The notes under the pieces are model-generated. The model saw only the letters and a list, made by a program, of their open reading frames with translations, ran no database searches and was not told the DNA's origin. From contig NZ_JAKUJY010000018.1 of assembly GCF_022664535.1 (NCBI RefSeq), positions 1 through 64,000 on the forward strand: a stretch of 64,000 nt of DNA. Direction: 5' to 3'. The translations under genes were made by a program, and so were the position numbers. The DNA comes from Sphingobium trunci (lineage in GTDB: Bacteria > Pseudomonadota > Alphaproteobacteria > Sphingomonadales > Sphingomonadaceae). The first letter of the stretch is position 1. Each line of letters starts with the position of its first letter. Shown here in pieces: positions 1 to 64,000 of this stretch.

Positions 1-660
1 GTCGTCCGGACCATTGAGCGAGGGGCGCTTGGAAATGACGTTGATCGCACCTCCGGTCGTGTTCTTGCCCCAGAGCGTACCCTGTGGCCCGCGCAGCACT
101 TCCACACGCTCCAGATCGAATAACGGCAAGCCGGTGGCGCTGGAGTTGCTGATATAGACATCATCGAGATAGAAGCCCACCGGATTGGCAAGGTCGAGCT
201 GTTGCTGCCCCGCCCCCACGCCGCGAATCCACCAGCGCGGGCGGCCATGCTGCTGCGTGCCCGCCGATGCATTGGGGACATAGTTCAGCACTTCGTTCGC
301 CGAGCGGCCGAGGCCTCCTATCGAGAAGAGGTCCTTGTCCAAGGCGGTGACGGCGACGGGCACATCCTGCAGACGCTCTTCGCGGCGCTGCGCGGTGACG
401 ACGATGCCCGCCCCGGAATCGGCGTCCGCCGCATCGGCCGGGACGGCACTATCGGCTGATGCTGCAGGGGCGGCGTTGTTGCTAGCAAGAGCGGCCGGTA
501 TCTGTCCCGCTGCCAGCAGGGCGAAGGCGCTGGGCCCCAATATGCGGCGGCGGGCCCGGGACGAATGGACAGTTTTGGACAAGGAGGTTCCCCCATTTTG
601 TTGAACAAGTCCGCGTTGCGCGCGGATCGGACGGGGAAGCCGTCGCAAATGCTGTGCCAT
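1..660 (-). CDS. TonB-dependent receptor, N-terminal part (cut by window start)
   Basis: Outer-membrane receptor for TonB-driven uptake. Only the N-terminus is present and the frame runs off position 1. After a signal-peptide-like stretch (ILGPSAFALLAAGQIPAALA) come a TonB-box-like segment (IVVTAQRREERLQDVPVAV) and the plug-domain hallmark FDLERVEVLRGPQGTLWGKN. The ATG at 660 gives a long basic leader without a clear Shine-Dalgarno. A TTG at 582, preceded by GGGGGA, gives a more normal signal peptide and may be the true start. An AT-rich stretch just upstream (661-695) is promoter-like. The ligand cannot be told. Confidence 0.85.
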   Translation of the reverse strand, partial: MAQHLRRLPRPIRAQRGLVQQNGGTSLSKTVHSSRARRRILGPSAFALLAAGQIPAALASNNAAPAASADSAVPADAADADSGAGIVVTAQRREERLQDVPVAVTALDKDLFSIGGLGRSANEVLNYVPNASAGTQQHGRPRWWIRGVGAGQQQLDLANPVGFYLDDVYISNSSATGLPLFDLERVEVLRGPQGTLWGKNTTGGAINVISKRPSLNGPDD

Positions 661-678
661 TTTATTAAATATTTGTTT

Positions 679-984
679 TTAAATGATATTTAATGCACCA
701 CTTAGAGGCACTGGTTGAAATTGCACAACCAAGCAGGGCCTTGCTGTTATGTCAGCAACAGCCGAAGGTTCGATGACCTCCATTGGACACGCGATTGACG
801 GCCCTTCCGTTCCGATCCAATGCGCAAAGGTCAGCAAGACCGAGCGCTGAAGATCATCGCGCAACAGATGGGTCGCACGTTCCAAGAAGCAGTAAGCCAG
901 GGAAAGGCTGATCCGCTCGCGGTCGCGCTGCGTTGGACCAACCGCAGACATTGCGGTCTGAAAATCAGAACCCCATAAACTCAT
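679..984 (-). CDS. small hypothetical protein
   Basis: 101 codons with no family recognised. The central part (residues about 15-60) is a plausible amphipathic helical region, including SLAYCFLERATHLLRDDL, and the codon choice looks coding. The ribosome-binding site is weak. It lies between a TonB receptor and an integrase remnant, so it may be cargo or debris of a mobile element. Confidence 0.4.
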   Translation of the reverse strand: MSLWGSDFQTAMSAVGPTQRDRERISLSLAYCFLERATHLLRDDLQRSVLLTFAHWIGTEGPSIACPMEVIEPSAVADITARPCLVVQFQPVPLSGALNII

Positions 985-1094
985 GGACCTATGTGACAGC
1001 TATCGCCGAGCCGATTTTCACATTGGAACAACCCCTTAGTCGGCGGCTGTGTCAGGAACGGGAGTCCCGGACATGAGGGCATTACCAGGCAGGC

Positions 1095-1562
1095 ATGTCC
1101 CGCTTGGCATGTGGCTGTGATTTGGTCAAGATCAGGATAGGGGACCTGATGAGCGCTGGTTCGTTTCGTGATCGCGCCACTGTCATCCAGCAAAAGACTG
1201 GCCGTCCCGTACAATTCGAGATTATGTCCGAGGTACGAACGAGTCTCAAGGCGTGGCTTGATCGGCGCGGCGGGACGATCCACGACTTCGTATTCCCAAG
1301 CAGGATCGATTACCTCGGTTACTTGAGCACACGGCAATATGCGCGCCTCGTCGACGAATGGGTGTCGACGATCGGCCTCGACAGACGAGACTATGGCACA
1401 CACTCGATGCGATGGACCAAGGCAGCGCTGATCTACAAGGCAACGGGCAACCTCCGCGCAGTGCAGATCCTCCTCGGCCATACCGACATCGAGAATACGG
1501 TCCGGTACCTCGGGGTCGATGTGGACGATGCCCTGACACTATCCGAGCGGACCGAAATCTGA
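1095..1562 (+). pseudogene. tyrosine recombinase/integrase, C-terminal fragment
   Basis: About 155 codons that match the catalytic half of a phage-type integrase. The box II motif HSMRWT, then NLRAVQILLGHTDIENTVRY with the conserved LLGHT histidine and the tyrosine nucleophile, are intact. The N-terminal arm- and core-binding domains are absent. Just before Gly-Cys-Asp near residue 6, where this family carries its first catalytic arginine, the residue is Cys (RLACGCDLV). A full integrase is about twice this length, so I read it as an inactive remnant. Confidence 0.7.
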
Positions 1563-1978
1563 CACTTTTACCGACCTTTGATGTCCTCAGAGGTCGGTAA
1601 TCCTCATGATGAACGAAGGGCAGCTTGGGAGCCGCCGCCAAGGCCGTCCGAACGGCAGCTATGTTCGCGGCGGCCGAACAAGTCAGTGATGGCAGCTCCC
1701 GAGCCAACTTACGCCGTTGCGGTGTTACGCATGAACGACCGGATGTTGTGGAAGCTGACATAACGGCTCTCGCCTGATTTTCGTACATCTATGGGATGTC
1801 GGCCCAGGTCGAACCAGTTAACCAGCGTCAGTTTGGCTGAGCATTTGTGATCAGGCCCAAATGGTCTTGAGCAAGCAAGAAACCGAGGCATCGAATAATT
1901 GAACGCCCCTCGCCGATAGAGCAGTTCGCCACCTTGCCAAGGCTGACCGTGACAAGTACTGGTCTCAGGACGCTAGGT
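1563..1978. other. gene-free stretch, no recognisable gene
   Basis: About 400 bp between the integrase remnant and the broken moeA. Short open frames exist on both strands, but none has family motifs, a good ribosome-binding site or convincing codon use. Probably debris left by the mobile element. Confidence 0.5.
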
Positions 1979-3208
1979 TTACGAAGATATCGTAGGCGAC
2001 AAACGGAAAAGCGCGGGTGTGAATTCACCCTCCTGCGCCGGGGGCAGCACCAGCCAGAAATTGGCTTCGACCAACGGGCGCATTCTGTGCGATTGCTGAT
2101 GTCCGAGGATGTGGACATGACACCCATCGGAATTCCAAGTCACCTTGCACCGCAAAAACAGCGTGATGCCCGGTCTCCTGGAGTATTCGGTGGCGAAGGT
2201 CATGCCGGCTTCCGGCCCCATCCCCTGCATGGCCCGCAAAGCCGCAAAAACGAAGAGGCGGAAACCCAGATAGGCGGAAACAGGATTGCCGGGCAGCCCG
2301 AAATACAGGATACCGCCCGGCAGCGTCGCGAACAGGATGGGCTTGCCTGGCCGCATCAGGACGCCATGAAAATGGATCTTCGCCCCAAGTGCGTTCAGTG
2401 CCTGTACGACGCAGTCGCGTTGCCCGACCGAAACGCCTCCGGTGGAGACGATGAGCGACGGCCGATGGTCGATCGCCGCGCGAATGGCCGCAAGCATGGC
2501 GTCGGCGTCATCTCCGACAGGTCGGGCAAGGCACGCTTCTATTCCGGCCTCCCGCGCCTGGGCGGCGATCATCGGGCCGTTGCCGTCATGGATGATCTGG
2601 CCGCGGCGCGGCACGGGTGCTGCGATCAGTTCGTCGCCGGTCGGGATGATTACCATTTGCGGCGTCGCTGTGATGGTGATCGTTTTGATGCCATAGCAAG
2701 CCAGCGCCCCAATCGCCGCGGCATCGATCCGTCTTCCGGCGCGGAAGATCATTTCGCCATTCCGGGCATCCTCACCTTGATGTCGGATGTTCAGGTCCGG
2801 CGCGACTGGCTGCTCGACGACAATATGGTCGACACCGCCGCACGAAAGGAGCGAGGTCCGCTCCAGCGGCAGCACAGTGTCGCAGCTTTCGGGAATTGCC
2901 GCGCCGGTCGTGATGCGCTATACGCCACCTGCGGTCCCATCCGGCAGGTGGCCGGCGAAGGAGGTTCCGTCTACGGTCAGCCGCACCGGGTGATCGCGAG
3001 ATGCGTTACGGGTGCTTTCGGCGGCGAACGCGTAGCCGTCCATCGCCGACATATCGAACAACGGATGGTCGGCCTGCGCTTTGACATCCGCCGCGACGAT
3101 GCCTCCCAAAGCCTGGTCGAGCGGAACAGTCATATGAGGTAACTGGAACGCGTGAAGGCGGATGATAGCAAGCGCCTCCTCAAAGCCAACGCGGTGACCC
3201 TTGGACAC
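1979..3208 (-). pseudogene. moeA: molybdopterin molybdenumtransferase MoeA, interrupted by an amber codon
   Basis: MoeA inserts molybdate into adenylylated molybdopterin in Moco synthesis. The N-terminal part has the family motif PLFDMSAMDGYAF and the C-terminal part has STGGVSVGQRD, LPGNPVSAYLGF and GHQQSHRMRPLVEAN. An in-frame TAG at 2918-2920 interrupts it between GGV and RITTGAAIPESCDTVLPLE. The reading frame is identical on both sides, so this is a nonsense mutation rather than a frameshift. Without the stop the protein would have 409 codons, normal for MoeA. It is the last gene of an operon headed by a molybdopterin enzyme, which explains its presence. It begins 8 bp after the preceding CoA ligase. 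Confidence 0.85.
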
Positions 3209-3216
3209 TTTGCCGC

Positions 3217-4866
3217 CTATCGTCCCTTCTCCCGTAGCATGAAGCGCTGTATTTTACCGCTGGGTGTCTTGGGCAGGCTTTGGGTAAATTCAACGATCCG
3301 GGGATAGGCATGGGCGGCAAGCCGCTTTCGGACAAAAGTCTTCAGTTCCTCGATGAGCGCGTCCGACCCTGAATAATCCCGGTTCAGCACGACGAACGCC
3401 TTGACCAACTCGGTGCGTTCGGGGTCTGGCACGCCGACGACGGCGGCCTCCATGACGGCGGGATGCTCGATCAACGCGCTTTCGACGTCGAACGGGCCGA
3501 TGCGATAGCCAGATGAGGTGATGACATCGTCGGCGCGGCCGATGAAGCTGATGCTGCCGTCCACCTCCCATTCCACTGTGTCGCCTGTGCGATAATAGCC
3601 GCCCCTGATGGCGGGCGTGGCTTGCTGCCAATAGCCGTCGAACCAGAGCAGCGGCGATCGGGCGATGTCGATGGCCAGCTCGCCCGGCTCGTTCGCGCGC
3701 CGTTCGACGCCCTCCTCATCCAGCACCGCCACCCGGTAGCCGGGCATCGCGAACCCGGCCGAACCGATACGAACCGCGTGAGAGAGGCCGTGATGGTTGT
3801 TCACGACCATGCCGGTTTCGGTCTGGCCGTAATGATCGTGCACCGCCACCGCGAGATGGTCGTCGAACCAGCGGATGACTTCGGGGTTCAGCGGTTCGCC
3901 CGCGCTGCTGACCACGCGCAACCTGCCTCTGACCTTCGCGGCCGCCGCGCCGCCTTCGGCCATCAGCAGGCGATAGGCGGTGGGCGATCCGGCAAGGCTG
4001 GTGACACCGAGGTCGGCGATGAGATCATAGGCAGCCTCGGCGGAGAAGGCGCCTTCATACAGAATGGTCGCCCGGCCCAGCAGCAATGGCCCCGTGATCC
4101 CGTAATAGAGGCCATAGGCCCAGCCTGGATCGGCGATGTTCCAGAAACGGTCCTCCGCCCGCAGGTCTATCGCCCAGCGCATATAGGCGCCAATGGCGAG
4201 CAGGGCTTTGAGCGGCACGCCCACACCCTTGGGCAGGCCGGTCGAACCGGACGTCGACATCATCAGGAAGAGATCGTCGCCCGTGCGCATCACGGGCGCG
4301 AAATCGGCGCGCATCTCCGCCACTTCGGTGCCGAAGTCGATATCGCCGGAGATCAGTGGTTCATCGGGCAGGCGGATGGTCGCGACCGGCGGGCATTGCG
4401 CGATGCCGGTCAGCTTCGTGCGATTGGCGCTGTCCGTGACGACCAGCACGGCCTTGCCGATGCCCAGCCGATGTTCGATCGCCTTGGGGCCGAAGGCGGT
4501 GAACAGCGGCTGATAGGCCGCTCCCGCCCGCCAGACGCCCAGGATGGTGGCGACCAGTTCGGCCCTTCGCGGCAGCAGGCCAGCCACGACATCGCCGGGC
4601 TTGACCCCGTGCGCCACCAGCATGTTCGCTACCTGCGCCGACAGGTCGCGCAGTCGGGCGAAGCCATGGTCCTGCCGCGTGCCGTCCGCCGCGATCGTGA
4701 TGAGGGCCAGATTGTCGCCATCGGCATATCGGTCGCAGCATTCCACGCAGGCGTTGATCCCGCCGGACAGACCGCCCAAAAGCCGTGCTTCCTCCTCCGT
4801 AATGGTAAAACTGGCGGCAGTCTCGCTATAGGAGACTTCCGGTGAAGCCGTGTCGCTCGTCATCAA
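3217..4866 (-). CDS. acyl-CoA synthetase (acetyl-CoA synthetase/ACSM-like, AMP-forming)
   Basis: 549-residue ANL-superfamily ligase that activates a carboxylic acid to its CoA thioester through an acyl-AMP. The P-loop signature MMSTSGSTGLPKGVGVP lies near residue 190, the A5 motif DHYGQTETGM near 345, the A7/A8 motif YYRTGDTVEW near 420, and the catalytic lysine motif KTPSGKIQR at the C-terminus. The family placement (acetyl-CoA-synthetase/medium-chain-like rather than FadD-like) rests on WNIADPGWAYGLYYGI. It lies in the operon between the aldehyde dehydrogenase (85-bp gap) and moeA, consistent with activating the acid made by that dehydrogenase. The acid is unknown. Confidence 0.85.
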   Translation of the reverse strand: MMTSDTASPEVSYSETAASFTITEEEARLLGGLSGGINACVECCDRYADGDNLALITIAADGTRQDHGFARLRDLSAQVANMLVAHGVKPGDVVAGLLPRRAELVATILGVWRAGAAYQPLFTAFGPKAIEHRLGIGKAVLVVTDSANRTKLTGIAQCPPVATIRLPDEPLISGDIDFGTEVAEMRADFAPVMRTGDDLFLMMSTSGSTGLPKGVGVPLKALLAIGAYMRWAIDLRAEDRFWNIADPGWAYGLYYGITGPLLLGRATILYEGAFSAEAAYDLIADLGVTSLAGSPTAYRLLMAEGGAAAAKVRGRLRVVSSAGEPLNPEVIRWFDDHLAVAVHDHYGQTETGMVVNNHHGLSHAVRIGSAGFAMPGYRVAVLDEEGVERRANEPGELAIDIARSPLLWFDGYWQQATPAIRGGYYRTGDTVEWEVDGSISFIGRADDVITSSGYRIGPFDVESALIEHPAVMEAAVVGVPDPERTELVKAFVVLNRDYSGSDALIEELKTFVRKRLAAHAYPRIVEFTQSLPKTPSGKIQRFMLREKGR

Positions 4867-4951
4867 ACCCGTTCGTCCTTATATGTCGTCCGCTCCCGGC
4901 GGGACCATGTCCTGGTGCTTCCGCTGCCTCTGCGCATCGAAGATAGTGCGA

Positions 4952-6382
4952 TCAGGGCTGGCGGGCGACGTTCAACGCCTGGATCTGCATGAATTCCTTC
5001 AACCCCTCTTCCGCCTGTTCGACGCCGATGCCCGACTGGCGGAAACCGGCCATCGGGATATGCGGCCCGATGGCAAGATGCTGGTTCACCCAGATCGTCC
5101 CGGTCTCGATGCGGTCGGCGATGGCGAGCGCCCGCTCGGTGCTGGCGGACCAGATCGATCCGCCCAGTCCCTGCGGCGACGCATTTACCCGGTCGACCAC
5201 GGCATCGATGTCGTCGAAGCGGACGATGGGCAGGATTGGCCCGAACTGTTCCTCATCGACGATCTGGTCGCCGTCCGTCACGTCACGCACGATCGCCGGG
5301 GTGATGAAATAGCCGCTGCGCTCCAGCACGTCGCCACCCGCCAATATGGTGCCGTCCATCCTTGCCTGTTCTACGAAAGCCCTGATCTTCTCGAACTGCG
5401 CCCGGTTCTGGATCGGGCCGATCGTCGTTCCCTGCTCCATCCCTTCGCCGACCACCGCCTCCCGCGCCAGCTGCGTCAATTCCCCGCACAGAGCGTCATG
5501 GATCGCGGCATCGACATAGACCCGCTTGATCGCCAGGCAGACCTGACCGCAATTGATAAAGGCGAAAGCGAAAATCTGCCGCGCCACGGAGGACACATCG
5601 ACATCGTCCAGGACGATCGCGGGATCGTTGCCGCCTAATTCCAGCGTCAGGCGCTTGAGCGTGCCCGCCGCGCCCGCCATGATCCTTCGCCCCGTCGCCG
5701 TCGATCCGGTGAAGCTGATCTTCGCGATGTCGGGATGCGTGGTCAGCACTGGGCCAAGGTCATTGTCATCGACCAGTATGTTGACGATGCCCGCCGGGAA
5801 GATGTCGCGGCACAGCGCGCCGATCATCAGCGCCGTCAGCGGCGTGGTCGGCGCGGGTTTCAGGATGACGCTGTTGCCCGCCAGGACGGCGGGCGCGATC
5901 TTCCAGCAGGCGAGCAGCACCGGGAAGTTCCATGCGACGATGCCCGCCACCACGCCCAGCGGGCGATAGCGCACCATCGCCAGTCCTTCCGCATCGTCGC
6001 GGATAGTGCGGCCGGGCAGGTCCAGCGTCGCATAATGGCGAACATAGCCCTCCGCCCACGCGATTTCCCCCTGCGCTTCGGCGAACGGCTTGCCCTGTTC
6101 CCGTGTCAGGGCGCGGGCGAGTTCGTCCGCATGGGCGGCGATGGCGTCCGCGAGTTGAACCAGACAGGCTTGCCGTTCCTCATGCGGGCGGGCGGCCCAT
6201 GCCGGCCAGGCGCTGCGCGCGGCGGCGATCGCACCCTCGGCCTGTGCGGGCGAAGCGCGGGCGACCGACAGGAAGGGCTCTCCCGTCGCCGGATCGATCA
6301 CCGGCAACTGCATCGCGCCTTCGACCAGTTCGCCGTCGATCAACAGGCGCCGTTCCCAGTTTTCCCCGGCGTGGCTCATCAT
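4952..6382 (-). CDS. NAD(P)-dependent aldehyde dehydrogenase
   Basis: Oxidises an aldehyde to the acid. The motifs are the cofactor and substrate loop VAGIVAWNFPVLLACWKI, FTGSTATGRRI, the general base in LELGGNDPAIVL, the catalytic cysteine in NCGQVCLAIKR, and EEQFGPILPI near the C-terminus. An open frame extends further upstream, but the ATG at 6382 has a good Shine-Dalgarno (GGAAGGAGA) and overlaps the stop of the preceding ligase by ATGA, which signals translational coupling. That start gives 476 residues, normal for the family. The operon context suggests it works between a Mo-dependent oxidation and CoA activation. Confidence 0.9.
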   Translation of the reverse strand: MMSHAGENWERRLLIDGELVEGAMQLPVIDPATGEPFLSVARASPAQAEGAIAAARSAWPAWAARPHEERQACLVQLADAIAAHADELARALTREQGKPFAEAQGEIAWAEGYVRHYATLDLPGRTIRDDAEGLAMVRYRPLGVVAGIVAWNFPVLLACWKIAPAVLAGNSVILKPAPTTPLTALMIGALCRDIFPAGIVNILVDDNDLGPVLTTHPDIAKISFTGSTATGRRIMAGAAGTLKRLTLELGGNDPAIVLDDVDVSSVARQIFAFAFINCGQVCLAIKRVYVDAAIHDALCGELTQLAREAVVGEGMEQGTTIGPIQNRAQFEKIRAFVEQARMDGTILAGGDVLERSGYFITPAIVRDVTDGDQIVDEEQFGPILPIVRFDDIDAVVDRVNASPQGLGGSIWSASTERALAIADRIETGTIWVNQHLAIGPHIPMAGFRQSGIGVEQAEEGLKEFMQIQALNVARQP

Positions 6383-8070
6383 GGCATCTCCCTTCCCAAA
6401 GCGGTGTTCCGCGCCATGACGGCCTGCCTCATGGCGGATTTTTGGATTTTCCCGGTGCTCGTCATCGGAAAGTCCGACACGAAATGGACAATGGCCGGAA
6501 TCTTGAAGTAGGCGATCCGCCCGCGGCAATGATCCTGCACGTCGGATGCCGTGAGACGCGCGTTGCCGGTACGCAGCCACACGCAGACCTCCTCGCCATA
6601 ATGGGGATGGGGGACGCCGAATATATGCGCCTCGTCAATGTCGGGATGTGTGCGCAGCAACGCCTCGATCTCGCCGGGGAATATCTTCTCGCCGCCCCGG
6701 ATGATGATGTCCTTCGCCCGTCCGGTAACGCGGACATAGCCGTCCTGGTCCATGGTCGCCAGATCGCCGGACCGTATCCATCCTCCGCCACCGAGGACTT
6801 CGGCGGACAAGTCCTCGTCGCCCCAATAGCCGCTCATCACGCTATAGCCCCGGAACAGGATTTCGCCCGGCTCGCCGACCGGCACCGTGCGGCCGTCGGG
6901 ACCGACGATCTTCGCTTCGACATGATCGTGCACGCGTCCCACCGTCGCCACGCGATGGGCAAGGCTGTCGGCCGGAAGCGTCTGGAAACTGAGCGGGCTG
7001 ACCTCCGTCATGCCATAGCCGATCGTGATCTCGCGCATGTGCATGGCTTCCACCACCCTGGTCATGACCTCGACCGGGCAGGGCGCTCCGGACATGATGC
7101 CCGTGCGCAGCGACGACAGGTCGTGCCTGGCGAAATCGGGATGCGCGAGCTGCGCGATGAACATAGTCGGTACGCCGTGCAGCGCGGTGCAGCGTTCCCG
7201 TTCAATGGCGGCAAGCACCTGCCCCGCGTCGAAGGCTTCGCCAGGCAACACCATGCATGCACCATGCGTGACGCAGGTCAGCACGCCCAGCACCATGCCA
7301 AAACAATGATAGAGCAGCACGGGGATGCACAGTCGGTCGACTGGCGTGAGCTGCATCCGCCGCCCCGAAAAAAAGGCGTTGTTGAGGATATTGTGGTGCG
7401 ACAGGATCGCCCCCTTGGGAATGCCGGTCGTCCCGCAGGTGAACTGGATGTTGATCGGGTCTTCCGGCTGGAGCCGATGGACGAGGGCCGCCAGCACGGC
7501 ATCGCTTTCCGTGGTCGCCATGGCCGCTATGTCGGAAAAGGCAAGATAGCCGTGCGGCGGCGCGTCGGCCATGACGATCAGCCATTCCAGGCTGGGCACC
7601 CGCCCGACGCACACATTGCCCGGCGTATCGGCATGCGGGCTGAAGCCCAGTTCGTTCATCGTGGCCAGATAGTCATGGCCGCGGAAATCGGATGCCAGCA
7701 CCAGGGCGCTGCATTCGACCTTGTTCAGGCAATATTCGAGTTCCTCGGCGCGATAGGCGGGATTGATGTTGACCAGAATCAATCCCGCCTTGGCGCTCGC
7801 GATCTGGGCGATGACCCATTCAAGCCTGTTGGGCGACCAGATGCCGATCCGGTCGCCCGGTTCCAGCCCGAGTTGCAGCAAACCGCTGGCGAACGCATTG
7901 ACCTTTGCCGACAATTGCCGGAAGGTCAGCCGCTCGCCCTGATGCAGCGCCACGATCGCTTCGCGGTCCCCGTGGCGCCGCGCCACCTCATCGAAAGCAT
8001 CGCCGATGGTCTGGTACAGCAGTGGATGATCGGAGGGGCCGGACGCATAGCTTACGGTCATGGATCGCAT
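6379..8070 (-). CDS. AMP-dependent acyl-CoA ligase (FadD-like)
   Basis: 563-residue ANL-superfamily enzyme. Motifs: FTCGTTGIPKGAILSH (P-loop), GYGMTEVSPLSFQ (A5), RSGDLATMDQDGYVRVTGR (A7/A8), and the C-terminal catalytic lysine in TSTGKIQKSAM. The layout resembles fatty-acid or 3-methylmercaptopropionate CoA ligases (a family inference from motif style). It is the first enzyme gene after the TonB receptor and overlaps the aldehyde dehydrogenase by 4 bp. A GC-rich hairpin lies upstream of it. A second start, four codons in (MTVSYASG), is possible. Confidence 0.88.
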   Translation of the reverse strand: MRSMTVSYASGPSDHPLLYQTIGDAFDEVARRHGDREAIVALHQGERLTFRQLSAKVNAFASGLLQLGLEPGDRIGIWSPNRLEWVIAQIASAKAGLILVNINPAYRAEELEYCLNKVECSALVLASDFRGHDYLATMNELGFSPHADTPGNVCVGRVPSLEWLIVMADAPPHGYLAFSDIAAMATTESDAVLAALVHRLQPEDPINIQFTCGTTGIPKGAILSHHNILNNAFFSGRRMQLTPVDRLCIPVLLYHCFGMVLGVLTCVTHGACMVLPGEAFDAGQVLAAIERERCTALHGVPTMFIAQLAHPDFARHDLSSLRTGIMSGAPCPVEVMTRVVEAMHMREITIGYGMTEVSPLSFQTLPADSLAHRVATVGRVHDHVEAKIVGPDGRTVPVGEPGEILFRGYSVMSGYWGDEDLSAEVLGGGGWIRSGDLATMDQDGYVRVTGRAKDIIIRGGEKIFPGEIEALLRTHPDIDEAHIFGVPHPHYGEEVCVWLRTGNARLTASDVQDHCRGRIAYFKIPAIVHFVSDFPMTSTGKIQKSAMRQAVMARNTALGREMP

Positions 8071-8082
8071 CTTGTCTGTGGT

Positions 8083-8115
8083 GAGCCGGGGCGAACGGCT
8101 TCCTCGCCCCGGTTC
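8083..8115 (-). terminator. intercistronic GC-rich hairpin after TonB receptor gene
   Basis: GAGCCGGGGCGA pairs with TCGCCCCGGTTC across a 9-base loop (one G-U pair). It lies just after the receptor stop codon and before the CoA ligase. No U-tract follows, so it may give partial termination or protect the 3' end of the upstream mRNA, not a full stop. Confidence 0.5.
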
Positions 8116-8124
8116 TCATTGCTG

Positions 8125-10431
8125 TCAGAAGCGGCGCCGGAAGGTGATGCCATAGGTGCGAGGCGCACTGTAATTGCCCTGCACGAAACCTGCGGCGGCG
8201 TTCGCGTCGCCGCTGAAGATATATTGCTTGTCGCTCAGGTTCTTGCCCCAGACGACCAGATCCCAGTTACCGTCGCTGTTTTCATAGGCGATCTGCGCAT
8301 TGAAGATGCTGTAGCCCGCCTGGGTCAGCCAGACCGAGTTGATGTCGTCATTGTAGACCTTGCTGGTATAGGACCAGTCGCCCCGCAGCACGACATCGCC
8401 GTCGATCCCCGCGGCGGGGATGCGATAGTCGAACCCGGCGCTGGCCGTCCATTCCGGGGAGTTGGACAGCTTGTTCGTCGGCCGCACCTGGAACTCCGGG
8501 CGGACCAGCGACGAAAGCGGAAGAAGCTTGGTGTAGCGGGTGGTGAGGTGCGCCAGCGTGGCATTGAGCGTCAGCGCCTCGACCGGCCGCGCCGTAAGCT
8601 CTGCCTCGAACCCCTTGATCCGCGCGTCGCCGCCATTCTGGGTGCCGGGGGCGAAATCCTCGATGACCGTGATCTGGATGTCCTGATATTTGGTCGTGAA
8701 GGCCGCCACGTTCAGGCGGACTCGCCGGTCGAGCAGTTCCAGCTTCGTCCCCACCTCGAACGTCGCCAGTTTTTCAGGAGTGAACGCCAGTACATCCGGT
8801 CGCGGCGCCACGGTTCTGGCATTGAACCCGCCGCCCTTATACCCCCGGGAATAGGAGGCATAAAGAAGCGCTGCGGGCGACAGCTTATAGTCCAGACTGA
8901 AGCGGGGCGAGACGTTCGAGAATGTGTTCGTCACCCGGCCATAGGGTACGGTGCGAACCCCGGCGAATGCGCCCCCCGCAGCGGGATCATAGATAAAATC
9001 GGGCAGCAGCGATTTCTTGTCATGCGTGTAGCGGATGCCCGCCGTCAGTTTCAGGCTGTCCAGCAGTGCGTAGGTCGCCTGACCGAAAAAGGCATAGCTT
9101 GAATTGTCCGCGTCGGATTTCAGGATGACCGTGCCGATCGAAGGCGGCAGCGCGCAGCGATAATCGTCGACCGCGCTCTCCTTGAAATAATAGGCGCCCG
9201 CGACATATTCCAGCTTCTTGTCGAAGCCCGACCCCAATATCTGGCCCTCCTGCGAGAATTGCTTCTGCTTGAAGTCGCTGAAACAGTCGGCGATCTGCAA
9301 GGGCGAATTGTCGGCGTCGCGGTTGAAGCTGCCCGTCACCCGGCGGAAGGCGGTGATCGACTTGAAGGTCAGATCGTCCGCCAGCTTCCATTCTGCCGTC
9401 CCCGCAAGGCCCGTGACATTGAGGTTGGTGCCGTTCGGCCCGGTCTGGAAAGTGCCCCGCTTGTTGTTCGGCGCCACGACCCAGCGGCTGTCATAGAGAA
9501 CCCCGGTGCCATAGCCGGGCACGTTGATGACGGGCGCATCGACCGCGTTATAGGCGGCGGTCAGCGTGCCGTCGAGCGGAACGGCCAAGGCCGTGGAGGC
9601 GACCGTAGCTTCGCGAATACGCGAGATGTCGGCTGTCACGTAGAAGTTCAGCTTGTCCGAAGGCTCATATTCCACCGCCAGCCGCGCCGATCCGCGATTG
9701 ACATCGCCCGGCGTTCGGCCTGTCCGGTTATCATGCGCGGGCGGTGGATAGTCTGCGGCCAGCAGCTTGTCCCAACCGTCCGCCCGCTTGTAGCCGAAGG
9801 TCAGTTTGGTGCGGAGCGTGTCGGACAGCGGCTGGTCGATCGACCCGCGGATTTCCATGCGGTCATAATTGCCATAGGTCGCCTCCAGTGCGCCGTTGGC
9901 CTTGTCGGACGGCCGCTGGGTCGTGATGTTGATCGCGCCGCCGATCGTATTGCGGCCGAACAGCGTACCCTGCGGCCCGCGTAGCACCTCGATCCGTTCG
10001 ATGTCGAGCACGTCGAGCACACCGCCGATCGAACTCGATACATAGACGCCGTCGATATAGGTGCCGACCCCCGGATCGTCCGTCACCTGATAACCCGATT
10101 TGCCGACGCCGCGGATGAACACGATCGCCGCGGAGGAGGAGCCGCTGAGCGGTGCCGTGGAATCGAACTGAAGATTGGGCGTGAACTCGGCAATGCCTGA
10201 AATATCCTCGACATTCTTGTTGGCGAGCGCGGCGGCGTTGAAAGCCGTGACGGCGATGGGCGTATCCTGAAGGTTTTCCTTCCGTTTCTGCGCGGTGACG
10301 ACGATCTCTTCTAGTGCGCCATCCTGTTTCGCGGGATCCGGCCCTTGCGCCAGTGCGATTCCAGGAAAAGTCAAAGTCAACGCCACGAAAGCGCAACCTA
10401 TATGGAGATGATTTCCTCTTATATTTCCCAT
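8125..10431 (-). CDS. TonB-dependent receptor
   Basis: 768-residue outer-membrane receptor. The signal peptide ends at GIALAQG, followed by the TonB-box-like region EEIVVTAQKRKENLQDTPIA, the plug hallmark VLRGPQGTLFGRNTIGGAIN, and a C-terminal beta-strand ending in phenylalanine (YGITFRRRF). This is the large sphingomonad-type receptor class. It lies 12 bp downstream of the FprA-like reductase gene in the Mo-enzyme operon, so it probably imports the substrate of that pathway. Confidence 0.92.
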   Translation of the reverse strand: MGNIRGNHLHIGCAFVALTLTFPGIALAQGPDPAKQDGALEEIVVTAQKRKENLQDTPIAVTAFNAAALANKNVEDISGIAEFTPNLQFDSTAPLSGSSSAAIVFIRGVGKSGYQVTDDPGVGTYIDGVYVSSSIGGVLDVLDIERIEVLRGPQGTLFGRNTIGGAINITTQRPSDKANGALEATYGNYDRMEIRGSIDQPLSDTLRTKLTFGYKRADGWDKLLAADYPPPAHDNRTGRTPGDVNRGSARLAVEYEPSDKLNFYVTADISRIREATVASTALAVPLDGTLTAAYNAVDAPVINVPGYGTGVLYDSRWVVAPNNKRGTFQTGPNGTNLNVTGLAGTAEWKLADDLTFKSITAFRRVTGSFNRDADNSPLQIADCFSDFKQKQFSQEGQILGSGFDKKLEYVAGAYYFKESAVDDYRCALPPSIGTVILKSDADNSSYAFFGQATYALLDSLKLTAGIRYTHDKKSLLPDFIYDPAAGGAFAGVRTVPYGRVTNTFSNVSPRFSLDYKLSPAALLYASYSRGYKGGGFNARTVAPRPDVLAFTPEKLATFEVGTKLELLDRRVRLNVAAFTTKYQDIQITVIEDFAPGTQNGGDARIKGFEAELTARPVEALTLNATLAHLTTRYTKLLPLSSLVRPEFQVRPTNKLSNSPEWTASAGFDYRIPAAGIDGDVVLRGDWSYTSKVYNDDINSVWLTQAGYSIFNAQIAYENSDGNWDLVVWGKNLSDKQYIFSGDANAAAGFVQGNYSAPRTYGITFRRRF

Positions 10432-10443
10432 GACCTACCCCTT

Positions 10444-11772
10444 TCATCTATTGAAATAGATTGTTCTCAAGATTGATTCCTTGGGAACGATCTTCACTCT
10501 TGTTCTTCCTGACGAACGACCTTTTTCGATTTCTTGTTGGTCGATTATTTTCCATTGGTCGAAAGAGATGACATTCAAGGATTTGAGGCGGAATTCGCCC
10601 TCCAGCGCATCGACCGGCAGTTCCGGATCGGGCAGCGCGGCAAGGTCGGCGCGCAGGGCGGCGATGGTTTCGACCGCGCAGGCCCGGTTGGTGCCAATCG
10701 TTCCGCTCGCCCCGCGCTTGATCCAGCCCGCCACATAGAGGCCGAGATCGACGCCACGGCCCGACCGCACCCGGCCGCCTTCGTTCGCGACGATGCGGTC
10801 GCCCTCATCCTGCTCCATGCCGGGCACGATTGTCGCGCGGTTGCCGATGCAGGCGATGACGATATCCGCCTCCACATCGACGACGCGGTTGGCCTGCGGG
10901 TCGTTCACGGCGATCCCGTCGCGGATCGGCCGCGATGCGAAGCGGACGCCCCGCACCTTGCCTTCGCCCAATATCGCCTGGGGCTGGAGGCCGAATGCGA
11001 AATGGCACCGGCGCGGCGCATGATCGCCATCCTGCGAGGGAAATGCGTTGAACAGCGCAGGCACGCCGGTCGCGGGCGCCACCCCATGATGGCCCGTATC
11101 GGCGGTCACGGCGCATCCGGGAAGCGAGCCGAACTCGCGCAGTTCCTTCTCGGTGCATCGCGCCTGCGCGGGGCCGCCGCGCGCCGCGACGACGACCCGC
11201 TCGATCCGTGAGCGCGTCAGCGCCTCCAGCGCATGGTCGGCGATGTCGGTGGACGCCAGGAGGTCGACTGGCTTGGACAGGATGCGCGCGACATCCAGAG
11301 CGACATTGCCGATGCCGATCACCAGCGCCGTCCTGCCGGACAGGTCGGGAGCCAGATCCGCCCGGTCGGGATGTCCGTTATACCAGCCCACGAACGCCAT
11401 CCCGCCATGGACGCCTGCCAGCCCCGCGCCGGGGATGCCGAGCGGCTGGTCGCGCTCCGCGCCGCAGGCGATGACGACGGCATGGTAATGGCGCTTCAGG
11501 TCGGCGATGCCGATGTCGGACCCGACCGCGACATTGCCGAAGAAGCGGAAGCCGGGCAAGTCCGCGATCGTCTGGAAGGTGGCGGTGACCTGCTTGAGCT
11601 TGGCGTGGTCGGGCGCCACGCCGTAGCGCACCAGCCCATAGGGCGTGGGCAGGCGGTCGTAGAGGTCGACGGCAACCTGCTCGGGCGCGCGCAGCAGCGC
11701 TTCGGCGGCATAGAAGCCGGCCGGCCCCGCGCCGACCACGGCGACACGAAAGGGTCGTGTCGCCATGGTCAC
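10444..11772 (-). CDS. ferredoxin-NADP+ reductase, FprA/adrenodoxin reductase-like
   Basis: 442-residue FAD protein that moves electrons between ferredoxin and NAD(P)H. It has an N-terminal Rossmann motif for FAD (VAVVGAGPAGFYAAEALL), the adrenodoxin-reductase signature PTPYGLVRYGVAPDH, a second Rossmann motif for NADP (ALVIGIGNVALDVARIL), and the C-terminal GWIKRGASGTIGTNR typical of FprA. Its start overlaps the ferredoxin stop by ATGA, so the two are translated together. The probable role is re-oxidation of the adjacent ferredoxin after it takes electrons from the Mo enzyme, or the reverse. It could also serve the P450 at 24 kb, which lacks a redox partner. Confidence 0.9.
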   Translation of the reverse strand: MTMATRPFRVAVVGAGPAGFYAAEALLRAPEQVAVDLYDRLPTPYGLVRYGVAPDHAKLKQVTATFQTIADLPGFRFFGNVAVGSDIGIADLKRHYHAVVIACGAERDQPLGIPGAGLAGVHGGMAFVGWYNGHPDRADLAPDLSGRTALVIGIGNVALDVARILSKPVDLLASTDIADHALEALTRSRIERVVVAARGGPAQARCTEKELREFGSLPGCAVTADTGHHGVAPATGVPALFNAFPSQDGDHAPRRCHFAFGLQPQAILGEGKVRGVRFASRPIRDGIAVNDPQANRVVDVEADIVIACIGNRATIVPGMEQDEGDRIVANEGGRVRSGRGVDLGLYVAGWIKRGASGTIGTNRACAVETIAALRADLAALPDPELPVDALEGEFRLKSLNVISFDQWKIIDQQEIEKGRSSGRTRVKIVPKESILRTIYFNR

Positions 11773-12074
11773 AGGCCCAGTTCCGCCTTGCGCTGCTGCG
11801 CGCCCGGCAACGGTTCCATGCCGCCGGTCAGGCGCGGCAGCACTGCTGCCCTGTCGCGGTTGATCTCGATCCAGGCGCGCTTGTCGTCCGGCAGATTATA
11901 TTCGTCGTCGATCGCGCCGACCGGGCATTCGGGCACGCATCCGGCGCAGTCGATGCAACCGTCGGGATCGATATAGACCATGCGCTCGTCGACATGGAAG
12001 CACTGGACCGGGCAGACTTCCACGCATTTGGTAAAGCGGCAGTCGACGCAGTTATCGGTGACGACATAGGCCAT
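11769..12074 (-). CDS. FdxA-type 7Fe ferredoxin
   Basis: 101 residues. The cysteines at 9, 12, 17, 21, 25, 40, 43, 46 and 50 follow the [3Fe-4S][4Fe-4S] pattern of the FdxA family (DNCVDCRFTKCVEVCPVQC and CIDCAGCVPECP). It is placed one base after the Mo oxidoreductase stop and overlaps the reductase gene by 4 bp, which makes it the likely electron carrier between the two. Confidence 0.9.
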   Translation of the reverse strand: MAYVVTDNCVDCRFTKCVEVCPVQCFHVDERMVYIDPDGCIDCAGCVPECPVGAIDDEYNLPDDKRAWIEINRDRAAVLPRLTGGMEPLPGAQQRKAELGL

Positions 12075-12075
12075 T

Positions 12076-14202
12076 TCAGCAGCGCTCCACGGCGACGAGA
12101 TTGTCCGAAAAGGTCGGGGCCTTGCCGAGATCGGCGTAGCGGGACGAAGTGATGGCGTGGACGGTCGCCTGTCCGCCGTTCAGGCTGGGCCAGTAGCCGA
12201 CCGGGGCCACGATCACCCCTTGGCGGATGTCGGGCGAAATCTGCGCGACCGCCTCGAACGCTCCGCGATCATTCCATATCTTCACGCGGTCCGACGCCGC
12301 TATGCCGAAACGGGCGGCATCGTCGGGATGCAGCGTGACCGACTGATCGCCTGCCTGACGCCGTTGATGCGGCAGATTGCCGTAGGTGGAGCTCAGGAAA
12401 GCATGGCTTTTGGGCGTGATCAGGTTGAGCGGATAGCGCGCCGCGAGATCGGGATTGCTCTCCGCAGATTCCTGCGGCGGGATGTAGTGCGGCAGGGGAT
12501 CGATCGGCTCCCCCGACTGCTGGCCGTCATACCCTTGCCGGAACAGGCCCAGCACGAAGTTGCCGTCCGCCGCCATGGATGAATAGAATTCGCATTTCCC
12601 CGAAGGCGTCGCGAAATGGCCGTTGGCATGGGGGGCATATTCGTCGGCCGACGGCAGGTTGAGGCGGGCATATCCTTCCCGCTTCAGCCGTTCGAGGGTG
12701 ATGCCCTGCATCTGCGGGGCGTCCCATAGCATGGCGTCGGCGATCTGTTCCGCATCGCTGCGGTAGAAGCTGGGATCTTCGAACCCCATCGTCTTCGCCA
12801 GTCGCCGGAACAGTTCGGTGTTCGGCACCGCCTCGCCGATCGGGTCGATCGCGCGGTTATTGTAGGAGAGATACATATGTCCCCAGGAGAACATGATGTC
12901 CTCCTGTTCGACCTGCGTCGTCGCGGGCAGCACGATGTCGGCATAGCGCGCCGTGTCGGTCATGAACTGCTCGCTGACGACCGTGAACAGATCCTCGCGC
13001 AGCAGTCCCTCGGCGATGCGCGCCTGTTCCGGCGACATGACCATGGGATTGGCGTTGTAGACCATCAGCGACTGGATCGGGGGATCGAGCGCCATCTCGC
13101 CCGTGAGCGCCGCGCCCAGCTTCCACTGGTTGAGGACACGCGGTTCCGGTTCGATAAAGTCCGGGCGCAGAAATGTGCCCCAGTTGACGGGAAACGCCCA
13201 GAGCGGGAGTTGCAGCAGCCCGCCGCCCGGCCGCCGCCAACTCCCCACCAGCGCCGGGATGCAGGCGATCGCCCTGACCGCCTGACCGCCGCCGCTCTGC
13301 CGTTCGATGGCGACGCCGATGCGGATGACGGATGGCTGGCTTTCGGAAAGGCCATGCGCCAGTTCGGCGATGAGGTCGACGGACAGGCCGGTGATCGCGG
13401 CGACCCGTTCCGGCGGATAATCCTGCGCCCGTTCGGCCAGTTCATCCGCACCGACTGTATGTTGCGCGACATAATCCGTGTCCACCAACCCGTCGCGAAA
13501 CAGGATGTGGATGATGCCCAGCGCCAGCGCGCCGTCCGTGCCGGGGCGGATCGGCACGTGTAGGTCGGCCTGTCGCGCGGTGCGCGAACGATAGGGATCG
13601 ATCACCACGACTTTCGCGCCGCGCTTGCGGGCTTCCTCGATGAACGGCCAGTGATGCGAATTGGTTGTCAGCGTGTTGCACGCCCAGAGCAGGATGTAGC
13701 GCGAATGGACGAAGCTTTCGGGATCGACGCCAGCGCTGTGGCCGATCGTCATCGTATAGGCGGTGCAGGCGCCGGAATCGCAGAAGGTCCGTTCCGATAT
13801 GGTCGCGCCCAGCTTGTTGAAGAAGGCGTCGCCGACCGTCAGGCCGTTCAATATGCCCTGCGTGCCCAGATAGCTGTAGGGCAGGATCGCCTTCGCCCCA
13901 TGGGTGCCGATGATGGCTTTCCAACGCGACGCGATCTCGTCCAGCGCTTCATCCCAGCCGATTCGTTCGAAGGCGGCGGTGCCTTTCAGGCCCGTTCTGC
14001 GCAGGGGGTATAATATTCGATCGGTGCTGTTCACCCGGTCCTGATAATTATTGACTTTCGCGCAAAGACGACCGCGAGTAAAAGGGTGATCGGGATTGCC
14101 ACGAACTCCTGTAACGATGCCATCCGATTTGGTGATGATCATGGAGCATGTATCAGGGCAATCCTGGGGGCAGGCCCCGATAATCTTTTCTTCCATTCCC
14201 AT
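12076..14202 (-). CDS. molybdopterin oxidoreductase, DMSO reductase family
   Basis: 708-residue enzyme binding a bis-molybdopterin guanine dinucleotide cofactor and one [4Fe-4S] cluster (Cys11, Cys15, Cys19 and Cys47 in CPQDCPDTC and GRLCAKV). Later blocks typical of the family are LLWACNTLTTNSHHWPF, VVIDPYRSRTARQAD, YNANPMVMSPEQ and IVLPATTQVEQEDIMFSWG, with a C-terminal dinucleotide-binding domain. No Tat signal is visible, so it is probably cytoplasmic. The Mo ligand is not certain; the FCDSGACTAY region near residue 140 is where it would fall. It is the first gene of the minus operon, with a ferredoxin and reductase directly downstream. The substrate is unknown; water-derived hydroxylation or an alcohol or aldehyde oxidation would fit the genes that follow. 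Confidence 0.88.
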   Translation of the reverse strand: MGMEEKIIGACPQDCPDTCSMIITKSDGIVTGVRGNPDHPFTRGRLCAKVNNYQDRVNSTDRILYPLRRTGLKGTAAFERIGWDEALDEIASRWKAIIGTHGAKAILPYSYLGTQGILNGLTVGDAFFNKLGATISERTFCDSGACTAYTMTIGHSAGVDPESFVHSRYILLWACNTLTTNSHHWPFIEEARKRGAKVVVIDPYRSRTARQADLHVPIRPGTDGALALGIIHILFRDGLVDTDYVAQHTVGADELAERAQDYPPERVAAITGLSVDLIAELAHGLSESQPSVIRIGVAIERQSGGGQAVRAIACIPALVGSWRRPGGGLLQLPLWAFPVNWGTFLRPDFIEPEPRVLNQWKLGAALTGEMALDPPIQSLMVYNANPMVMSPEQARIAEGLLREDLFTVVSEQFMTDTARYADIVLPATTQVEQEDIMFSWGHMYLSYNNRAIDPIGEAVPNTELFRRLAKTMGFEDPSFYRSDAEQIADAMLWDAPQMQGITLERLKREGYARLNLPSADEYAPHANGHFATPSGKCEFYSSMAADGNFVLGLFRQGYDGQQSGEPIDPLPHYIPPQESAESNPDLAARYPLNLITPKSHAFLSSTYGNLPHQRRQAGDQSVTLHPDDAARFGIAASDRVKIWNDRGAFEAVAQISPDIRQGVIVAPVGYWPSLNGGQATVHAITSSRYADLGKAPTFSDNLVAVERC

Positions 14203-14357
14203 GGCAGCATTTTCCTCCGACTCCTGAATGCTGCCAGAGGATGGGCTGCCGTTCTTGCCAGCCCTTGCGCTATGTTTTACATTTCCTGCTAACTTCGAGA
14301 TGAGAGGTTGTCGCCAAAGGGAATTTGTCGCTTGATAGCGGTGGAGGCTCTTGTGCC
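14203..14357. promoter_or_regulatory. divergent promoter region, Mo operon / AraC regulator
   Basis: 155 bp separate the Mo-enzyme start from the AraC-type gene. GCTGCC occurs as a direct repeat (14230-14235 and 14245-14250), and GGGCTG/CAGCCC forms a loose dyad (14243-14264). AraC proteins usually bind direct repeats, so this is a candidate operator, but the match is weak. GGAGGA precedes the Mo-enzyme start. Confidence 0.45.
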
Positions 14358-15245
14358 ATGCAGGTGAACAGCCACGGCGACGTCAAATATTCCACGGGAC
14401 ACCGGCTGAGGGATTCCGCCGATTGGAACGCCCTGCGCGTAGAATGCTGGCGGCATGAACATGGGGTCTTGACCGACGTCCATCTGGATTGCACCGAGGT
14501 TGCGGTGCTGCTGGCCGGTCAACTCAATGTGCGAAGGACCGGCGATGGTGAAATCCAGACCGCGTTCGGGCGGGCGGGCACGTCATGGATCTGTCCCGCG
14601 GGCGTCTATGAAACCGACATAGAGTTGTCGGCGCCGATGGAGGAATGCGTCCATATCTTCCTGCCCCCGACTCTGCTCGAACAGTCCGCGCTGGAAAATT
14701 ACGGGATCGATCCGGCGAAGGCCAGGCTGGGTTATGCTGGCGGGCTGTCGGACCCGCTGCTGGTGGAAGTCGCCCTGTCTTTTCGCAAACTGCTCGACCA
14801 GGGGCCGGATGTGTCGGACCGGCTGCTGGTTGACGGGCTGCGTACGACGCTCGCCGCCAGACTGATGCAATGCTATTCGGCGGAAAACTGGCAGCCGGCT
14901 ATCTTCAAAAGTCCCAACGCACTGGACGGGCATCGGCTGAGACGAGTGCTGGATTTCATCGAACATGGCCTCGCAACAGAATTGACACTGGAAGATCTGG
15001 CGGCGCAGGCCTGCATGAGTCCATTTCATTTCGCGCGCCTGTTCCGCCAGACGACCGGCCTCACGCCACATCGTTATGTCACCGAGCGGCGCATCGCGGT
15101 GGCGAAGGAAAAGCTGGCGCTGGGGCGCCTGTCCTTCACGGAGATCGCGCTGGAAACCGGCTTCGGATCACCCGCGAATTTCAGCCGCGCTTTCCGCAAG
15201 GCGACTGGCTGCTCGCCCGGGCAGTTCAGAAAAATTGGCTTTTGA
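14358..15245 (+). CDS. AraC-family transcriptional regulator
   Basis: About 295 residues with an N-terminal ligand-sensing domain (residues about 1-180) and a C-terminal double helix-turn-helix (LTLEDLAAQACMSPFHFARL and LSFTEIALETGFGSPANFSR, then the AraC tail GCSPGQFRK). I place the start at the ATG preceded by GTGGAGG; a TTG at 14325 is an alternative. It is divergent from the Mo-enzyme operon and is the probable activator of that operon in response to its substrate. Confidence 0.88.
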   Translation: MQVNSHGDVKYSTGHRLRDSADWNALRVECWRHEHGVLTDVHLDCTEVAVLLAGQLNVRRTGDGEIQTAFGRAGTSWICPAGVYETDIELSAPMEECVHIFLPPTLLEQSALENYGIDPAKARLGYAGGLSDPLLVEVALSFRKLLDQGPDVSDRLLVDGLRTTLAARLMQCYSAENWQPAIFKSPNALDGHRLRRVLDFIEHGLATELTLEDLAAQACMSPFHFARLFRQTTGLTPHRYVTERRIAVAKEKLALGRLSFTEIALETGFGSPANFSRAFRKATGCSPGQFRKIGF

Positions 15246-15628
15246 TATGTCGATTGGCACGCTTTTGAAGGTTGTTAGGAACGTCATACGTTAGGCGCGT
15301 GGAGGAGTAAGGCTGACGAATCCGTGGCCGATTTGCAAGGCGGAGGCCTCCCATCGAGGTGAGTGACTACCCGCAGGATCGCCACTTCCGCGCCGGAACG
15401 GCGAAAAGTGGTCGCTAGCTGTGCGACAGTTTCTCCCTGTCGGAAAGCACATGACGTCCGATAGGGTGCGGCGCAATTCGAAGATGAGTTCGCCGCGTAC
15501 GGGGCGGCGGCGGTCTTGGACGTCCGAGGTCTGCCGGGAACGGGTTTGTCCCAAGGTAGGTCGATCGCTATGTGGCGACAGCCTGATGAACAAAGGGCAG
15601 GTTTTAGGGAGCCAGTTCGAGTGGTCGA
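15246..15628. other. gene-free stretch, possible recombinase debris
   Basis: About 380 bp with no convincing gene. On the minus strand GELIFELRRTLSDVMC and RQGETVAQLATTF, in different frames, faintly resemble parts of serine resolvases. The signal is too weak to call. Confidence 0.4.
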
Positions 15629-15877
15629 ATGTCGGCTATGTCGGCAATGTTGGCGAAGGCCGCCGCCGCCGGCATGGGCATCGCCTATGTCGAGCGGCGT
15701 GAAGCCCAGCCGTTCCTCGATGGCCGTGCGCTGGTGCGGGTGCTGGCCGACTGGACACCGCCCTATGACAGCGAGGCGCTCTATCATCCGCGCCAGCGGC
15801 TCCGTCAGCCGCGTTCCGGGCCTTCGTCGATTATGTGAAGACTTGGAAGACTGCCCGTCAGGCCCGCCCAGAGACCT
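15629..15877 (+). pseudogene. LysR-type regulator, C-terminal fragment with frameshift
   Basis: AAAAGMGIAYVERREAQPFL, RVLADWTPPYDSEALYHP and then, in another frame, FRAFVDYVKTWKT match the end of the LysR effector-binding domain. The frame change lies near 15800. The DNA-binding half is missing, so this is a decayed remnant. A SDR gene reads toward it, and LysR-SDR pairs are a common arrangement in this group. Confidence 0.65.
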
Positions 15878-15884
15878 GACGGGC
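15853..15884. terminator. hairpin terminator candidate after SDR gene
   Basis: A perfect 10-bp inverted repeat, GCCCGTCAGG and CCTGACGGGC, with a 12-base loop. It lies just beyond the stop codon of the minus-strand SDR gene and inside the end of the LysR remnant. No T-run follows on either strand. Confidence 0.5.
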
Positions 15885-15892
15885 CGCCACGT

Positions 15893-16660
15893 TTAAAGAA
15901 GCGGCACGCCGGAGAGTTCGGCGCAGATGGCAAGAAGGCGGTCCTGAAGCGCTGGCTCCAGCGCCTGTGGATTCGGAGCCATTCGCTTCTCATGATAGAA
16001 ATAGCCGCCGGTAACGTCGGCCGCGGGGTCGTCGCCCGCCGCGAGCCAGACCTGCGTGCGGTGCGCCTGATCCATGTCGTCGGGCGCGCCGGGGCCACCC
16101 ATCTTGGTCGGCACCCAGCCGGGCTCGAGCGCGTTCGAGAAGGCGCCCGGCCAGCGACGCGCGATGGCGAAGGCCAGCATCGCGTCGTGCAGCTTGCTTT
16201 CGGCATAGGCTTCCGAGCCGTTCCAGCGGCGCCCGCGCCACAGGATATCATCCAGATTGGCGTCGGCGTGATGATGCATGCCCGAGCTCAGATAGACGAG
16301 GCGCTGCGGCCGCTCGATCAGCGCGGTCAGGATATAGGCCGACAATGTGTTGATCGCGAAGACGTGCGGCAGGCCGTCTGCCGTGATGCGACGCGCCTCG
16401 CGATAGCCGACCGCGGCATTGTGGATCACGGCGTCAAACCGGCCGAGCGCATTGACCTGCGCGGCCACATCCTTCGTGGCAGCGATGGTGTCGAGGTCGC
16501 CGGTCACGATGGCTTCGGCGGAAGGCAGCGCGCGGCGCGCGTCATTAGCACGAGTGGCGTCGCGGGCATGCAGAACAACGGCATGTCCTTGTTCGCTGAG
16601 CAGTTGGGCGGCCATGAGGCCAAGGCCCATGGATGATCCTGAAATGAAGATGCGGGACAT
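15893..16660 (-). CDS. short-chain dehydrogenase/reductase
   Basis: 255-residue Rossmann-fold oxidoreductase. The nucleotide-binding motif SGSSMGLGLMAA is at the N-terminus, NAAVG near residue 85, the catalytic serine region VYLSSGMHH near 122, and the active-site YAESK near 152. The family resembles NAD(P)-binding SDRs of the retinol-dehydrogenase-like type. The substrate is unknown. It lies 53 bp downstream of the MFS transporter stop and probably belongs to the same minus-strand unit. Confidence 0.85.
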   Translation of the reverse strand: MSRIFISGSSMGLGLMAAQLLSEQGHAVVLHARDATRANDARRALPSAEAIVTGDLDTIAATKDVAAQVNALGRFDAVIHNAAVGYREARRITADGLPHVFAINTLSAYILTALIERPQRLVYLSSGMHHHADANLDDILWRGRRWNGSEAYAESKLHDAMLAFAIARRWPGAFSNALEPGWVPTKMGGPGAPDDMDQAHRTQVWLAAGDDPAADVTGGYFYHEKRMAPNPQALEPALQDRLLAICAELSGVPLL

Positions 16661-16713
16661 GGTGGTCTCCCTGAAACAGTATGTCGACGAACGGCGCCAA
16701 CTCCATATTGGGT

Positions 16714-17907
16714 TCAGGCCTGGGCGTTGCGGGCAGCAAGAACAAGTGCAGCGCCGATCAGCGCGCTGACGGCGCCGAAGAGATAGACCGCCGCATAGCC
16801 AAGTTGCCCGGCGATCGCACCCGCGACCGGCCCCGAGATGCCGTAGGCAATGTCGAGGAACGCCGCGAAGGCGCCGAGCGCACTGCCGCGATTGGCCGGC
16901 GGCACGCGCTTTAGAGCTTCAACGCCGAGCGCCGGATAGATGAGCGCGCAACCGAGCCCGGTGACGAATGCGCCTGTCAGTCCGACAGCCTCGTGCAGCG
17001 CAGCCCACAGCATCGCCTGACCGGCGGCCTCGATCAGCAGCGACCAGAGCGCGACGCGATAGCCGCTCATCCGATCGGGCAGATTGCCCAGCACGAGACG
17101 CACGAAGATGAAACCGCTGCCGAAAGCGGTCATCACCAGTCCGGCATTGTGCCAGTGCCGCGCAGCGAAATAGAGCGAGGCGAAGGCGGTGAGCCCCGCG
17201 AGACCCACGCCTTGCAGCATCAGTCCCAGCCCTTCGCGCCAGATCTGGCCGACCACCCGATGGAAGGGCAACCCTGCTCCCCCGGGGCTCTTCCAGGGCT
17301 GCTCGCGCAGCGCTATCGCCGCCGACAGCAGGGGCGCTGCGATACAAGCGACCATCGCCATCTCGAGCCCATAGGCTCGGTAAAGCGCCAGCCCGATCGG
17401 CGCCCCGATGGCAAGCGCGGCGAACATCGCAATGCCGGTCCACGACATCGAAATGCCCGCGCGCTGCGGCCCGACCGACGCGACCGACCAGGAGACAAAT
17501 CCGGTGACGAGCTGGCTCTCGCCAAGCCCCGCCGCCGACCGGCCGACGATGAGCACGGCAAGCGCGACCGCCGGAGATAATCCGGGCGCTGCCGCGACGA
17601 AATAGAGCAGGCCAGCCAGCGCGCTCAGGGCCGCGCCCTGCAGGGCCGAGCGCTTGCCGCTATGCTGATCGGTGATGCGGCCGGTATAGCCGCGCGTCAG
17701 CACGGTCGCGAGAAACTGGATGCCGATGACGAGACCGACGATCAGGCTGCTGAACCCGAGCCGGTCGTGGATGAACAGCGGCAGCACCGGCAATGGCATT
17801 CCGGCCGCCAGATAGCCGCAGAAGAGCGCTGCTATGATGCCCGGCGCGGGATGGGAAAGATGCTGGTCCGCGCCCGGACGCGCGCGATCGATGGCGAGTG
17901 CCGGCAT
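16714..17907 (-). CDS. MFS transporter (sugar/drug efflux type)
   Basis: About 397 residues with roughly 12 hydrophobic segments. The MFS loop motif GYTGRITDQHSGKR lies between helices 2 and 3, and GRSAAGLGESQLV fits helix 5. It resembles YhhS-like arabinose-efflux-type carriers (family inference). I choose the ATG at 17907 because GGAGG precedes it by 5 bases; an upstream ATG at 17970 lacks a ribosome-binding site. It follows the amidohydrolase in the same direction. The cargo is unknown. Confidence 0.82.
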   Translation of the reverse strand: MPALAIDRARPGADQHLSHPAPGIIAALFCGYLAAGMPLPVLPLFIHDRLGFSSLIVGLVIGIQFLATVLTRGYTGRITDQHSGKRSALQGAALSALAGLLYFVAAAPGLSPAVALAVLIVGRSAAGLGESQLVTGFVSWSVASVGPQRAGISMSWTGIAMFAALAIGAPIGLALYRAYGLEMAMVACIAAPLLSAAIALREQPWKSPGGAGLPFHRVVGQIWREGLGLMLQGVGLAGLTAFASLYFAARHWHNAGLVMTAFGSGFIFVRLVLGNLPDRMSGYRVALWSLLIEAAGQAMLWAALHEAVGLTGAFVTGLGCALIYPALGVEALKRVPPANRGSALGAFAAFLDIAYGISGPVAGAIAGQLGYAAVYLFGAVSALIGAALVLAARNAQA

Positions 17908-17973
17908 GACGGCCTCCATGCAAAACGGGTTGAGGGGAGCGCCGCCCGGCAGTCGGACGGCGCTCTTCATGGA

Positions 17974-19311
17974 TCAGGCCGCGGCCTTGATCCTCGCAGC
18001 GAAGAGTTCGGGCCGATATCCGCTCGCCTCGAGCAGATATTGGCGGGACGCATCTGCTTCGGCGGCCAGCTTTGCCGGATCGACATAGACCAGCTTGCCG
18101 CTGCGCTTGCGGATCGTGCCAGCGACCATCACCGTGTCGACATTGGCGCGCTCGACCGCTTGTACAACGGTGCCGATCGCATTGCCGACCGGGAAGACGG
18201 CAATGTCGTCGGTGCGGATCATGACGATGTCGGCCTGCTTGCCGGGCGTGAGTGAGCCGATCTCGCTTTCCAGACCGGCGGCGCGAGCACCGTTGACGGT
18301 GGCCGCCCGCAGCACCGCGTAGACCGAGATAGGGTCAGGCACATCCGTTTCGCCGCGGAACCGGCGATAGCGCATGGCCGAGCGCTGCTGGCCGAACAGC
18401 GCGTGCATCTCGCCGAACAGGTCGCTGCCGAAAGCGGTGTCGAGATCGATGCCGAGCGCCGGCGTCAGCCCATGATCGACCGCCTTCTGCCAGGCAAAGC
18501 CCTCGTCGTCGAAGCCGAACAGCGCGTCCGAGCGCGGGTTGACGGTCACGTTGATGCCGGCGTCGGCCAGCCGCTCCCAGGTTTCTTCCGGCACTCGCGT
18601 GCAGTGATTGAAGATGTTGTGGGGGCCGAGCTGGCCATCGAACTCCGGACCAAGCCGGGCAAGGTCACCGATGAATTCGGTGAGGATCCGCATGTCCAGC
18701 TCCCTCGCCACCTTCCACCAGTCGAGGTTGAGCTGGCCGAACAAGCCGACGCGCACGAGGCTGTCCCCGCGATTCCAGTTGCCGGCGAGACGGCGCAGAT
18801 CCCCCGGCAAGTGAGTGGATGAGGCCTGCTTGTCCATCGCCGCGCCGACCATGTGCAGTGCGCGGATGCCGCTGTCCTCGAGCGCGTCGAGCGCGGCATC
18901 GGTGTGCGCCGGACTGCGCGAGCTGTGACAGGCATCGATGACAGTCGTGATGCCCGCATCGAGCGAGGCGAGCGCGCTGAGCTTCGTGCTCGTGAACATG
19001 TCGAGCGGACGGTAGTGGGTCCCCAGCGTCTCGGCGACGACGTCGATATAAGCGAACAGGTCGTCCACGTCCGGCATCATCCGGCGCATGAGGCCCAGCC
19101 ACATATGATGATGCGCGTCGACCAGCCCAGGCATGACGATGCTGCCCGTGGCGTCGATGATCCATGCGTCGTCGGCCTGGATGGCCGGCGCGACCGCGAC
19201 GATCCGGTCGCATTCGACCAGCACGTCGCCGGCCGGAAAATCGGGAACATTGCTGTCCATCGAGATGATCGTGCCACCCTTGAAGAGCGTGCGCGGATTT
19301 TGCTTGCTCAT
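17974..19311 (-). CDS. amidohydrolase, ATZ/TRZ (cytosine deaminase-like) family
   Basis: 445-residue metal-dependent hydrolase or deaminase. It has the N-terminal metal site VDAHHHMW, a later metal histidine in IFNHCTRVPEE, the catalytic aspartate region LGIDLDTAFGSDLFGEM, and the C-terminal LTPGKQADIVMI of the composite domain. The beta-5 histidine expected around ILTEFIGD is not seen, so metal binding may be unusual. It is transcribed with the MFS transporter and divergent from a LysR regulator. Confidence 0.85.
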   Translation of the reverse strand: MSKQNPRTLFKGGTIISMDSNVPDFPAGDVLVECDRIVAVAPAIQADDAWIIDATGSIVMPGLVDAHHHMWLGLMRRMMPDVDDLFAYIDVVAETLGTHYRPLDMFTSTKLSALASLDAGITTVIDACHSSRSPAHTDAALDALEDSGIRALHMVGAAMDKQASSTHLPGDLRRLAGNWNRGDSLVRVGLFGQLNLDWWKVARELDMRILTEFIGDLARLGPEFDGQLGPHNIFNHCTRVPEETWERLADAGINVTVNPRSDALFGFDDEGFAWQKAVDHGLTPALGIDLDTAFGSDLFGEMHALFGQQRSAMRYRRFRGETDVPDPISVYAVLRAATVNGARAAGLESEIGSLTPGKQADIVMIRTDDIAVFPVGNAIGTVVQAVERANVDTVMVAGTIRKRSGKLVYVDPAKLAAEADASRQYLLEASGYRPELFAARIKAAA

Positions 19312-19430
19312 GATCCGATCCTTTCTTCGTTTAGGGGCTTTCGCCTCGCCGCCGATATCGCGCCGAGCGACCCTTGAATTAAGTGCGAAGATGTCAGATC
19401 ATTCCTGATCAAAAATCAGGCCAAGGTTTT

Positions 19431-20336
19431 ATGCCCTTCGATGGACGCATACTTTCCGGCGTGAGCGTGCTGGCGGCAGTCGTCGAAGGCGGCAGCTTCG
19501 TCAAAGCCGCCGAGTTGATCGGCATCACCGATTCCGGTGTCAGTCGTGCCGTAGGCCGACTGGAAGCGCGGCTTGGGGTGCGGCTGCTCGATCGCACCAC
19601 GCGGTCGGTCACGCTCACCGATGAGGGGCGGCGGTTCTACGAAGAGGTGAAGCCGCATCTTGTAGCCATGGAGGACGCGGCCGCGATGGCATCGGGCGCG
19701 GCATCCGCCGTGCGCGGACGGCTCCGGGTCGATATCGATCCCTTCTTCCTGCCGTTGGTGCTGGCCGGGCGGCTGAACCTGTTTTGCGAGCGCTATCCCG
19801 AGCTGACGATCGAGTTCATCACGAGCGAGCATGTCGGAGATCTGGTTGCCGAGGGCATCGATGTCGCCATCCGCTTCGGGCAGCCCCGCCGCGCCTCGCT
19901 CGTCGCGCGCAAGTTGATCGAAGCGCCGATCCTGACCGTGGCGGCGCCGGCCTATCTGGAACGCCACGGCAGGCCGGCGCACCCCGACGATCTCGCTGCA
20001 CATCGCTGCCTGCAGTTCCTCGATCCCTATACGGGACGTCCCTTCGACTGGGAGTTCATCCGCGACGGAGAGAGCATCGAGGTGGAGACCCGCGGCCCGC
20101 TCACCTTCACCGATCCCAAGTCCCTGCTCGAGGAATGCCTGGCCGGCACGGGGGTCGCGCAGGTCATCGGCTGGGGTGTCGGCGCGATGCTGGACGACGG
20201 CCGGCTGATCGACATCTTCCCCGACTGGCATGGCGAGCGCTTTCCGCTCTTCGCCTTCCATCCCTCGCGCAAGCATCCGCCCGCGAAGGTCCGCGCCTTC
20301 ATCGACTACTGCGAAGAGATCGTCCGGGCGCTCTGA
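19431..20336 (+). CDS. LysR-family transcriptional regulator
   Basis: 301 residues with an N-terminal winged helix-turn-helix (SFVKAAELIGITDSGVSRAV, RLEARLGVRLLDRTTRSVTL) and a LysR substrate-binding domain. The start at MPFDGRIL is chosen for family length; the frame is open 48 bp further upstream. It is divergent from the amidohydrolase and probably controls that gene and the MFS and SDR genes after it. Confidence 0.88.
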   Translation: MPFDGRILSGVSVLAAVVEGGSFVKAAELIGITDSGVSRAVGRLEARLGVRLLDRTTRSVTLTDEGRRFYEEVKPHLVAMEDAAAMASGAASAVRGRLRVDIDPFFLPLVLAGRLNLFCERYPELTIEFITSEHVGDLVAEGIDVAIRFGQPRRASLVARKLIEAPILTVAAPAYLERHGRPAHPDDLAAHRCLQFLDPYTGRPFDWEFIRDGESIEVETRGPLTFTDPKSLLEECLAGTGVAQVIGWGVGAMLDDGRLIDIFPDWHGERFPLFAFHPSRKHPPAKVRAFIDYCEEIVRAL

Positions 20337-20345
20337 TGTCGGCAG

Positions 20346-21236
20346 TCACGCGAGCCGCACAAACTGCGCCGCCGCCCAGTCGATGAAGGCGCGCACGCGC
20401 GGCGAGAGCTGCCGGCTGCGTGGATAGAGGATCGAGACGGGTTCCGAGGGTGGTGGCATGTCCTTGAGCAACTCGACCAGGGCACCGCTGGCCAGATCGG
20501 CTTCGACATGGAAGCGCGGTAACTGCGCGAGGCCGAGGCCGAGCTGGACGCCGAGCAAGTAGCTCTCCGGCCCGGTGACGGAAAAGGGTGCCGCCATCTC
20601 GACTTTCCGCAGAGCGCCGCCGACCTGAAATTCGACCGGCGTCAATGCGCCGCTGCTCAGCCGCCTGATGCCGACAAGCCGGTGCTGCGCGAGTTCTTCC
20701 AATCGCTCCGGCGTGCCGAACCGGTCGAGATAGGCGGGCGTCGCGCAGGTCACGCGCTCCAGCATCGCCAGCTGCCGCGCGGCAAGATCGCTGTCCGGCA
20801 AGGCGCCATAGCGCAGGGCGCAATCGACGCCTTCCTGCACGAGATCGACCCACCGGTCGCGCTCGCTCATCGACAGTTCGATCCCGGGATAGAGCGCGAA
20901 GAAATCCGGCAGGCCCGGCATTAGGAAATGCCGCGCAAGCGTCCCCTGGACCTCGACCCGCAACATGCCCTTGGGCTCTGCGCCGCCGAACGCGCCCTCG
21001 GCATCCTCGATATCGTCCAGGATCGCGAGACAGCGGCGATACCAGGCTTCGCCATCGAGTGTCGGCCGGACGGTCCGGGTCGTGCGCTGAAGCAGGCGCA
21101 CGCCCAGCCGGTCTTCCATTGCCTTGATGACGGTCGTAGCCGTGGAACGTGGCACGTTCAGGTCGTGCGCCGCCTCGGTGAAACTGCGCCGCTCCACGAC
21201 CCGCGCAAACAATCGCATGGCATCCAGCCTGTCCAT
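20346..21236 (-). CDS. LysR-family transcriptional regulator
   Basis: 296 residues. Helix-turn-helix SFTEAAHDLNVPRSTATTVI, then MEDRLGVRLLQRTTRTVRPT and a LysR effector domain. It converges on the preceding LysR gene with only 9 bp between the stops, and diverges from the SDR at 21354, its likely target. Confidence 0.9.
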   Translation of the reverse strand: MDRLDAMRLFARVVERRSFTEAAHDLNVPRSTATTVIKAMEDRLGVRLLQRTTRTVRPTLDGEAWYRRCLAILDDIEDAEGAFGGAEPKGMLRVEVQGTLARHFLMPGLPDFFALYPGIELSMSERDRWVDLVQEGVDCALRYGALPDSDLAARQLAMLERVTCATPAYLDRFGTPERLEELAQHRLVGIRRLSSGALTPVEFQVGGALRKVEMAAPFSVTGPESYLLGVQLGLGLAQLPRFHVEADLASGALVELLKDMPPPSEPVSILYPRSRQLSPRVRAFIDWAAAQFVRLA

Positions 21237-21353
21237 GACGCCCCATTATTCGAAAATTGCGAACAATTACGACGAGTATAGGCTGATTATCTTCGATCGG
21301 CCAGCCTGCATATCCGCCTCGTCGCCACAACGGCGTCGAGAAGGAGACAGACA

Positions 21354-22097
21354 ATGACCAATCGGACGGACCCCAAAGTCGCTCTCGTGACGGGCGCATC
21401 TCGTGGAATCGGCGCCGAAATCGCCAAGCGGCTGGCCAAGGACGGTTTCACGATCGTCATCAACTATGCCGGCAGCGCCGCCGACGCGGAGGCGCTGGCG
21501 ACCGCTATCGAAGCAAGCGGCGGCCGCGCCCTGACCGCGCAGGCCGACGTCGGCGACGCGCAGGCGGTCGCGCGGATGTGGGATGCAGCGGAAGCGGCAT
21601 TCGGTGGCGTCGACGTGCTCGTCAACAATGCGGGCATCATGAAGCTGGCGACGCTGGCGGACGGTGACGACGCGCTGTTCGACAGCCAGATCGCCATCAA
21701 CCTCAAGGGCCCGCGCAACACGATGAAGCTCGCCGCCACCCGGCTGCGCGAGGGCGGGCGGATCATCAACCTCTCTTCGAGCGTCGTCGGCCTCTATCAG
21801 CCGACATACGGTGTCTATGCTGCCACCAAGGCAGGCGTGGAAGCCATGACCCACGTCCTCGCCAAGGAGCTGCGCGGCCGCAACATCACGGTCAACGCCA
21901 TCGCACCGGGGCCGACTGCAACCGCCCTGTTCCTGGACGGCAAGCCACAGGCGGCGATCGACGCCCTCACGAAGCTCGCACCACTGGAGCGTCTCGGCCA
22001 GCCGGAAGACATCGCCAATGCGGTCGCCTTCCTCGCCGGTCCCGACGGCGGCTGGATCAACGGCCAGATCCTTCGCTCCAATGGCGGGATCATCTGA
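21354..22097 (+). CDS. SDR oxidoreductase, 3-oxoacyl-ACP reductase FabG-like
   Basis: 247-residue classical SDR. Motifs: TGASRGIGAE (cofactor), NNAGIM, SSSVVGLYQPTYGVYAATK with catalytic Ser, Tyr and Lys, and NAIAPGPTATALF. GAAGGAGA precedes the start by about 10 bases. It is divergent from a LysR regulator. The stop codon marks the edge of conserved chromosome-like content, because a relaxase remnant begins within 40 bp. Confidence 0.9.
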   Translation: MTNRTDPKVALVTGASRGIGAEIAKRLAKDGFTIVINYAGSAADAEALATAIEASGGRALTAQADVGDAQAVARMWDAAEAAFGGVDVLVNNAGIMKLATLADGDDALFDSQIAINLKGPRNTMKLAATRLREGGRIINLSSSVVGLYQPTYGVYAATKAGVEAMTHVLAKELRGRNITVNAIAPGPTATALFLDGKPQAAIDALTKLAPLERLGQPEDIANAVAFLAGPDGGWINGQILRSNGGII

Positions 22098-22118
22098 CCA
22101 CCTCCTCTACCCCTCCGT

Positions 22119-22136
22119 CCAGGGCGTCCGCCCTGG
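22119..22136. terminator. short perfect hairpin after SDR
   Basis: CCAGGGCG and CGCCCTGG with a 2-base loop, 21 bp after the SDR stop. There is no clear T-run. It sits at the junction with the relaxase remnant. Confidence 0.35.
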
Positions 22137-22190
22137 GAAGCGCTCCAGAAGGAGGGGGGCATCGCCATCGAGGAGAGTCGTGTCCGGATT

Positions 22191-23129
22191 TTGTCGCCGG
22201 CGGGGATGACCGATGAAGAGAAGCGGTTCGCGCGTTTTTATTCAGGTGGGCAGGTCGTGAAATTTGGGCGTGACATTGCCGAGATGGGCATTGCCCGGGA
22301 CGCGGAATATCGCCTGGCAGGACTTGGCCGCAATGAGAGCGGCCGGCAAATCGTTCGCCTTGCCGATGAGCAGGGACGGATTATCCGGTGGGATCCACGT
22401 TCGACGCGACCTCGGCAGGTCAATGTATTCGAGCAGGGCGAACGCGATCTGGCGACAGGGGATCGTGTTCAGTGGCGACTGGCCAACAAGGAACTTGATC
22501 TGAAAAATGCAGAGCGGGGCACGGTCGAAAAGCTCCATGAATCAATTGCGACGATCAGGTGGGATCGGGATGCCAGAACCAAGACCGTTGATCTGTCCAT
22601 CCACAAGACTTGGGACCATGGCTATGCCGAGACGGTGTATTCGTCCCAGTCCAAGACCTATGCGCGCGTCTATGTCTTGGCTCCGATGGGATCAAGTCTC
22701 GTCAATGGTCAGAATTTTTATACGGCGATTACCCGAGCGCGCTTCGGTGTGAAGCTTTGGACAGAAGACAGGGATAGGCTGGCCGAGAAATTGAAGCGGA
22801 ACTCTGGTGAAAAGACATCGTCTCTTGAAGGGCTTGGTCGCCTTGATCGAGACAGCCCGCGCAGTGTCATGGAGCGTCATGGGGAGAAATTGCGTCGTCA
22901 GCGCATAGATCAGGAAATCCAGAGGCTGGAGAGGCGAGAACGCTTGCGTTCGACAAATCCCAGGTCGCGCGCGGAAGCGTTGAGTTTGCCCGAAAAACTG
23001 GCGGGTCGCGCGCGATCGGTCACCGAGCAGATGGAGGCGCTTTTGCGTTCATTCATCGAGCGTGACCGGCCTACGCCAGAGCCGACCCATCATGAGGGGG
23101 ATCATCACAAGAGGGGACAGGATCGATGA
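22191..23129 (+). pseudogene. conjugative relaxase TraA/TraI (MobF), C-terminal fragment
   Basis: 312 codons matching the tail of a MobF relaxase-helicase: ATGDRVQWRLANKELDLKNA, KTWDHGYAETVYSSQSKTYA and NGQNFYTAITRARFGVKLWT (the last is the helicase motif VI region). The frame stays open back to the SDR stop and relaxase-like residues begin near 22137. The relaxase domain and ATPase motifs are absent, since a full protein has about 1000 residues. The gene is therefore truncated at its 5' end by a recombination junction. Its stop overlaps the next gene by ATGA, as in intact conjugation operons. Confidence 0.75.
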
Positions 23130-23631
23130 GCAGGCTTCGGGGTATGCTGACGATAGCCATGATCGTCATGAGCGCGTCAATCGTGCATGTAACTCCCGCT
23201 AAGGCAACGCAGCTTGCGGGGGATGTCGAGGTGGCACGGTGTATTCGGCTTGCATCGAATGGAAAGGGCTGGTTGGAAAAGACGCTCTGGGGGCTTCGAG
23301 ATCAGGAAGCAGGGTGGATTGGAGCCAAGATCAGGACCGCTGACGGCAGCTATGATTAGGGTCCCTTGCAGATCAACAGTTGGTGGGTGCCGCGAATTTC
23401 AGTCCTGATTCACCGATCGGAGGCTGAGGTGTGGATTTTTCTTCAACATGACGCCTGCTTCAATGTAAACGCTGCCCGCAGGATATTCCTGACCGAATTA
23501 AAGAGCGTCCAAGATTATTGGAAGGCGATCGGTCATTATCATAGTCGTGTTCGATGGAGGAATACACGCATATCCAAAATGTCGGCAGGCGGCTTGTTCC
23601 ACGGTTTGGGCGGGCGGCATTCGAAAAATAG
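23126..23631 (+). pseudogene. conjugal lytic transglycosylase (VirB1/TrbN-like), broken
   Basis: Peptidoglycan-cutting enzyme of a conjugation system. A signal peptide (MSRLRGMLTIAMIVMSAS) is followed by the catalytic-glutamate region GLRDQEAGWIGAKI. An in-frame TAG at 23357-23359 splits GSYD from GPLQINSWWVPRI, where a leucine codon is expected (DLGPLQIN). A second lesion near 23560 shifts the frame, after which EYTHIQNVGRRLVPRFGRAA completes the protein. Two lesions make it non-functional. Confidence 0.8.
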
Positions 23632-23668
23632 GGCAGAACTCCTTCTTGCAGGCTCGGTTTGTCCCCGA

Positions 23669-23705
23669 TGTCACTATCGATAATGGAATATTATCGATAG
23701 TGACA
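23669..23705. repeat. perfect 37-bp palindrome (16-bp arms, 5-bp spacer)
   Basis: TGTCACTATCGATAAT and ATTATCGATAGTGACA flank GGAAT. It lies between the transglycosylase remnant and the 3' end of the P450 gene. It is AT-rich and has no T-run, so it is not a typical terminator. The inner part (ATCGATAA, 7 bp, TTATCGAT) has the geometry of a tyrosine-recombinase core site. It could also be a transfer-related hairpin or an operator. Confidence 0.7.
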
Positions 23706-23735
23706 GGAGAGAGAAAGCCATCACTCGCCATGAAA

Positions 23736-24995
23736 CTAACCCGAGGTCCCCCAAGTGAGAGGAACATTGTCGACGGCAGCGACAGTGCCGGAATGATAGA
23801 CCGGGTTTTCTCCTTCCTTGAAGCCGAACCGCGGTATCCGCTTGAGCCATTCCTCCAGAGTGACGATCACTTCCATGCGAGCGAGGTGAAGGCCGGCGCA
23901 GCGGTGAGGTCCGCCGCCAAAGGTGCTATGCGATATTCCCCGCCGTTCAAGGTTGATGCGCCAGGGATCGGGATTTTGCGTTTCGTCCAGGCCGTGCAGG
24001 GCCGTGGGCAGCAGGATCATGTCTCCCCGCTTCAGGGAGAGACCCTTATATTCCTGGTCCTTCGCCACCATTCGTGCCTCCGACACGACCGGGAAGCGGC
24101 GGAACATTTCTTCGGCACTGCGCATGAGCGCGAGGCTGTCCTCGCGCAATTGATCCACCAGCTGAGGATTTCTGGACAGGTGGATCATCATGAAGCTGAG
24201 GAAATTCACCACAGTGTCGAGCCCCCCCAGAAGGAGAAGCGAGATCAATCCCAGTGCCTTTTCGTGGCTGATCGGCGCGCCGTTGATTTCAGCGTTCACC
24301 ATGATCGTGATGAGGTCTTCGCGATCGCTTCCCCTTCGCGCGTTGATGATTGGATCGACATAGGCGAAAAAGCCGTCATTGCCCGCTTTCAGGTCGGCGG
24401 CCATTTCTTCGGGAGTATCGCCTTCAGGCCGCGTCATCATGCGGGCGTAGCGGCTGAGTGTGGGTACATCCTCCATCGGAAGATCGGCCAGCGCCATGAA
24501 AACCCTGACCGGAAAGACATTGGCGTAATCGGCGGCGAAGTCGCAGTCCCCCTTGTCGGCGAAGCCTTCGATCAGTTCGATCGCAATGGCGCGGACCTTG
24601 TCTTCGACCTTGCGAATCTGGCTAAGGCTGAGGCCCTTGTCGAGCGCCTTCCGATAGGGCGTATGCTCCGGCGGATCCATGCGGGTTGGCACCATCTGAT
24701 ATTTCTCGCCAGCTTCCTTCGGCAGGAAAATCACTTCGCTGGAGAAGCGCGAGGGATCATTATAAACCTCGCGTACGGTATCGCCGTTGGTCGCGATCCA
24801 GTGGCCGCCGGTAAAGGGCGTCCAGATGAGTTCGGGCACGCCAGGCTTCTGGATGCTTTTCCAAGCCTCGTGATAGCCCTGCTCTATCCCGTTCAAGGCA
24901 TACATGTCGATTTCATAGACATGATCGTCCGGCACATGAGCGGGCTTTGCCGCGCGGCTGCGTGAAGGCGAGACGGACGTGTCGTCGGATATCAT
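23736..24995 (-). CDS. cytochrome P450, CYP101 family (P450cam-like)
   Basis: 419-residue soluble class I P450. The heme-binding loop is [15 protein letters not shown] (Cys about 366), the oxygen-binding helix I motif is [16 protein letters not shown], and the ExxR motif is EEMFRR. The block [20 protein letters not shown] aligns by eye with P450cam. The residues matching P450cam Phe87, Tyr96 and Thr101 (here Phe90, Tyr99, Thr104) and Asp251/Thr252 are kept, so a camphor-like ketone is a reasonable substrate. The start at 24995 has GGAGAGGAA upstream. No [2Fe-2S] putidaredoxin or its reductase lies nearby. It is divergent from a MerR gene, and an operator of the cluster lies 94 bp upstream. 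Confidence 0.93.
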
Positions 24996-25044
24996 GGCCA
25001 AGGTTCCTCTCCTGCCGCTGGTCGATATGGCAGTGCCAGCGGTA

Positions 25045-25063
25045 TGCGTGTAAACTACACGCA
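25045..25063. promoter_or_regulatory. dyad operator candidate upstream of P450
   Basis: TGCGTGTA and TACACGCA with a 3-bp centre, a perfect 8-3-8 inverted repeat between the P450 and MerR genes. Dyads of this size suit MerR-family proteins, so the neighbouring MerR protein may bind here. Confidence 0.5.
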
Positions 25064-25088
25064 CGAAGGGGCGTCTGCAACGATTCTT

Positions 25089-25104
25089 TCAACGTCCGCG
25101 TTGA
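25089..25104. promoter_or_regulatory. TCAAC-N6-GTTGA operator, site 1
   Basis: TCAACGTCCGCGTTGA lies between the divergent P450 and MerR genes. It is one of five copies in this cluster, all in promoter regions, and is probably bound by the TetR-type protein encoded at 27.9 kb. Confidence 0.65.
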
Positions 25105-25135
25105 TATGGAATAATGATGTCGCGGGGGAGGTGCA

Positions 25136-25843
25136 GTGCGGATGAAGATGCGTGAACTAGAAGAGCGCACCGGCGTAGACCGGGAAGTGATCCGCATACT
25201 CATTCGTGAAGGGCTGCTGCCGCAGCCGGAGCGCCCCGCCCGTAATGCGGCTGTTTATGATGAGAGCCATGTGCGGGCCATTGCCGCGATCCGCGAGCTT
25301 CAAAAGGGCGCGCGGCTGACCATCAAGCAGATCAAGGCGCTGATTCATGGGGAGGGTAGTCAGCCGCTGGAACCCAGTTCGCCCTATGCGCATCTTGAAC
25401 AACTGCTCTCGCACCGCTTCGGACTGGATAATGCGCCGACCATTTCCCTGGCTTCGCTTCGGCAACGGTATGCAGCCGCCGAACGTGACGCCCACGCCTT
25501 TGCGCAGATGGGAATGCTTGAAATAGGGGAGGGGGCCGACGGTCCTGAACTCAGCTTGACCGACGCGCGCCTGGTAGAAATATGGGGTCGCATTCGTGAA
25601 GCCGGCTTCGTCGATGAAAATGGCTTCCCGCCTGAAAATATTGCCTTCTACAAGATGTTGGCAGAGCAGGTCGCGGCCCATGAAGCGGCGATCTTCTTCA
25701 ATGCCAGCGAAGGCCGCATCGAGGAGGAAAAGGCGGCGGCGATGCTGCACATCGCTCTTCCCCTGATGCTCGACTTTTTCGGCCTGCTCCGCATCAAGGC
25801 ATTCATGCGGCTGGTCAATGCCGCAACCAGTCACGCACCCTGA
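25136..25843 (+). CDS. MerR-family transcriptional regulator
   Basis: 235 residues. The N-terminal MerR winged helix (MRELEERTGVDREVIRILIR, then RNAAVYDESHVRAI) is followed by a helical effector domain without a cysteine metal site. GGGGGAGG precedes a GTG at 25136 and an ATG at 25142; either may start. It is divergent from the P450, the likely target. Confidence 0.88.
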   Translation: MRMKMRELEERTGVDREVIRILIREGLLPQPERPARNAAVYDESHVRAIAAIRELQKGARLTIKQIKALIHGEGSQPLEPSSPYAHLEQLLSHRFGLDNAPTISLASLRQRYAAAERDAHAFAQMGMLEIGEGADGPELSLTDARLVEIWGRIREAGFVDENGFPPENIAFYKMLAEQVAAHEAAIFFNASEGRIEEEKAAAMLHIALPLMLDFFGLLRIKAFMRLVNAATSHAP

Positions 25844-25854
25844 CCAATAACCGC

Positions 25855-26979
25855 CTAGGATACCAGCCGCACGCCATTGTCGACCAGCGGCCGCTTGGCG
25901 ACGACGGTCAACCCGAATCCTTCGAGTGCCGTCATTTTTCCCTTGCTGGACGTCAGCAGCACCATCTCGCCGACACCCTGGTCCTGCAGGATCTGCGCAC
26001 CGATGCCATAGTCGCGATGGCCATGGGCGTCCGCATAGGCCTTGCGGTTGCCTTTCACCCGTTCAGAAATCGACGTTGGGCTGGGATCCTGCACGAACAC
26101 CGCCACGGCCGGGCCGTCATAGCCTGCCAGTTCCCGCAGCGCGGCGGGTACATAGTCGCGATGGGCGGCCCGCCAGCCCAAAATGTCTGCCGTGAGATCC
26201 AGTTGATGGACGCGCACCAGCGTGGGGCGATCCGTCCTGGGCGTGCCGCGAACCAGCGCGACATGCTCGCCGCCATCGATGACATTCCGATAGACGATAA
26301 TGCGAAAGTCGCCATACCAGCTTTCGAAAGGCGCTTCGGCGACCCGCTCGACCAGCGATTCGAACCGGCGCCGATAGGCAATGAGGTCGGCGATGGTACC
26401 GATATTGAGTTGATGTTCCCGGGCGAATGTGATCAGTTCCGGCAGCCTGCTCATCGACCCGTCATCGTTCATGATTTCGCAGATGACGCCGGCCGGAGTC
26501 AGGCCCGCGAGACGGGAAATATCGACCGCAGCCTCCGTATGGCCCGCCCGTACCAGCACGCCGCCGTCCCGCGCAGTCAGGGGAAAGACATGACCAGGCG
26601 ATACCACGTCCCGCTCGCCCTTTGTGGGATCGACGGCGACGGCGATCGTGTGGGCGCGATCATGGGCCGAAATGCCGGTGCTCACACCTTCGCGCGCTTC
26701 GATGGAAACGGTGAACGCCGTTCCATGGCCGCTTTCGTTGCGCGATGCCATGGGCGACAGATTAAGCGTGCGCGCGCGCTCCTGGGTCATGGCCAGGCAG
26801 ATCAGGCCACGCGCATGCTTGGCCATGAAATTGATGATGCGCGGCGTTGCGAACTGCGCGGGAATGATGATGTCGCCCTCATTCTCGCGGTCGGGCGCAT
26901 CGACAAGGATGTAGGGTAATCCGTTGCGTGCGTCCTCGATGATGCGCTCGATCGGCGCGATGCCGTCAACATTGCTCAT
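25855..26979 (-). CDS. ribB: 3,4-dihydroxy-2-butanone-4-phosphate synthase with degenerate GTP cyclohydrolase II domain
   Basis: 374 residues. The N-terminal half (to about 210) is RibB: it makes the four-carbon precursor of riboflavin from ribulose 5-phosphate (VDAPDRENEGDIIIPAQF, GTAFTVSIEAREGVSTGIS, RAGHTEAAVDI). The C-terminal half has a GTP-cyclohydrolase-II-like fold but lacks the zinc cysteines, since VRVHQLDLTADILG replaces the usual Cys-bearing block, so it should not make the pyrimidine precursor. The ATG at 26979 has AGGA at good spacing and overlaps the upstream gene. It lies inside a flavin-dependent catabolic cluster, where extra FMN would help the luciferase-like oxygenases. 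Confidence 0.9.
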   Translation of the reverse strand: MSNVDGIAPIERIIEDARNGLPYILVDAPDRENEGDIIIPAQFATPRIINFMAKHARGLICLAMTQERARTLNLSPMASRNESGHGTAFTVSIEAREGVSTGISAHDRAHTIAVAVDPTKGERDVVSPGHVFPLTARDGGVLVRAGHTEAAVDISRLAGLTPAGVICEIMNDDGSMSRLPELITFAREHQLNIGTIADLIAYRRRFESLVERVAEAPFESWYGDFRIIVYRNVIDGGEHVALVRGTPRTDRPTLVRVHQLDLTADILGWRAAHRDYVPAALRELAGYDGPAVAVFVQDPSPTSISERVKGNRKAYADAHGHRDYGIGAQILQDQGVGEMVLLTSSKGKMTALEGFGLTVVAKRPLVDNGVRLVS

Positions 26980-27772
26980 GGTCATATCCTGTTAGCAGGC
27001 GGGAAATGCGGCCGGGAAGAGGATGGGGCCGGACGCGATCCGTGACATCCCGGACATAGCCGACATGGCTGGTCGCGGTCCGCCTTCGTTCGCCAGCATA
27101 GCTGTAGCAGGCGTCTTCCATATCCTCGTAGAATGTGAGCGGTACAGGCGCCGCATCGACGATATGGCGCCGGCCCCGTGCAACCCATATGCCGCGCTGG
27201 AGCATGATGGCGGCTTCGAGTTCGTCACCCTGGAAATGCGTGCGGGCGCGTGTCATGAAGCCTCTCATCAAGGGCAGGTCCGCCAGAGGTTCAGGGGCGA
27301 TTATGGTGGTGCCCGATACCAGCCACTGGTGGATGGACTTTCCGTCTTTCGCTATTTCGATCTGGAAGGGCGAATCGTTATCATCCTCGACGCGGATCTG
27401 GTATTCGTGTCGGCTGCCCGGCTGTTCGTGCCGTGCAACCCGCAGGCTCCATGCGGCGAGGTCGGACAGATGTGTGCAGTTGGCGACACGGTCGAGGCTG
27501 GCGATTGCGGCATGGCTGCTGGAGTGAATGTCCAGGCCGACCAGTTTCCGCAGTCCCGCCGCTGACCCCGGGCAACTGGTAGCCGGGCCTCGGCTGATAT
27601 CCGCTTCGACAGCCTCGATCCTGTGTCCATCATGGCGCAGAAGCACCCACATTGCGTGATGACTGTCATCGACCGTCGCCAGAACGGCGCCCGGAAGCGC
27701 ATAGAAGCGCAGCAACCGACGATAACGGCCTTGCCCATAGTCCGGGTTCAGGGGGAAGCGCGCAAGTGTCAT
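26966..27772 (-). CDS. DUF2889 domain protein
   Basis: 268 residues, function unknown. The family-typical features are paired RCP-like residues around TSCPGSAAGLRKLVGLDIHS and the cysteine-histidine motif NCTHLSDLAAW near residue 100. GGAGAGG precedes the ATG by 4 bases. It overlaps ribB and is divergent from the TetR gene, with an operator copy 43 bp upstream, so it belongs to the same regulon. Confidence 0.8.
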   Translation of the reverse strand: MTLARFPLNPDYGQGRYRRLLRFYALPGAVLATVDDSHHAMWVLLRHDGHRIEAVEADISRGPATSCPGSAAGLRKLVGLDIHSSSHAAIASLDRVANCTHLSDLAAWSLRVARHEQPGSRHEYQIRVEDDNDSPFQIEIAKDGKSIHQWLVSGTTIIAPEPLADLPLMRGFMTRARTHFQGDELEAAIMLQRGIWVARGRRHIVDAAPVPLTFYEDMEDACYSYAGERRRTATSHVGYVRDVTDRVRPHPLPGRISRLLTGYDHEQC

Positions 27773-27814
27773 TCAACCTCTCCACGCCCATCATAAGGGA
27801 GCCGAGAGATTTTA

Positions 27815-27830
27815 TCAACGTCTACGTTGA
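27815..27830. promoter_or_regulatory. TCAAC-N6-GTTGA operator, site 2
   Basis: TCAACGTCTACGTTGA lies in the divergent promoter region between the DUF2889/ribB unit and the TetR gene, about 49 bp before the TetR start. This position suits autoregulation. Confidence 0.7.
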
Positions 27831-27878
27831 CGTTGTACTCCTGTTGAGAATCGCGCTCTTTCCGTGCATTCTGCGTGC

Positions 27879-28541
27879 ATGACGAAGACAAGCAATATCT
27901 CGCGCCGTCGGCGCACAAAGCAGGCCAAGGGTGGCGCGGATTATGAAGCGAAGCGCGCCGAATTGCTGCGAATCGCTGCGGAGCAGTTCAAGAAGCAGGG
28001 TTTTCAGTCCACTCGTCTGCTGGATATCGCCCAGGCTGCGGGTCTCGATCGGGCGACGGTCTATTATTATGTCGGAAGCAAGGAAGAACTGTTCCACGAA
28101 ACCGTCGAAGGTGTGCTGGACGCGAATATCGCGGTTGCGCAACGGTTGATCGCGGATGAAAGCCTGAAAGCGATCCAGCGGCTGGAAAAAATATTCGTCT
28201 CCCTGATGATCAGTTACGAGGAAAATTATCCTGCGACCTTTGTCTATATTCAGGAGCAGATGCACCAGGTCGCAGCCGAAGAGACGGCCTGGGCCCAGGA
28301 CATCATGAAGAAGACCAGGAAGTTCGATCAAATCCTGATAGGTTTCATCAAGGATGCCATCGCGGAGGGCGATCTGCGTGGAGATATTCCTGTCCGGCTT
28401 GTCGAGAACGCCCTGTTCGGCATGCTGAACTGGACCCATCGCTGGTTTGTCCCCGGCAAGGGCATGACCGGGCAGCAGGTAGCAGAAGCCTTCTGGTCGA
28501 TCTTCACCGGCGGAATGGTGCCTGCTCCCGCCAAGGCCTGA
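27879..28541 (+). CDS. TetR-family transcriptional regulator
   Basis: 220 residues. The N-terminal helix-turn-helix is AELLRIAAEQFKKQGFQSTR, DIAQAAGLDRATVYYYVGSK; the rest is a helical ligand pocket. The basic N-terminus (SRRRRTKQAKGG) is unusual but not rare. The ATG at 27879 is chosen; a GTG at 27864 is possible. It is the likely repressor acting at the five TCAAC-N6-GTTGA sites, by position and dyad geometry. In the camphor system of Pseudomonas the repressor CamR is also of this family (established knowledge). Confidence 0.9.
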   Translation: MTKTSNISRRRRTKQAKGGADYEAKRAELLRIAAEQFKKQGFQSTRLLDIAQAAGLDRATVYYYVGSKEELFHETVEGVLDANIAVAQRLIADESLKAIQRLEKIFVSLMISYEENYPATFVYIQEQMHQVAAEETAWAQDIMKKTRKFDQILIGFIKDAIAEGDLRGDIPVRLVENALFGMLNWTHRWFVPGKGMTGQQVAEAFWSIFTGGMVPAPAKA

Positions 28542-28571
28542 CGCCGCACCCTGTTCCGCCCGGCAGGGGAT

Positions 28572-30179
28572 TCAACTCCCGTCCGCTTGCTTCAGTCTTT
28601 CGCGAAGCGCTCGTTTGTCGATCTTGGTTGCCGACATCGGCCAGTCCGCGGCCTGCATGAAATATATCGCCCGCGGTACCTTGTAGGAGGCAATCCGTCC
28701 GCGACAATGCGCGATAAGGGCTTCCTCGCTGGCCTGCGTTCCTGCTTCCAGTTCGACGAAGGCGACGGGGACTTCATCGAGGCGGGGGTCCGGGCGTCCA
28801 ACCACTTCCGCCGTCCTGACCGCCGGATGAGTGCAGAGGAAGGCTTCGACTTCGATGGCTGCGACATTTTCGCCGCCGACCTTGAGCATGTCCTTGTGGC
28901 GTCCGCCGAATACCAGGCTGCCGCCGGGCAGGCGGGTGTAGAGATCGCCGGTCCTCAGCCAGCCGTCCGGCGTAAAGGCCTCGGCCGTTTTGCCCGGCGC
29001 GGCCCAATATTCGTCCATGACGTTGAAGCCGCGTACCAGGATTTCCCCCATGGTCCCATCGGGAAGATCGTCGCCGGTTTCGGGATCGACGATCCGCACC
29101 TCGACGCCGGGGCAGGGCTTGCCATGGGTCGTGGATCGCGACTCGCGGCTTTCATCGGGGTCGCACATGGCAAAGAGCCCCGCCGTTTCCGTCATGCCGC
29201 AGCCCTGTATGACTTCGGTATGCGGTAGTACCGATTGCACCGCGTCGACGAGCGTGGGCGGCGCGATGATGAAAAGCTGGTTCAGCGATCCCAGCCGCGC
29301 GGGATCGAAATCGCGATGGCCCAGCAAGCCTTGGACTATCGCCGGAAACCAGGGCCAGGCCAGGGTGACACCTTCCCGATACATCAGGGCCAGACTGCGG
29401 CCAGGTTCGAAATGGCTGTCGGTCAGGAATGTGCCCGCAACGCCGATAGTGCCGATGAAGGGCGCCAGGGTTCCGATGTGGAACAGCGGCCCGGCGCCCC
29501 AGACGACATCGCGCCCCGGCGCCTTCAACCGATAGCGTGATCGTTCGACCGGGCCGCGGGTAATGGCCTCGTGGCAGAGCACGCAGCCTTTGGGATGGGC
29601 GGTGGTGCCGGACGTGTAGATGATGATCGCGGGATCCCGCACGCGGACCTGGCGGCGGAGCGCTTCGATGGCGGCGATAGGCAAATGCTCCGATCCGCGG
29701 GCGAAGGAGCTGAACGACTCGAACTCGCCATCATCTTCGCCGCGCATGAGGACGCGATATCGCAGATGGGGCGCTGCTTCCGCATCGAGCGCCTCGCGCA
29801 GGACGGTGGGGAAATCGACGGGATCGCTCGCATGCCGACTGGTGAGCAGGGCGACTGCCTGCGCATCGCGAATGATATATCCGAGTTCCGTCGCCTTGTG
29901 TCGCGCATTGAGCGGCACGGCAACGGCCCCGGTCAGGGTGATGGCGAACAGGCTGACCGCATATTCGCAGCTGTTGGGGATCAGGATCGCGACATGATCG
30001 CCGCGTTTCACACCCTTTGCAATCAGCGCCTTCGCGACGGCCAGCGCCCGTTCCACCAGCACCGCATAGCCGATGCGCTCATCCGGCAGAACCAGGGCGT
30101 CGCGTGTCGGGCAGGCTTCGGCCGCGCGCAGCAGGAGGTCGCCCAGTGTCGATACCTCAGTGAAGACAGAGCCCTTCAT
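28572..30179 (-). CDS. AMP-dependent CoA ligase
   Basis: 535-residue ANL ligase. P-loop IIYTSGTTAHPKGCVLCH, A5 motif QGCGMTETAGLF, A7/A8 WLRTGDLYTRLPGG and GRHKDMLKVGGENV, C-terminal catalytic lysine in SATKIDKRAL (in place of the usual TGK). The start at MKGSVFTEV has GAAGAGGAA upstream; an open frame continues further. It is divergent from the luciferase-family genes with an operator between. It probably activates a ring-cleavage acid in the pathway, as the camphor pathway does. Confidence 0.9.
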   Translation of the reverse strand: MKGSVFTEVSTLGDLLLRAAEACPTRDALVLPDERIGYAVLVERALAVAKALIAKGVKRGDHVAILIPNSCEYAVSLFAITLTGAVAVPLNARHKATELGYIIRDAQAVALLTSRHASDPVDFPTVLREALDAEAAPHLRYRVLMRGEDDGEFESFSSFARGSEHLPIAAIEALRRQVRVRDPAIIIYTSGTTAHPKGCVLCHEAITRGPVERSRYRLKAPGRDVVWGAGPLFHIGTLAPFIGTIGVAGTFLTDSHFEPGRSLALMYREGVTLAWPWFPAIVQGLLGHRDFDPARLGSLNQLFIIAPPTLVDAVQSVLPHTEVIQGCGMTETAGLFAMCDPDESRESRSTTHGKPCPGVEVRIVDPETGDDLPDGTMGEILVRGFNVMDEYWAAPGKTAEAFTPDGWLRTGDLYTRLPGGSLVFGGRHKDMLKVGGENVAAIEVEAFLCTHPAVRTAEVVGRPDPRLDEVPVAFVELEAGTQASEEALIAHCRGRIASYKVPRAIYFMQAADWPMSATKIDKRALRERLKQADGS

Positions 30180-30253
30180 ATCGTTCCTCTTCCCGTTTTT
30201 CTGCTGTGCCGCATGGCTGCCAGCAATGCTTATGGAAAAATTTTTCACCATCC

Positions 30254-30271
30254 GTCAACACACGAGTTGAC
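30254..30271. promoter_or_regulatory. TCAAC-N6-GTTGA operator, site 3
   Basis: GTCAACACACGAGTTGAC sits between the CoA ligase (75 bp away) and the first luciferase-family gene (95 bp away), so one site can control both directions. Confidence 0.7.
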
Positions 30272-30365
30272 AACTTGGGCCGAAAGGTTTTGGATCAGGG
30301 TGTCGACAAGGATCAACCTGATGTCGCGGCGAGAACCGCGACCCCTTTTTTGGGGCGGAGAGGCT

Positions 30366-31520
30366 ATGAAGTTTCATCTTATGCAGACCGGCGTCGTGGG
30401 GCGCCGGAAAGAAATCGAGGCCGGTATGGCCGGGCAGCGGCCCGAACTGTACCAGCGCTTCCTCGAAGAGGTCAGGGGCTATGTCCAGCTGGCCGACGAG
30501 CTCGGCTTCTATGGCTATTGCCAGCCCGAACATCATCTTCAGATCGAAGGTTTCGAGGTCAACAACCATCCGGGCATGTTCAGCCTGTTCGTGGGCCAGC
30601 ATAGCAAGCGGTTGAAGGCCGGACTCATGGGCTATACCATGACCACGCACAATCCGGTGCGCGTTGCCGAGGAGATCGCGACTCTGGATCATATGTTGCA
30701 AGGGCGGCTGTATTGCGGTTTTACCCGTGGGTATCATGCCCGATGGGTTGATGCCTATGGCATCAAGGAAGGCGTCAGCGCGACGACGCCCGACAATGTC
30801 AAGGCCCGTGACCAGCAGGACGCGCGCAATCGATCGCTGTTCGAAGAAGGCGTGCGGGTGGTGAAGAAGGCCTGGACCAGCGACGTGTTCAGCCACAAGG
30901 GCGAAAACTGGCAGTTCCCGCCCGAAGGAGGTTCTGCCGGTCATCCCGCCTATGCCAAGTACGGCAAGGGGCAGGACGAGAATGGGATCGTCCGTGAGAT
31001 CGGTATCGCGCCCCGCTGCTATCAGGATCCCCATCCACCCGTCTATGGCGGCTTTGCGGCTTCCGGGCGGACCATCGATTTCTGGGCGGAAGAGGGCGGC
31101 AAGCTGATCGTCCTTTCGGACAATCTCGATTTCTGCGAGTCGCTCAACAACCGCTACATCGCCACGGCCGCCAAGAATGGCCGCGAGGTCACCGCGACCG
31201 ATGCGTCCGCCTGGGGGGGATTCCTGATGCTGACCGACAGCAAGGATCGCGCCGCCGAACTGATGGAAGAGCATATGTGGTTCTGGGACGAATGGTTCAT
31301 CCCGATGGGTCAGCGGCCGCCCAATGTGCTGATCGGCACCGCCGACGAGATCGCCGACCGGATCGGCGAGGCGCATGACCGGCTCGGTTTCGATGAACTG
31401 TTCCTGATGTTCGGCCAGGGCCATCTGGAGCCGGAAGCCAATCAGGAAGAGCTGGAGCAGTTCATCAGCAAGGTTGCTCCGCGCTTTTCCACTAAAGACG
31501 AAAATGGCGTCTTCGTCTGA
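30366..31520 (+). CDS. LLM-class flavin-dependent oxidoreductase
   Basis: 384-residue bacterial-luciferase-like monooxygenase with a TIM barrel that uses reduced FMN. Features: the N-terminal beta strand MKFHLMQTGVV, YCQPEHHLQIEGFEVNNHPG, RLKAGLMGYTMTTHNPVRVA and GRLYCGFTRGYHARW (FMN phosphate region). GGAGAGG precedes the ATG. It is first in a plus-strand unit with the diketocamphane-type enzyme. It may be a second Baeyer-Villiger or ring-oxidising step. Confidence 0.88.
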   Translation: MKFHLMQTGVVGRRKEIEAGMAGQRPELYQRFLEEVRGYVQLADELGFYGYCQPEHHLQIEGFEVNNHPGMFSLFVGQHSKRLKAGLMGYTMTTHNPVRVAEEIATLDHMLQGRLYCGFTRGYHARWVDAYGIKEGVSATTPDNVKARDQQDARNRSLFEEGVRVVKKAWTSDVFSHKGENWQFPPEGGSAGHPAYAKYGKGQDENGIVREIGIAPRCYQDPHPPVYGGFAASGRTIDFWAEEGGKLIVLSDNLDFCESLNNRYIATAAKNGREVTATDASAWGGFLMLTDSKDRAAELMEEHMWFWDEWFIPMGQRPPNVLIGTADEIADRIGEAHDRLGFDELFLMFGQGHLEPEANQEELEQFISKVAPRFSTKDENGVFV

Positions 31521-31521
31521 A

Positions 31522-31563
31522 TTCAACGAAGTTCGTCCAGTTTCAACGAAAATAGAATTTTCG
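31522..31563 (+). repeat. intercistronic direct repeat and AT-rich hairpin
   Basis: TTCAACGAA occurs twice, 20 bp apart (31522 and 31542), and CGAAAAT/ATTTTCG forms a perfect 7-3-7 hairpin at 31547-31563, just before the ribosome-binding site GAGGAGAG of the next gene. It may tune translation or mRNA processing. Confidence 0.5.
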
Positions 31564-31576
31564 AGGAGAGTTTATC

Positions 31577-32689
31577 ATGGCCATGCAGTGCGGCATCTTC
31601 ATGACCCCCTACAACCCGCCGAGCCGGACCGCCCGTCAGGTGTTCGACTGGGCGACGGATATCGCCCGGATCGCGGATGAGGCGGGTTATGCGGACTATA
31701 TGATTGGAGAACATTATACCCTGGGTTGGGAAAATATCCCGGCGCCTGATGCGGTGATCGCCGCCTGCGCGCAGACGACCAAGCGGATCCGCTTCGCGCC
31801 GATGGCGCATCTCCTTCCCTATCATGATCCGGCCACGCTTGCGATCCGGGTGGGTTGGTTGAGTCAGGTGATGGAAGGGCGCTATTTTCTGGGCGTCGGA
31901 CCGGGCGGGCACCATACCGACGCCATCCTGCATGGCTTTGAAAATCTCGGCGAACTGCCCGCGATGCAGATCGAGGCGCTTGGCCTGATGGAGCGCGTGT
32001 GGGCGGGCAAGCCCTTTGTGGAGAAGGGCAAATATTTCAAGGCCGGATTCCCCGGTCCCGACACCATGCCCGAATATTGGGTCGAAATCGCCGATAACGG
32101 CCCTTATGGCGGCCGCGAAAATCTGGAGATCGCGGTCACGGCGCTGTCGATGAACTCCAGGTCGATGGAGTTTGCCGGCGCGCGCAACTATTCGCCTATC
32201 TCCTTTTTCGGTGGAACGCCGCAGATGCGTGCGCACTGGGACACATGGGCCAAGTCAATGGAGGCCGCAGGGCACAAGCCGGACAGGCGCCGCTATCGCG
32301 TATGCCGGGATGTCTTCATCGCCGATACCGATGCGGAAGCCAAGCGGTTGTTCCTCAAGAGTGGACTCGCCCAGACCTGGCGGCATTATCTCAAGGAAAT
32401 CTACGTCAAATTCGGCCTGTTCAACGGCATCATCCAGGATTCGGGTAAGGACGTGACCCCGGAAACGATCGATGAGGACTTCCTTGCCGAACATGTCGTG
32501 CTGTGCGGTTCGCCCGAAACCGTCATCGAAAAGATCGAGAGCCTTGCCGACCAGGTCGGCGGTTGGGGACAATTGGTCTACAATCAGCATGACAGCCTCG
32601 ATGATCCCAAGCCGTGGGAAGAATCGATCCGGCGCCTCGCGACCGAGGTTTGCCCCAAGGTCCGCATGCCCGATCTGGAACCGGCCTGA
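31577..32689 (+). CDS. diketocamphane 1,2-monooxygenase-like luciferase-family enzyme
   Basis: 370 residues. The N-terminal half (TPYNPPSRTARQVFDWATD, IRFAPMAHLLPYHDPATLAI, GRYFLGVGPGGHHTDAILHG) closely matches, from memory, the type II Baeyer-Villiger enzymes 2,5- and 3,6-diketocamphane 1,2-monooxygenase of Pseudomonas putida. FPGPDTMPEYWVEIADN and DFLAEHVVLCGSPETV match further along. These take FMNH2 from a separate reductase and turn a bicyclic diketone into a lactone. The flavin reductase at 40 kb is the likely partner. Confidence 0.9.
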   Translation: MAMQCGIFMTPYNPPSRTARQVFDWATDIARIADEAGYADYMIGEHYTLGWENIPAPDAVIAACAQTTKRIRFAPMAHLLPYHDPATLAIRVGWLSQVMEGRYFLGVGPGGHHTDAILHGFENLGELPAMQIEALGLMERVWAGKPFVEKGKYFKAGFPGPDTMPEYWVEIADNGPYGGRENLEIAVTALSMNSRSMEFAGARNYSPISFFGGTPQMRAHWDTWAKSMEAAGHKPDRRRYRVCRDVFIADTDAEAKRLFLKSGLAQTWRHYLKEIYVKFGLFNGIIQDSGKDVTPETIDEDFLAEHVVLCGSPETVIEKIESLADQVGGWGQLVYNQHDSLDDPKPWEESIRRLATEVCPKVRMPDLEPA

Positions 32690-32700
32690 GGATCGGCGCC

Positions 32701-33780
32701 ATGGCAACGGGACGCGCAACCGTTCTGGTCGAACCCAACCGGCTGGAGACCTGGGACGTTCCCGTCCCGGAGCCTGAGCCGGGCGGTGCGCTGGTACGCA
32801 TCGTGCTGGGCGGGGTCTGCGGCAGCGATGTGCACATCGCCACCGGCGAGGCGGGGGTGATGCCTTTTCCGATCATTCTGGGGCATGAGGGGATCGGCCG
32901 GATCGAGAAGCTGGGCGGCATTGAGACTGACTATGCCGGCGTGCCGGTGAAGCCCGGCGACCTTGTCTACTGGTCGCCCATCGCCGCCTGTCATCGCTGC
33001 TATTCCTGCAATGTGATCGACGAAAGTCCCTGCGAAAATTCGCGCTTCTTCGAACATGCGGAAAAGCCGAACTGGGGCAGCTATGCGGATTATGCCTGGC
33101 TGCCCAACGGCCTGGCCTTCTTCCGTTTGCCGGATGGGGCCGATCCTTTGGCCGTGGCGGCGTTGGGATGTGCCTTGCCGACGGTGCTGAGGGGCTTTGA
33201 TCGCTGCGGAACGGTCAGGATGGGCGAAGCCGTAGTCGTGCAGGGTGCTGGCCCCGTGGGCCTCTCCGCCGTGCTGGTCGCGGCGCAGGCGGGGGCGCGA
33301 GACGTCATCGTGATAGACGGCTTCGACCAGCGACTCGACGTGGCCCGGTCGCTGGGCGCGACGGCGACCATCTCGCTTGCCGACAGCCCCGAGGAACGTC
33401 GCAGGAAGATTTATGACATGACGGGGCCAGCAGGGCCTTCACTGGTCGTCGAGGCGGCGGGCGTCCTGCCGGCTTTTCCGGAGGGCGTCGAACTGGCGGG
33501 CGTGCATGCGCGCTATGTCATCCTTGGCCTCTGGGGTGCGATAGGAACGCAACCCATCTCGCCGCGCGACCTGACGACCAGGAACCTGACCATCGCAGGC
33601 GCGACCTTCCCCAAGCCGAAACATTATTATGAGGCCATGCATCTTGCCGCCCGGCTTCAGGACCAAGTGCCTTTGGCGGCCCTTATCAGCCATCGCTTTG
33701 CGATCGGGGATGCAGCGGCGGCGCTGGAAACGGTCAAGAGGGGCGAAGCGATCAAGGCGGTGATCGATCCGGAACTGTGA
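32701..33780 (+). CDS. zinc-dependent alcohol dehydrogenase (CamD/FdeH-like)
   Basis: 359 residues of the medium-chain dehydrogenase family. Catalytic zinc ligands: GVCGSDVHI and LGHEGIGRI. Structural zinc: the cysteine cluster CHRCYSCNVIDESPC. NAD-binding Rossmann motif: VVQGAGPVGLSAVLV. The blocks MPFPIILGHE, YSCNVIDESPCENSRFFEHA and ALGCALPTVLRGFDR resemble the 5-exo-hydroxycamphor dehydrogenase type (recall, unaligned). It follows the diketocamphane-type gene by 11 bp and would oxidise the P450 product to a ketone. Confidence 0.9.
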   Translation: MATGRATVLVEPNRLETWDVPVPEPEPGGALVRIVLGGVCGSDVHIATGEAGVMPFPIILGHEGIGRIEKLGGIETDYAGVPVKPGDLVYWSPIAACHRCYSCNVIDESPCENSRFFEHAEKPNWGSYADYAWLPNGLAFFRLPDGADPLAVAALGCALPTVLRGFDRCGTVRMGEAVVVQGAGPVGLSAVLVAAQAGARDVIVIDGFDQRLDVARSLGATATISLADSPEERRRKIYDMTGPAGPSLVVEAAGVLPAFPEGVELAGVHARYVILGLWGAIGTQPISPRDLTTRNLTIAGATFPKPKHYYEAMHLAARLQDQVPLAALISHRFAIGDAAAALETVKRGEAIKAVIDPEL

Positions 33781-33807
33781 TCGGGCATAAGCGACAGGAG
33801 AGGAAAT

Positions 33808-34611
33808 TTGGGCAATCGACTCGATAACAAGATTTGCATCGTCACCGGCGCAGGCAGCGGCATGGGCCGTGGCTGCGCCATCGAGATGGCGGCGCAGGGC
33901 GGCAAGGTCATGGTGACGGACGTCAATGAGGCTGCCGCACGCGAGACGCTGGACATGCTCCTGTCCGCGGGTGGGGAAGCCGACATGTTCGTCTGCAATC
34001 TTCGCAAGGCCGATGAGATAAAGGCGCTCATGGATTTCACGGCACAGCGGTTCGGCGGCATCGACGTGCTGCACAATAATGCGGCCGTCCACGAAACCGA
34101 CCTGACGAGCAAAACCTCGATCGAGGAATTGCCCGAAGAGATTTGGGATATGGTCTATGAAATCAACCTGAAGGCTATCTGGCTGACCACCCGATATGCC
34201 GCACCCTATCTCAAGAAATCGGTGCGCGGACCGGCCATCGTCAATGTCGCGTCCACCGGATCCTTCGTTTCCTATCCCCAGGCGGGCGCCTATTGCGCGA
34301 CCAAGGGCGGGGTGCTGCTGCTGACCAAGGCGACGGCGGTGGATCTTGCGCCTTATGGCATCCGGTGCAACTGCTACTGTCCCGGTGCCATAGATACGCC
34401 GATGCTGCAAAAATATTATGCGGCGGCACCCGACAAGGACGCCATCATGTCGGTGCTGACGGGCGCCCATCTCATCCCGCGGCTCGGTAAGGTGGAGGAG
34501 ATCGCCAAGCTTGCCTGCTTCCTGGCGTCTGACGACAGCTCCTTCATCAATGGTGCTTCCTATGTGATCGATGGCGGCACGCTCGCCTGGCGCGGCATGC
34601 GCGCGGCCTGA
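33808..34611 (+). CDS. SDR oxidoreductase
   Basis: 267 residues. TGAGSGMGRG cofactor motif, HNNAAVHE, catalytic NVASTGSFVSYPQAGAYCATK, and YCPGAIDTPML. The start is a TTG with the strong ribosome-binding site AGGAGAGGAAA. It is the last gene of the plus-strand LLM unit and would oxidise or reduce a hydroxy/keto intermediate. Confidence 0.9.
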   Translation: MGNRLDNKICIVTGAGSGMGRGCAIEMAAQGGKVMVTDVNEAAARETLDMLLSAGGEADMFVCNLRKADEIKALMDFTAQRFGGIDVLHNNAAVHETDLTSKTSIEELPEEIWDMVYEINLKAIWLTTRYAAPYLKKSVRGPAIVNVASTGSFVSYPQAGAYCATKGGVLLLTKATAVDLAPYGIRCNCYCPGAIDTPMLQKYYAAAPDKDAIMSVLTGAHLIPRLGKVEEIAKLACFLASDDSSFINGASYVIDGGTLAWRGMRAA

Positions 34612-34629
34612 GGCGAGAGCGGCTCAGGC
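34606..34629. terminator. shared bidirectional terminator, convergent genes
   Basis: GCCTGAG and CTCAGGC form a 7-bp stem with a 10-base loop exactly at the convergence of the SDR and the carboxymuconolactone-decarboxylase-like gene. The TGA stop codons of both genes lie within the stem arms. Confidence 0.5.
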
Positions 34630-35268
34630 GACGCCGGCGTGGGCTGGTGCCGCCTGAGCCATCGCCACGCATTCCCTGATCGCTTTCCTGCCGGCGCCCA
34701 GTGCAACGGCGTTCTTCAGATGCAAGCGCAGGCCCGGCATGAAAATATGGGTCGGCATCGCGTCGGTGGCGAGCGCGACCAGTTCCTTGACCTTCGCCCG
34801 TACCGTGCGGCTTTTCCAGGGGACGCTGCAATAGTCGAAAAACGCCTCGAACTGATCTGCCGACAGCAGAAGCATGGATCGCAAAAAGCCGGGCAGTTCC
34901 GCTTCCATCGCGAGCCAGAACGGATCGTCCCCGACCCGTGCGTCCCAAAGGACCTGCTGCTCGGGCGTGAGCCTCTTTTCCACATCATGCCCGGCGAGCG
35001 CTGCCTGCCGCACGATGGCCGAAGCGCTCGCCATCAGCGAATGGACGCCCAGGCCTGAAACGAGCGACACGATCTCCTGCACCTGCGCGGGGGATGCACC
35101 CAACCGGAAAGCGCCGGCGATGGCCGCCTCTATGTCCCCGGGGTTGAGGCAGGGTAGGGCGGCGGCGAGACCGAGTGTCACGAAGGCACGCTCCCGATCC
35201 TCCAGATCGTCTCCTTCGGGCACGTTCAGCGTTTCCAGAAGCGCTTCCAGGCCTTCTTCGTGAAGCAA
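34624..35268 (-). CDS. carboxymuconolactone decarboxylase (AhpD-like) family protein
   Basis: 214 residues, with two helical repeats of the CMD/AhpD fold (LAAALPCLNPGDIEAAIAGA, and VKELVALATDAMPTHIFMPG then LRLHLKNAVALGAG). The CxxC redox cysteines of AhpD are absent, so it is not a peroxidase partner. A decarboxylase or lactone-handling role is possible. It is convergent with the SDR and divergent from the TonB receptor, with two operator copies between. Confidence 0.8.
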   Translation of the reverse strand: MLHEEGLEALLETLNVPEGDDLEDRERAFVTLGLAAALPCLNPGDIEAAIAGAFRLGASPAQVQEIVSLVSGLGVHSLMASASAIVRQAALAGHDVEKRLTPEQQVLWDARVGDDPFWLAMEAELPGFLRSMLLLSADQFEAFFDYCSVPWKSRTVRAKVKELVALATDAMPTHIFMPGLRLHLKNAVALGAGRKAIRECVAMAQAAPAHAGVA

Positions 35269-35289
35269 CGGCCATCTCCCATCCTGTTT

Positions 35290-35307
35290 GTCAACTTATG
35301 TGTTGAC
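35290..35307. promoter_or_regulatory. TCAAC-N6-GTTGA operator, site 4
   Basis: GTCAACTTATGTGTTGAC lies in the divergent region between the CMD-family gene and the TonB receptor, 34 bp from site 5. Confidence 0.75.
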
Positions 35308-35323
35308 TACATGTTTTTCGTAT

Positions 35324-35341
35324 GTCAACTCTTGCGTTGAC
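35324..35341. promoter_or_regulatory. TCAAC-N6-GTTGA operator, site 5
   Basis: GTCAACTCTTGCGTTGAC lies 46 bp upstream of the TonB receptor start. Two copies about three helical turns apart could allow cooperative repression of the receptor. Confidence 0.75.
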
Positions 35342-35386
35342 ACGAGACCGTTTCGAGTCTCCGCAACAATAAAGGAGGAGGATATC

Positions 35387-37846
35387 ATGAGGGCAGTTGG
35401 GATTCACCGTACCCGCGTTGCTTCGCTGTTGTTGGCAGGCACGATCATCAGCGGATCGATGGGACCGTTGAGTGTCCGGGCGCAGGAGGCGGCACCCCAG
35501 GAAGGGGCCGGGAAGGTGAGCATCGACGATATCGTCGTGACCGCGCGTCGTACATCTGAACGCCTGTCCGAGGTGCCGGTGTCGGTGTCCGCGATCAGCG
35601 GCGAGCAGCTTGCCGAACGCCGCATCCTGAGCGACGCGGATTTGCAGTCGGCAACTCCGGGCCTCACCATCCGGCAGACCAATTCCTCCAACCAGATCAG
35701 CTATTCGTTGCGGGGCCAGTCGGTTGATGCCTTCTCGTTCGCGGCGCCCGCGGTCCTGAACTATGTCAACGAATTCAATGCGCAGTCGACATCGTCGAGC
35801 GCCTTTTTCGATCTCCAGTCGATACAGGTGCTCAAAGGACCGCAGGGCACTTTGTTCGGCCGCAATGCGACCGGCGGCGCCGTGCTGTATGAAACCCAGA
35901 AACCGGAGGATGATTTCGGCGGTTATCTGCGCCTCAGCTACGGCAATTACGACAACAAGCTGGCCGAAGGCGCGATCAATATTCCAGGAGAAATCATCGC
36001 CGGGCGTCTGGCCATGCAATATCAGAAGCGGGATGGATATCAGCACAATTTGCTGCTGGGGACACGCAATGCTTCCGTCGATAATTTCAGTATTCGTCCC
36101 ACGATTCAGATCAAGACCGGCGATTTCACCAACATCACGGTCTATCAGTACAGCTTTTCGGGTGGTTTGAGTGCCGGACTGCGTGCAACCAATTATTACG
36201 GCGTCAACGGCAGCACGGGCGCTGCAGGCAATCCGCTGAACAATTATGTCAACGGCCAGCCCGTATCCAACAATCTCAACTATGGCTTGCCATCGGCGAC
36301 GCTCTATCCTGACGGCATTGCGTCCATGCTCGACGGTGGGGCGGCTTTCGCGCAGTTCGGCTTCTCGGGCCTGCCCAGCTTTATTCAGGCCCAGAAAAAT
36401 TACGGCTTCTACGATATTTTCAACAATCAGACCGGTCGGCATCGCGCCCGTCAGCATATGGTCACGAATACGACCACCTACGAATTCGATAGCGGTGTCC
36501 GGATCAAGAATGTCTTCGGTTTCAATTATAGCCGGTCGCGGGACAATACCGATGTCGATGGCACGCCCTTCGAGCCTCTGAATATCGGCTTTGGTGGCGG
36601 GACCGGTCCAAATAATCCGGGCAATCCCAATGTCGGAGGACCGACGACCGAAGGCTACACCTATGTTCAGCGGCAGCTTTCGGACGAATTGCAGTTGTCG
36701 GGGGAAAGTGGTCCGGTCAAATATATCGCTGGGCTCTATTATTTCAAGGGCAAGGATTATCAGCGATTGCCGCTTGCCTTCGCGCCCGATTATAATGCGG
36801 CATTGGGTGACAATCTGGGCTTTTTCCTGCGCGAATATACCAACCGGGCGGAATCGAAAGGCGTCTATGCACAGGTCACTTACGCACTGACGCCTGCCTT
36901 GAACGTGACGGCCGGCGGCCGCTACACCTGGGAGAAGTCGATCTACAAGCCGGCGGATCGTGTCGCGGGCAGTTACGATCCCTATTATGACGACTTCAAT
37001 ACCAGCCTGGGCGTGACTGGCGGCACTCTGAAGGCAAGCAAGCCCAGTTGGCAGGTTTCGCTGGACTATAAGGTCACGCCGGAACTGATGCTCTATGCCG
37101 CTCACCGCGGTTCGTGGCGCACTGGCGGTTTCAACGGAACGGCCGTCAGCACCGACGCCAATGGCAATGCCATACCCAATTCATTCAAGCCAGAAACCAC
37201 CTACGACTTTGAGGTCGGCGCCAAATATAACGGCGATCTGGGCGGCATGCGGACCACCTTCAACATCGCCCTCTATGACCAGTATATCAAGAATGTGATC
37301 CGCGCCGTTTATCTGGGCGTGGCGGCGGTCAGCGGCAATGTGCAGCGCGCGCGCGTCTCCGGCGTCGAGGCGGATGCCTCCATCCGTCCGGCCGACTGGC
37401 TCCAGATCGGCGCGACACTCGCTTATACCGACGCCCGCTACACCCGGAATACCGCGACGGTCGGCAACACCATCGTGCTGTTCGGGCCTTATGGCGACGC
37501 GCCCAAATGGACAGGGTCGGCCTTTGCAAAGGTGGAACATGAACTGAGCGATGCCAGCACCCTGTCGCTGCGCGGGGATGTCTACAGCCAGAGCAAATTC
37601 TATTATTCGAACGCGGCCAACACGATTTTGCCGGGAACCAGCATCAAGGGCTACACGCTGATCGACCTGCGCGCCGAGTGGGCGAATATCTCGGGAAGCG
37701 GCCTGGGTATCGCGGCCTATGTCAAAAATCTCACGAACAAGGAATATAATGTCGGCGGTTTCGCCTTGGGCGCGGTGAACGCGATCAACTCGGTCCTGCC
37801 CGGCCTGCCGCGCATGTATGGGCTCGAGCTCAACTATAAATTCTGA
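35387..37846 (+). CDS. TonB-dependent receptor
   Basis: 819-residue outer-membrane receptor. Signal peptide with SMGPLSVRAQEA, TonB-box-like DDIVVTARRTSERLSEVPVSV, plug hallmark VLKGPQGTLFGRNATGGAVL, C-terminal aromatic residue (YGLELNYKF). The start ATG has a strong ribosome-binding site (AAAGGAGGAGG); an open frame extends to 35288 through the operators and is ruled out for that reason. It is controlled by operator sites 4 and 5 and probably takes up the terpenoid substrate. Confidence 0.93.
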   Translation: MRAVGIHRTRVASLLLAGTIISGSMGPLSVRAQEAAPQEGAGKVSIDDIVVTARRTSERLSEVPVSVSAISGEQLAERRILSDADLQSATPGLTIRQTNSSNQISYSLRGQSVDAFSFAAPAVLNYVNEFNAQSTSSSAFFDLQSIQVLKGPQGTLFGRNATGGAVLYETQKPEDDFGGYLRLSYGNYDNKLAEGAINIPGEIIAGRLAMQYQKRDGYQHNLLLGTRNASVDNFSIRPTIQIKTGDFTNITVYQYSFSGGLSAGLRATNYYGVNGSTGAAGNPLNNYVNGQPVSNNLNYGLPSATLYPDGIASMLDGGAAFAQFGFSGLPSFIQAQKNYGFYDIFNNQTGRHRARQHMVTNTTTYEFDSGVRIKNVFGFNYSRSRDNTDVDGTPFEPLNIGFGGGTGPNNPGNPNVGGPTTEGYTYVQRQLSDELQLSGESGPVKYIAGLYYFKGKDYQRLPLAFAPDYNAALGDNLGFFLREYTNRAESKGVYAQVTYALTPALNVTAGGRYTWEKSIYKPADRVAGSYDPYYDDFNTSLGVTGGTLKASKPSWQVSLDYKVTPELMLYAAHRGSWRTGGFNGTAVSTDANGNAIPNSFKPETTYDFEVGAKYNGDLGGMRTTFNIALYDQYIKNVIRAVYLGVAAVSGNVQRARVSGVEADASIRPADWLQIGATLAYTDARYTRNTATVGNTIVLFGPYGDAPKWTGSAFAKVEHELSDASTLSLRGDVYSQSKFYYSNAANTILPGTSIKGYTLIDLRAEWANISGSGLGIAAYVKNLTNKEYNVGGFALGAVNAINSVLPGLPRMYGLELNYKF

Positions 37847-37855
37847 AAACAGGGT

Positions 37856-37873
37856 GCCGGGCGCTGCCCCGGC
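37856..37873 (+). terminator. GC-rich hairpin after TonB receptor
   Basis: GCCGGG and CCCGGC close a 6-base loop 10 bp after the receptor stop. No T-run. It may be an attenuating or mRNA-protecting hairpin before the SnoaL-like gene. Confidence 0.45.
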
Positions 37874-37897
37874 CCCAGGCTTTACACGGGGTTAGAT

Positions 37898-38350
37898 ATG
37901 GACGAGTTGAGCAAAATCGTGGAACACAAGGCCATCGAACGCCTGATGTTCGATTATTCCTACCATCTCGATATGAACCATCCCGACGAACTGGCGGCGC
38001 TGTTCGTGGAGGATTGCGAGGTCAGCTACGCGCCCAATTTCGGCGCGACGGGCATGGAAGCCTATAAGAAGACGCTGGAAGGGATAGGTACCTTCTTCAG
38101 CGGCACCAGCCATCATAACAGCAACATCAGCATCGATTTCATCAGCCCGGCCGAGGCGGAGGTCCGCTCGATCGTGCTGGCGGTCCACCGCTATGTGAAG
38201 GAGCGTCCGGACGGCATCCTCTACGGCCAGTATTTCGATCGCGTGGTGAAGATCGATGGCCAATGGAAATTCAAGCGTCGCGAACTGCGCACGACGATGA
38301 CCACCGACTATCATGTCCGGGCGTCCAACCCGATCGGCCGGGCGGCATAA
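37898..38350 (+). CDS. SnoaL/NTF2-like protein
   Basis: 150 residues with the SnoaL-like cone fold (RLMFDYSYHLDMNHPDELAA, FVEDCEVSY, WKFKRRELRT). It is often a cyclase, isomerase or dehydratase. It is the first enzyme gene downstream of the TonB receptor and ends 4 bp before the enoyl-CoA hydratase start. Substrate unknown. Confidence 0.85.
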   Translation: MDELSKIVEHKAIERLMFDYSYHLDMNHPDELAALFVEDCEVSYAPNFGATGMEAYKKTLEGIGTFFSGTSHHNSNISIDFISPAEAEVRSIVLAVHRYVKERPDGILYGQYFDRVVKIDGQWKFKRRELRTTMTTDYHVRASNPIGRAA

Positions 38351-38354
38351 CGCC

Positions 38355-39191
38355 TTGGCCGACTACCAGACCATCAAGCTGGAGCATGAGGCGGCGGTCA
38401 GTTGGATCGTGCTGAACCGCCCCGACGCCGCCAATGCCCTGTCGCCGCAAATGCTCGACGAATTCTCCCATGCGCTCGAACGCCTGAAGACGGAGGGCGC
38501 TCCTGCGATCGCGATCCGCGCGGAGGGAAGGGGCTTCTGTTCCGGCATGGATCTGGGCAATTATGGGAGCAATGACAGCGGGCCCCCCGACATCATGTCC
38601 GATCGCGAACGCCTGCACCGCAATGTCGAACGCTGGCTGGCGATGTGGGACCATCCCAAGCCGGTGATTGCCGCCGTGCACGGCTATTGCCTGGGCGTTG
38701 CCGCGCAGATGTGTGTCTTCACCGACATCACCGTCGTTGCCGATGATGCCCGCATCGGTGAGCCGGCCGTCCCGATCGGTGGGGGCTATATCGCGCCAGC
38801 CTGGGTCCATCTGGTCGGCGCGAAGAGGGCGAAGGAATTTGCCTTCGTTCCCGGCAACTGGATCGACGGGCCGACCGCGGTGGAATGGGGCTGGGCCAAT
38901 CATTGCGTGCCGCTGGATCAATTGATCCCCGCCGTGCGCGGGCTGGCGGAACGCATTGCGCTCGTCCCGTCCGAAGTGCTGCGCATCAAGAAATTGTCGA
39001 TCAACCGCGCGGCCGAGGCAGGGGGGTTCCGCCAGGCACTCTCGGGTATTGCCGAGATGGATTCTCTCCTGCACCTCGCGCCTGCTGTGCTGGAGGTCCG
39101 CGCCCGCATGAAGGAACATGGCCTCAAGGCCGTCATCCAACATTATAAGGTGCCGCCCACGACACCACTGACCGTCACCGAGGAGCGATAA
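38355..39191 (+). CDS. enoyl-CoA hydratase/isomerase family protein
   Basis: About 278 residues of the crotonase fold. The substrate site residues are RGFCSGMDLGNYG (oxyanion hole 1) and HGYCLGVAAQMCVFTDITV (oxyanion hole 2), with WIVLNRPDAANALSPQM at the N-terminus. The likely start is a TTG four bases after the SnoaL-like stop; an ATG at 38313 lies inside that gene. It overlaps the next hydratase gene by one base. Probably a beta-oxidation-like hydration or ring-opening step. Confidence 0.86.
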   Translation: MADYQTIKLEHEAAVSWIVLNRPDAANALSPQMLDEFSHALERLKTEGAPAIAIRAEGRGFCSGMDLGNYGSNDSGPPDIMSDRERLHRNVERWLAMWDHPKPVIAAVHGYCLGVAAQMCVFTDITVVADDARIGEPAVPIGGGYIAPAWVHLVGAKRAKEFAFVPGNWIDGPTAVEWGWANHCVPLDQLIPAVRGLAERIALVPSEVLRIKKLSINRAAEAGGFRQALSGIAEMDSLLHLAPAVLEVRARMKEHGLKAVIQHYKVPPTTPLTVTEER

Positions 39192-39961
39192 TGGCAGACG
39201 TCGAATTTTCGCGCGAGGGCAATGTCGCCCGCGTTCATCTCAACCGGCCGCAGGGGCTGAACGCCATCACGCAGGAGATGGATGATCTCCTGCTCGACGC
39301 CTGGACAAGGATCAACGATGACCCGGACATCTGGTGCGCGATCCTGTCGGCCGAGGGGGAGAAGGGTTTCTGCATCGGCGCGGATGTATCAGGTGGCGCG
39401 GAACGCAAGACGCGCATGGCGCTCGGCGGCGGATTGACCGGCATCGGCGGACCATGGGTGCAGCTCAGAAAGCCATTGGTCGCGGCGGTACAGGGCTTCT
39501 GCGTCGGGGGTGGCTTTGAATTGGCCATGTGCGCCGACATCATCGTGGCGGCCGACACGGCGCAGTTCGGCCTGCCCGAAACAAAGGTGGGCATCATCGG
39601 CGAATGCGGCGTGGTGCATCGCGCGGTGCGCCAGTTGCCGCACCACATCGCCATGGCGATGATCCTGACCGGTGAACGGATCAAGGCCGACGCAGCGGAG
39701 CGTTTCGGTCTGGTGAACGAGGTCGTGCCCTATGCCGATCTGGCCGCCACCGCCGACAAATGGGCGGCGAAAATCAGCGCAGCCTCACCTCTCGCTAACC
39801 AGGCGGCGAAGGCTGCTGCCCTCGGCCGTCTTGGCTATCCGCTCGAAGTGGCGCTTGCGACCCGCTTCGAGCAGATCGAGCAATATGCCGAAAGCGCTGA
39901 CAAGCGCGAGGGCGAGATAGCGGCAGGCGAAAGGCGCAAGCCGGTCTGGACAGGCCGTTGA
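39191..39961 (+). CDS. enoyl-CoA hydratase/isomerase family protein
   Basis: 256-residue crotonase. RVHLNRPQGLNAITQEM at the N-terminus, KGFCIGADVSGG and VQGFCVGGGFELAMCADIIV for the oxyanion holes, and GLPETKVGIIGECG. A glutamate in the last block fits the catalytic position. It starts on the TAATG overlap with the preceding hydratase. Confidence 0.9.
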   Translation: MADVEFSREGNVARVHLNRPQGLNAITQEMDDLLLDAWTRINDDPDIWCAILSAEGEKGFCIGADVSGGAERKTRMALGGGLTGIGGPWVQLRKPLVAAVQGFCVGGGFELAMCADIIVAADTAQFGLPETKVGIIGECGVVHRAVRQLPHHIAMAMILTGERIKADAAERFGLVNEVVPYADLAATADKWAAKISAASPLANQAAKAAALGRLGYPLEVALATRFEQIEQYAESADKREGEIAAGERRKPVWTGR

Positions 39962-40014
39962 GCAAGGGACGAAGGACGGCGCCTTGCGCGCCGGTCATAG
40001 GGTGAGAAGGCGTC

Positions 40015-40551
40015 ATGTCGGATAGCGCGGCAATTTCCATCGATCCCATCGCCTATCGCCAGATATTGGGCCAATATCCCACGGGCGTCTGCGTGATTAC
40101 CGCCATCGGTGAGGACGGAGCGCCGGTCGCCATGGTCGTCGGGTCGTTCACGTCGGTGTCGCTGTCGCCGCCGCTGGTTGGTTTTTTCCCCGACAAGGCG
40201 TCGAGCAGTTGGGGCAAATTGCGAACCAGCCGCCATTTTTGCGTGAACATGCTCGCGGCGTCCCAGGAGCATGTGTGCCGGAAGCTGGCGTCCAAGGATC
40301 CGGACAAATTCTGCGGCACCGCGCACAGCCTTTCCGACAGGGGCATTCCCTTATTGCATGATGTGGTCGCGCGGATCGAATGCGACATGCACAGTGTCAC
40401 CGATGCCGGCGATCATGAACTGGTTCTGGGTCTGGTCCGCTCGCTGGAAATCGTGTCCGACGCGCCTCCACTCCTCTTCCACAAAGGGCGTTATGGAAGT
40501 TTTGCGGAAGGATCGGCCGATATGATGCGAGGTGCGACGACCATCATCTGA
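40015..40551 (+). CDS. flavin reductase, HpaC/Fred-like
   Basis: 178 residues of the FMN-binding split-barrel reductase family, which supplies reduced FMN to a two-component monooxygenase. Motifs: YPTGVCVITAIGEDGAPVAM, VGSFTSVSLSPPLVGFFPDK and HFCVNMLAASQE. It follows the second hydratase in the same direction. The luciferase-like oxygenases at 30.4 and 31.6 kb need such a partner and no other is encoded here. Confidence 0.9.
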   Translation: MSDSAAISIDPIAYRQILGQYPTGVCVITAIGEDGAPVAMVVGSFTSVSLSPPLVGFFPDKASSSWGKLRTSRHFCVNMLAASQEHVCRKLASKDPDKFCGTAHSLSDRGIPLLHDVVARIECDMHSVTDAGDHELVLGLVRSLEIVSDAPPLLFHKGRYGSFAEGSADMMRGATTII

Positions 40552-40730
40552 ATCTGTCGCCGCATCCGATATCCTGTGCACCAAGATGGATTTTCGATCT
40601 GGCGGGCATCTGCTTCAGGCCCCTTGATCGCGTTCCCTCAACGCGGGGACGGCGATATCCGACTGGAAATCTTTCTGGGAAAACCGGAAGCCTATGCGCA
40701 ATAACCATAGCCGATAAACAGGAGACAATG

Positions 40731-41240
40731 ATGAGTGATCTGGAACGGCGCATCCGGCGTCTGGAAGATCGGGCCGCGCTGGATGATCTCAACGTTCGCT
40801 ATTTTCTGGCCTGCGATAATGACGATTATGCCGGAATAGGCGACATATTCTCGCCCGATGCCTGTTTCGCCGCCTCTGGTGTCCAAACCGCTTCGGGCCG
40901 CGACGCAATCGTCGAGTTCATCCGCACCTCGCGCGGCCATATGGGACTGACAGTGCATACGCCACATTATGCGCTGCTGACCTTCACCGACGAGGATCGT
41001 GCCGAGGGGCTGGTGGGCGCTCATCTGGAACTTGCCCTGGGCGGTCAGTCCCTTTTCGGAGCGGTACGATATCAGGACCAATATCACCGCACGGCCGAAG
41101 GCTGGCGTATCGCCAGCCGCGACATGAGAACCATCCATATCGCCCCCTGGTCCGAAGTGGGGCAATCGCTGCTGTCCGACGCGCCGGTCCGCTGGCCTGG
41201 TACGGCGCCCATGCCCAGCGACTATTCACGGCTACGCTAA
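40731..41240 (+). CDS. SnoaL/NTF2-like protein
   Basis: 169 residues. Cone-fold features: ALDDLNVRYFLACDNDDYAG, IFSPDACFAASG and YHRTAEGWRIASRD. The ATG at 40731 is spaced 6 bases from GGAG; an ATG at 40728 is too close. It is last in the receptor-to-reductase unit. Confidence 0.85.
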   Translation: MSDLERRIRRLEDRAALDDLNVRYFLACDNDDYAGIGDIFSPDACFAASGVQTASGRDAIVEFIRTSRGHMGLTVHTPHYALLTFTDEDRAEGLVGAHLELALGGQSLFGAVRYQDQYHRTAEGWRIASRDMRTIHIAPWSEVGQSLLSDAPVRWPGTAPMPSDYSRLR

Positions 41241-41512
41241 CCAACGTGTTTTTACGAGGGGCGACTGAAAGTGACTTTTGCTGGGGTTGAGCCGGGTGAC
41301 GCCTTCGGCTTTGATCTCGGTCGGTAAGCAGCGGGTAAAATGGCGCAGATATCGACCCCTGAACGGCAAGGAAGGGATCGTGAGCAGACCCACAATGATC
41401 CCCATACCTTGCACCAACGCAGGATCGGCCAGATCACATCATGGAGCCCCTATCCGGGCGTCTCGATCGTGAGGATTATCGTCGTCTGCCCCATGCGCCT
41501 GTCCGCAAAGCT
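41241..41512. other. gene-free stretch
   Basis: About 270 bp between the SnoaL-like gene and the GFA-type gene. Short minus-strand frames exist without a family or a ribosome-binding site. Possibly a decayed insertion sequence, but I cannot name one. Confidence 0.4.
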
Positions 41513-41911
41513 TCACGTCTCTCGATGGCGCGCAAATTGAGGAACTGCAAGAGGTGCGACCCAGGACAGCCGACGGATGGTCCAGTTCTCATATTGCGGC
41601 ACAAGACCCGAGGCGTTGTCGAAGCTTGCGACAGGAAGCTCGATCTCATCGCCGGTAAGATTCGCGAACCGCGATCCGCATGTGGGGCAATGTAGCCGAT
41701 TATAGCCGGGGCTGCTCTCCCAGACGGCATGCGAGCCATAGAGCACGACAGCGGGGCGCGGGAAGACTGCAAAGGCAAGATAGGGCGCGCCATGCGCCCG
41801 TTGACACAGGAGGCAGTGACACAGGCCGACCCGTGACGCCTCATCTCGTGCCATGAACCTCAGTGCGCCACATGCGCAGCCGCCCGACCGTTCCATGGTT
41901 GCTGTCGTCAT
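41513..41911 (-). CDS. GFA/CENP-V family zinc protein
   Basis: 132 residues with the glutathione-dependent formaldehyde-activating-like fold. Zinc ligands: GGCACGALRF, CHCLLCQRAHG and LHCPTCGSRF. A longer frame exists upstream; MTTATMERSGGC is chosen because it begins just before the conserved domain. Weak start signals. Substrate unknown. Confidence 0.78.
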   Translation of the reverse strand: MTTATMERSGGCACGALRFMARDEASRVGLCHCLLCQRAHGAPYLAFAVFPRPAVVLYGSHAVWESSPGYNRLHCPTCGSRFANLTGDEIELPVASFDNASGLVPQYENWTIRRLSWVAPLAVPQFARHRET

Positions 41912-42220
41912 GAACGGACAACACGCAGCCACCGGGAAAGACCCAGGCCGATTGCGGTATAAAATAACTTTTATCACGGGCGGGTGAGAGCGACAGCTGC
42001 CGGTCCGCTGTGAGGCAGAGAAAATTCGCGGCCTTATGTCTAAAATGGGTCGTCAGGCGCAGGTAGACTGTCATTAACGATGCCTCGACAACCGGCCGCC
42101 CGACCTGAATCCCCCGGCAAGCGGTGCGCCATAGGCCACACCTATGGTGCGACCAAAATTCCCTATTTGACCTTGGATTGAAGAGGATGCGACCAAGGCC
42201 GCCGATTGGGAGATGGATTG
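41912..42220. other. intergenic stretch before GH79-like gene
   Basis: About 300 bp between divergent genes. No gene seen. It must hold promoters for the GFA gene and the hydrolase, but no clear boxes are visible. Confidence 0.4.
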
Positions 42221-43843
42221 ATGCACGCCGGTTACACTACACGCGCCCGCCAGTTGCGCGTGCGTCGCCTTTGCCTTGCCGCGCTGTCGCTCTCATCCTT
42301 TTTTACGCCGCCCGCTCCTGCACAACAGGCGGCCAGCAATCTTCGCGCCGCCGTCGATCCGGCACGGCTGCGCCGAATTGGCACGATCGATCCGCGCTTT
42401 CAATCCTACAATATCGAAATGATCGAGGTGACGGGCGGCGCCTTCTGGAAACCCTATGGTTCCACCGTCGGCGCATTGCTCGCCTCTAACGAAACCCAAC
42501 TGGGCATAAATTCCAGCCAGTTCGAATACCGGCCGCCGATCGACCTTGCCAACGCTCGGCTCCGTTTCCTTGCCCGCGCGCTCGGCCCTGCTTACGTCCG
42601 CATCGCCGGGACCTGGGCCAACAGCGTCTATTTCGCGGACAGCGAAACACCGCCCGCAAGGGTGCCCGATGGCTTCAAGGGGGTTCTCAGTCGCCAACAA
42701 TGGCGCGGCGTGATCGCATTCGCCAAGGCGACGGATGCCAAGATCATGACCTCTTTCGCTATCAGCCCCGGCGTCCGAGATCACAGTGGCGCTTGGACGC
42801 CCAACATCGCCCAGCGCTGGCTTGCCTATACCCGCAAGATCGGAGGCACGATCGCCGCTGCCGAATTCATGAACGAACCGTCGATCGCCGGTATCGGCGG
42901 CGCACCCAGGGGATACGATGCCGCCGCTTATGGCCGAGACTTCAAATCCTTCCGCGTCTTCGCGAAAGGAGCCGCGCCCGGCATGCTGATTCTGGGCCCC
43001 GGATCGGCAACCGAGACTCCCGAACCATGGGGCATACCGCCCGGCATTCCCGGATCGATTCCCAGCGCTGAGTTGCTGGCGAGCGGTGGAGCGGACATCG
43101 ATGCCTTTTCCTATCATCATTATGGCGCTGCATCTGTCCGCTGCGAAGCTTCACACATGCCGCAAACACGGCTGGAGGATGCTCTGTCCGAACAATGGCT
43201 GGCCCGCACCGGCGTAACCCGCGCCTATTACGCGGCGATGCGTGACCGCTATGCGCCGGGCAAACCGATCTGGATGACCGAGGGCGCGGACGCAGCTTGT
43301 GGGGGTAATCCTTGGAGTGGAAGCTTTATCGACAGCTTCCGTTATCTCGACCAGCTCGGCCAGTTGGCAAAACAAGGTATTCAGGTGTCGATCCACAATA
43401 CACTCGCCGCTGGCAGCTACAGCCTGCTGGATCCGAATGACTTTAGCCCCAAAGCCAATTATTGGGCCGCACTGCTCTGGCACAGGCTGATGGGGAAGAC
43501 TGTCCTTGATGCGGGCATTCCGCTCCAATCGGGTCTCCATGTCTACGCCCATTGCCAGCCCGATCGGGTCGGCGGCGTGGCGCTCCTCATCATCAACAAT
43601 GACGCGGCCCGCGCCGCGTCGATCACCGTGCCCGGCAAGCGCTTTCGCTATACCCTTTCCGCGCCAGACACACCCTCAATGGGCGTGAAGCTGAATGGAC
43701 AGCTGCTGCAACTCGGCGCAGGCGACAGACTTCCGGCGATGGTTGGTATCGCCGAACGATCGCCCGTCGCAAGTTTCGCGCCGCACACCATTAGCTTTTT
43801 AGCCATTCCTGAGGCTGAGAACTTGGCCTGCAAACCGCATTGA
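42221..43843 (+). CDS. glycoside hydrolase, GH79 (heparanase/beta-glucuronidase)-like, secreted
   Basis: 540 residues with an N-terminal signal peptide (CLAALSLSSFFTPPAPAQQA). The retaining-enzyme acid/base glutamate is in AAEFMNEPSIAGIGG and the nucleophile candidate in KPIWMTEGADAACGG. The C-terminal beta domain ends in GINERSPV-like strands. The ATG at 42221 follows GGGAG by 8 bases. It would act in the periplasm or outside on uronic-acid-containing glycans. Family assignment is by motif, with no search run. Confidence 0.75.
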   Translation: MHAGYTTRARQLRVRRLCLAALSLSSFFTPPAPAQQAASNLRAAVDPARLRRIGTIDPRFQSYNIEMIEVTGGAFWKPYGSTVGALLASNETQLGINSSQFEYRPPIDLANARLRFLARALGPAYVRIAGTWANSVYFADSETPPARVPDGFKGVLSRQQWRGVIAFAKATDAKIMTSFAISPGVRDHSGAWTPNIAQRWLAYTRKIGGTIAAAEFMNEPSIAGIGGAPRGYDAAAYGRDFKSFRVFAKGAAPGMLILGPGSATETPEPWGIPPGIPGSIPSAELLASGGADIDAFSYHHYGAASVRCEASHMPQTRLEDALSEQWLARTGVTRAYYAAMRDRYAPGKPIWMTEGADAACGGNPWSGSFIDSFRYLDQLGQLAKQGIQVSIHNTLAAGSYSLLDPNDFSPKANYWAALLWHRLMGKTVLDAGIPLQSGLHVYAHCQPDRVGGVALLIINNDAARAASITVPGKRFRYTLSAPDTPSMGVKLNGQLLQLGAGDRLPAMVGIAERSPVASFAPHTISFLAIPEAENLACKPH

Positions 43844-43849
43844 TAGCGA

Positions 43850-44075
43850 AAAGTAGTCGGCCAGTTTGAGGGCTGATGTTTGAATGGCTATCCTTCCGCT
43901 CGTGAAGGCCATTGAGATGACGGGATGCCGAAACCATCAGCAACCGGCCATCGGTATCGACGGCAATGTCCCGTTTGCGCCCGACAACCTTCTTGCCTGC
44001 ATCGTTTTCCTGGCGATATGGGCCATTCGCTCCCGCCTTTCCTGTGTCCACATGAAAAGCCTGAATCAGACCGAC
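43850..44075 (-). pseudogene. IS5-like transposase fragment
   Basis: Minus-strand residues GLIQAFHVDTGKAGANGPYR and AGKKVVGRKRDIAVDTDGRL match the core of an IS5-family DDE transposase, with the family's GRKRHIAVDT-like block and an aspartate. Both ends are missing and no inverted repeats were found. The rest of the gap to 44310 holds no gene. Confidence 0.6.
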
Positions 44076-44310
44076 GCACCCTACGCAACTCCCCAGCGAT
44101 TTTTCAAACAGTCCCTATAGGTTTTCCGATAGACGCATAGCGGTCCGTGCCTTGCTCGACTGTTCTGACGCGCAGCCCTGCGGAGGCATGACGGTTGGGA
44201 AAACCGTCAAACCGTCAATTAGGACATTCCTGCATGAGTGTGCGGCCCAACGCCCTTGGTCCGTGCTCGCCTGCCCCGCCTAGAAACTGGCGCCGGGAAA
44301 GGATGAGGGG

Positions 44311-45693
44311 ATGGCCGACAGAGAAGCAGCGGCTGCGCCCGGCATGGGTGCGCAGATTGAAACCGACGCGGCGGATATTCCCGACGCGGCGCTAACAACG
44401 GCCGCGGTGCCGGGACAAGGGACGCCATTCGCCTCCTGGTGGATGCTGGCCGTCCTGTTGCTGTTCTACATCCTGTCCTGGCTCAACCGGAATATCCTGT
44501 CGATGCTCATCGATCCGATCCGCGCGAGCCTGGGCATAAACGACTTCCAGATGGGCCTGCTCGTCGGACCGGCCTTTGCCATCTTCTATGCTCTGTTCGG
44601 CATTCCGCTGGGCTGGGCGGCCGATCACCGCTCCCGCCGACAGGTCATATTTATGGGCGTGATCCTCTGGTCCGCCTGTTCGGGCATGACGGGCCTTGCC
44701 ACCGGCTTCCTCCTCATGATGATGACACGGATCGGTGTGGCCGGAGGGGAAGCGGCCCTGTCGCCCGCCGCCTATTCGCTGATGGCCGACGCCTTCCCGC
44801 CGCACCGCCTGACGACGGCCAACGCCATCTACCAGTCGGGCATCAAGCTGGGGACCGCGCTTTCCTTCACCCTGGGGGCGGTCGCCATCGCCTATGCGCA
44901 GGCACATCCACTGACCCTGCCCATCATTGGCGCGCTGGAGACGTGGCAGACCGCCCTGCTGGTCACGGCCCTGCCGGGCGTGCTGCTGGCTCCGCTGGCC
45001 TTCAGCTTCCGCGAACCCGCCCGGCCCCTGCACCTGTCGCGATCGGCTATTCCCTTTCACGATTTCTGGCGCAGCATTCGCGGACAACGCGCCCTTCTGC
45101 TGCTGGTGATCTGCGGCTTCGGCTTCACCAATGTCGCCTCGGGAGCCTTGAGCTGGACGCCCGCCTATATGGAGCGGCGTTTCGCTATGGGAGCGATGCA
45201 ATATGGGCCGGCACTCAGCCTGATCCAGCTTGTTGCGGCCCTGTCCCTGCTGCTCAAGGGCGGCCTCATCGACTGGCTCTATGGCCGCGGTCATCGCGAT
45301 ATTCATGTCCGCTTCTACGCCTGGCTGGTGGCGTCGGCGATCCCGGTCACGGTCGTCGCCTTCATGCTTGGCAACGGGACGATCTTCCTTGTCCTGCTGG
45401 GCTATCTCCAGGTGATCGCCATCCCCTTCCTGCTCTATCTGACGCCGGTGCTGCAGATGCTGGTGCAACCGAATTTCCGGGGGCAGATCACCGGCGTGGC
45501 ACTGTTCATCATCACGCTGCTCGGATCGGGGCTGGGCCCGACGGCCGTGGGTTTCCTGACCAGCTATATATTCGCCGACGACGCCATGCTGGGTCCGGCG
45601 ATTGCGGCCGTCACCCTGGTCAGTTTCACGGGATCGCTCATCATGCTGATTCTTGCCCTGCGCCCGGTTCGCCGGGCATTGGAGGATGCCTAA
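44311..45693 (+). CDS. MFS transporter
   Basis: 460 residues with about 12 transmembrane segments. Helix 1 region YILSWLNRNILSMLIDPI, loop motif GWAADHRSRRQV, and helix 4/5 GVAGGEAALSPAAYSLMAD. This is the spinster/sphingomonad aromatic-acid transporter style (family inference). GGAAAGGATGAGGGG lies upstream. It is 150 bp from the TonB receptor at 45.8 kb and may move the same compound across the inner membrane. Confidence 0.88.
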   Translation: MADREAAAAPGMGAQIETDAADIPDAALTTAAVPGQGTPFASWWMLAVLLLFYILSWLNRNILSMLIDPIRASLGINDFQMGLLVGPAFAIFYALFGIPLGWAADHRSRRQVIFMGVILWSACSGMTGLATGFLLMMMTRIGVAGGEAALSPAAYSLMADAFPPHRLTTANAIYQSGIKLGTALSFTLGAVAIAYAQAHPLTLPIIGALETWQTALLVTALPGVLLAPLAFSFREPARPLHLSRSAIPFHDFWRSIRGQRALLLLVICGFGFTNVASGALSWTPAYMERRFAMGAMQYGPALSLIQLVAALSLLLKGGLIDWLYGRGHRDIHVRFYAWLVASAIPVTVVAFMLGNGTIFLVLLGYLQVIAIPFLLYLTPVLQMLVQPNFRGQITGVALFIITLLGSGLGPTAVGFLTSYIFADDAMLGPAIAAVTLVSFTGSLIMLILALRPVRRALEDA

Positions 45694-45843
45694 AACTCCG
45701 CTGTACAATAGGCTTGGGTATTTGATCTATACAGAGATCATAAAGTCAAGATTGGCATAAATAAAATACATCTGCACCCTGGTCCTCATAAATGACAATC
45801 TTCACTAAAGTATAAATAAAATATTTCAGTGAAGGAGGGGTTT
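45694..45843 (+). promoter_or_regulatory. AT-rich promoter region with repeats before TonB receptor
   Basis: ATAAATAAAATA occurs twice, 55 bp apart (45757-45768 and 45812-45823), and TGATCT/AGATCA forms a 6-6-6 dyad at 45723-45740. The region is much more AT-rich than its neighbours. The dyad is a candidate operator. GAAGGAGGGG before the ATG is the ribosome-binding site. Confidence 0.5.
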
Positions 45844-48051
45844 ATGTCATATCGTCATTTCCTGTCATCGACAGCAACATTGTCTGTTCTTGCGATGGTT
45901 TCTTCCAACGAGGCATGCGCGCAGGAAACGCCATCGGCGACGGCCACCTCCGGCCCAACGGTTGAAGAGATCGTGGTCACAGCGCAGCGGCGCAGCGAAA
46001 ATCTTCAGAATGTGCCGATTTCAGTGACTGCGATCACGGGCGCGGCGCTTCGCCAGTCGGGCATCAACAGCTTCCAGGAACTGACCAACGTCACGCCCGG
46101 ACTGGTCTTCGCCCGCTCCACCGCGAATGCACAGCCCACCATCCGCGGCATCGGCACGCGCAATGCCCAGATCGGCGACGAACCCAATGTCGCCCTCTAT
46201 GTTGATGGCGTGTACCAGCCGATACAGAGCGCCAACAACCAGGATCTGGTCGATATCGACCGGGTTGAGGTGCTGAAGGGGCCGCAGGGCACCCTTTTCG
46301 GACGCAACGCCACCGGCGGCGCGATCAATATCATCACCAAACGTCCGTCCTACACGCCTTCGGCCGACGCCACCTTCACCTATGGACGCTTCGATTTCGT
46401 CAAGGGGACGCTTTACGCCACGGGACCGATCGTGCGGGACAGGCTGGCCGCCAGCATCGGCGTGACGGCGCTTCAGGATGACGGCTATATCGACAATATC
46501 TACCTGAACCGCAAACAGGGGCGACGAAACCTTTTCGCTATCCGGGGCAAGCTGTTGTGGCAGCCGTCGGACAATTTCGATCTCACCACCAGCGCCTTCT
46601 TTACCAAGGCGTTCGACGATGTGACCTTTTCGGCGCGTCCGCTGAACGGCAACACATCGGCCCGCCGCAGCGCCAATCCGGCCGCGATCCCGGAGAATAT
46701 CCTGGTGCCCAAGGGCGATTTCCAGACGTCCGAAAATGTCATTCCGGAATATCGGCCGCGGCAATGGGGCGTGTCGTCCACCGGCAATCTCGACCTGGGG
46801 TTCGCCACTTTCACCGCTCTCGCCAGCTTTCAGGAAACGCACACCTGGCTGACGTCGGATACCGATGTTTCGCCCTTGCAGATCGCATCTTATAATCTGC
46901 GCTACAATGGCTGGACCTATACCCAGCAGGCCTATCTGGCCTCACCGTCCAACGGGCGTTTCCGCTGGATCGTCGGGGCGGAGGGCTTCCAGGACCGGCA
47001 GACCACCGATCCCAGCGTTCAGGGCGCCACCCGGTCCTTCGCCGAGGTGAAGACCCGGTCCTACGCCGCCTTCGGCGAAGTGACCTATGGCGTCACCGAT
47101 TCCCTGTTCCTGACCGGCGGCCTGCGCTATACCCATGATCGCAAATCCGCCTATTTCCAGCGGATCGCGCCGCTGCCCGTACAGACCGGATCGAACAGTT
47201 TCTCGAACGGGAAGGTGACGCCGCGCGCGGTCCTGCGCTATGAATTCAGCCCGGTGGCGAACGCCTATTTCTCCTTCTCTCAGGGCTATAAGAGCGCATC
47301 CTACAACGCATCGACCGTCGCAGGCGCCAGCGTGGCCGCGCGGCCGGAAAATATCGATGCCTATGAACTCGGCTTCAAATCGACCATCGACGGCTGGCTG
47401 CGGCTGAACGGCGCGGCCTTCTACTATGACTATACCGATCTTCAGGTCACGGTCGCCAACACGACCGTGGTCAATGGCGTCACCCAATTGAACACCGCGC
47501 TTCAGAATGCGCCCTCGGCACGCTCCTACGGACTCGAACTGAGCGCCGACGCGGCGGTTGCGACCGGCCTCAGGCTGAATGCCGGACTTTCGCTGCTGCG
47601 CACGAAAATCACCGACTTCCCCAATGCCTCGGTGACGATCCCCAATCCCGCTACCATCGTGAACGGCTATTATTCGGGCAATCTCAGCGTCTCGCGCGAC
47701 GTGGCGGGAAACCAGTTGATCCGCGCACCGCGCTTCACGCTCAATCTGGGCAGCACCTACTCGACGGAACTGGATGGGGGCAAATATGGGCGGCTGGACC
47801 TGTCGAGCAGCATCCTGTTCAGTTCGCGCTTCTACACCGACATCGGCAATCGCCTCTTCCAGCCCGCCTATCGTAATGCGAACGCATCGATCACATGGCA
47901 CGCGCCGGGCGATCACTGGCGGCTGACTTTGTTCGGTCAGAACCTGACCGACGACCGCCAGATCGCGCAAATCTTCACGTCGGCCCTCAACGACAATGTC
48001 GCCTATCTGAAGCCAAGATGGTTCGGCGCCACCATCGGCGCCGGTTTCTGA
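45844..48051 (+). CDS. TonB-dependent receptor
   Basis: 735-residue outer-membrane receptor. Signal peptide ending near EACAQET, TonB-box-like EEIVVTAQRRSENLQNVPIS, plug hallmark VLKGPQGTLFGRNATGGAIN, C-terminal phenylalanine (WFGATIGAGF). The start is the second possible start, placed 3 bases after GAAGGAGGGG. Convergent with a class III CoA-transferase gene. Confidence 0.93.
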   Translation: MSYRHFLSSTATLSVLAMVSSNEACAQETPSATATSGPTVEEIVVTAQRRSENLQNVPISVTAITGAALRQSGINSFQELTNVTPGLVFARSTANAQPTIRGIGTRNAQIGDEPNVALYVDGVYQPIQSANNQDLVDIDRVEVLKGPQGTLFGRNATGGAINIITKRPSYTPSADATFTYGRFDFVKGTLYATGPIVRDRLAASIGVTALQDDGYIDNIYLNRKQGRRNLFAIRGKLLWQPSDNFDLTTSAFFTKAFDDVTFSARPLNGNTSARRSANPAAIPENILVPKGDFQTSENVIPEYRPRQWGVSSTGNLDLGFATFTALASFQETHTWLTSDTDVSPLQIASYNLRYNGWTYTQQAYLASPSNGRFRWIVGAEGFQDRQTTDPSVQGATRSFAEVKTRSYAAFGEVTYGVTDSLFLTGGLRYTHDRKSAYFQRIAPLPVQTGSNSFSNGKVTPRAVLRYEFSPVANAYFSFSQGYKSASYNASTVAGASVAARPENIDAYELGFKSTIDGWLRLNGAAFYYDYTDLQVTVANTTVVNGVTQLNTALQNAPSARSYGLELSADAAVATGLRLNAGLSLLRTKITDFPNASVTIPNPATIVNGYYSGNLSVSRDVAGNQLIRAPRFTLNLGSTYSTELDGGKYGRLDLSSSILFSSRFYTDIGNRLFQPAYRNANASITWHAPGDHWRLTLFGQNLTDDRQIAQIFTSALNDNVAYLKPRWFGATIGAGF

Positions 48052-48074
48052 ATTGAAACCTGAAGGATGAGGAG

Positions 48075-48096
48075 GCGGGGAACCACCGTTCCCCGC
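48075..48096. terminator. bidirectional terminator between TonB receptor and CoA-transferase
   Basis: GCGGGGAAC and GTTCCCCGC, a perfect 9-bp stem with a 4-base loop, followed by TTTC on the plus strand. It lies between two convergent genes. Confidence 0.65.
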
Positions 48097-48107
48097 TTTC
48101 GATTCGC

Positions 48108-49349
48108 CTATATCGCGCCGCGCGCCTTCGCCTGCGTGACCCGCTCCTCGCTCCAGCCGAGAAATTCCGATAGCAGTTCGGCATTATGCTCGCCCAGCAG
48201 GGGAGGATGCCGCCGATAGGCCACCGGCGTATCGGAAAGGCGCAGCGGACTGGCGACCATGGTAGCGGTTCCGCCCTTTGCCGTGGGGTGGGGCATCGTC
48301 ACTTCCAGCCCGCGATGCCGGACATGGGGATCGGCGAACGCTTCCTCATAGCTGTTGACGATCGCGGCGGGCACGCGCGCGGCGACCAGCGCATCGAGCA
48401 GTTCGCGCTTGGGCCGCGACCGGATCAACGGTTCGGCGACGAGATTCCATTCCTCGCGATGATCGAACCGCAATTGCGACGTCGCGAAACGCGGATCGGA
48501 ACTGAGTTCGGGAATATTCAGCACCTCGCACAGTTTCACATAATGCTGCTGCATCCCGGCCGAGATGTAGATCGGCCCATCCGCCGCCTCGAACACGCGG
48601 GACGGGTGCCCGCCATTCCCCACCGTGCCCAGCCGCTCCTGCTGGCGCCCGGTGACCAGATATTGCTGCACTGCATGGCTCTGCATGGCAAAGGCGGTGT
48701 CGAGCAGTGCCGCATCGACATGCTGTCCCTCGCCGGAGATGCGGTCGCGATGGCTGAGCGCGGCGAGGATGCCGATGGCGGCGACCATGCCCGTGGACAC
48801 ATCGACCAGGCTTGGCCCGGTCTTCATCGGTCCGCCGCCGGGCACGCCGTCGGGTAGGCCGGTGATCGACATCATGCCGCTTTGCGCCTGGAACACGGCG
48901 TCATAGCCGGGGCGGGCGGCATAGGGGCCGTCCTGGCCATAGCCGGTCAGCGAGCAATAGACGAGGCGCGGATTGATCCGGCGGAGCGAGGCATAGTCAA
49001 GGCCGAAACGCTGCATCGTGCCGGGCAGGAAATTTTCGATCAGCACATCCATTTGCGGCACGATGGCGCGGATGATGTCCTGTCCTTCCGCCTTCGAAAG
49101 CTCGACGGACAGCGAACGCTTGTTGCGGTTGGCCGACAGGTGAAAGGCCGATTCCTGCGTCGGATTGCCCGCTCCGTCCTGCAACGGCGCGCCATAGGTG
49201 CGGGCATCGTCCCCGCTGCCGGGCCGTTCGACCTTGATGACATCGGCGCCCAGATCGGCCAACACCTGCCCGGCCCAGGGCGCGGCCAGAACGCGGCTCA
49301 TGTCCAGCACCCTGACGCCGTGCAGCGCGCCCTTCGTCTCGGCCGTCAT
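48108..49349 (-). CDS. class III CoA-transferase (CaiB/BaiF)
   Basis: 413 residues. The N-terminal block VRVLDMSRVLAAPWAGQVLA and ADVIKVERPGSGDDAR are characteristic. The catalytic aspartate is in ARPGYDAVFQAQSGMMSITG. It moves CoA between acids. The ATG at 49349 follows GGGAGAG. It lies alone on its strand. Confidence 0.9.
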   Translation of the reverse strand: MTAETKGALHGVRVLDMSRVLAAPWAGQVLADLGADVIKVERPGSGDDARTYGAPLQDGAGNPTQESAFHLSANRNKRSLSVELSKAEGQDIIRAIVPQMDVLIENFLPGTMQRFGLDYASLRRINPRLVYCSLTGYGQDGPYAARPGYDAVFQAQSGMMSITGLPDGVPGGGPMKTGPSLVDVSTGMVAAIGILAALSHRDRISGEGQHVDAALLDTAFAMQSHAVQQYLVTGRQQERLGTVGNGGHPSRVFEAADGPIYISAGMQQHYVKLCEVLNIPELSSDPRFATSQLRFDHREEWNLVAEPLIRSRPKRELLDALVAARVPAAIVNSYEEAFADPHVRHRGLEVTMPHPTAKGGTATMVASPLRLSDTPVAYRRHPPLLGEHNAELLSEFLGWSEERVTQAKARGAI

Positions 49350-49361
49350 GTTCTCTCCCAC

Positions 49362-49672
49362 TTGTCTTTCCGGTTTCCGTCACGCGGCGCGCGGAACCCT
49401 AACGGCGGCAGCGATCCCACAGATGGCGTTGCAGGTCCAAGCTCAATTTTCCCGTCGCCGGACCGTAAACTCATAAATAGGCGGGACGGAATGGCTGTCG
49501 CGACGTTACCCTGTCCGGCTCCGGCGATGGAGCATGAAGCCTCGGCGCCAGGTGGCGCCTTGCGCGCAGGCTCTCTAGTCAGGGCCGAAACCGACAGAGG
49601 CCCGGCATTGGATGCCAGAGGCGTTTTTCCGAAGTTTCCTGTCGCAGCTTCGAGCCCTTGGGCAGCCTGCGC
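49362..49672. other. intergenic stretch
   Basis: About 310 bp with no gene. GGCGCC/GGCGCC forms a small hairpin at 49544-49559. It should contain the promoter of the CoA-transferase. Confidence 0.4.
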
Positions 49673-50842
49673 CTAATCCTTCAGTCTCGCCCAAAGAGCA
49701 TGGGCCATGGCTGCGTTCCCCCTGGCGTCGGGATGGGAATCATGCGGCAGCCGCCAGTCCGGGTCGAGCGGCACCACCAGATGCGGAATGCTGCTGCCGT
49801 CGAAGATCGCGACACGCAGGGCACGTTCCCGCGCGCCGTCGGGCTGGAACGCGGGGACCAGAATGAGCGGCCGGGCGCCCCGCGTCCTCACCATCGCCAC
49901 TGCGGCCATCAGCAGGCGGCGGTCGATGGCCACGACATGAGCGATGGCAGCCCTGCTATGACAGGGAAACAATATCCGTCCCAAATGACCGAGCGCCCAG
50001 GAGGGTTCCGCCCTGTGCCACTGCCCCGCGCTGTCGATCCAGGGCCGGTTGCGGTCGAGATCGCGCACCATCAGGCTGGGCGAGAAGAGGATCACGACGG
50101 CCACAGGATGGCGGAAACGGGGTAGGTCCCGCTGGAGCTTCAGGAAGCTCTGGCTGACCGAATAGGCATTGACCGCCAGATTGGCGCTCTGGATGCCGCT
50201 TGAGGCCTGCACCCGTCCCGCCACCGAGTCCTTCCACTCGAGCCCCTTGCCGAACATGATCGATTCCCCGACGAACAGGATCGAGGGGGCTGTTCGGTCG
50301 AGCGAAGATGCGTTCGGCGCGATCCGATAGCCGTGGCTGTCGATCCGGTAGAGCGGGTGCCACGCAAATTCCGGATCGGCTGCCAGTCGCGACGGCACAT
50401 AGGTCCAGCCGAGTCGGGGATCGACCCGGCGCAGCGGTTCGTCGCCCGGCGTCCATGGCTGGCCCTTTCGCCAGGAAATCTGTTGCAGGATCGCCTCGCT
50501 CGCGGGCACGGCCAGCAATATCGCGATGCCGATGACGATCGCACGCCACATCCTGTCCCCGCGGCCGGCCTTGACCCAGTGCGCGGCGATCAGCAGGGCG
50601 AGGGTAATCGCCATCAGCGTGGCCCGCTCGATCTGGACGATCGTCATGAGCCATTCGCTTGGCACGAGAATGTCCGGAAGCAGATGGCGGTCGGTCCAAG
50701 CGCGGGTCATGCAGGCCGCCAGCCCGCCCAGCAGCAGCGCGGCACCGCCGATGAACAGCGCGGCGCTAAGGCGCAAAGCCTGGGCCGGGCCAATGCCCCG
50801 GAGCGGCGGGACGGCGGCCGAATGGGTGGTTTGGACGGACAT
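49673..50842 (-). CDS. SGNH-hydrolase-like membrane protein
   Basis: 389 residues. Three or so hydrophobic segments at the N-terminus (residues about 25-45, 65-85, 100-120) lead into a globular domain. The SGNH block I is LFVGESIMFGKGLEWKDSV with Ser as nucleophile, and block V is HDSHPDARGN. Probably a periplasmic esterase or acyl-group transferase anchored in the inner membrane. It heads a divergent arrangement with the carbamoyltransferase cluster. Confidence 0.72.
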   Translation of the reverse strand: MSVQTTHSAAVPPLRGIGPAQALRLSAALFIGGAALLLGGLAACMTRAWTDRHLLPDILVPSEWLMTIVQIERATLMAITLALLIAAHWVKAGRGDRMWRAIVIGIAILLAVPASEAILQQISWRKGQPWTPGDEPLRRVDPRLGWTYVPSRLAADPEFAWHPLYRIDSHGYRIAPNASSLDRTAPSILFVGESIMFGKGLEWKDSVAGRVQASSGIQSANLAVNAYSVSQSFLKLQRDLPRFRHPVAVVILFSPSLMVRDLDRNRPWIDSAGQWHRAEPSWALGHLGRILFPCHSRAAIAHVVAIDRRLLMAAVAMVRTRGARPLILVPAFQPDGARERALRVAIFDGSSIPHLVVPLDPDWRLPHDSHPDARGNAAMAHALWARLKD

Positions 50843-50893
50843 GCCAAGGCTTTGTGTCGCCCATGGTGCCCATGGTTCAACGGGCAGCGGGAT

Positions 50894-51664
50894 TTATAGG
50901 GTGAAGGTGAGGGCGATCACCAGCGCGGTCTTCGCGCCATATTTTCCGTCATAGCCCGGCCGATCTGCCGCATGGCCGGTCCAGGCGGCCTCAAGATCGA
51001 AGCGCCCCAGACGGCGGCGCAGGCCTATCTGCCAGTCGGTCGCATCCGGCGCATGACCGCCGGAGGGATTCTTCAGATAGACGAGGCGCCCGCCATGGCC
51101 GATCAGCGCCCAGTAGCGGCCAAGGTCGAGATTGCCGTTCACCTCCATGTAGAGCGTCGGTTCATCCCCCTGGAAATAGGCGGGAGAAAGGAAAAGGCGG
51201 CCGGAAATATTCCGGCCGGCAATGCCGAGATAGGCTTCGGTATAGCTGCGTCCGCCGCTGATGCCGGAATAACGGCCATAACGGCTGTGGACGAGGCCCA
51301 CATCGATCGTCGTTGCCGCGGAAAGCTGCTGCGCGAACCCGGCATAGGCCCGGAAGGACAGCGGCTTCAGACCGTCGTCGCGGGTCGCGACCACCGCCCC
51401 TGCAGCGCCGAGATACAGGCCCTCGCTGCTGTCCTGGACCAGATCCAGTTCGAAGGTCGGCCGATGGTCGCTGATCGCTTGACCGCGCAGCCGGGCCTGG
51501 CTGGAGAGAGTTAGGCTACCGCCCAGTTGCGCGGCGGCGGGGCTGACGAGAAGAGGGGTGGCCAGCAGAAGAGCGCCGCCCTGAATCGCGGCCCGCCGAT
51601 GCCGGGAGCGCCGCACCGGTGCCGTCCCGGCTCGCAGCCTTGAACCGCACCCTGGCGAGCGCAT
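50894..51664 (-). CDS. outer-membrane beta-barrel protein, Gcw_chp/TIGR02001-like
   Basis: 256 residues with a signal peptide (ALLLATPLLVSPAAAQ), then alternating beta-strand pattern (LTLSSQARLRGQAISDHRPT, YLGIAGRNISGRLFLSPAYF) ending in a strand FTL. It matches the Gcw_chp family in style. The start is uncertain because the first 30 residues are very arginine-rich. Confidence 0.65.
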   Translation of the reverse strand: MRSPGCGSRLRAGTAPVRRSRHRRAAIQGGALLLATPLLVSPAAAQLGGSLTLSSQARLRGQAISDHRPTFELDLVQDSSEGLYLGAAGAVVATRDDGLKPLSFRAYAGFAQQLSAATTIDVGLVHSRYGRYSGISGGRSYTEAYLGIAGRNISGRLFLSPAYFQGDEPTLYMEVNGNLDLGRYWALIGHGGRLVYLKNPSGGHAPDATDWQIGLRRRLGRFDLEAAWTGHAADRPGYDGKYGAKTALVIALTFTL

Positions 51665-51839
51665 CGATCATCCTTCCTGCCGTTATCGCGAATATGACCG
51701 ACCCTGCCTATGCTCCGGTGCCGCATCGATCAAGAAGGCGATCGGACTGCGGCAGGCGGCGCTGCAAAAATTTTTCGCGGGGCCATGAACCGCTTGCTCC
51801 GGTTATCGCCACTCATGGCTGTCAAGGAAGGAGGCAGGC

Positions 51840-52247
51840 ATGTCTCATGTGCAATGGCCCGCGATTCTGGCCGCGCTGATCCTCGCATCGACGGCCGGGG
51901 CACAGCCGGAAGCCGACAATTGGAGCGGTGCCCGGCTCGTCACCATCCGGTTGTCGAGCTTCCGGTTCGAACCGGCGGATATCGTGCTGGAACATGGCCG
52001 GCCCTACCGGTTCCATTTCGTGAACGATGCGTCGGGCGGGCATGATTTTGCCGGCAAGGAATTTTTCGCTCAAGCACGGATCAAGCCGGAGGATGCAGCC
52101 AAGGTCGAGGGGGGACGGGTGGAACTGAGCGGCGGGGAAAGTGTCGACGTCCGCCTGATCGCGCCGTTACCAGGCCAGTTCAAGATACGCTGCACCCATT
52201 TCATGCACAGCATGCTGGGGATGACGGGCCGGATCGTGGTGCAATGA
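51840..52247 (+). CDS. cupredoxin-like periplasmic protein
   Basis: 135 residues with a signal peptide ending at STAGAQP. The type 1 copper ligands are visible: His in GGHDFAGKEF, then Cys, His and Met in KIRCTHFMHSMLGMTG. The ribosome-binding site is GAAGGAGGC. Its stop overlaps the next gene by 4 bp, so it is coupled to the ferritin-like protein and may carry electrons or copper for it. Confidence 0.78.
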   Translation: MSHVQWPAILAALILASTAGAQPEADNWSGARLVTIRLSSFRFEPADIVLEHGRPYRFHFVNDASGGHDFAGKEFFAQARIKPEDAAKVEGGRVELSGGESVDVRLIAPLPGQFKIRCTHFMHSMLGMTGRIVVQ

Positions 52248-52972
52248 TCCGATGGCGTGCCCCGATCGACCGGATGGTCTGGGCCGATCCGCGCCGCCGG
52301 GCGCGCAAATTGATGCAATTCGCTGAGGTCGAGGCTCAGGGTGCGCGCGACCTGTTCCGCGCGGCCGAGGTCACGCCTGATCCTCACCTGCGACGCCGGT
52401 TGTTCGCCCATGCGCGGGACGAGGTGCGCCACGCCGCCCTGTTCCGGGCGCGCGGGTTGGCGCTGCGGCGGACGCTGGCCGATCCCGGTCCCGATCGCGC
52501 GCTGGGCGACGGCCTGATCCCCGGCGAGCGTGGTTTCGACCGGCTGGAGGTCGAGAAGGAGAGCATGGCCGCGCTGCTGGCCTTCATCCATCTGTCGGAA
52601 CGGGCCGCCGCGCACGCCTTTGCCGCCTATGGCGCAGTGCTCGGCCACGATCCGGAAACGCGGGCCGTGATTGCCCGGATCGCCCGCGACGAGGAGGGAC
52701 ATATGCGTTATTCGCGGGCGGAACTCGCCCGGCTGGCGCCGGATCAGGGCCGCCGGGCGCTTTGGATCGCGCGGCTGCGCCGCTTGTGGCGGGCCTATCT
52801 GCGGTTGGCGCTGATCCTGGCGGATCTGATCTCCCGGTTGATCCTGACGCTCGTCTATTTCCTGCTTCTTGCCCCTTTCGCCTGGATGGCGAAGCGGTCG
52901 GCGCGGCGGCAGGCACCCGGCTGGCGCGCCTGCGTGGATCGGTCGCGCGACGGTGGAGGAGGGCAATATTGA
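52244..52972 (+). CDS. membrane-anchored ferritin-like di-iron protein
   Basis: 242 residues. The four-helix carboxylate-bridged motif is complete: a glutamate near residue 27 (FAEVEAQGARD), ExxH in HARDEVRHAALF, a glutamate in EKESMAALLAFIHLSERAA, and ExxH in ARDEEGHMRYS. A C-terminal hydrophobic stretch (LALILADLISRLILTLVYF) anchors it to the membrane. Such proteins are often oxidases, desaturases or oxygenases. Its stop overlaps the carbamoyltransferase start by one base. Function unknown. Confidence 0.75.
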   Translation: MIRWRAPIDRMVWADPRRRARKLMQFAEVEAQGARDLFRAAEVTPDPHLRRRLFAHARDEVRHAALFRARGLALRRTLADPGPDRALGDGLIPGERGFDRLEVEKESMAALLAFIHLSERAAAHAFAAYGAVLGHDPETRAVIARIARDEEGHMRYSRAELARLAPDQGRRALWIARLRRLWRAYLRLALILADLISRLILTLVYFLLLAPFAWMAKRSARRQAPGWRACVDRSRDGGGGQY

Positions 52973-54741
52973 TGAAAATCCTGGGTATCTCCGCCTTCTA
53001 TCATGACGCCGCCGCCGCATTGACGATCGATGGCCTGCCCGTCGCCGCCGTGCAGGAGGAGCGATTGTCCCGATCCAAGAATGATCCCGCCTTTCCGCTG
53101 CGCGCGATCACATGGTGTCTCGACCATGCGGCGCTGGAGCCGGAGGATCTGGACGCGGTGATCTTCTACGAACGGCCCGCGCTAAAATTCGACCGGGTGC
53201 TGATGACGTTGCTGCGCGGCTTTCCGCAAAGCTGGCGCATTTTTCCCCAGGCGATGAAGAATATGGTCGGGGAAAAGCTCTGGGTGCGCGGCATCATCAG
53301 CGCGCAACTGGGCGTTCCGGCAAAGCGCATCCACTTCACGGACCATCATCTCTCGCACGCCGCCGCCGCCTTCCTGACGGCGCCGACGCAGCAGGCGGCG
53401 ATACTCACCGCCGACGGCGTGGGCGAGTGGGCGACGCTGACCGTCGGGCAGGCACGCAAGCGCAGCGGCGGCCCTGCGGAGATCAGCCTGCTGCGCGAAG
53501 TGCATTTTCCCCATTCGCTCGGCCTGTTCTATTCCGCCTTCACCGCATGGCTGGGGTTCCCGGTCAATGAGGGGGAATATAAGGTCATGGGCCTCGCCGC
53601 CTACGGCACGCCGCGTTTTGCCGGGGAGGTACGGCATATGCTGCACCGGACGCGCGATGGCGCCTTTGCCCTGGACCTTGGCTATTTCGATCATCACCGG
53701 GCGGCCGATGCCGCCTATTCCCATCGCTTCGTCGAACTGTTCGGTCCGCCCCGCGATCGGTTCGAGCCGATCGATCCCACCACTCCGCAGGGTCGTCACT
53801 ATGCCGATGTCGCGGCCAGCGCCCAGTGCGTTCTGGAGGAGGTGATCGTCGATATCGCAACCGCGCTGCGCCGGGAAACGGGCCTGTCCGATCTGTGTCT
53901 GGGCGGCGGCGTGGCGCTGAACGGGGTCGCCAATGCCCGCATCCTGCGCGCATCGAGCTTTGAACGGCTGTTCGTTCCGCCCGCGCCGGGCGATGCGGGT
54001 TGTGCCCTTGGAGCGGCGCTCTGGGCCGATCGCATCCTGTTCGGTCAACCGCACCGCGATTGTCCCGATCATCCCTTCTGGGGACCGGCGGTCGTGCCGA
54101 CCGATCTGGCGCGCCTTGCAGCGGAGGACGGGCTGTCCTGCGAACGGGTCGGCGAAGCGGAGCTGATGGATCGGCTGGTCGACGCCATCGGACGTGGCGC
54201 CATCGTCGGCTGGATGGAGGGCGCTGCGGAGTTCGGCCCGCGCGCGCTCGGTCACCGCAGTATCCTCGCCGATCCGGGCGATGCGGCCATGCGCGACCGG
54301 ATCAACCGCGACATCAAGTTTCGCGAATCCTTTCGCCCCTTCGCCCCGGTCGTTCCCGCGGACCATGCGGAAACCTTTTTCGAACTGCCGCCCGGCGGCG
54401 CCCGGCTGGGCCGTTTCATGTCCGGCGTCTTTCCGGTCCGGCCCGAATGGCGCGACCGGCTGCGCGCCGTCACCCATGTCGACGGCACCGCGCGGGTGCA
54501 GATGTTGGAAGCGGCGATGGCACCCCGCCTGCACGCACTGCTGATGGCCTATGGGCGCCGGCACGGGCTGCCGGTGCTGCTGAACACATCCTTCAACCTG
54601 GCCGGTGACCCGATCGTGACCAGCGCGGCGGAAGGCTATTCGACCTTCCGACGCGCCGGGCTGGACCTTCTGGTCGCGGAGGACCTGATCGTTCGCCGCG
54701 ATCCTGCGCGGCAGGACCATTCGCTGGAGGCTATGGCATGA
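52972..54741 (+). CDS. carbamoyltransferase, NodU/CmcH/TobZ family
   Basis: 589 residues. The N-terminal Kae1-like domain binds ATP and carbamoyl phosphate (MKILGISAFYHDAAAAL, TDHHLSHAAAAF with the metal histidines, LCLGGGVALNGVANARIL). The C-terminal domain has GWMEGAAEFGPRALGHRSIL and INRDIKFRESFRPFAPVV. It transfers a carbamoyl group to a hydroxyl of a sugar or natural product. It sits in an operon with a DUF5989 protein and a methyltransferase; the acceptor is unknown. Confidence 0.92.
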   Translation: MKILGISAFYHDAAAALTIDGLPVAAVQEERLSRSKNDPAFPLRAITWCLDHAALEPEDLDAVIFYERPALKFDRVLMTLLRGFPQSWRIFPQAMKNMVGEKLWVRGIISAQLGVPAKRIHFTDHHLSHAAAAFLTAPTQQAAILTADGVGEWATLTVGQARKRSGGPAEISLLREVHFPHSLGLFYSAFTAWLGFPVNEGEYKVMGLAAYGTPRFAGEVRHMLHRTRDGAFALDLGYFDHHRAADAAYSHRFVELFGPPRDRFEPIDPTTPQGRHYADVAASAQCVLEEVIVDIATALRRETGLSDLCLGGGVALNGVANARILRASSFERLFVPPAPGDAGCALGAALWADRILFGQPHRDCPDHPFWGPAVVPTDLARLAAEDGLSCERVGEAELMDRLVDAIGRGAIVGWMEGAAEFGPRALGHRSILADPGDAAMRDRINRDIKFRESFRPFAPVVPADHAETFFELPPGGARLGRFMSGVFPVRPEWRDRLRAVTHVDGTARVQMLEAAMAPRLHALLMAYGRRHGLPVLLNTSFNLAGDPIVTSAAEGYSTFRRAGLDLLVAEDLIVRRDPARQDHSLEAMA

Positions 54742-54950
54742 TCCGGCACAGGGGCCGCCTGCGGCGCCATCTCATCATCGTTGGCAGCGCATCCGGGACG
54801 ATCGTCGATCTGGTACGGGGGCTGTGGCGTTCGACCGGCGGGCGGCGCTGGATGATCCCGCTCGTGGTCTTTCTCTGCTCGGTCGGGGTGATACTGACGC
54901 TGGCCGCGGGCGTGGAGGCGCTGGCGCCCTTCATCTATTCGATCTTCTGA
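54738..54950 (+). CDS. DUF5989 small membrane protein
   Basis: 70 residues with one transmembrane helix (WMIPLVVFLCSVGVILTLAA) and the ending LAPFIYSIF typical of DUF5989. It overlaps the carbamoyltransferase stop by ATGA. In other genomes this family accompanies carbamoyltransferases (recall). Function unknown. Confidence 0.75.
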   Translation: MIRHRGRLRRHLIIVGSASGTIVDLVRGLWRSTGGRRWMIPLVVFLCSVGVILTLAAGVEALAPFIYSIF

Positions 54951-54952
54951 AG

Positions 54953-55969
54953 ATGGATGCGCTTGCCCTTTCCCTGCTGGCCTGTCCCGCTTGTGGCGGG
55001 CGGCTGGATGGGGCGCTTCGCTGCCGCGCCTGCGGGACCGCCTATCGTCGAACCGACGGCATAACCGATCTGCGCCTGCCGGGCGATGCGCGGACCGAAC
55101 GCGTCAGGGAATTTTACGCCGCGGCGCCCTTTCCCGGCTATCCGGCCAGGGACAGCATCGAGTGGCTGCGCACCCGGGCCGAACGCAGCCCGTTCGCCCG
55201 GTTGCTGGACGCGGCCATCCCCTATGACGCGCGGATATTGGAAATGGGCTGCGGGACAGGCCAGATGAGCCTCTATCTTGCGCGGGGCGAGCGGATCGTG
55301 ATCGCCGCCGATCTTTGCCGCCCGTCGCTGGCGCTGGGCCGGGCGGCCGCAACGCGGCTCGGCATAGGGCAGGTCGAATTTGTCGAGACCGATGTGCATC
55401 ATCCGGGCCTGCGCGAGGGCGCATTCGATATCGTCTATTGCTCGGGCATGCTGCATCATACGCCCAATCCCTATGCCGCCTTCGTCCGCGTGGCCCGGCT
55501 GGTGCGCCCCGGCGGACTGATCGTCATCGGTCTTTACAATCGCTATGCACGGCTGCCGCACCGGCTGAGGCGGGTGGCCGCCTTCCTGACGGGCGGGCGC
55601 TGGGTTCGGGCCGATCGGGTGCTGGCCAGCCGCCGGGCGCAGCCGGAGCGATATCGGGCATGGCTAAACGATCAATATCACCATCCCGAGGAACATAGCC
55701 ATACATTGGCGCAGCTCCGCCGCTGGTTCGCGGCCAATGACATCGCCTATATCCGGGCCGTTCCCGGCGCCCTGCTGGACCAGACGGACGGTGCGGGGCT
55801 GACCGACGCGGAAGAGGATGGTTGGTGGCTCGAAGACATATTGGCGCAGATCGGCTGGATCGGCCGGATCGGCTGGGAGGGAGGACTGTTCGCGACTGTC
55901 GGTCGCGCTAAGCGGTCTGCGTGCATGACGGGAGAAGACGATAGGATCGCATCTCCCGAACATGCGTAA
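54953..55969 (+). CDS. class I SAM-dependent methyltransferase with zinc ribbon
   Basis: 338 residues. An N-terminal zinc ribbon (LLACPACGGRLDGALRCRAC) precedes the SAM-binding core (ILEMGCGTGQMSLYLARG, IVIAADLCRPSLALGRA, DIVYCSGMLHHTPNP). It begins 2 bp after the DUF5989 stop. It probably methylates the product of the cluster. Confidence 0.82.
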   Translation: MDALALSLLACPACGGRLDGALRCRACGTAYRRTDGITDLRLPGDARTERVREFYAAAPFPGYPARDSIEWLRTRAERSPFARLLDAAIPYDARILEMGCGTGQMSLYLARGERIVIAADLCRPSLALGRAAATRLGIGQVEFVETDVHHPGLREGAFDIVYCSGMLHHTPNPYAAFVRVARLVRPGGLIVIGLYNRYARLPHRLRRVAAFLTGGRWVRADRVLASRRAQPERYRAWLNDQYHHPEEHSHTLAQLRRWFAANDIAYIRAVPGALLDQTDGAGLTDAEEDGWWLEDILAQIGWIGRIGWEGGLFATVGRAKRSACMTGEDDRIASPEHA

Positions 55970-56005
55970 CGCGTCCATGCGCGGCGATGCCGAAGCGATT
56001 GTCGA

Positions 56006-59000
56006 TCAATCTTCCTTCTTCTCCTGCAGCCAAAGCAGCGAGAGGGGCAGCAGCAACAGCATGAACAGGGTCGCTGAAACAATCCCGCCCACAATGACGC
56101 AAGCGAAGGGCCGTTGCGTTTCAGAACCGATTCCCGTCGACAGCGCGGCGGGCAGCAGCCCAAGTCCGGCCATCAGCGCGGTCATCAGGATCGGGCGCAG
56201 GCGGTCGATCGCCCCCTCGATCACGGCGATGCCGAAGGCGTCGCCATTTTCGTAGCGATGGGTGATGTGTTCCAGCATCACCACTCCGTTCTGCACGGAT
56301 ATGCCCGCGACGGCGATGAAGCCGACAGCGGCGGAAACCGACATGTGAAGGCCCGCCAAGCCCAGCGCGGCGACGCCCCCGATCGCGGTGAAAGGCACCA
56401 TCGCCAGGATCAGCAAGGCCGAACGTACCGACCGGAAAGCGCCGAACAGCAGGATGAAGATGCCGAACAGCGCGATCGGCACGATCACCTCCAGCCGCTT
56501 CATGGCGCGCTGCTGGTTTTCGAACTGGCCACCCCAGCTCATCTGGTAGCCGGCCGGCAATTTCACTTTCTCGGCCACGGCTTTCTGCGCGTCGGCGACG
56601 AAGCTGCCCTGGTCGCGGCCATCGACATTGGCCTTGATCGCGACATTGCGGCTGCCATTTTCACGGCTGATGCGCGATGCGCCGACCTGAACGCCGATAT
56701 GGGCGATTTCCCCCAGGGATATCGCGCCGCCGCCGGGCAGCGGGATTTGCAGCTGCGACAGATCGTCTACCGCGTTGCGCTGGTCCGCCGCGAAGCGGAC
56801 GACGATGTCGAAATTGCGGTCGCCCTCATAGGCGGTGCCGACCGTGGCGCCGCCAAAGGCCGTCGCGATCGCCTTGTTGGCGTCGTCGGCGTTGAGGCCG
56901 TAGCGCGCCATGGCGTCGCGATCGAGCACCGCGCGCACTTCGGTCTGCCCACCGATCTTGACGGCATCGACGTCGGACGCGCCCGGCACGGCGGCGACCA
57001 CCCGGGCAGTCTGCTCGCCCAGCTGCTCCAATATATTGAGGTCGTTGCCGGTGATCTTGATCGATATCTCGCCCTTCACGCCGGAAAGGCTCTCCTCTAC
57101 GCTGTCTTCGATCACCTGGCTGAAATTGGTCGGGACGCCGGGGATGGCGGCGATCTTCTTGCGCATGTCGTCCTCCAGTGCCGCCTTGGTCGGGAACTGG
57201 GAACGCCATTCGCCGCGCGGCTTGAGGTCGATCAGCATCTGCATGCTGGACGGCCCCTTGGGATCGGTGCCATCATCGGGACGGCCGGTTTCGGAACCCA
57301 CATGCGCGACTTCGGGATAGGCCAGCATGATGCCGCGCACCCGTGCCTCCACCTTGCGCGTGGTCTCCATCGATGCCGATGGCGTCAGCTGGATGGTGAG
57401 CCAGATATTGCCTTCGTCCAGCTTGGGCAGGAATTCCGAACCCAGGCGCGGGATGAGCGCCACCGTGAAGAGCAGCGTCAAGGCGGCTGCCGCAAAGAAG
57501 ATGGTGGTGCGCGGTCGCGCCCTGTTGATGATGTTTCGGTATCCGTCGCGCAACCGGTCCATCCAGACGATATGCTTTTCCGCCATGTCATAGCGTTCGA
57601 CCAGGAAGCTGAGGACGGCGGGCAGGAATGACAGGGTGAGCACCAGCGCCGCGCCCAGCGCGAAGGACAGCGTCAGGGCGACGGGAGAGAACATCTTTCC
57701 TTCCACGCGCTGGAAGGTGAAGATCGGGACGAAGGCCATGATGATGATGGCCTTGGAAAACAGGATCGGCCGCGCCAGCCCGGTGAGGGTGATGCGCAGC
57801 ACCTGCTTGCGCCGGAACGTGTCGGGCTGGACTCCGTCATGCTTGGCGGCCTCCAGCGCCAGTGCGACCATCAGCGCCTCGACCAGGACCACCGCGGAGT
57901 CGATGATGATGCCGAAATCGACCGCCCCCATGGAGATGAGGTTGGCGGGCACGCTGACCGAATTGAGACCCGCAAAGGCCGCCAGGAGCGCCAGCGGAAT
58001 GATGGCCGCCACCACCATGGCCGCGCGCCAGTTGCGCAGGAAGATCAGCAGCAGCACGGTCACCAGCGTCGCACCCACCAGCAGATTCTCGGCGACCGTT
58101 TCGACCGTCTTGTCGAGCAGCTTGGTCCGCTGGTAGGTCGAACGGATCTGGATCGGCTGGCGGCCGGTGCGCTGGGCGTCCAGGCGGAACTGCGCGTTCA
58201 GCTTTTCCACCGCTTCATGCACGCCCTCGACCACCACGGCGGCATTCTGCCGCTTGACCATCGTCACGATGCCTTCGCTGACATCGCCCTGATGGTCGTA
58301 GGCGACCATGCCACTGCGTTCGGGCGTGCCGATCCTGACATCGCCGATGTCGCGCACGCGCACGGTGTTGCCGTTCTGCGCCTTGACCACGGTGTTGCCG
58401 ACATCGTCGATGCCCTGGTAGAGACCCACGCCGCGCACGACGACAAGTTCGTCCCCGCGCGGGATGACGCCGCCACCCACGTTGGAATTGGCGCTGCCCA
58501 CCGCCGATTGGATGTCGGCGATCGTCACGCCGTAACGCTTCAGCAGGTCGGGGCGGATGAGGATCTGATATTGCTTGATGCTGCCACCGAAGCTGGTGAC
58601 GTCGGCAACGCCGGGAACCATGCGCAGCGTCGGACGCACCACGAAATCCTGGATGGCCCGCGCTTCGTAGAGCGGCATGTCTGCGGGCTTGTCGAGCACA
58701 TAGCGATAGACTTCGCCCACCGCCGTCGACAGCGGTGCAAGGCTGGGCACGACCCCATCGGGCAGTTCGGCGTCGCGCAGCTTTTCCAGCACCTGCGACC
58801 GCGCGAAATAATCGTCCGTGCCGTCGTTGAAGATCAGCGTGACGACCGAAAGGCCGGTGATCGAGACCGACCGGATATCGTTGACCCCCGGCGTGCCTGC
58901 CAGTGCGCGCTCGATGGGCAGGGATATGGAGCGCTCGATCTCCTCGGGCGCCTGTCCCGGCCGCTGGCTGATGACCACCACCTGCACGTCCTGGACGTCC

Positions 59001-59119
59001 GGGAAAGCCTCGATCGGCAACGTCGTCAAGGCGCGAATGCCCACGATGACCAGCGCGACCGCCATCAGGATGACGAAGATCCGCTTCTCCACGACGAAGC
59101 GGGCCATGTTTTCCAGCAT
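56006..59119 (-). CDS. czcA: heavy-metal efflux RND transporter, CzcA/CusA family
   Basis: 1037-residue proton-driven inner-membrane pump. The helix-4 signature is GAVDFGIIIDSAVVLVEALM. The family consensus has Gly after the Asp and Asn after the Glu; here they are Ser and Ala, so ion specificity may differ from Co/Zn/Cd pumps. Periplasmic pore motifs such as IFNDGTDDYFARSQVLEKLR are present. It is the last gene of the operon with czcB and czcC homologues. The symbol denotes the family only. Confidence 0.92.
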   Translation of the reverse strand: MLENMARFVVEKRIFVILMAVALVIVGIRALTTLPIEAFPDVQDVQVVVISQRPGQAPEEIERSISLPIERALAGTPGVNDIRSVSITGLSVVTLIFNDGTDDYFARSQVLEKLRDAELPDGVVPSLAPLSTAVGEVYRYVLDKPADMPLYEARAIQDFVVRPTLRMVPGVADVTSFGGSIKQYQILIRPDLLKRYGVTIADIQSAVGSANSNVGGGVIPRGDELVVVRGVGLYQGIDDVGNTVVKAQNGNTVRVRDIGDVRIGTPERSGMVAYDHQGDVSEGIVTMVKRQNAAVVVEGVHEAVEKLNAQFRLDAQRTGRQPIQIRSTYQRTKLLDKTVETVAENLLVGATLVTVLLLIFLRNWRAAMVVAAIIPLALLAAFAGLNSVSVPANLISMGAVDFGIIIDSAVVLVEALMVALALEAAKHDGVQPDTFRRKQVLRITLTGLARPILFSKAIIIMAFVPIFTFQRVEGKMFSPVALTLSFALGAALVLTLSFLPAVLSFLVERYDMAEKHIVWMDRLRDGYRNIINRARPRTTIFFAAAALTLLFTVALIPRLGSEFLPKLDEGNIWLTIQLTPSASMETTRKVEARVRGIMLAYPEVAHVGSETGRPDDGTDPKGPSSMQMLIDLKPRGEWRSQFPTKAALEDDMRKKIAAIPGVPTNFSQVIEDSVEESLSGVKGEISIKITGNDLNILEQLGEQTARVVAAVPGASDVDAVKIGGQTEVRAVLDRDAMARYGLNADDANKAIATAFGGATVGTAYEGDRNFDIVVRFAADQRNAVDDLSQLQIPLPGGGAISLGEIAHIGVQVGASRISRENGSRNVAIKANVDGRDQGSFVADAQKAVAEKVKLPAGYQMSWGGQFENQQRAMKRLEVIVPIALFGIFILLFGAFRSVRSALLILAMVPFTAIGGVAALGLAGLHMSVSAAVGFIAVAGISVQNGVVMLEHITHRYENGDAFGIAVIEGAIDRLRPILMTALMAGLGLLPAALSTGIGSETQRPFACVIVGGIVSATLFMLLLLPLSLLWLQEKKED

Positions 59120-59123
59120 CGGA

Positions 59124-60242
59124 TCAGTCCCCGGAAAGCTGGGCGTTGAGCAGCAGGGCGCCTTCGCCGACGATGCGGTCGCCGTTCTTGAGGCCCGACG
59201 TCACGAACGACCAGCTGTCGCCCCGTTCGCCCACCTCCACCGGGACACGACGGAAACGGCCGAGTGCTTCGACGCGGAAGACATAGTTTTGCATGCCCGA
59301 TTCAAAGAGCGCGGCATTGGGCACCTTGATCGCGCGGCGGCCGTCGTCAGTGACGAGGCGCGCGCGCGCATACATTTCCGGTTTCAGCGCGAGGTCGGGA
59401 TTGTCGGCTTGCGCGCGGACCTGGACGCGGCGCGTGGCCGGATCGACGGCAAGGCCGATCTGGGTGATCGTGCCGTTGAAGCGGCGGCCGGGATAAGCCG
59501 GCACGTCGAATTCGATCCGCTCACCGACCCGCACGCGCCCCACGGAATCCTCCGGGACATCGACATTGATCCACAGATGCCGGGGATCGGAGACGGTGTA
59601 GAGCGGGCTCTGGCCTGCCGCGATCTGCTGGCCGGGATTGATCTGGCGGTCAATGACATAGCCGCTGACCGAACTGGTCAGCGCCAGCGCGTCGCCGCTG
59701 CCTCCGCCAAGATTGCGCAGCCGCAGTCGGGCGCGCTCCATCTCCGCCGAAGCGGATGCCGCGTCCGCTTCGGCCGCTTCGAAATCACGCCGCGAGATGG
59801 CATCGCCGGCAAAGAGCATGCGGGAGCGTTCCATCTCCCGCGACTTCTGGCTGCGTTGCGCCTGCGCGGTCAGCAGGTCCGCACGAGCCTGTCCCAGGTC
59901 GGGTGCATCGAGATAGGCGAGTGCCTGTCCCGCCCTGACCGGTTGCCCGATATCGGCCAGAACCTGCGTGACCCTGCCGGCCACTGGCGATCCGACCCGG
60001 CTGGTCCGCGATTCGTCCAGGGCGATGCGCGCATTGAGATCGGCCGAAACGGGCAACGGCCCGCTGCTTGCCGTCAGCAACTGAAGCGAATCGAGTTCGG
60101 GAGAACCAGGGGCGTAGCTGATGACGTCCGGGGACTTTTTCGGCGCCTGTGCGGGGGGCGCGTCCGACTGGCCGCATGCGGAGAGCAGGATGAGCATGGC
60201 CAGCGGCGTGGCGCCGAGGCGGGGAGAGAATCTCCGAACCAT
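59124..60242 (-). CDS. czcB: RND efflux periplasmic adaptor, CzcB/CusB-like lipoprotein
   Basis: 372 residues. The lipobox LILLSACGQ gives a lipid-modified N-terminus. Next are a barrel-sandwich and a helical hairpin (ALAYLDAPDLGQARADLLTA), then beta domains (GYVIDRQINPGQQIAAGQSP). The start at 60242 is chosen because it directly follows the czcC stop; longer starts would precede the lipobox too far. It links the pump to the outer-membrane channel. Confidence 0.88.
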   Translation of the reverse strand: MVRRFSPRLGATPLAMLILLSACGQSDAPPAQAPKKSPDVISYAPGSPELDSLQLLTASSGPLPVSADLNARIALDESRTSRVGSPVAGRVTQVLADIGQPVRAGQALAYLDAPDLGQARADLLTAQAQRSQKSREMERSRMLFAGDAISRRDFEAAEADAASASAEMERARLRLRNLGGGSGDALALTSSVSGYVIDRQINPGQQIAAGQSPLYTVSDPRHLWINVDVPEDSVGRVRVGERIEFDVPAYPGRRFNGTITQIGLAVDPATRRVQVRAQADNPDLALKPEMYARARLVTDDGRRAIKVPNAALFESGMQNYVFRVEALGRFRRVPVEVGERGDSWSFVTSGLKNGDRIVGEGALLLNAQLSGD

Positions 60243-60243
60243 A

Positions 60244-61551
60244 TTAACGATCATCTCCGGTAGTTTCAGCGGCGTGCAGCCGCGCAATGGCGTTGGCTTC
60301 GTCCGACCGGGCATCAATGGCACCCAATTCCACCGCCCGCAGCGAACGGCGCGCGTCAAGCAGTTCGATCAGCGACGTGGCGCCGTGCTTATAGGCAAAT
60401 TCCGCCACCTCGGCGGCCTTGCGCGCCGCGGGCAGCTGGGTTTCGTCAAATTCGCGGCGGCGCTCGCTCGCCTCCTGCAGCGATTGGCGGGCGATCATGA
60501 TATCGGCCGTGGCGACGGATATGGCCTTGCGTTCTTCCGCTTCAGCCTGGACCAGCGCAGCGCTAGCCGCATCGACTTCGCCATTATAGCGGTTGCGTAC
60601 GGGCAGCGGGACCGAAAGGCCCAGGCCCACGCTGTTGCCGACGCCGACATCGCCCTGCGCATGTTCGAATTGCATGCCGACCGTCACGTCGGGATGGCGC
60701 AGGGCGTGGGCGCCATCGAGGTTGCGTCGCGCGGCTTCAGTGCGGGCCTGCGCGGCGAGCACGTCCGGGCGGTGCATCGCCAGCAGATCGGCGGGCTGAT
60801 CGGCCTGCAAGGCGGGAACCGGCCAGTCGCCTGTCGTCGCCAGCATGTCGGATTGCGTTTCCCGTCCGATCAAGGTGCCGAGCGCCAGTTGCGCCGCATG
60901 CCATTGGGTAACGCTTTGCACGGCGTCGGTCCGGGCGCGCGCCGCTTCGACGCTCTGCCGGGCCAGATCGCCGTTGGAAAGCGCGCCGGCGCTTTGCTGC
61001 TTTTGAGCAAGGCCGAGGCTGTCGGCATAGCTTTGGGAGATGGTCTGAAGGATTGCGACCCGCCTTTCTGCTGCCTTGAGCTCGAAATAGGCATCAAAGA
61101 CCGCCTCGCGCATGTCGCGTCGCGCACTGCTCAGGTCATCCCGTGCCGCGTCGATCAAAGCATTCGCCGCCTTTGTTCGCGCCGTCCGTTTGCCGCCGCG
61201 TTCGAGAGGCAGGTCGATCCGGGCTGTCGTATCGGCAAGCTGGCCATAGGGGGTCGAACCGATTTGCGATGGCCGGATCTGCACCGCATTCACGCTGAAA
61301 ACCGGGTTGGGCGCCGTATCCGCGGCGCGCAAATTCGCTTGTGCCGTCTTGAGCGCCAATCGGGCCCGTATAAGGTCTATGTTGGCGTCCTCGGCCAGCG
61401 ACAGCGCCTCATCCAGGCCGATGGGTGCGCTTGCCGTCGCCGCTCCCGGAGGTGGGCCTGCCTGAGCGGATAGCGGATACAACAGCATTGCACAGAGGCA
61501 AGCCGCCATGCTCGCCCTCCGGCCGGGAGGCGTGATAGTCCAAGAGAGCAT
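60244..61551 (-). CDS. czcC: RND efflux outer-membrane factor, CzcC/TolC-like
   Basis: About 435 residues, with a signal peptide ending LYPLSAQA. TolC-type repeats are visible: DEALSLAEDANIDLIRARLA and the long helical segment RREFDETQLPAARKAAEVAE. The ATG at 61551 gives a 31-residue signal peptide; an ATG at 61617 gives a longer leader. It is the first gene of the efflux operon. Confidence 0.85.
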   Translation of the reverse strand: MLSWTITPPGRRASMAACLCAMLLYPLSAQAGPPPGAATASAPIGLDEALSLAEDANIDLIRARLALKTAQANLRAADTAPNPVFSVNAVQIRPSQIGSTPYGQLADTTARIDLPLERGGKRTARTKAANALIDAARDDLSSARRDMREAVFDAYFELKAAERRVAILQTISQSYADSLGLAQKQQSAGALSNGDLARQSVEAARARTDAVQSVTQWHAAQLALGTLIGRETQSDMLATTGDWPVPALQADQPADLLAMHRPDVLAAQARTEAARRNLDGAHALRHPDVTVGMQFEHAQGDVGVGNSVGLGLSVPLPVRNRYNGEVDAASAALVQAEAEERKAISVATADIMIARQSLQEASERRREFDETQLPAARKAAEVAEFAYKHGATSLIELLDARRSLRAVELGAIDARSDEANAIARLHAAETTGDDR

Positions 61552-61617
61552 AAGAGACTTGCGGTTCCCAAGAAACGAACACCGCCTCTCTAGCTGTCCC
61601 TTTCGCGGCCGCAACAT

Positions 61618-61960
61618 GTCTCACCAACCTAAATGAAATTTAATTTTCGCTGAAATTATATATTTCAATGACTTGTCCGTGACATCCCCGGTATTGCGTT
61701 GCCGCACGGTCCGTTCATCTGCTGTTCAACGCACCGCTTGTCATCATGTCCCTCCCGTATGCAACAGCGCCAGGGAGAAGCCCCACAGCGGCCAATATAG
61801 GACGTATTCTTCCCAAGATTGCAAGATGTTGCGACTCGTCGTTCCCAAGCCGCCGGCCAGTTCGGACATGGCCGTCCAGGAGCTGCACGGATCGTGCGCG
61901 GGGTCGAAGCGCCTCTCTCTCTGCAATGGTTGGGTTTGAGTCGGAATCAGGGAAACGAAG
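61618..61960. promoter_or_regulatory. upstream region of efflux operon with AT dyad
   Basis: TGAAAT-TATAT-ATTTCA (61651-61667) is a perfect 6-5-6 dyad about 35 bp from the longer czcC start, in an AT-rich strip. It could be an operator of a metal-responsive regulator, none of which is encoded nearby. The rest of the 340 bp shows no gene. Confidence 0.5.
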
Positions 61961-63631
61961 ATGAGAGCGATGGAAAGTTCGATGGGTTCCGGGCCGGCTT
62001 CCTGGCCCATCTACGGCATATCGGTGATGATGAGGAAGCCCGGGAGCATGGCGCTGTCCTTGCTCGCATCGTGCATTGCCATGTCACCCCCGGCGTGGGC
62101 GTTGGCCCCGTCGGTGGTTTCGACGCCGTGGGGCTTGGTGGATGAGCCTTCCTTGCCCCCGTCCATATGCGCGACATTGACGGCGCGGCTGGCTGCCGCC
62201 AATGGCTCCATCGACGCCGAGGATGCCGACCCGCATCGCTCGCGCCCGGATCAGCAGCGCATCCAGTCTGCCATCAACGCATGCCCGCACGGTTCTGCCG
62301 TCCGTCTGGTGGCGATAGCGGGACGGGACGGTTTCCTGTCCGGACCGCTTTTGCTGAAGTCAGGCGTCACATTATGGATTGACCGAGGGGTCACCCTGTT
62401 TGCATCGCGTAGCCCAGCCGATTACGACAATGGCAGTGGTCATTGCGGCACCGCAACACAGCAACGTGAACGGGATTGCACGCCCTTCATCACGGCGCGC
62501 AAAACATCGGGCAGCGGCATCGTGGGAGATGGCGCGATCGACGGCCGTGGCGGTAGCCTTCTGACCTCTGGCCCCAATGCCGGACGCCGGTCCTGGTGGG
62601 ACGTAGCTTTCCAAAACAAGACCGAACGGCTCTATCAGCAAAACCCGCTGCTGATCGATGTCGTTGGAGGCGATCATTTCACGCTCTATCGCGTGAAGAT
62701 GATGAATGCGCCGAATTTCCACTTCTTGTCAGACGGCACCTCGACCATCACCGCGTGGAACATCAAGATTCTCAGTCCCAGCCGGGTCTATACCCGCCCT
62801 GGCTACAGATGTCCTGCAGACACGACGCCTGACAAGGCTACCCCGGCCACCTGCTTCACACCCGATACGGTGAAGAATACGGACGGTTTCGATCCGGGGC
62901 AGTCCGATCATGTGCTGCTGACGCAATCCTATATCAGCGTGGGTGACGACAATGTCGCGGTGAAGTCCCACGGCAGGATCTCATCGCGCAACCTCGCCTT
63001 TGTAGACAACCACTTCTACTATGGCCATGGCATGTCGATTGGTAGCGAAACGGATTCCGGCGTCAGCACGATGATCGTGCGCGGTCTGGCGGTTGATGGT
63101 TCAGACGCCGTAACCAGCACGGGTATCCGCATAAAGTCCGACTCCTCCCGAGGCGGTCTCGTTTCCGGGGTCAGCTATGATCGAATCTGCCTGCGCAACA
63201 TTCGCTATCCCATGGTGTTCACCGCCTATTACAGCAAGGATGCGCAGGGCCAAAAGCCTCCGCGTTTCCAGAACATTTCGGTACATGATTTTCACGATCT
63301 GGGCAGCGCGCGCTATGGTGGCGGCGAAGTGACCCTGACCGGTCGGACCGGGGTTTCCGGCGCGCTGGAACTCAACCTCGACAATGTCGTCATCGAAGGT
63401 AGGGTCACTATTTCCGGACCGCCGCACAATGCGCCCAACGCCTCTGGTATGGGCGCAGCCAGCCGCGTCATCCTGGGGCCAGGGCCGGTTTCATTCGCCG
63501 ATGCCCTGTCCCGCGCGCCGGGTATGGCGATCCAATACAGGCATGATGGCGGGCCGATGGGAGCCGTTGCGCTTGATTGCTCACATGCCTTTGTGGACAT
63601 GGCCGCCGTCGTGCCCGAAGCGCCCTTTTGA
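61961..63631 (+). CDS. polygalacturonase-type glycoside hydrolase, GH28, secreted
   Basis: 556 residues. A signal peptide lies around residues 27-47 (MALSLLASCIAMSPPAWA). The GH28 active-site motifs are all present: NTDGFDPG, GDDNVAVKS, GHGMSIGSE and RIKSD, on a right-handed beta-helix. It cuts galacturonan or a related uronide. The ATG at 61961 follows GGGAAA; starts at 62027 or 62030 would give a more usual signal peptide. Confidence 0.87.
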   Translation: MRAMESSMGSGPASWPIYGISVMMRKPGSMALSLLASCIAMSPPAWALAPSVVSTPWGLVDEPSLPPSICATLTARLAAANGSIDAEDADPHRSRPDQQRIQSAINACPHGSAVRLVAIAGRDGFLSGPLLLKSGVTLWIDRGVTLFASRSPADYDNGSGHCGTATQQRERDCTPFITARKTSGSGIVGDGAIDGRGGSLLTSGPNAGRRSWWDVAFQNKTERLYQQNPLLIDVVGGDHFTLYRVKMMNAPNFHFLSDGTSTITAWNIKILSPSRVYTRPGYRCPADTTPDKATPATCFTPDTVKNTDGFDPGQSDHVLLTQSYISVGDDNVAVKSHGRISSRNLAFVDNHFYYGHGMSIGSETDSGVSTMIVRGLAVDGSDAVTSTGIRIKSDSSRGGLVSGVSYDRICLRNIRYPMVFTAYYSKDAQGQKPPRFQNISVHDFHDLGSARYGGGEVTLTGRTGVSGALELNLDNVVIEGRVTISGPPHNAPNASGMGAASRVILGPGPVSFADALSRAPGMAIQYRHDGGPMGAVALDCSHAFVDMAAVVPEAPF

Positions 63632-63663
63632 GATTTGAGGGTAGTGCAGGGATTATCGGCTTA

Positions 63664-63688
63664 CCCCCAATGCCGGGGGGCGTTTTTT
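63664..63688. terminator. rho-independent terminator after GH28 gene
   Basis: CCCCC and GGGGG close a loop of six bases, followed by TTTTTT at 63683-63688. It lies between the GH28 gene and the convergent SnoaL-like gene. Confidence 0.65.
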
Positions 63689-63712
63689 CCGGGCTTTATG
63701 GAGGTCTGCTAA

Positions 63713-64000
63713 TTAGAGGCGGCCGATGAAAGTGTCTGACAGTGGAGTGAAGATGCGGCGGCGGAACCGCCAGTGGCCATCCTGCTTCACGCACAGATCT
63801 TCATAGCGCCCTCGGACCGTCGTCGTACCTGCCTCACCGCCATAGGTTTCGCAGGTATAGCTGCGCACAGCTGCGTGCTGGCCATCGACGGTGATAGCCC
63901 CGGGCCAGGCTTGGAACACAACACCGGGGAATTGCTTCATGGCTTCAGTCCAAAGCGCCAGAATGGCCTCCCGTCCGCGCGCGGTGAGGGTCTGACCTGC
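63713..64000 (-). CDS. SnoaL/NTF2-like protein, C-terminal part (cut by window end)
   Basis: 96 codons reach the window edge with no start inside. Cone-fold features: GREAILALWTEAMKQFPGV, then AAVRSYTCETYGG and GRYEDLCVKQDGHWRFRRR. Like the proteins at 37.9 and 40.7 kb it could be an isomerase or dehydratase subunit. Confidence 0.7.
   Translation of the reverse strand, partial: AGQTLTARGREAILALWTEAMKQFPGVVFQAWPGAITVDGQHAAVRSYTCETYGGEAGTTTVRGRYEDLCVKQDGHWRFRRRIFTPLSDTFIGRL

Follow-up and report, generated by a model that had tools for sequence, protein, structure and literature searches.

A carbamoyltransferase cluster of Sphingobium trunci as a candidate tailoring block for a type III PKS phenolic lipid

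A cluster of seven genes in the window that we analysed, a 64,000-nucleotide stretch of DNA from the soil bacterium Sphingobium trunci, probably serves, under ECF control, to tailor a phenolic lipid made by a type III PKS, with its chemistry and product predicted from sequence. The sequence-only reading of this DNA, which had named no pathway, proposed that a membrane-linked molecule could undergo oxidation, carbamoylation and methylation by the cluster's enzymes. That proposal now gains a pathway context, as the evidence points to a type III PKS encoded at another site in the genome, while the three reactions and the lipid nature of the substrate stay predictions. The pathway link between the cluster and the PKS is well supported at the level of sequence by co-occurrence, two physical linkages, the lineage of the cupredoxins and a promoter motif.

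Gene content and recurrence of the cluster

All seven genes are open and lie at the positions first given for them, and both their division into divergent halves and the touching or overlapping of the plus-strand genes were confirmed by open reading frames and family matches (Table 1). The genes for an SGNH-type protein and an outer-membrane barrel are on the opposite strand to, and divergent from, an operon encoding a cupredoxin (CUP), a ferritin-like di-iron protein (FER), a carbamoyltransferase (CARB), a DUF5989 peptide and a methyltransferase (MT). Within this operon CUP and FER overlap by 4 bases, FER and CARB by 1, and CARB and DUF5989 by 4, with a gap of 2 bases between DUF5989 and MT; the start of CARB at 52762 in the open reading frame list is too early, and the start is at 52972. 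CUP has a signal peptide, as judged by eye, and no match among PDB sequences. As no Pfam or NCBIfam family scored above cut-off for the SGNH protein, its label is drawn from its motifs and predicted helices.

Table 1. Features of the cluster within the 64 kb window
Feature	Position	Strand	Evidence
SGNH-type membrane protein, 389 aa	49673..50842	-	GES and DSHP motifs; three predicted N-terminal membrane helices
Gcw_chp / TorF-family outer-membrane barrel, 256 aa	50894..51664	-	PF09694, 56.4 bits; TIGR02001, 50.6 bits
S8 protease remnant, about residues 350-409, in two pieces	51585..51763	-	tblastn with sister protease
ECF-type promoter motif of the CUP operon, TGAACC-N18-CACT	51786..51813	+	only occurrence in the window
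Cupredoxin (CUP), 135 aa	51840..52247	+	PF13473, 27.8 bits (cut-off 27); PF00127, 26.0 bits (cut-off 21.2)
Ferritin-like di-iron protein (FER), 242 aa	52244..52972	+	ligand pattern; predicted fold
SxtJ-like membrane segment, FER residues 176-221	52769..52906	+	SxtJ HMM, 25.3 bits; hhalign E 1.1e-5, probability 81.5
NodU/CmcH-class O-carbamoyltransferase (CARB), 589 aa	52972..54741	+	PF02543, 224.2 bits; PF16861, 202.2 bits; full length
DUF5989 membrane peptide, 70 aa	54738..54950	+	PF19451, 43.8 bits
Trm112-like zinc ribbon and class I methyltransferase (MT), 338 aa	54953..55969	+	PF03966, 26.7 bits; PF08241, 75.5 bits

Recurrence in other genomes had been named beforehand as a point on which the sequence-only reading could fail. 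The complete set occurs in seven further family members' genomes, of which six belong to Sphingobium, and this recurrence argues that the set is more than chance. None of the eight FER sets lacks CARB, DUF5989 or MT, and an SGNH homologue is present in each of the seven other FER loci (relocated in genome G698).

By sequence, CARB is a NodU/CmcH-class O-carbamoyltransferase, as judged from both of its domains and from the motifs HHLSH (residue 125), FGPRALGHRS (421) and NTSFN (538); we take HHxxH to be the metal motif, and FGPRALG and NTSFN to be C-domain motifs, of enzymes of this class. It is not a NodU equivalog (NF041651, 151.3 bits against a cut-off of 1000). Its PDB matches are GdmN, the novobiocin enzyme and TobZ, and alignment was made with the first two. 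Although CARB resembles these O-carbamoyltransferases over its full length and with conserved active-site motifs, their substrates are antibiotics and, to our knowledge, they are soluble enzymes without SxtJ or DUF5989 partners.

A second point of comparison is the CARB-SxtJ-DUF5989 triad (PF02543/PF16861, PF19588 and PF19451), in which SxtJ denotes the public family PF19588, a name shared with saxitoxin gene clusters. As in the triad, DUF5989 adjoins CARB here and a membrane partner is present, and an SGNH protein and a methyltransferase of this type recur in some relatives. Unlike the triad, the window cluster has no stand-alone SxtJ gene (eight proteins were scanned, and none matched PF19588 even with E values as high as 1 allowed), and an SxtJ-like segment instead forms the C-terminus of the di-iron protein, upstream of CARB. 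In the library searched, we found no paper on DUF5989, alone or with a carbamoyltransferase, nor one joining a carbamoyltransferase, a ferritin-like protein and a cupredoxin, and papers on SxtJ with carbamoyltransferases deal, by title, with toxins of cyanobacteria or dinoflagellates or with the organisms that produce them.

The company kept by ordinary triads suggests another substrate, namely a surface glycan or glycolipid that the cluster would carbamoylate and methylate, as the usual triad presumably does, with a common stress regulon as its only connection to the PKS. In Paludisphaera a triad adjoins genes for an exosortase and for polysaccharides, and at locus L015, by eye, polysaccharide genes are again the neighbours; a type III PKS was nearby in none of the 47 triad loci surveyed; and two distant loci (L093 and L121) combine the triad with MT and SGNH proteins of these types. 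We nevertheless consider this reading unlikely, given that no glycosyltransferase was noticed by eye directly beside the FER block and that these genes are tied to the PKS by their interleaved order in G698, by the short distance between the loci in S. chungbukense and by CUP-methyltransferase pairs, all described below.

A di-iron protein with an SxtJ-like segment

Ferritin-like di-iron proteins are four-helix bundles with E, ExxH, E and ExxH ligands. FER conforms to this pattern in sequence and in model, with E30, E60xxH63, E119 and E150xxH153 invariant in all nine aligned sequences and an AlphaFold2 model (pLDDT 80) that forms a ferritin-like bundle, and a metal site is predicted accordingly by the fold and ligands. 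No Pfam or NCBIfam family scored above cut-off; the best was COQ7 (PF03232, 17.3 against 23.5 bits), and the COQ7/DMQ hydroxylase model NF033656 also fell short (18.9 against 180 bits). The best VIA-align row was MiaE (Z 16.6, rmsd 3.1, 167 aligned), tied with rows for Dps and aldehyde-deformylating oxygenase. By structure search FER falls among ferritin-like folds, a placement that names no substrate, and the lack of a COQ7 row among the matches listed carries no weight. FER therefore shares the fold and ligand pattern of COQ7/MiaE-type di-iron monooxygenases but differs from them in falling below every curated cut-off and in its C-terminal SxtJ-like membrane segment.

A C-terminal anchor on the ferritin-like protein had been noticed at the outset; it is present, and can be further resolved as SxtJ-like by hhalign and by an HMM from which FER was excluded and whose 37 SxtJ proteins all came from elsewhere, an earlier iterative model having been circular because FER had entered it. 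The di-iron enzyme thus seems, by sequence, to be fused to the usual membrane anchor of such carbamoyltransferases, which suggests that SxtJ and DUF5989 may hold a second enzyme or a substrate at the membrane. Searching 385 genomes of the class with a FER profile gave four weak matches besides the window genome. Five weak matches in 398 genomes of the phylum were partial or ferritin-like proteins in other contexts, among which only that at L015 is informative. A distant FER-like protein (32%) in G476 lies beside CARB and a DUF5989-like peptide below cut-off, with no PKS.

Association with a type III PKS locus

On contig C3 of the window genome (locus L145), a PKS, an FAD monooxygenase and a methyltransferase are encoded together. 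Each of the eight known FER genomes has a type III PKS (five at first, then both of two tested later, then TomTYG65), and a strong PKS match was obtained in 12 of 33 genomes of the same genus without FER. Fisher's test on this co-occurrence gave 0.028 for the sample and 0.0027 with three added genomes, values in which kinship is not completely accounted for; if three weak PKS matches are included, the genomes without FER rise to 15/33, with p about 0.06 by hand calculation. On the PKS tree, the one tree used for this comparison, the distribution of FER is scattered (5 changes, a number as low in 153 of 500 shuffles), and clade inheritance as the sole source of the PKS link was rejected on that ground.

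The two loci are physically linked in two genomes. A single stretch of G698 carries MT-DUF5989-CARB-FER, the PKS, a PKS-locus methyltransferase (MT2), a UbiE-like gene, SGNH, CUP, and a run of sigma factor (SIG), anti-sigma (ASIG), S8 protease, barrel and FAD enzyme; G1115, from the same genus, has a PKS/CUP/SIG locus without the FER block, and no CARB anywhere in its genome. In S. chungbukense the FER cluster and the PKS locus are 10.8 kb apart, with kup/kdp-like genes between them. The FER block and PKS of G1050 are on different large contigs, so physical linkage is not general.

The cupredoxins provide a further connection. Two Novosphingobium genomes and G1081 carry overlapping CUP and MT2 genes next to the PKS, and the CUPs of these three group with those of FER operons (support 89/78); the PKS-linked label is far more clustered on the CUP tree than expected by chance (2 changes, 0/500 shuffles). 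The CUPs of G698 and G1115 group with those of copper loci. These groupings bear on whether CUP and FER might belong to an envelope module for copper or oxidative stress that handles metal or peroxide, with CARB and MT as incidental passengers. Relatives of CUP that two Sphingomonas plasmids carry close to genes for copper resistance, the Dps and bacterioferritin folds that head the Foldseek list for FER with weak E-values, and the ECF-type promoter would all fit such a module. It is improbable in our view, as the FER-operon CUPs group with the PKS-linked CUPs of Novosphingobium and G1081 and not with those of copper loci, and as CARB, DUF5989 and MT are too constant in their attendance on FER.

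The best NCBIfam model for the PKS is DpgA (NF042429), a 3,5-dihydroxyphenylacetyl-CoA synthase, at 101.6 bits in the window genome and 108.6 in G698; both scores are far below the cut-off of 425 bits, so the alkylresorcinol type of this PKS is putative. Three-gene type III PKS operons (srsABC, hidABC and planctomycetal) make alkylresorcinols or alkylquinones and, like the partner locus, combine a PKS, an FAD monooxygenase and a methyltransferase, but the tailoring genes described in the parts of that source drawn on here include no carbamoyltransferase, di-iron protein or cupredoxin (PMC10896814). Papers on type III PKS with a cupredoxin or carbamoyltransferase, judged by title and the start of the abstract, included none on this set.

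In the tailoring pathway that we favour, a phenolic-lipid core would be made by the unlinked PKS, FAD monooxygenase and methyltransferase of contig C3. FER, held at the inner membrane by its SxtJ-like segment next to CARB and DUF5989, would use its di-iron site to hydroxylate the resorcinol or quinol ring or the alkyl chain; CARB would carbamoylate the hydroxyl, with carbamoyl phosphate as donor, and MT would methylate another oxygen. The SGNH protein may edit or add an acyl group in the periplasm, and CUP and the barrel may serve in redox or transfer at the envelope. From the CARB module by itself no substrate could be predicted, but the regulon leads to a definite prediction, namely a lipid made by a type III PKS. 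More tentatively, and at somewhat less than even odds in our estimation, the cluster may belong to a two-locus pathway that makes a new class of carbamoylated phenolic lipids under an ECF sigma/anti-sigma/S8 switch, in which a di-iron oxygenase takes the SxtJ role by fusion and brings oxidation and carbamoylation into one membrane complex.

Promoter motif and regulators

The pattern TGAACC-N16..18-CACT lies upstream of CUP in all seven Sphingobium sets, upstream of SIG in all five intact Sphingobium sets, and upstream of the PKS in four of the eight FER genomes, the window genome included, versus none of 24 PKS loci without detected FER; its background is 3 per 597 kb. It is missing upstream of the PKS in three of the eight (G003, TomTYG65 and G698), and G036 has it there with one altered base. 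An initial pattern, TGAAC-N17..20-CACTYA, had no match in any of the PKS loci to which it was applied. The final pattern was loosened after sight of two PKS upstream regions, an intermediate looser one was used on ten regions, and the final pattern plus one looser variant were run on 32 PKS loci, 8 with FER and 24 with no FER detected. The 24 comprise 12 same-genus genomes searched for FER; 10 plasmid records, from a collection whose only FER match is TomTYG65 and in which the FER search covered plasmid sequence alone; and G1115 and G1081, which were searched for CARB and not FER. Weak PKS matches (L142-L144) and other plasmid records were left out.

In intact sister loci, genes for an ECF sigma factor, an anti-sigma and an S8 protease lie between the divergent halves; attack of the protease on the anti-sigma would release the sigma factor. 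The window cluster has lost the sigma factor, the anti-sigma and all of the protease except its remnant. Contig C2 of the same genome carries a paralogous sigma/anti-sigma/S8 cassette with the same promoter motif, which probably drives the operon in trans. That the protease persists only as a remnant could also mean that the cluster is a decaying relic, which we regard as very improbable: none of its seven genes is broken, its promoter motif has been retained, and the genome still has the paralogous regulator cassette. Sphingobium sp. 15-1 has likewise lost the same three regulators, yet it keeps the block, the motif and a paralogous cassette.

The gene set and its distribution

All seven genes that the sequence-only reading had grouped were confirmed, with their coordinates, in the window genome G000, whose assembly comprises 83 contigs and 4.67 Mb, with the window on contig C10. 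Five form an operon (see table) encoding a cupredoxin (CUP), a ferritin-like di-iron protein (FER), a NodU/CmcH-class O-carbamoyltransferase (CARB), a DUF5989 peptide, and a methyltransferase with a Trm112-like ribbon (MT), and the opposite strand encodes an SGNH-type membrane protein and a Gcw_chp/TorF-family outer-membrane protein (the barrel). The conserved catalytic motifs of CARB (HHLSH, FGPRALGHRS and NTSFN) and of the SGNH protein (GES and DSHP) are intact, and alignments of CARB with the novobiocin and GdmN carbamoyltransferases span its length. Directly downstream, on the opposite strand (56006-60359), we recognized by eye an RND-type efflux pump and fusion protein; because none of three sister loci (L010-L012) gave a match to these genes, they are probably unrelated to the gene set.

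Genes of the operon in the window
Gene	Coordinates	Strand	Arrangement
CUP	51840-52247	+	tight operon
FER	52244-52972	+	tight operon
CARB	52972-54741	+	tight operon
DUF5989	54738-54950	+	tight operon
MT	54953-55969	+	tight operon

Homologues of all seven genes are present in every FER set, the distinct genomes being G000, G003, G008, G036 (counted as one with locus L031), G1050 (Sphingobium sp. 15-1), G1051 (S. chungbukense), Sphingobium sp. TomTYG65, and G698, which belongs to another genus of the same family. FER was identified in four of the 61 genomes in a search of relatives, G000 included, all four within the 37 same-genus genomes; at three loci, all Sphingobium, when each species was represented by a single genome; and in one of 72,556 plasmid records, that of TomTYG65. 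Besides G000, 398 genomes of the phylum gave only five FER matches, weak and partial. DUF5989 matched in 10 of 296 genomes of the order at E <= 0.001 and exceeded the model cut-off in five, of which two (G000 and G698) carry the FER form and three (L034-L036) a form with SxtJ (PF19588), the usual membrane partner of CARB beside DUF5989.

The ferritin-like C-terminus and SxtJ

Among 40 DUF5989 loci sampled from other genera, out of 65 places listed and some of them cut by contig ends, profile models detected CARB in 37 and SxtJ in 33, and the CARB-SxtJ-DUF5989 triad is named by NCBI in Paludisphaera. An SxtJ model trained with all FER sequences excluded was searched against 8,176 ORFs (E <= 10), and outside its training set it matched only a CARB-SxtJ fusion (84.9 bits) and nine FER rows, two of which represent one assembly, at 18.1-30.5 bits and in every case at the C-terminal end of FER. 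This model did not match the FER-like protein of G476, a distant one. Profile-profile comparison of FER with SxtJ returned an E-value of 1.1e-5 and a probability of 81.5% over residues 176-233. The structural model of FER (pLDDT 80, pTM 0.72) comprises a bundle followed by a single long C-terminal helix (residues 169-222), within which hydropathy places the one membrane span (190-208). Because the similarity is short and falls within a membrane helix, we consider homology of the FER C-terminus to SxtJ likely rather than certain.

Some loci exhibit variations in arrangement. The fusion locus, L121, reads SGNH, MT-type methyltransferase, CARB fused to SxtJ, DUF5989, SGNH, with the SxtJ domain at the carbamoyltransferase C-terminus (8102-10318, minus strand). 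In L093, a tandem DUF5989 pair (8026-8467) adjoins CARB, an MT-type methyltransferase, SxtJ and a GDSL protein. An Azospirillum oryzae plasmid (L080, 8175-12330) carries a row of methyltransferase, CARB, SGNH and a 65-residue ORF without a Pfam match, which may be a diverged DUF5989-like peptide. At the G476 locus (L038, 2914-18964), a cyanobactin-like subtilase protein (3225-5543) and a short cysteine-rich ORF, both recognized by eye, lie near CARB, the FER-like protein, radical-SAM-like genes, two SGNH genes and a DUF5989-like peptide; this is possibly a peptide natural-product locus with the same carbamoyl module.

Association with a type III polyketide synthase

A type III polyketide synthase (PKS) was found in five of the six genomes tested first, the exception being G476, in both further FER genomes in a forward test, and on the TomTYG65 megaplasmid. 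Of the 37 genomes from the same genus, all four with FER had a strong PKS match, versus 12 of the 33 without (Fisher, 0.028), with weak matches in three more of the latter; including three genomes drawn from other samples gives a value of 0.0027. FER is scattered across the PKS tree.

In G698 the FER block lies in one stretch with the PKS (chalcone/stilbene synthase domains), the PKS-locus methyltransferase MT2, a UbiE/CMAS-like methyltransferase and an FAD monooxygenase, whose gene comes after the barrel in the sigma operon. Another genome of that genus, G1115, has PKS, MT2, CUP, sigma, anti-sigma, S8 protease, barrel and FAD genes together; FER, CARB, DUF5989 and MT are absent from this locus, and CARB from the genome. 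Since G1115 has the PKS, CUP and regulators without the FER block, CUP and the regulators are part of the PKS locus in this genus, and the FER block looks like an addition. The FER and PKS loci of S. chungbukense share a contig, 10.8 kb apart with kup- and kdp-like genes between; those of G003, G008 and TomTYG65 share a contig or megaplasmid, on which their positions differ by hundreds of kb; and those of G000, G036 and G1050 lie on different contigs. Genes for kdp, in one case also kup, were seen beside the PKS locus or FER block in L030 (annotated) and in L213, L145 and L147 (by eye). That potassium transport genes adjoin either locus in several genomes suggests an ancestral order of FER-kdp-PKS.

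Two Novosphingobium plasmids carry overlapping CUP and MT2 genes divergent from the PKS and FAD gene, and G1081 has the same overlapping pair. Cupredoxin matched in 31 of 189 family genomes, and MT2 lay within 1.5 kb of it in two of the 30 loci read (G1115 and G1081), the distance in G698 being 2.0 kb, beyond this limit. Nine further plasmid PKS loci, including that of TomTYG65, gave no cupredoxin match within 7-9 kb. The CUP tree groups FER-operon CUPs with those of Novosphingobium and G1081 (support 89/78), and those of G698 and G1115 with copper-locus CUPs; the linked label requires two changes, with 0 of 500 shuffles as low, on a tree with many weak inner branches.

The best PDB matches of the G000 PKS are, tied, 7cb3 and PKS18, the latter a long-chain alkylpyrone synthase, and its best NCBIfam model, DpgA, scores far under cut-off. 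Three-gene type III PKS operons of this kind produce alkylresorcinols, which relatives convert to alkylquinones by oxidation (PMC10896814). Because PKS operons of this kind make alkylresorcinols, we infer that FER would hydroxylate an alkylresorcinol-type lipid, CARB would carbamoylate a hydroxyl and MT would act as a methylating enzyme; the sequence of steps, the exact product and what CUP, SGNH and the barrel do are guesses. The individual parts are known families. The library searched yielded no publication on DUF5989 or on a carbamoyltransferase, ferritin-like protein and cupredoxin together, and within it neither the combination nor the FER-SxtJ architecture nor the PKS regulon link appears to have been described.

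Promoter motif and regulatory cassettes

The motif TGAACC-N16..18-CACT lies upstream of CUP in 7/7 Sphingobium FER sets and of the sigma gene in all five intact sets; it occurs once in the window, before CUP (shuffles averaged 0.4), and three times in a background of 597,346 bases from other taxa. It also lies 71-118 bp upstream of the PKS start in four of the eight FER genomes (G000, G008, G1050 and G1051), and with one changed base in G036; it is absent there in G003 and TomTYG65, and in G698 precedes the FER operon and sigma gene instead. Before PKS it is missing from all 24 loci with no FER found, which comprise those of 12 same-genus genomes, those of G1115 and G1081, where the search covered CARB alone, and those of 10 plasmid records (S. 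indicum and S. yanoikuyae included), where it covered the plasmid alone (Fisher, 0.014 for 4/8 vs 0/12 and 0.0019 for 4/8 vs 0/24). A looser pattern matched one of the 24, from Roseomonas, at 19 bp. G027 is without FER, and the PKS tree places it with G008 and G1050; at its aligned site, both boxes carry differences.

Five Sphingobium sisters encode an ECF sigma factor, zf-HC2-type anti-sigma and S8 protease between CUP and barrel, of which the window retains just the last ~60 protease codons, in two pieces; the loss in Sphingobium sp. 15-1 is similar. Both genomes have a paralogous sigma-anti-sigma-S8 cassette elsewhere, with the anti-sigma at 61% in G000; the 15-1 cassette also includes a barrel-like stretch, split in two. 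The G000 cassette, on contig C2 (L209, 7753-10297), has the same promoter motif. A Sphingomonas sp. R1 plasmid (L077, 8411-11493) carries a sigma, zf-HC2, S8 peptidase and TorF porin cassette with no CARB beside it, and this regulatory unit is thus separable.
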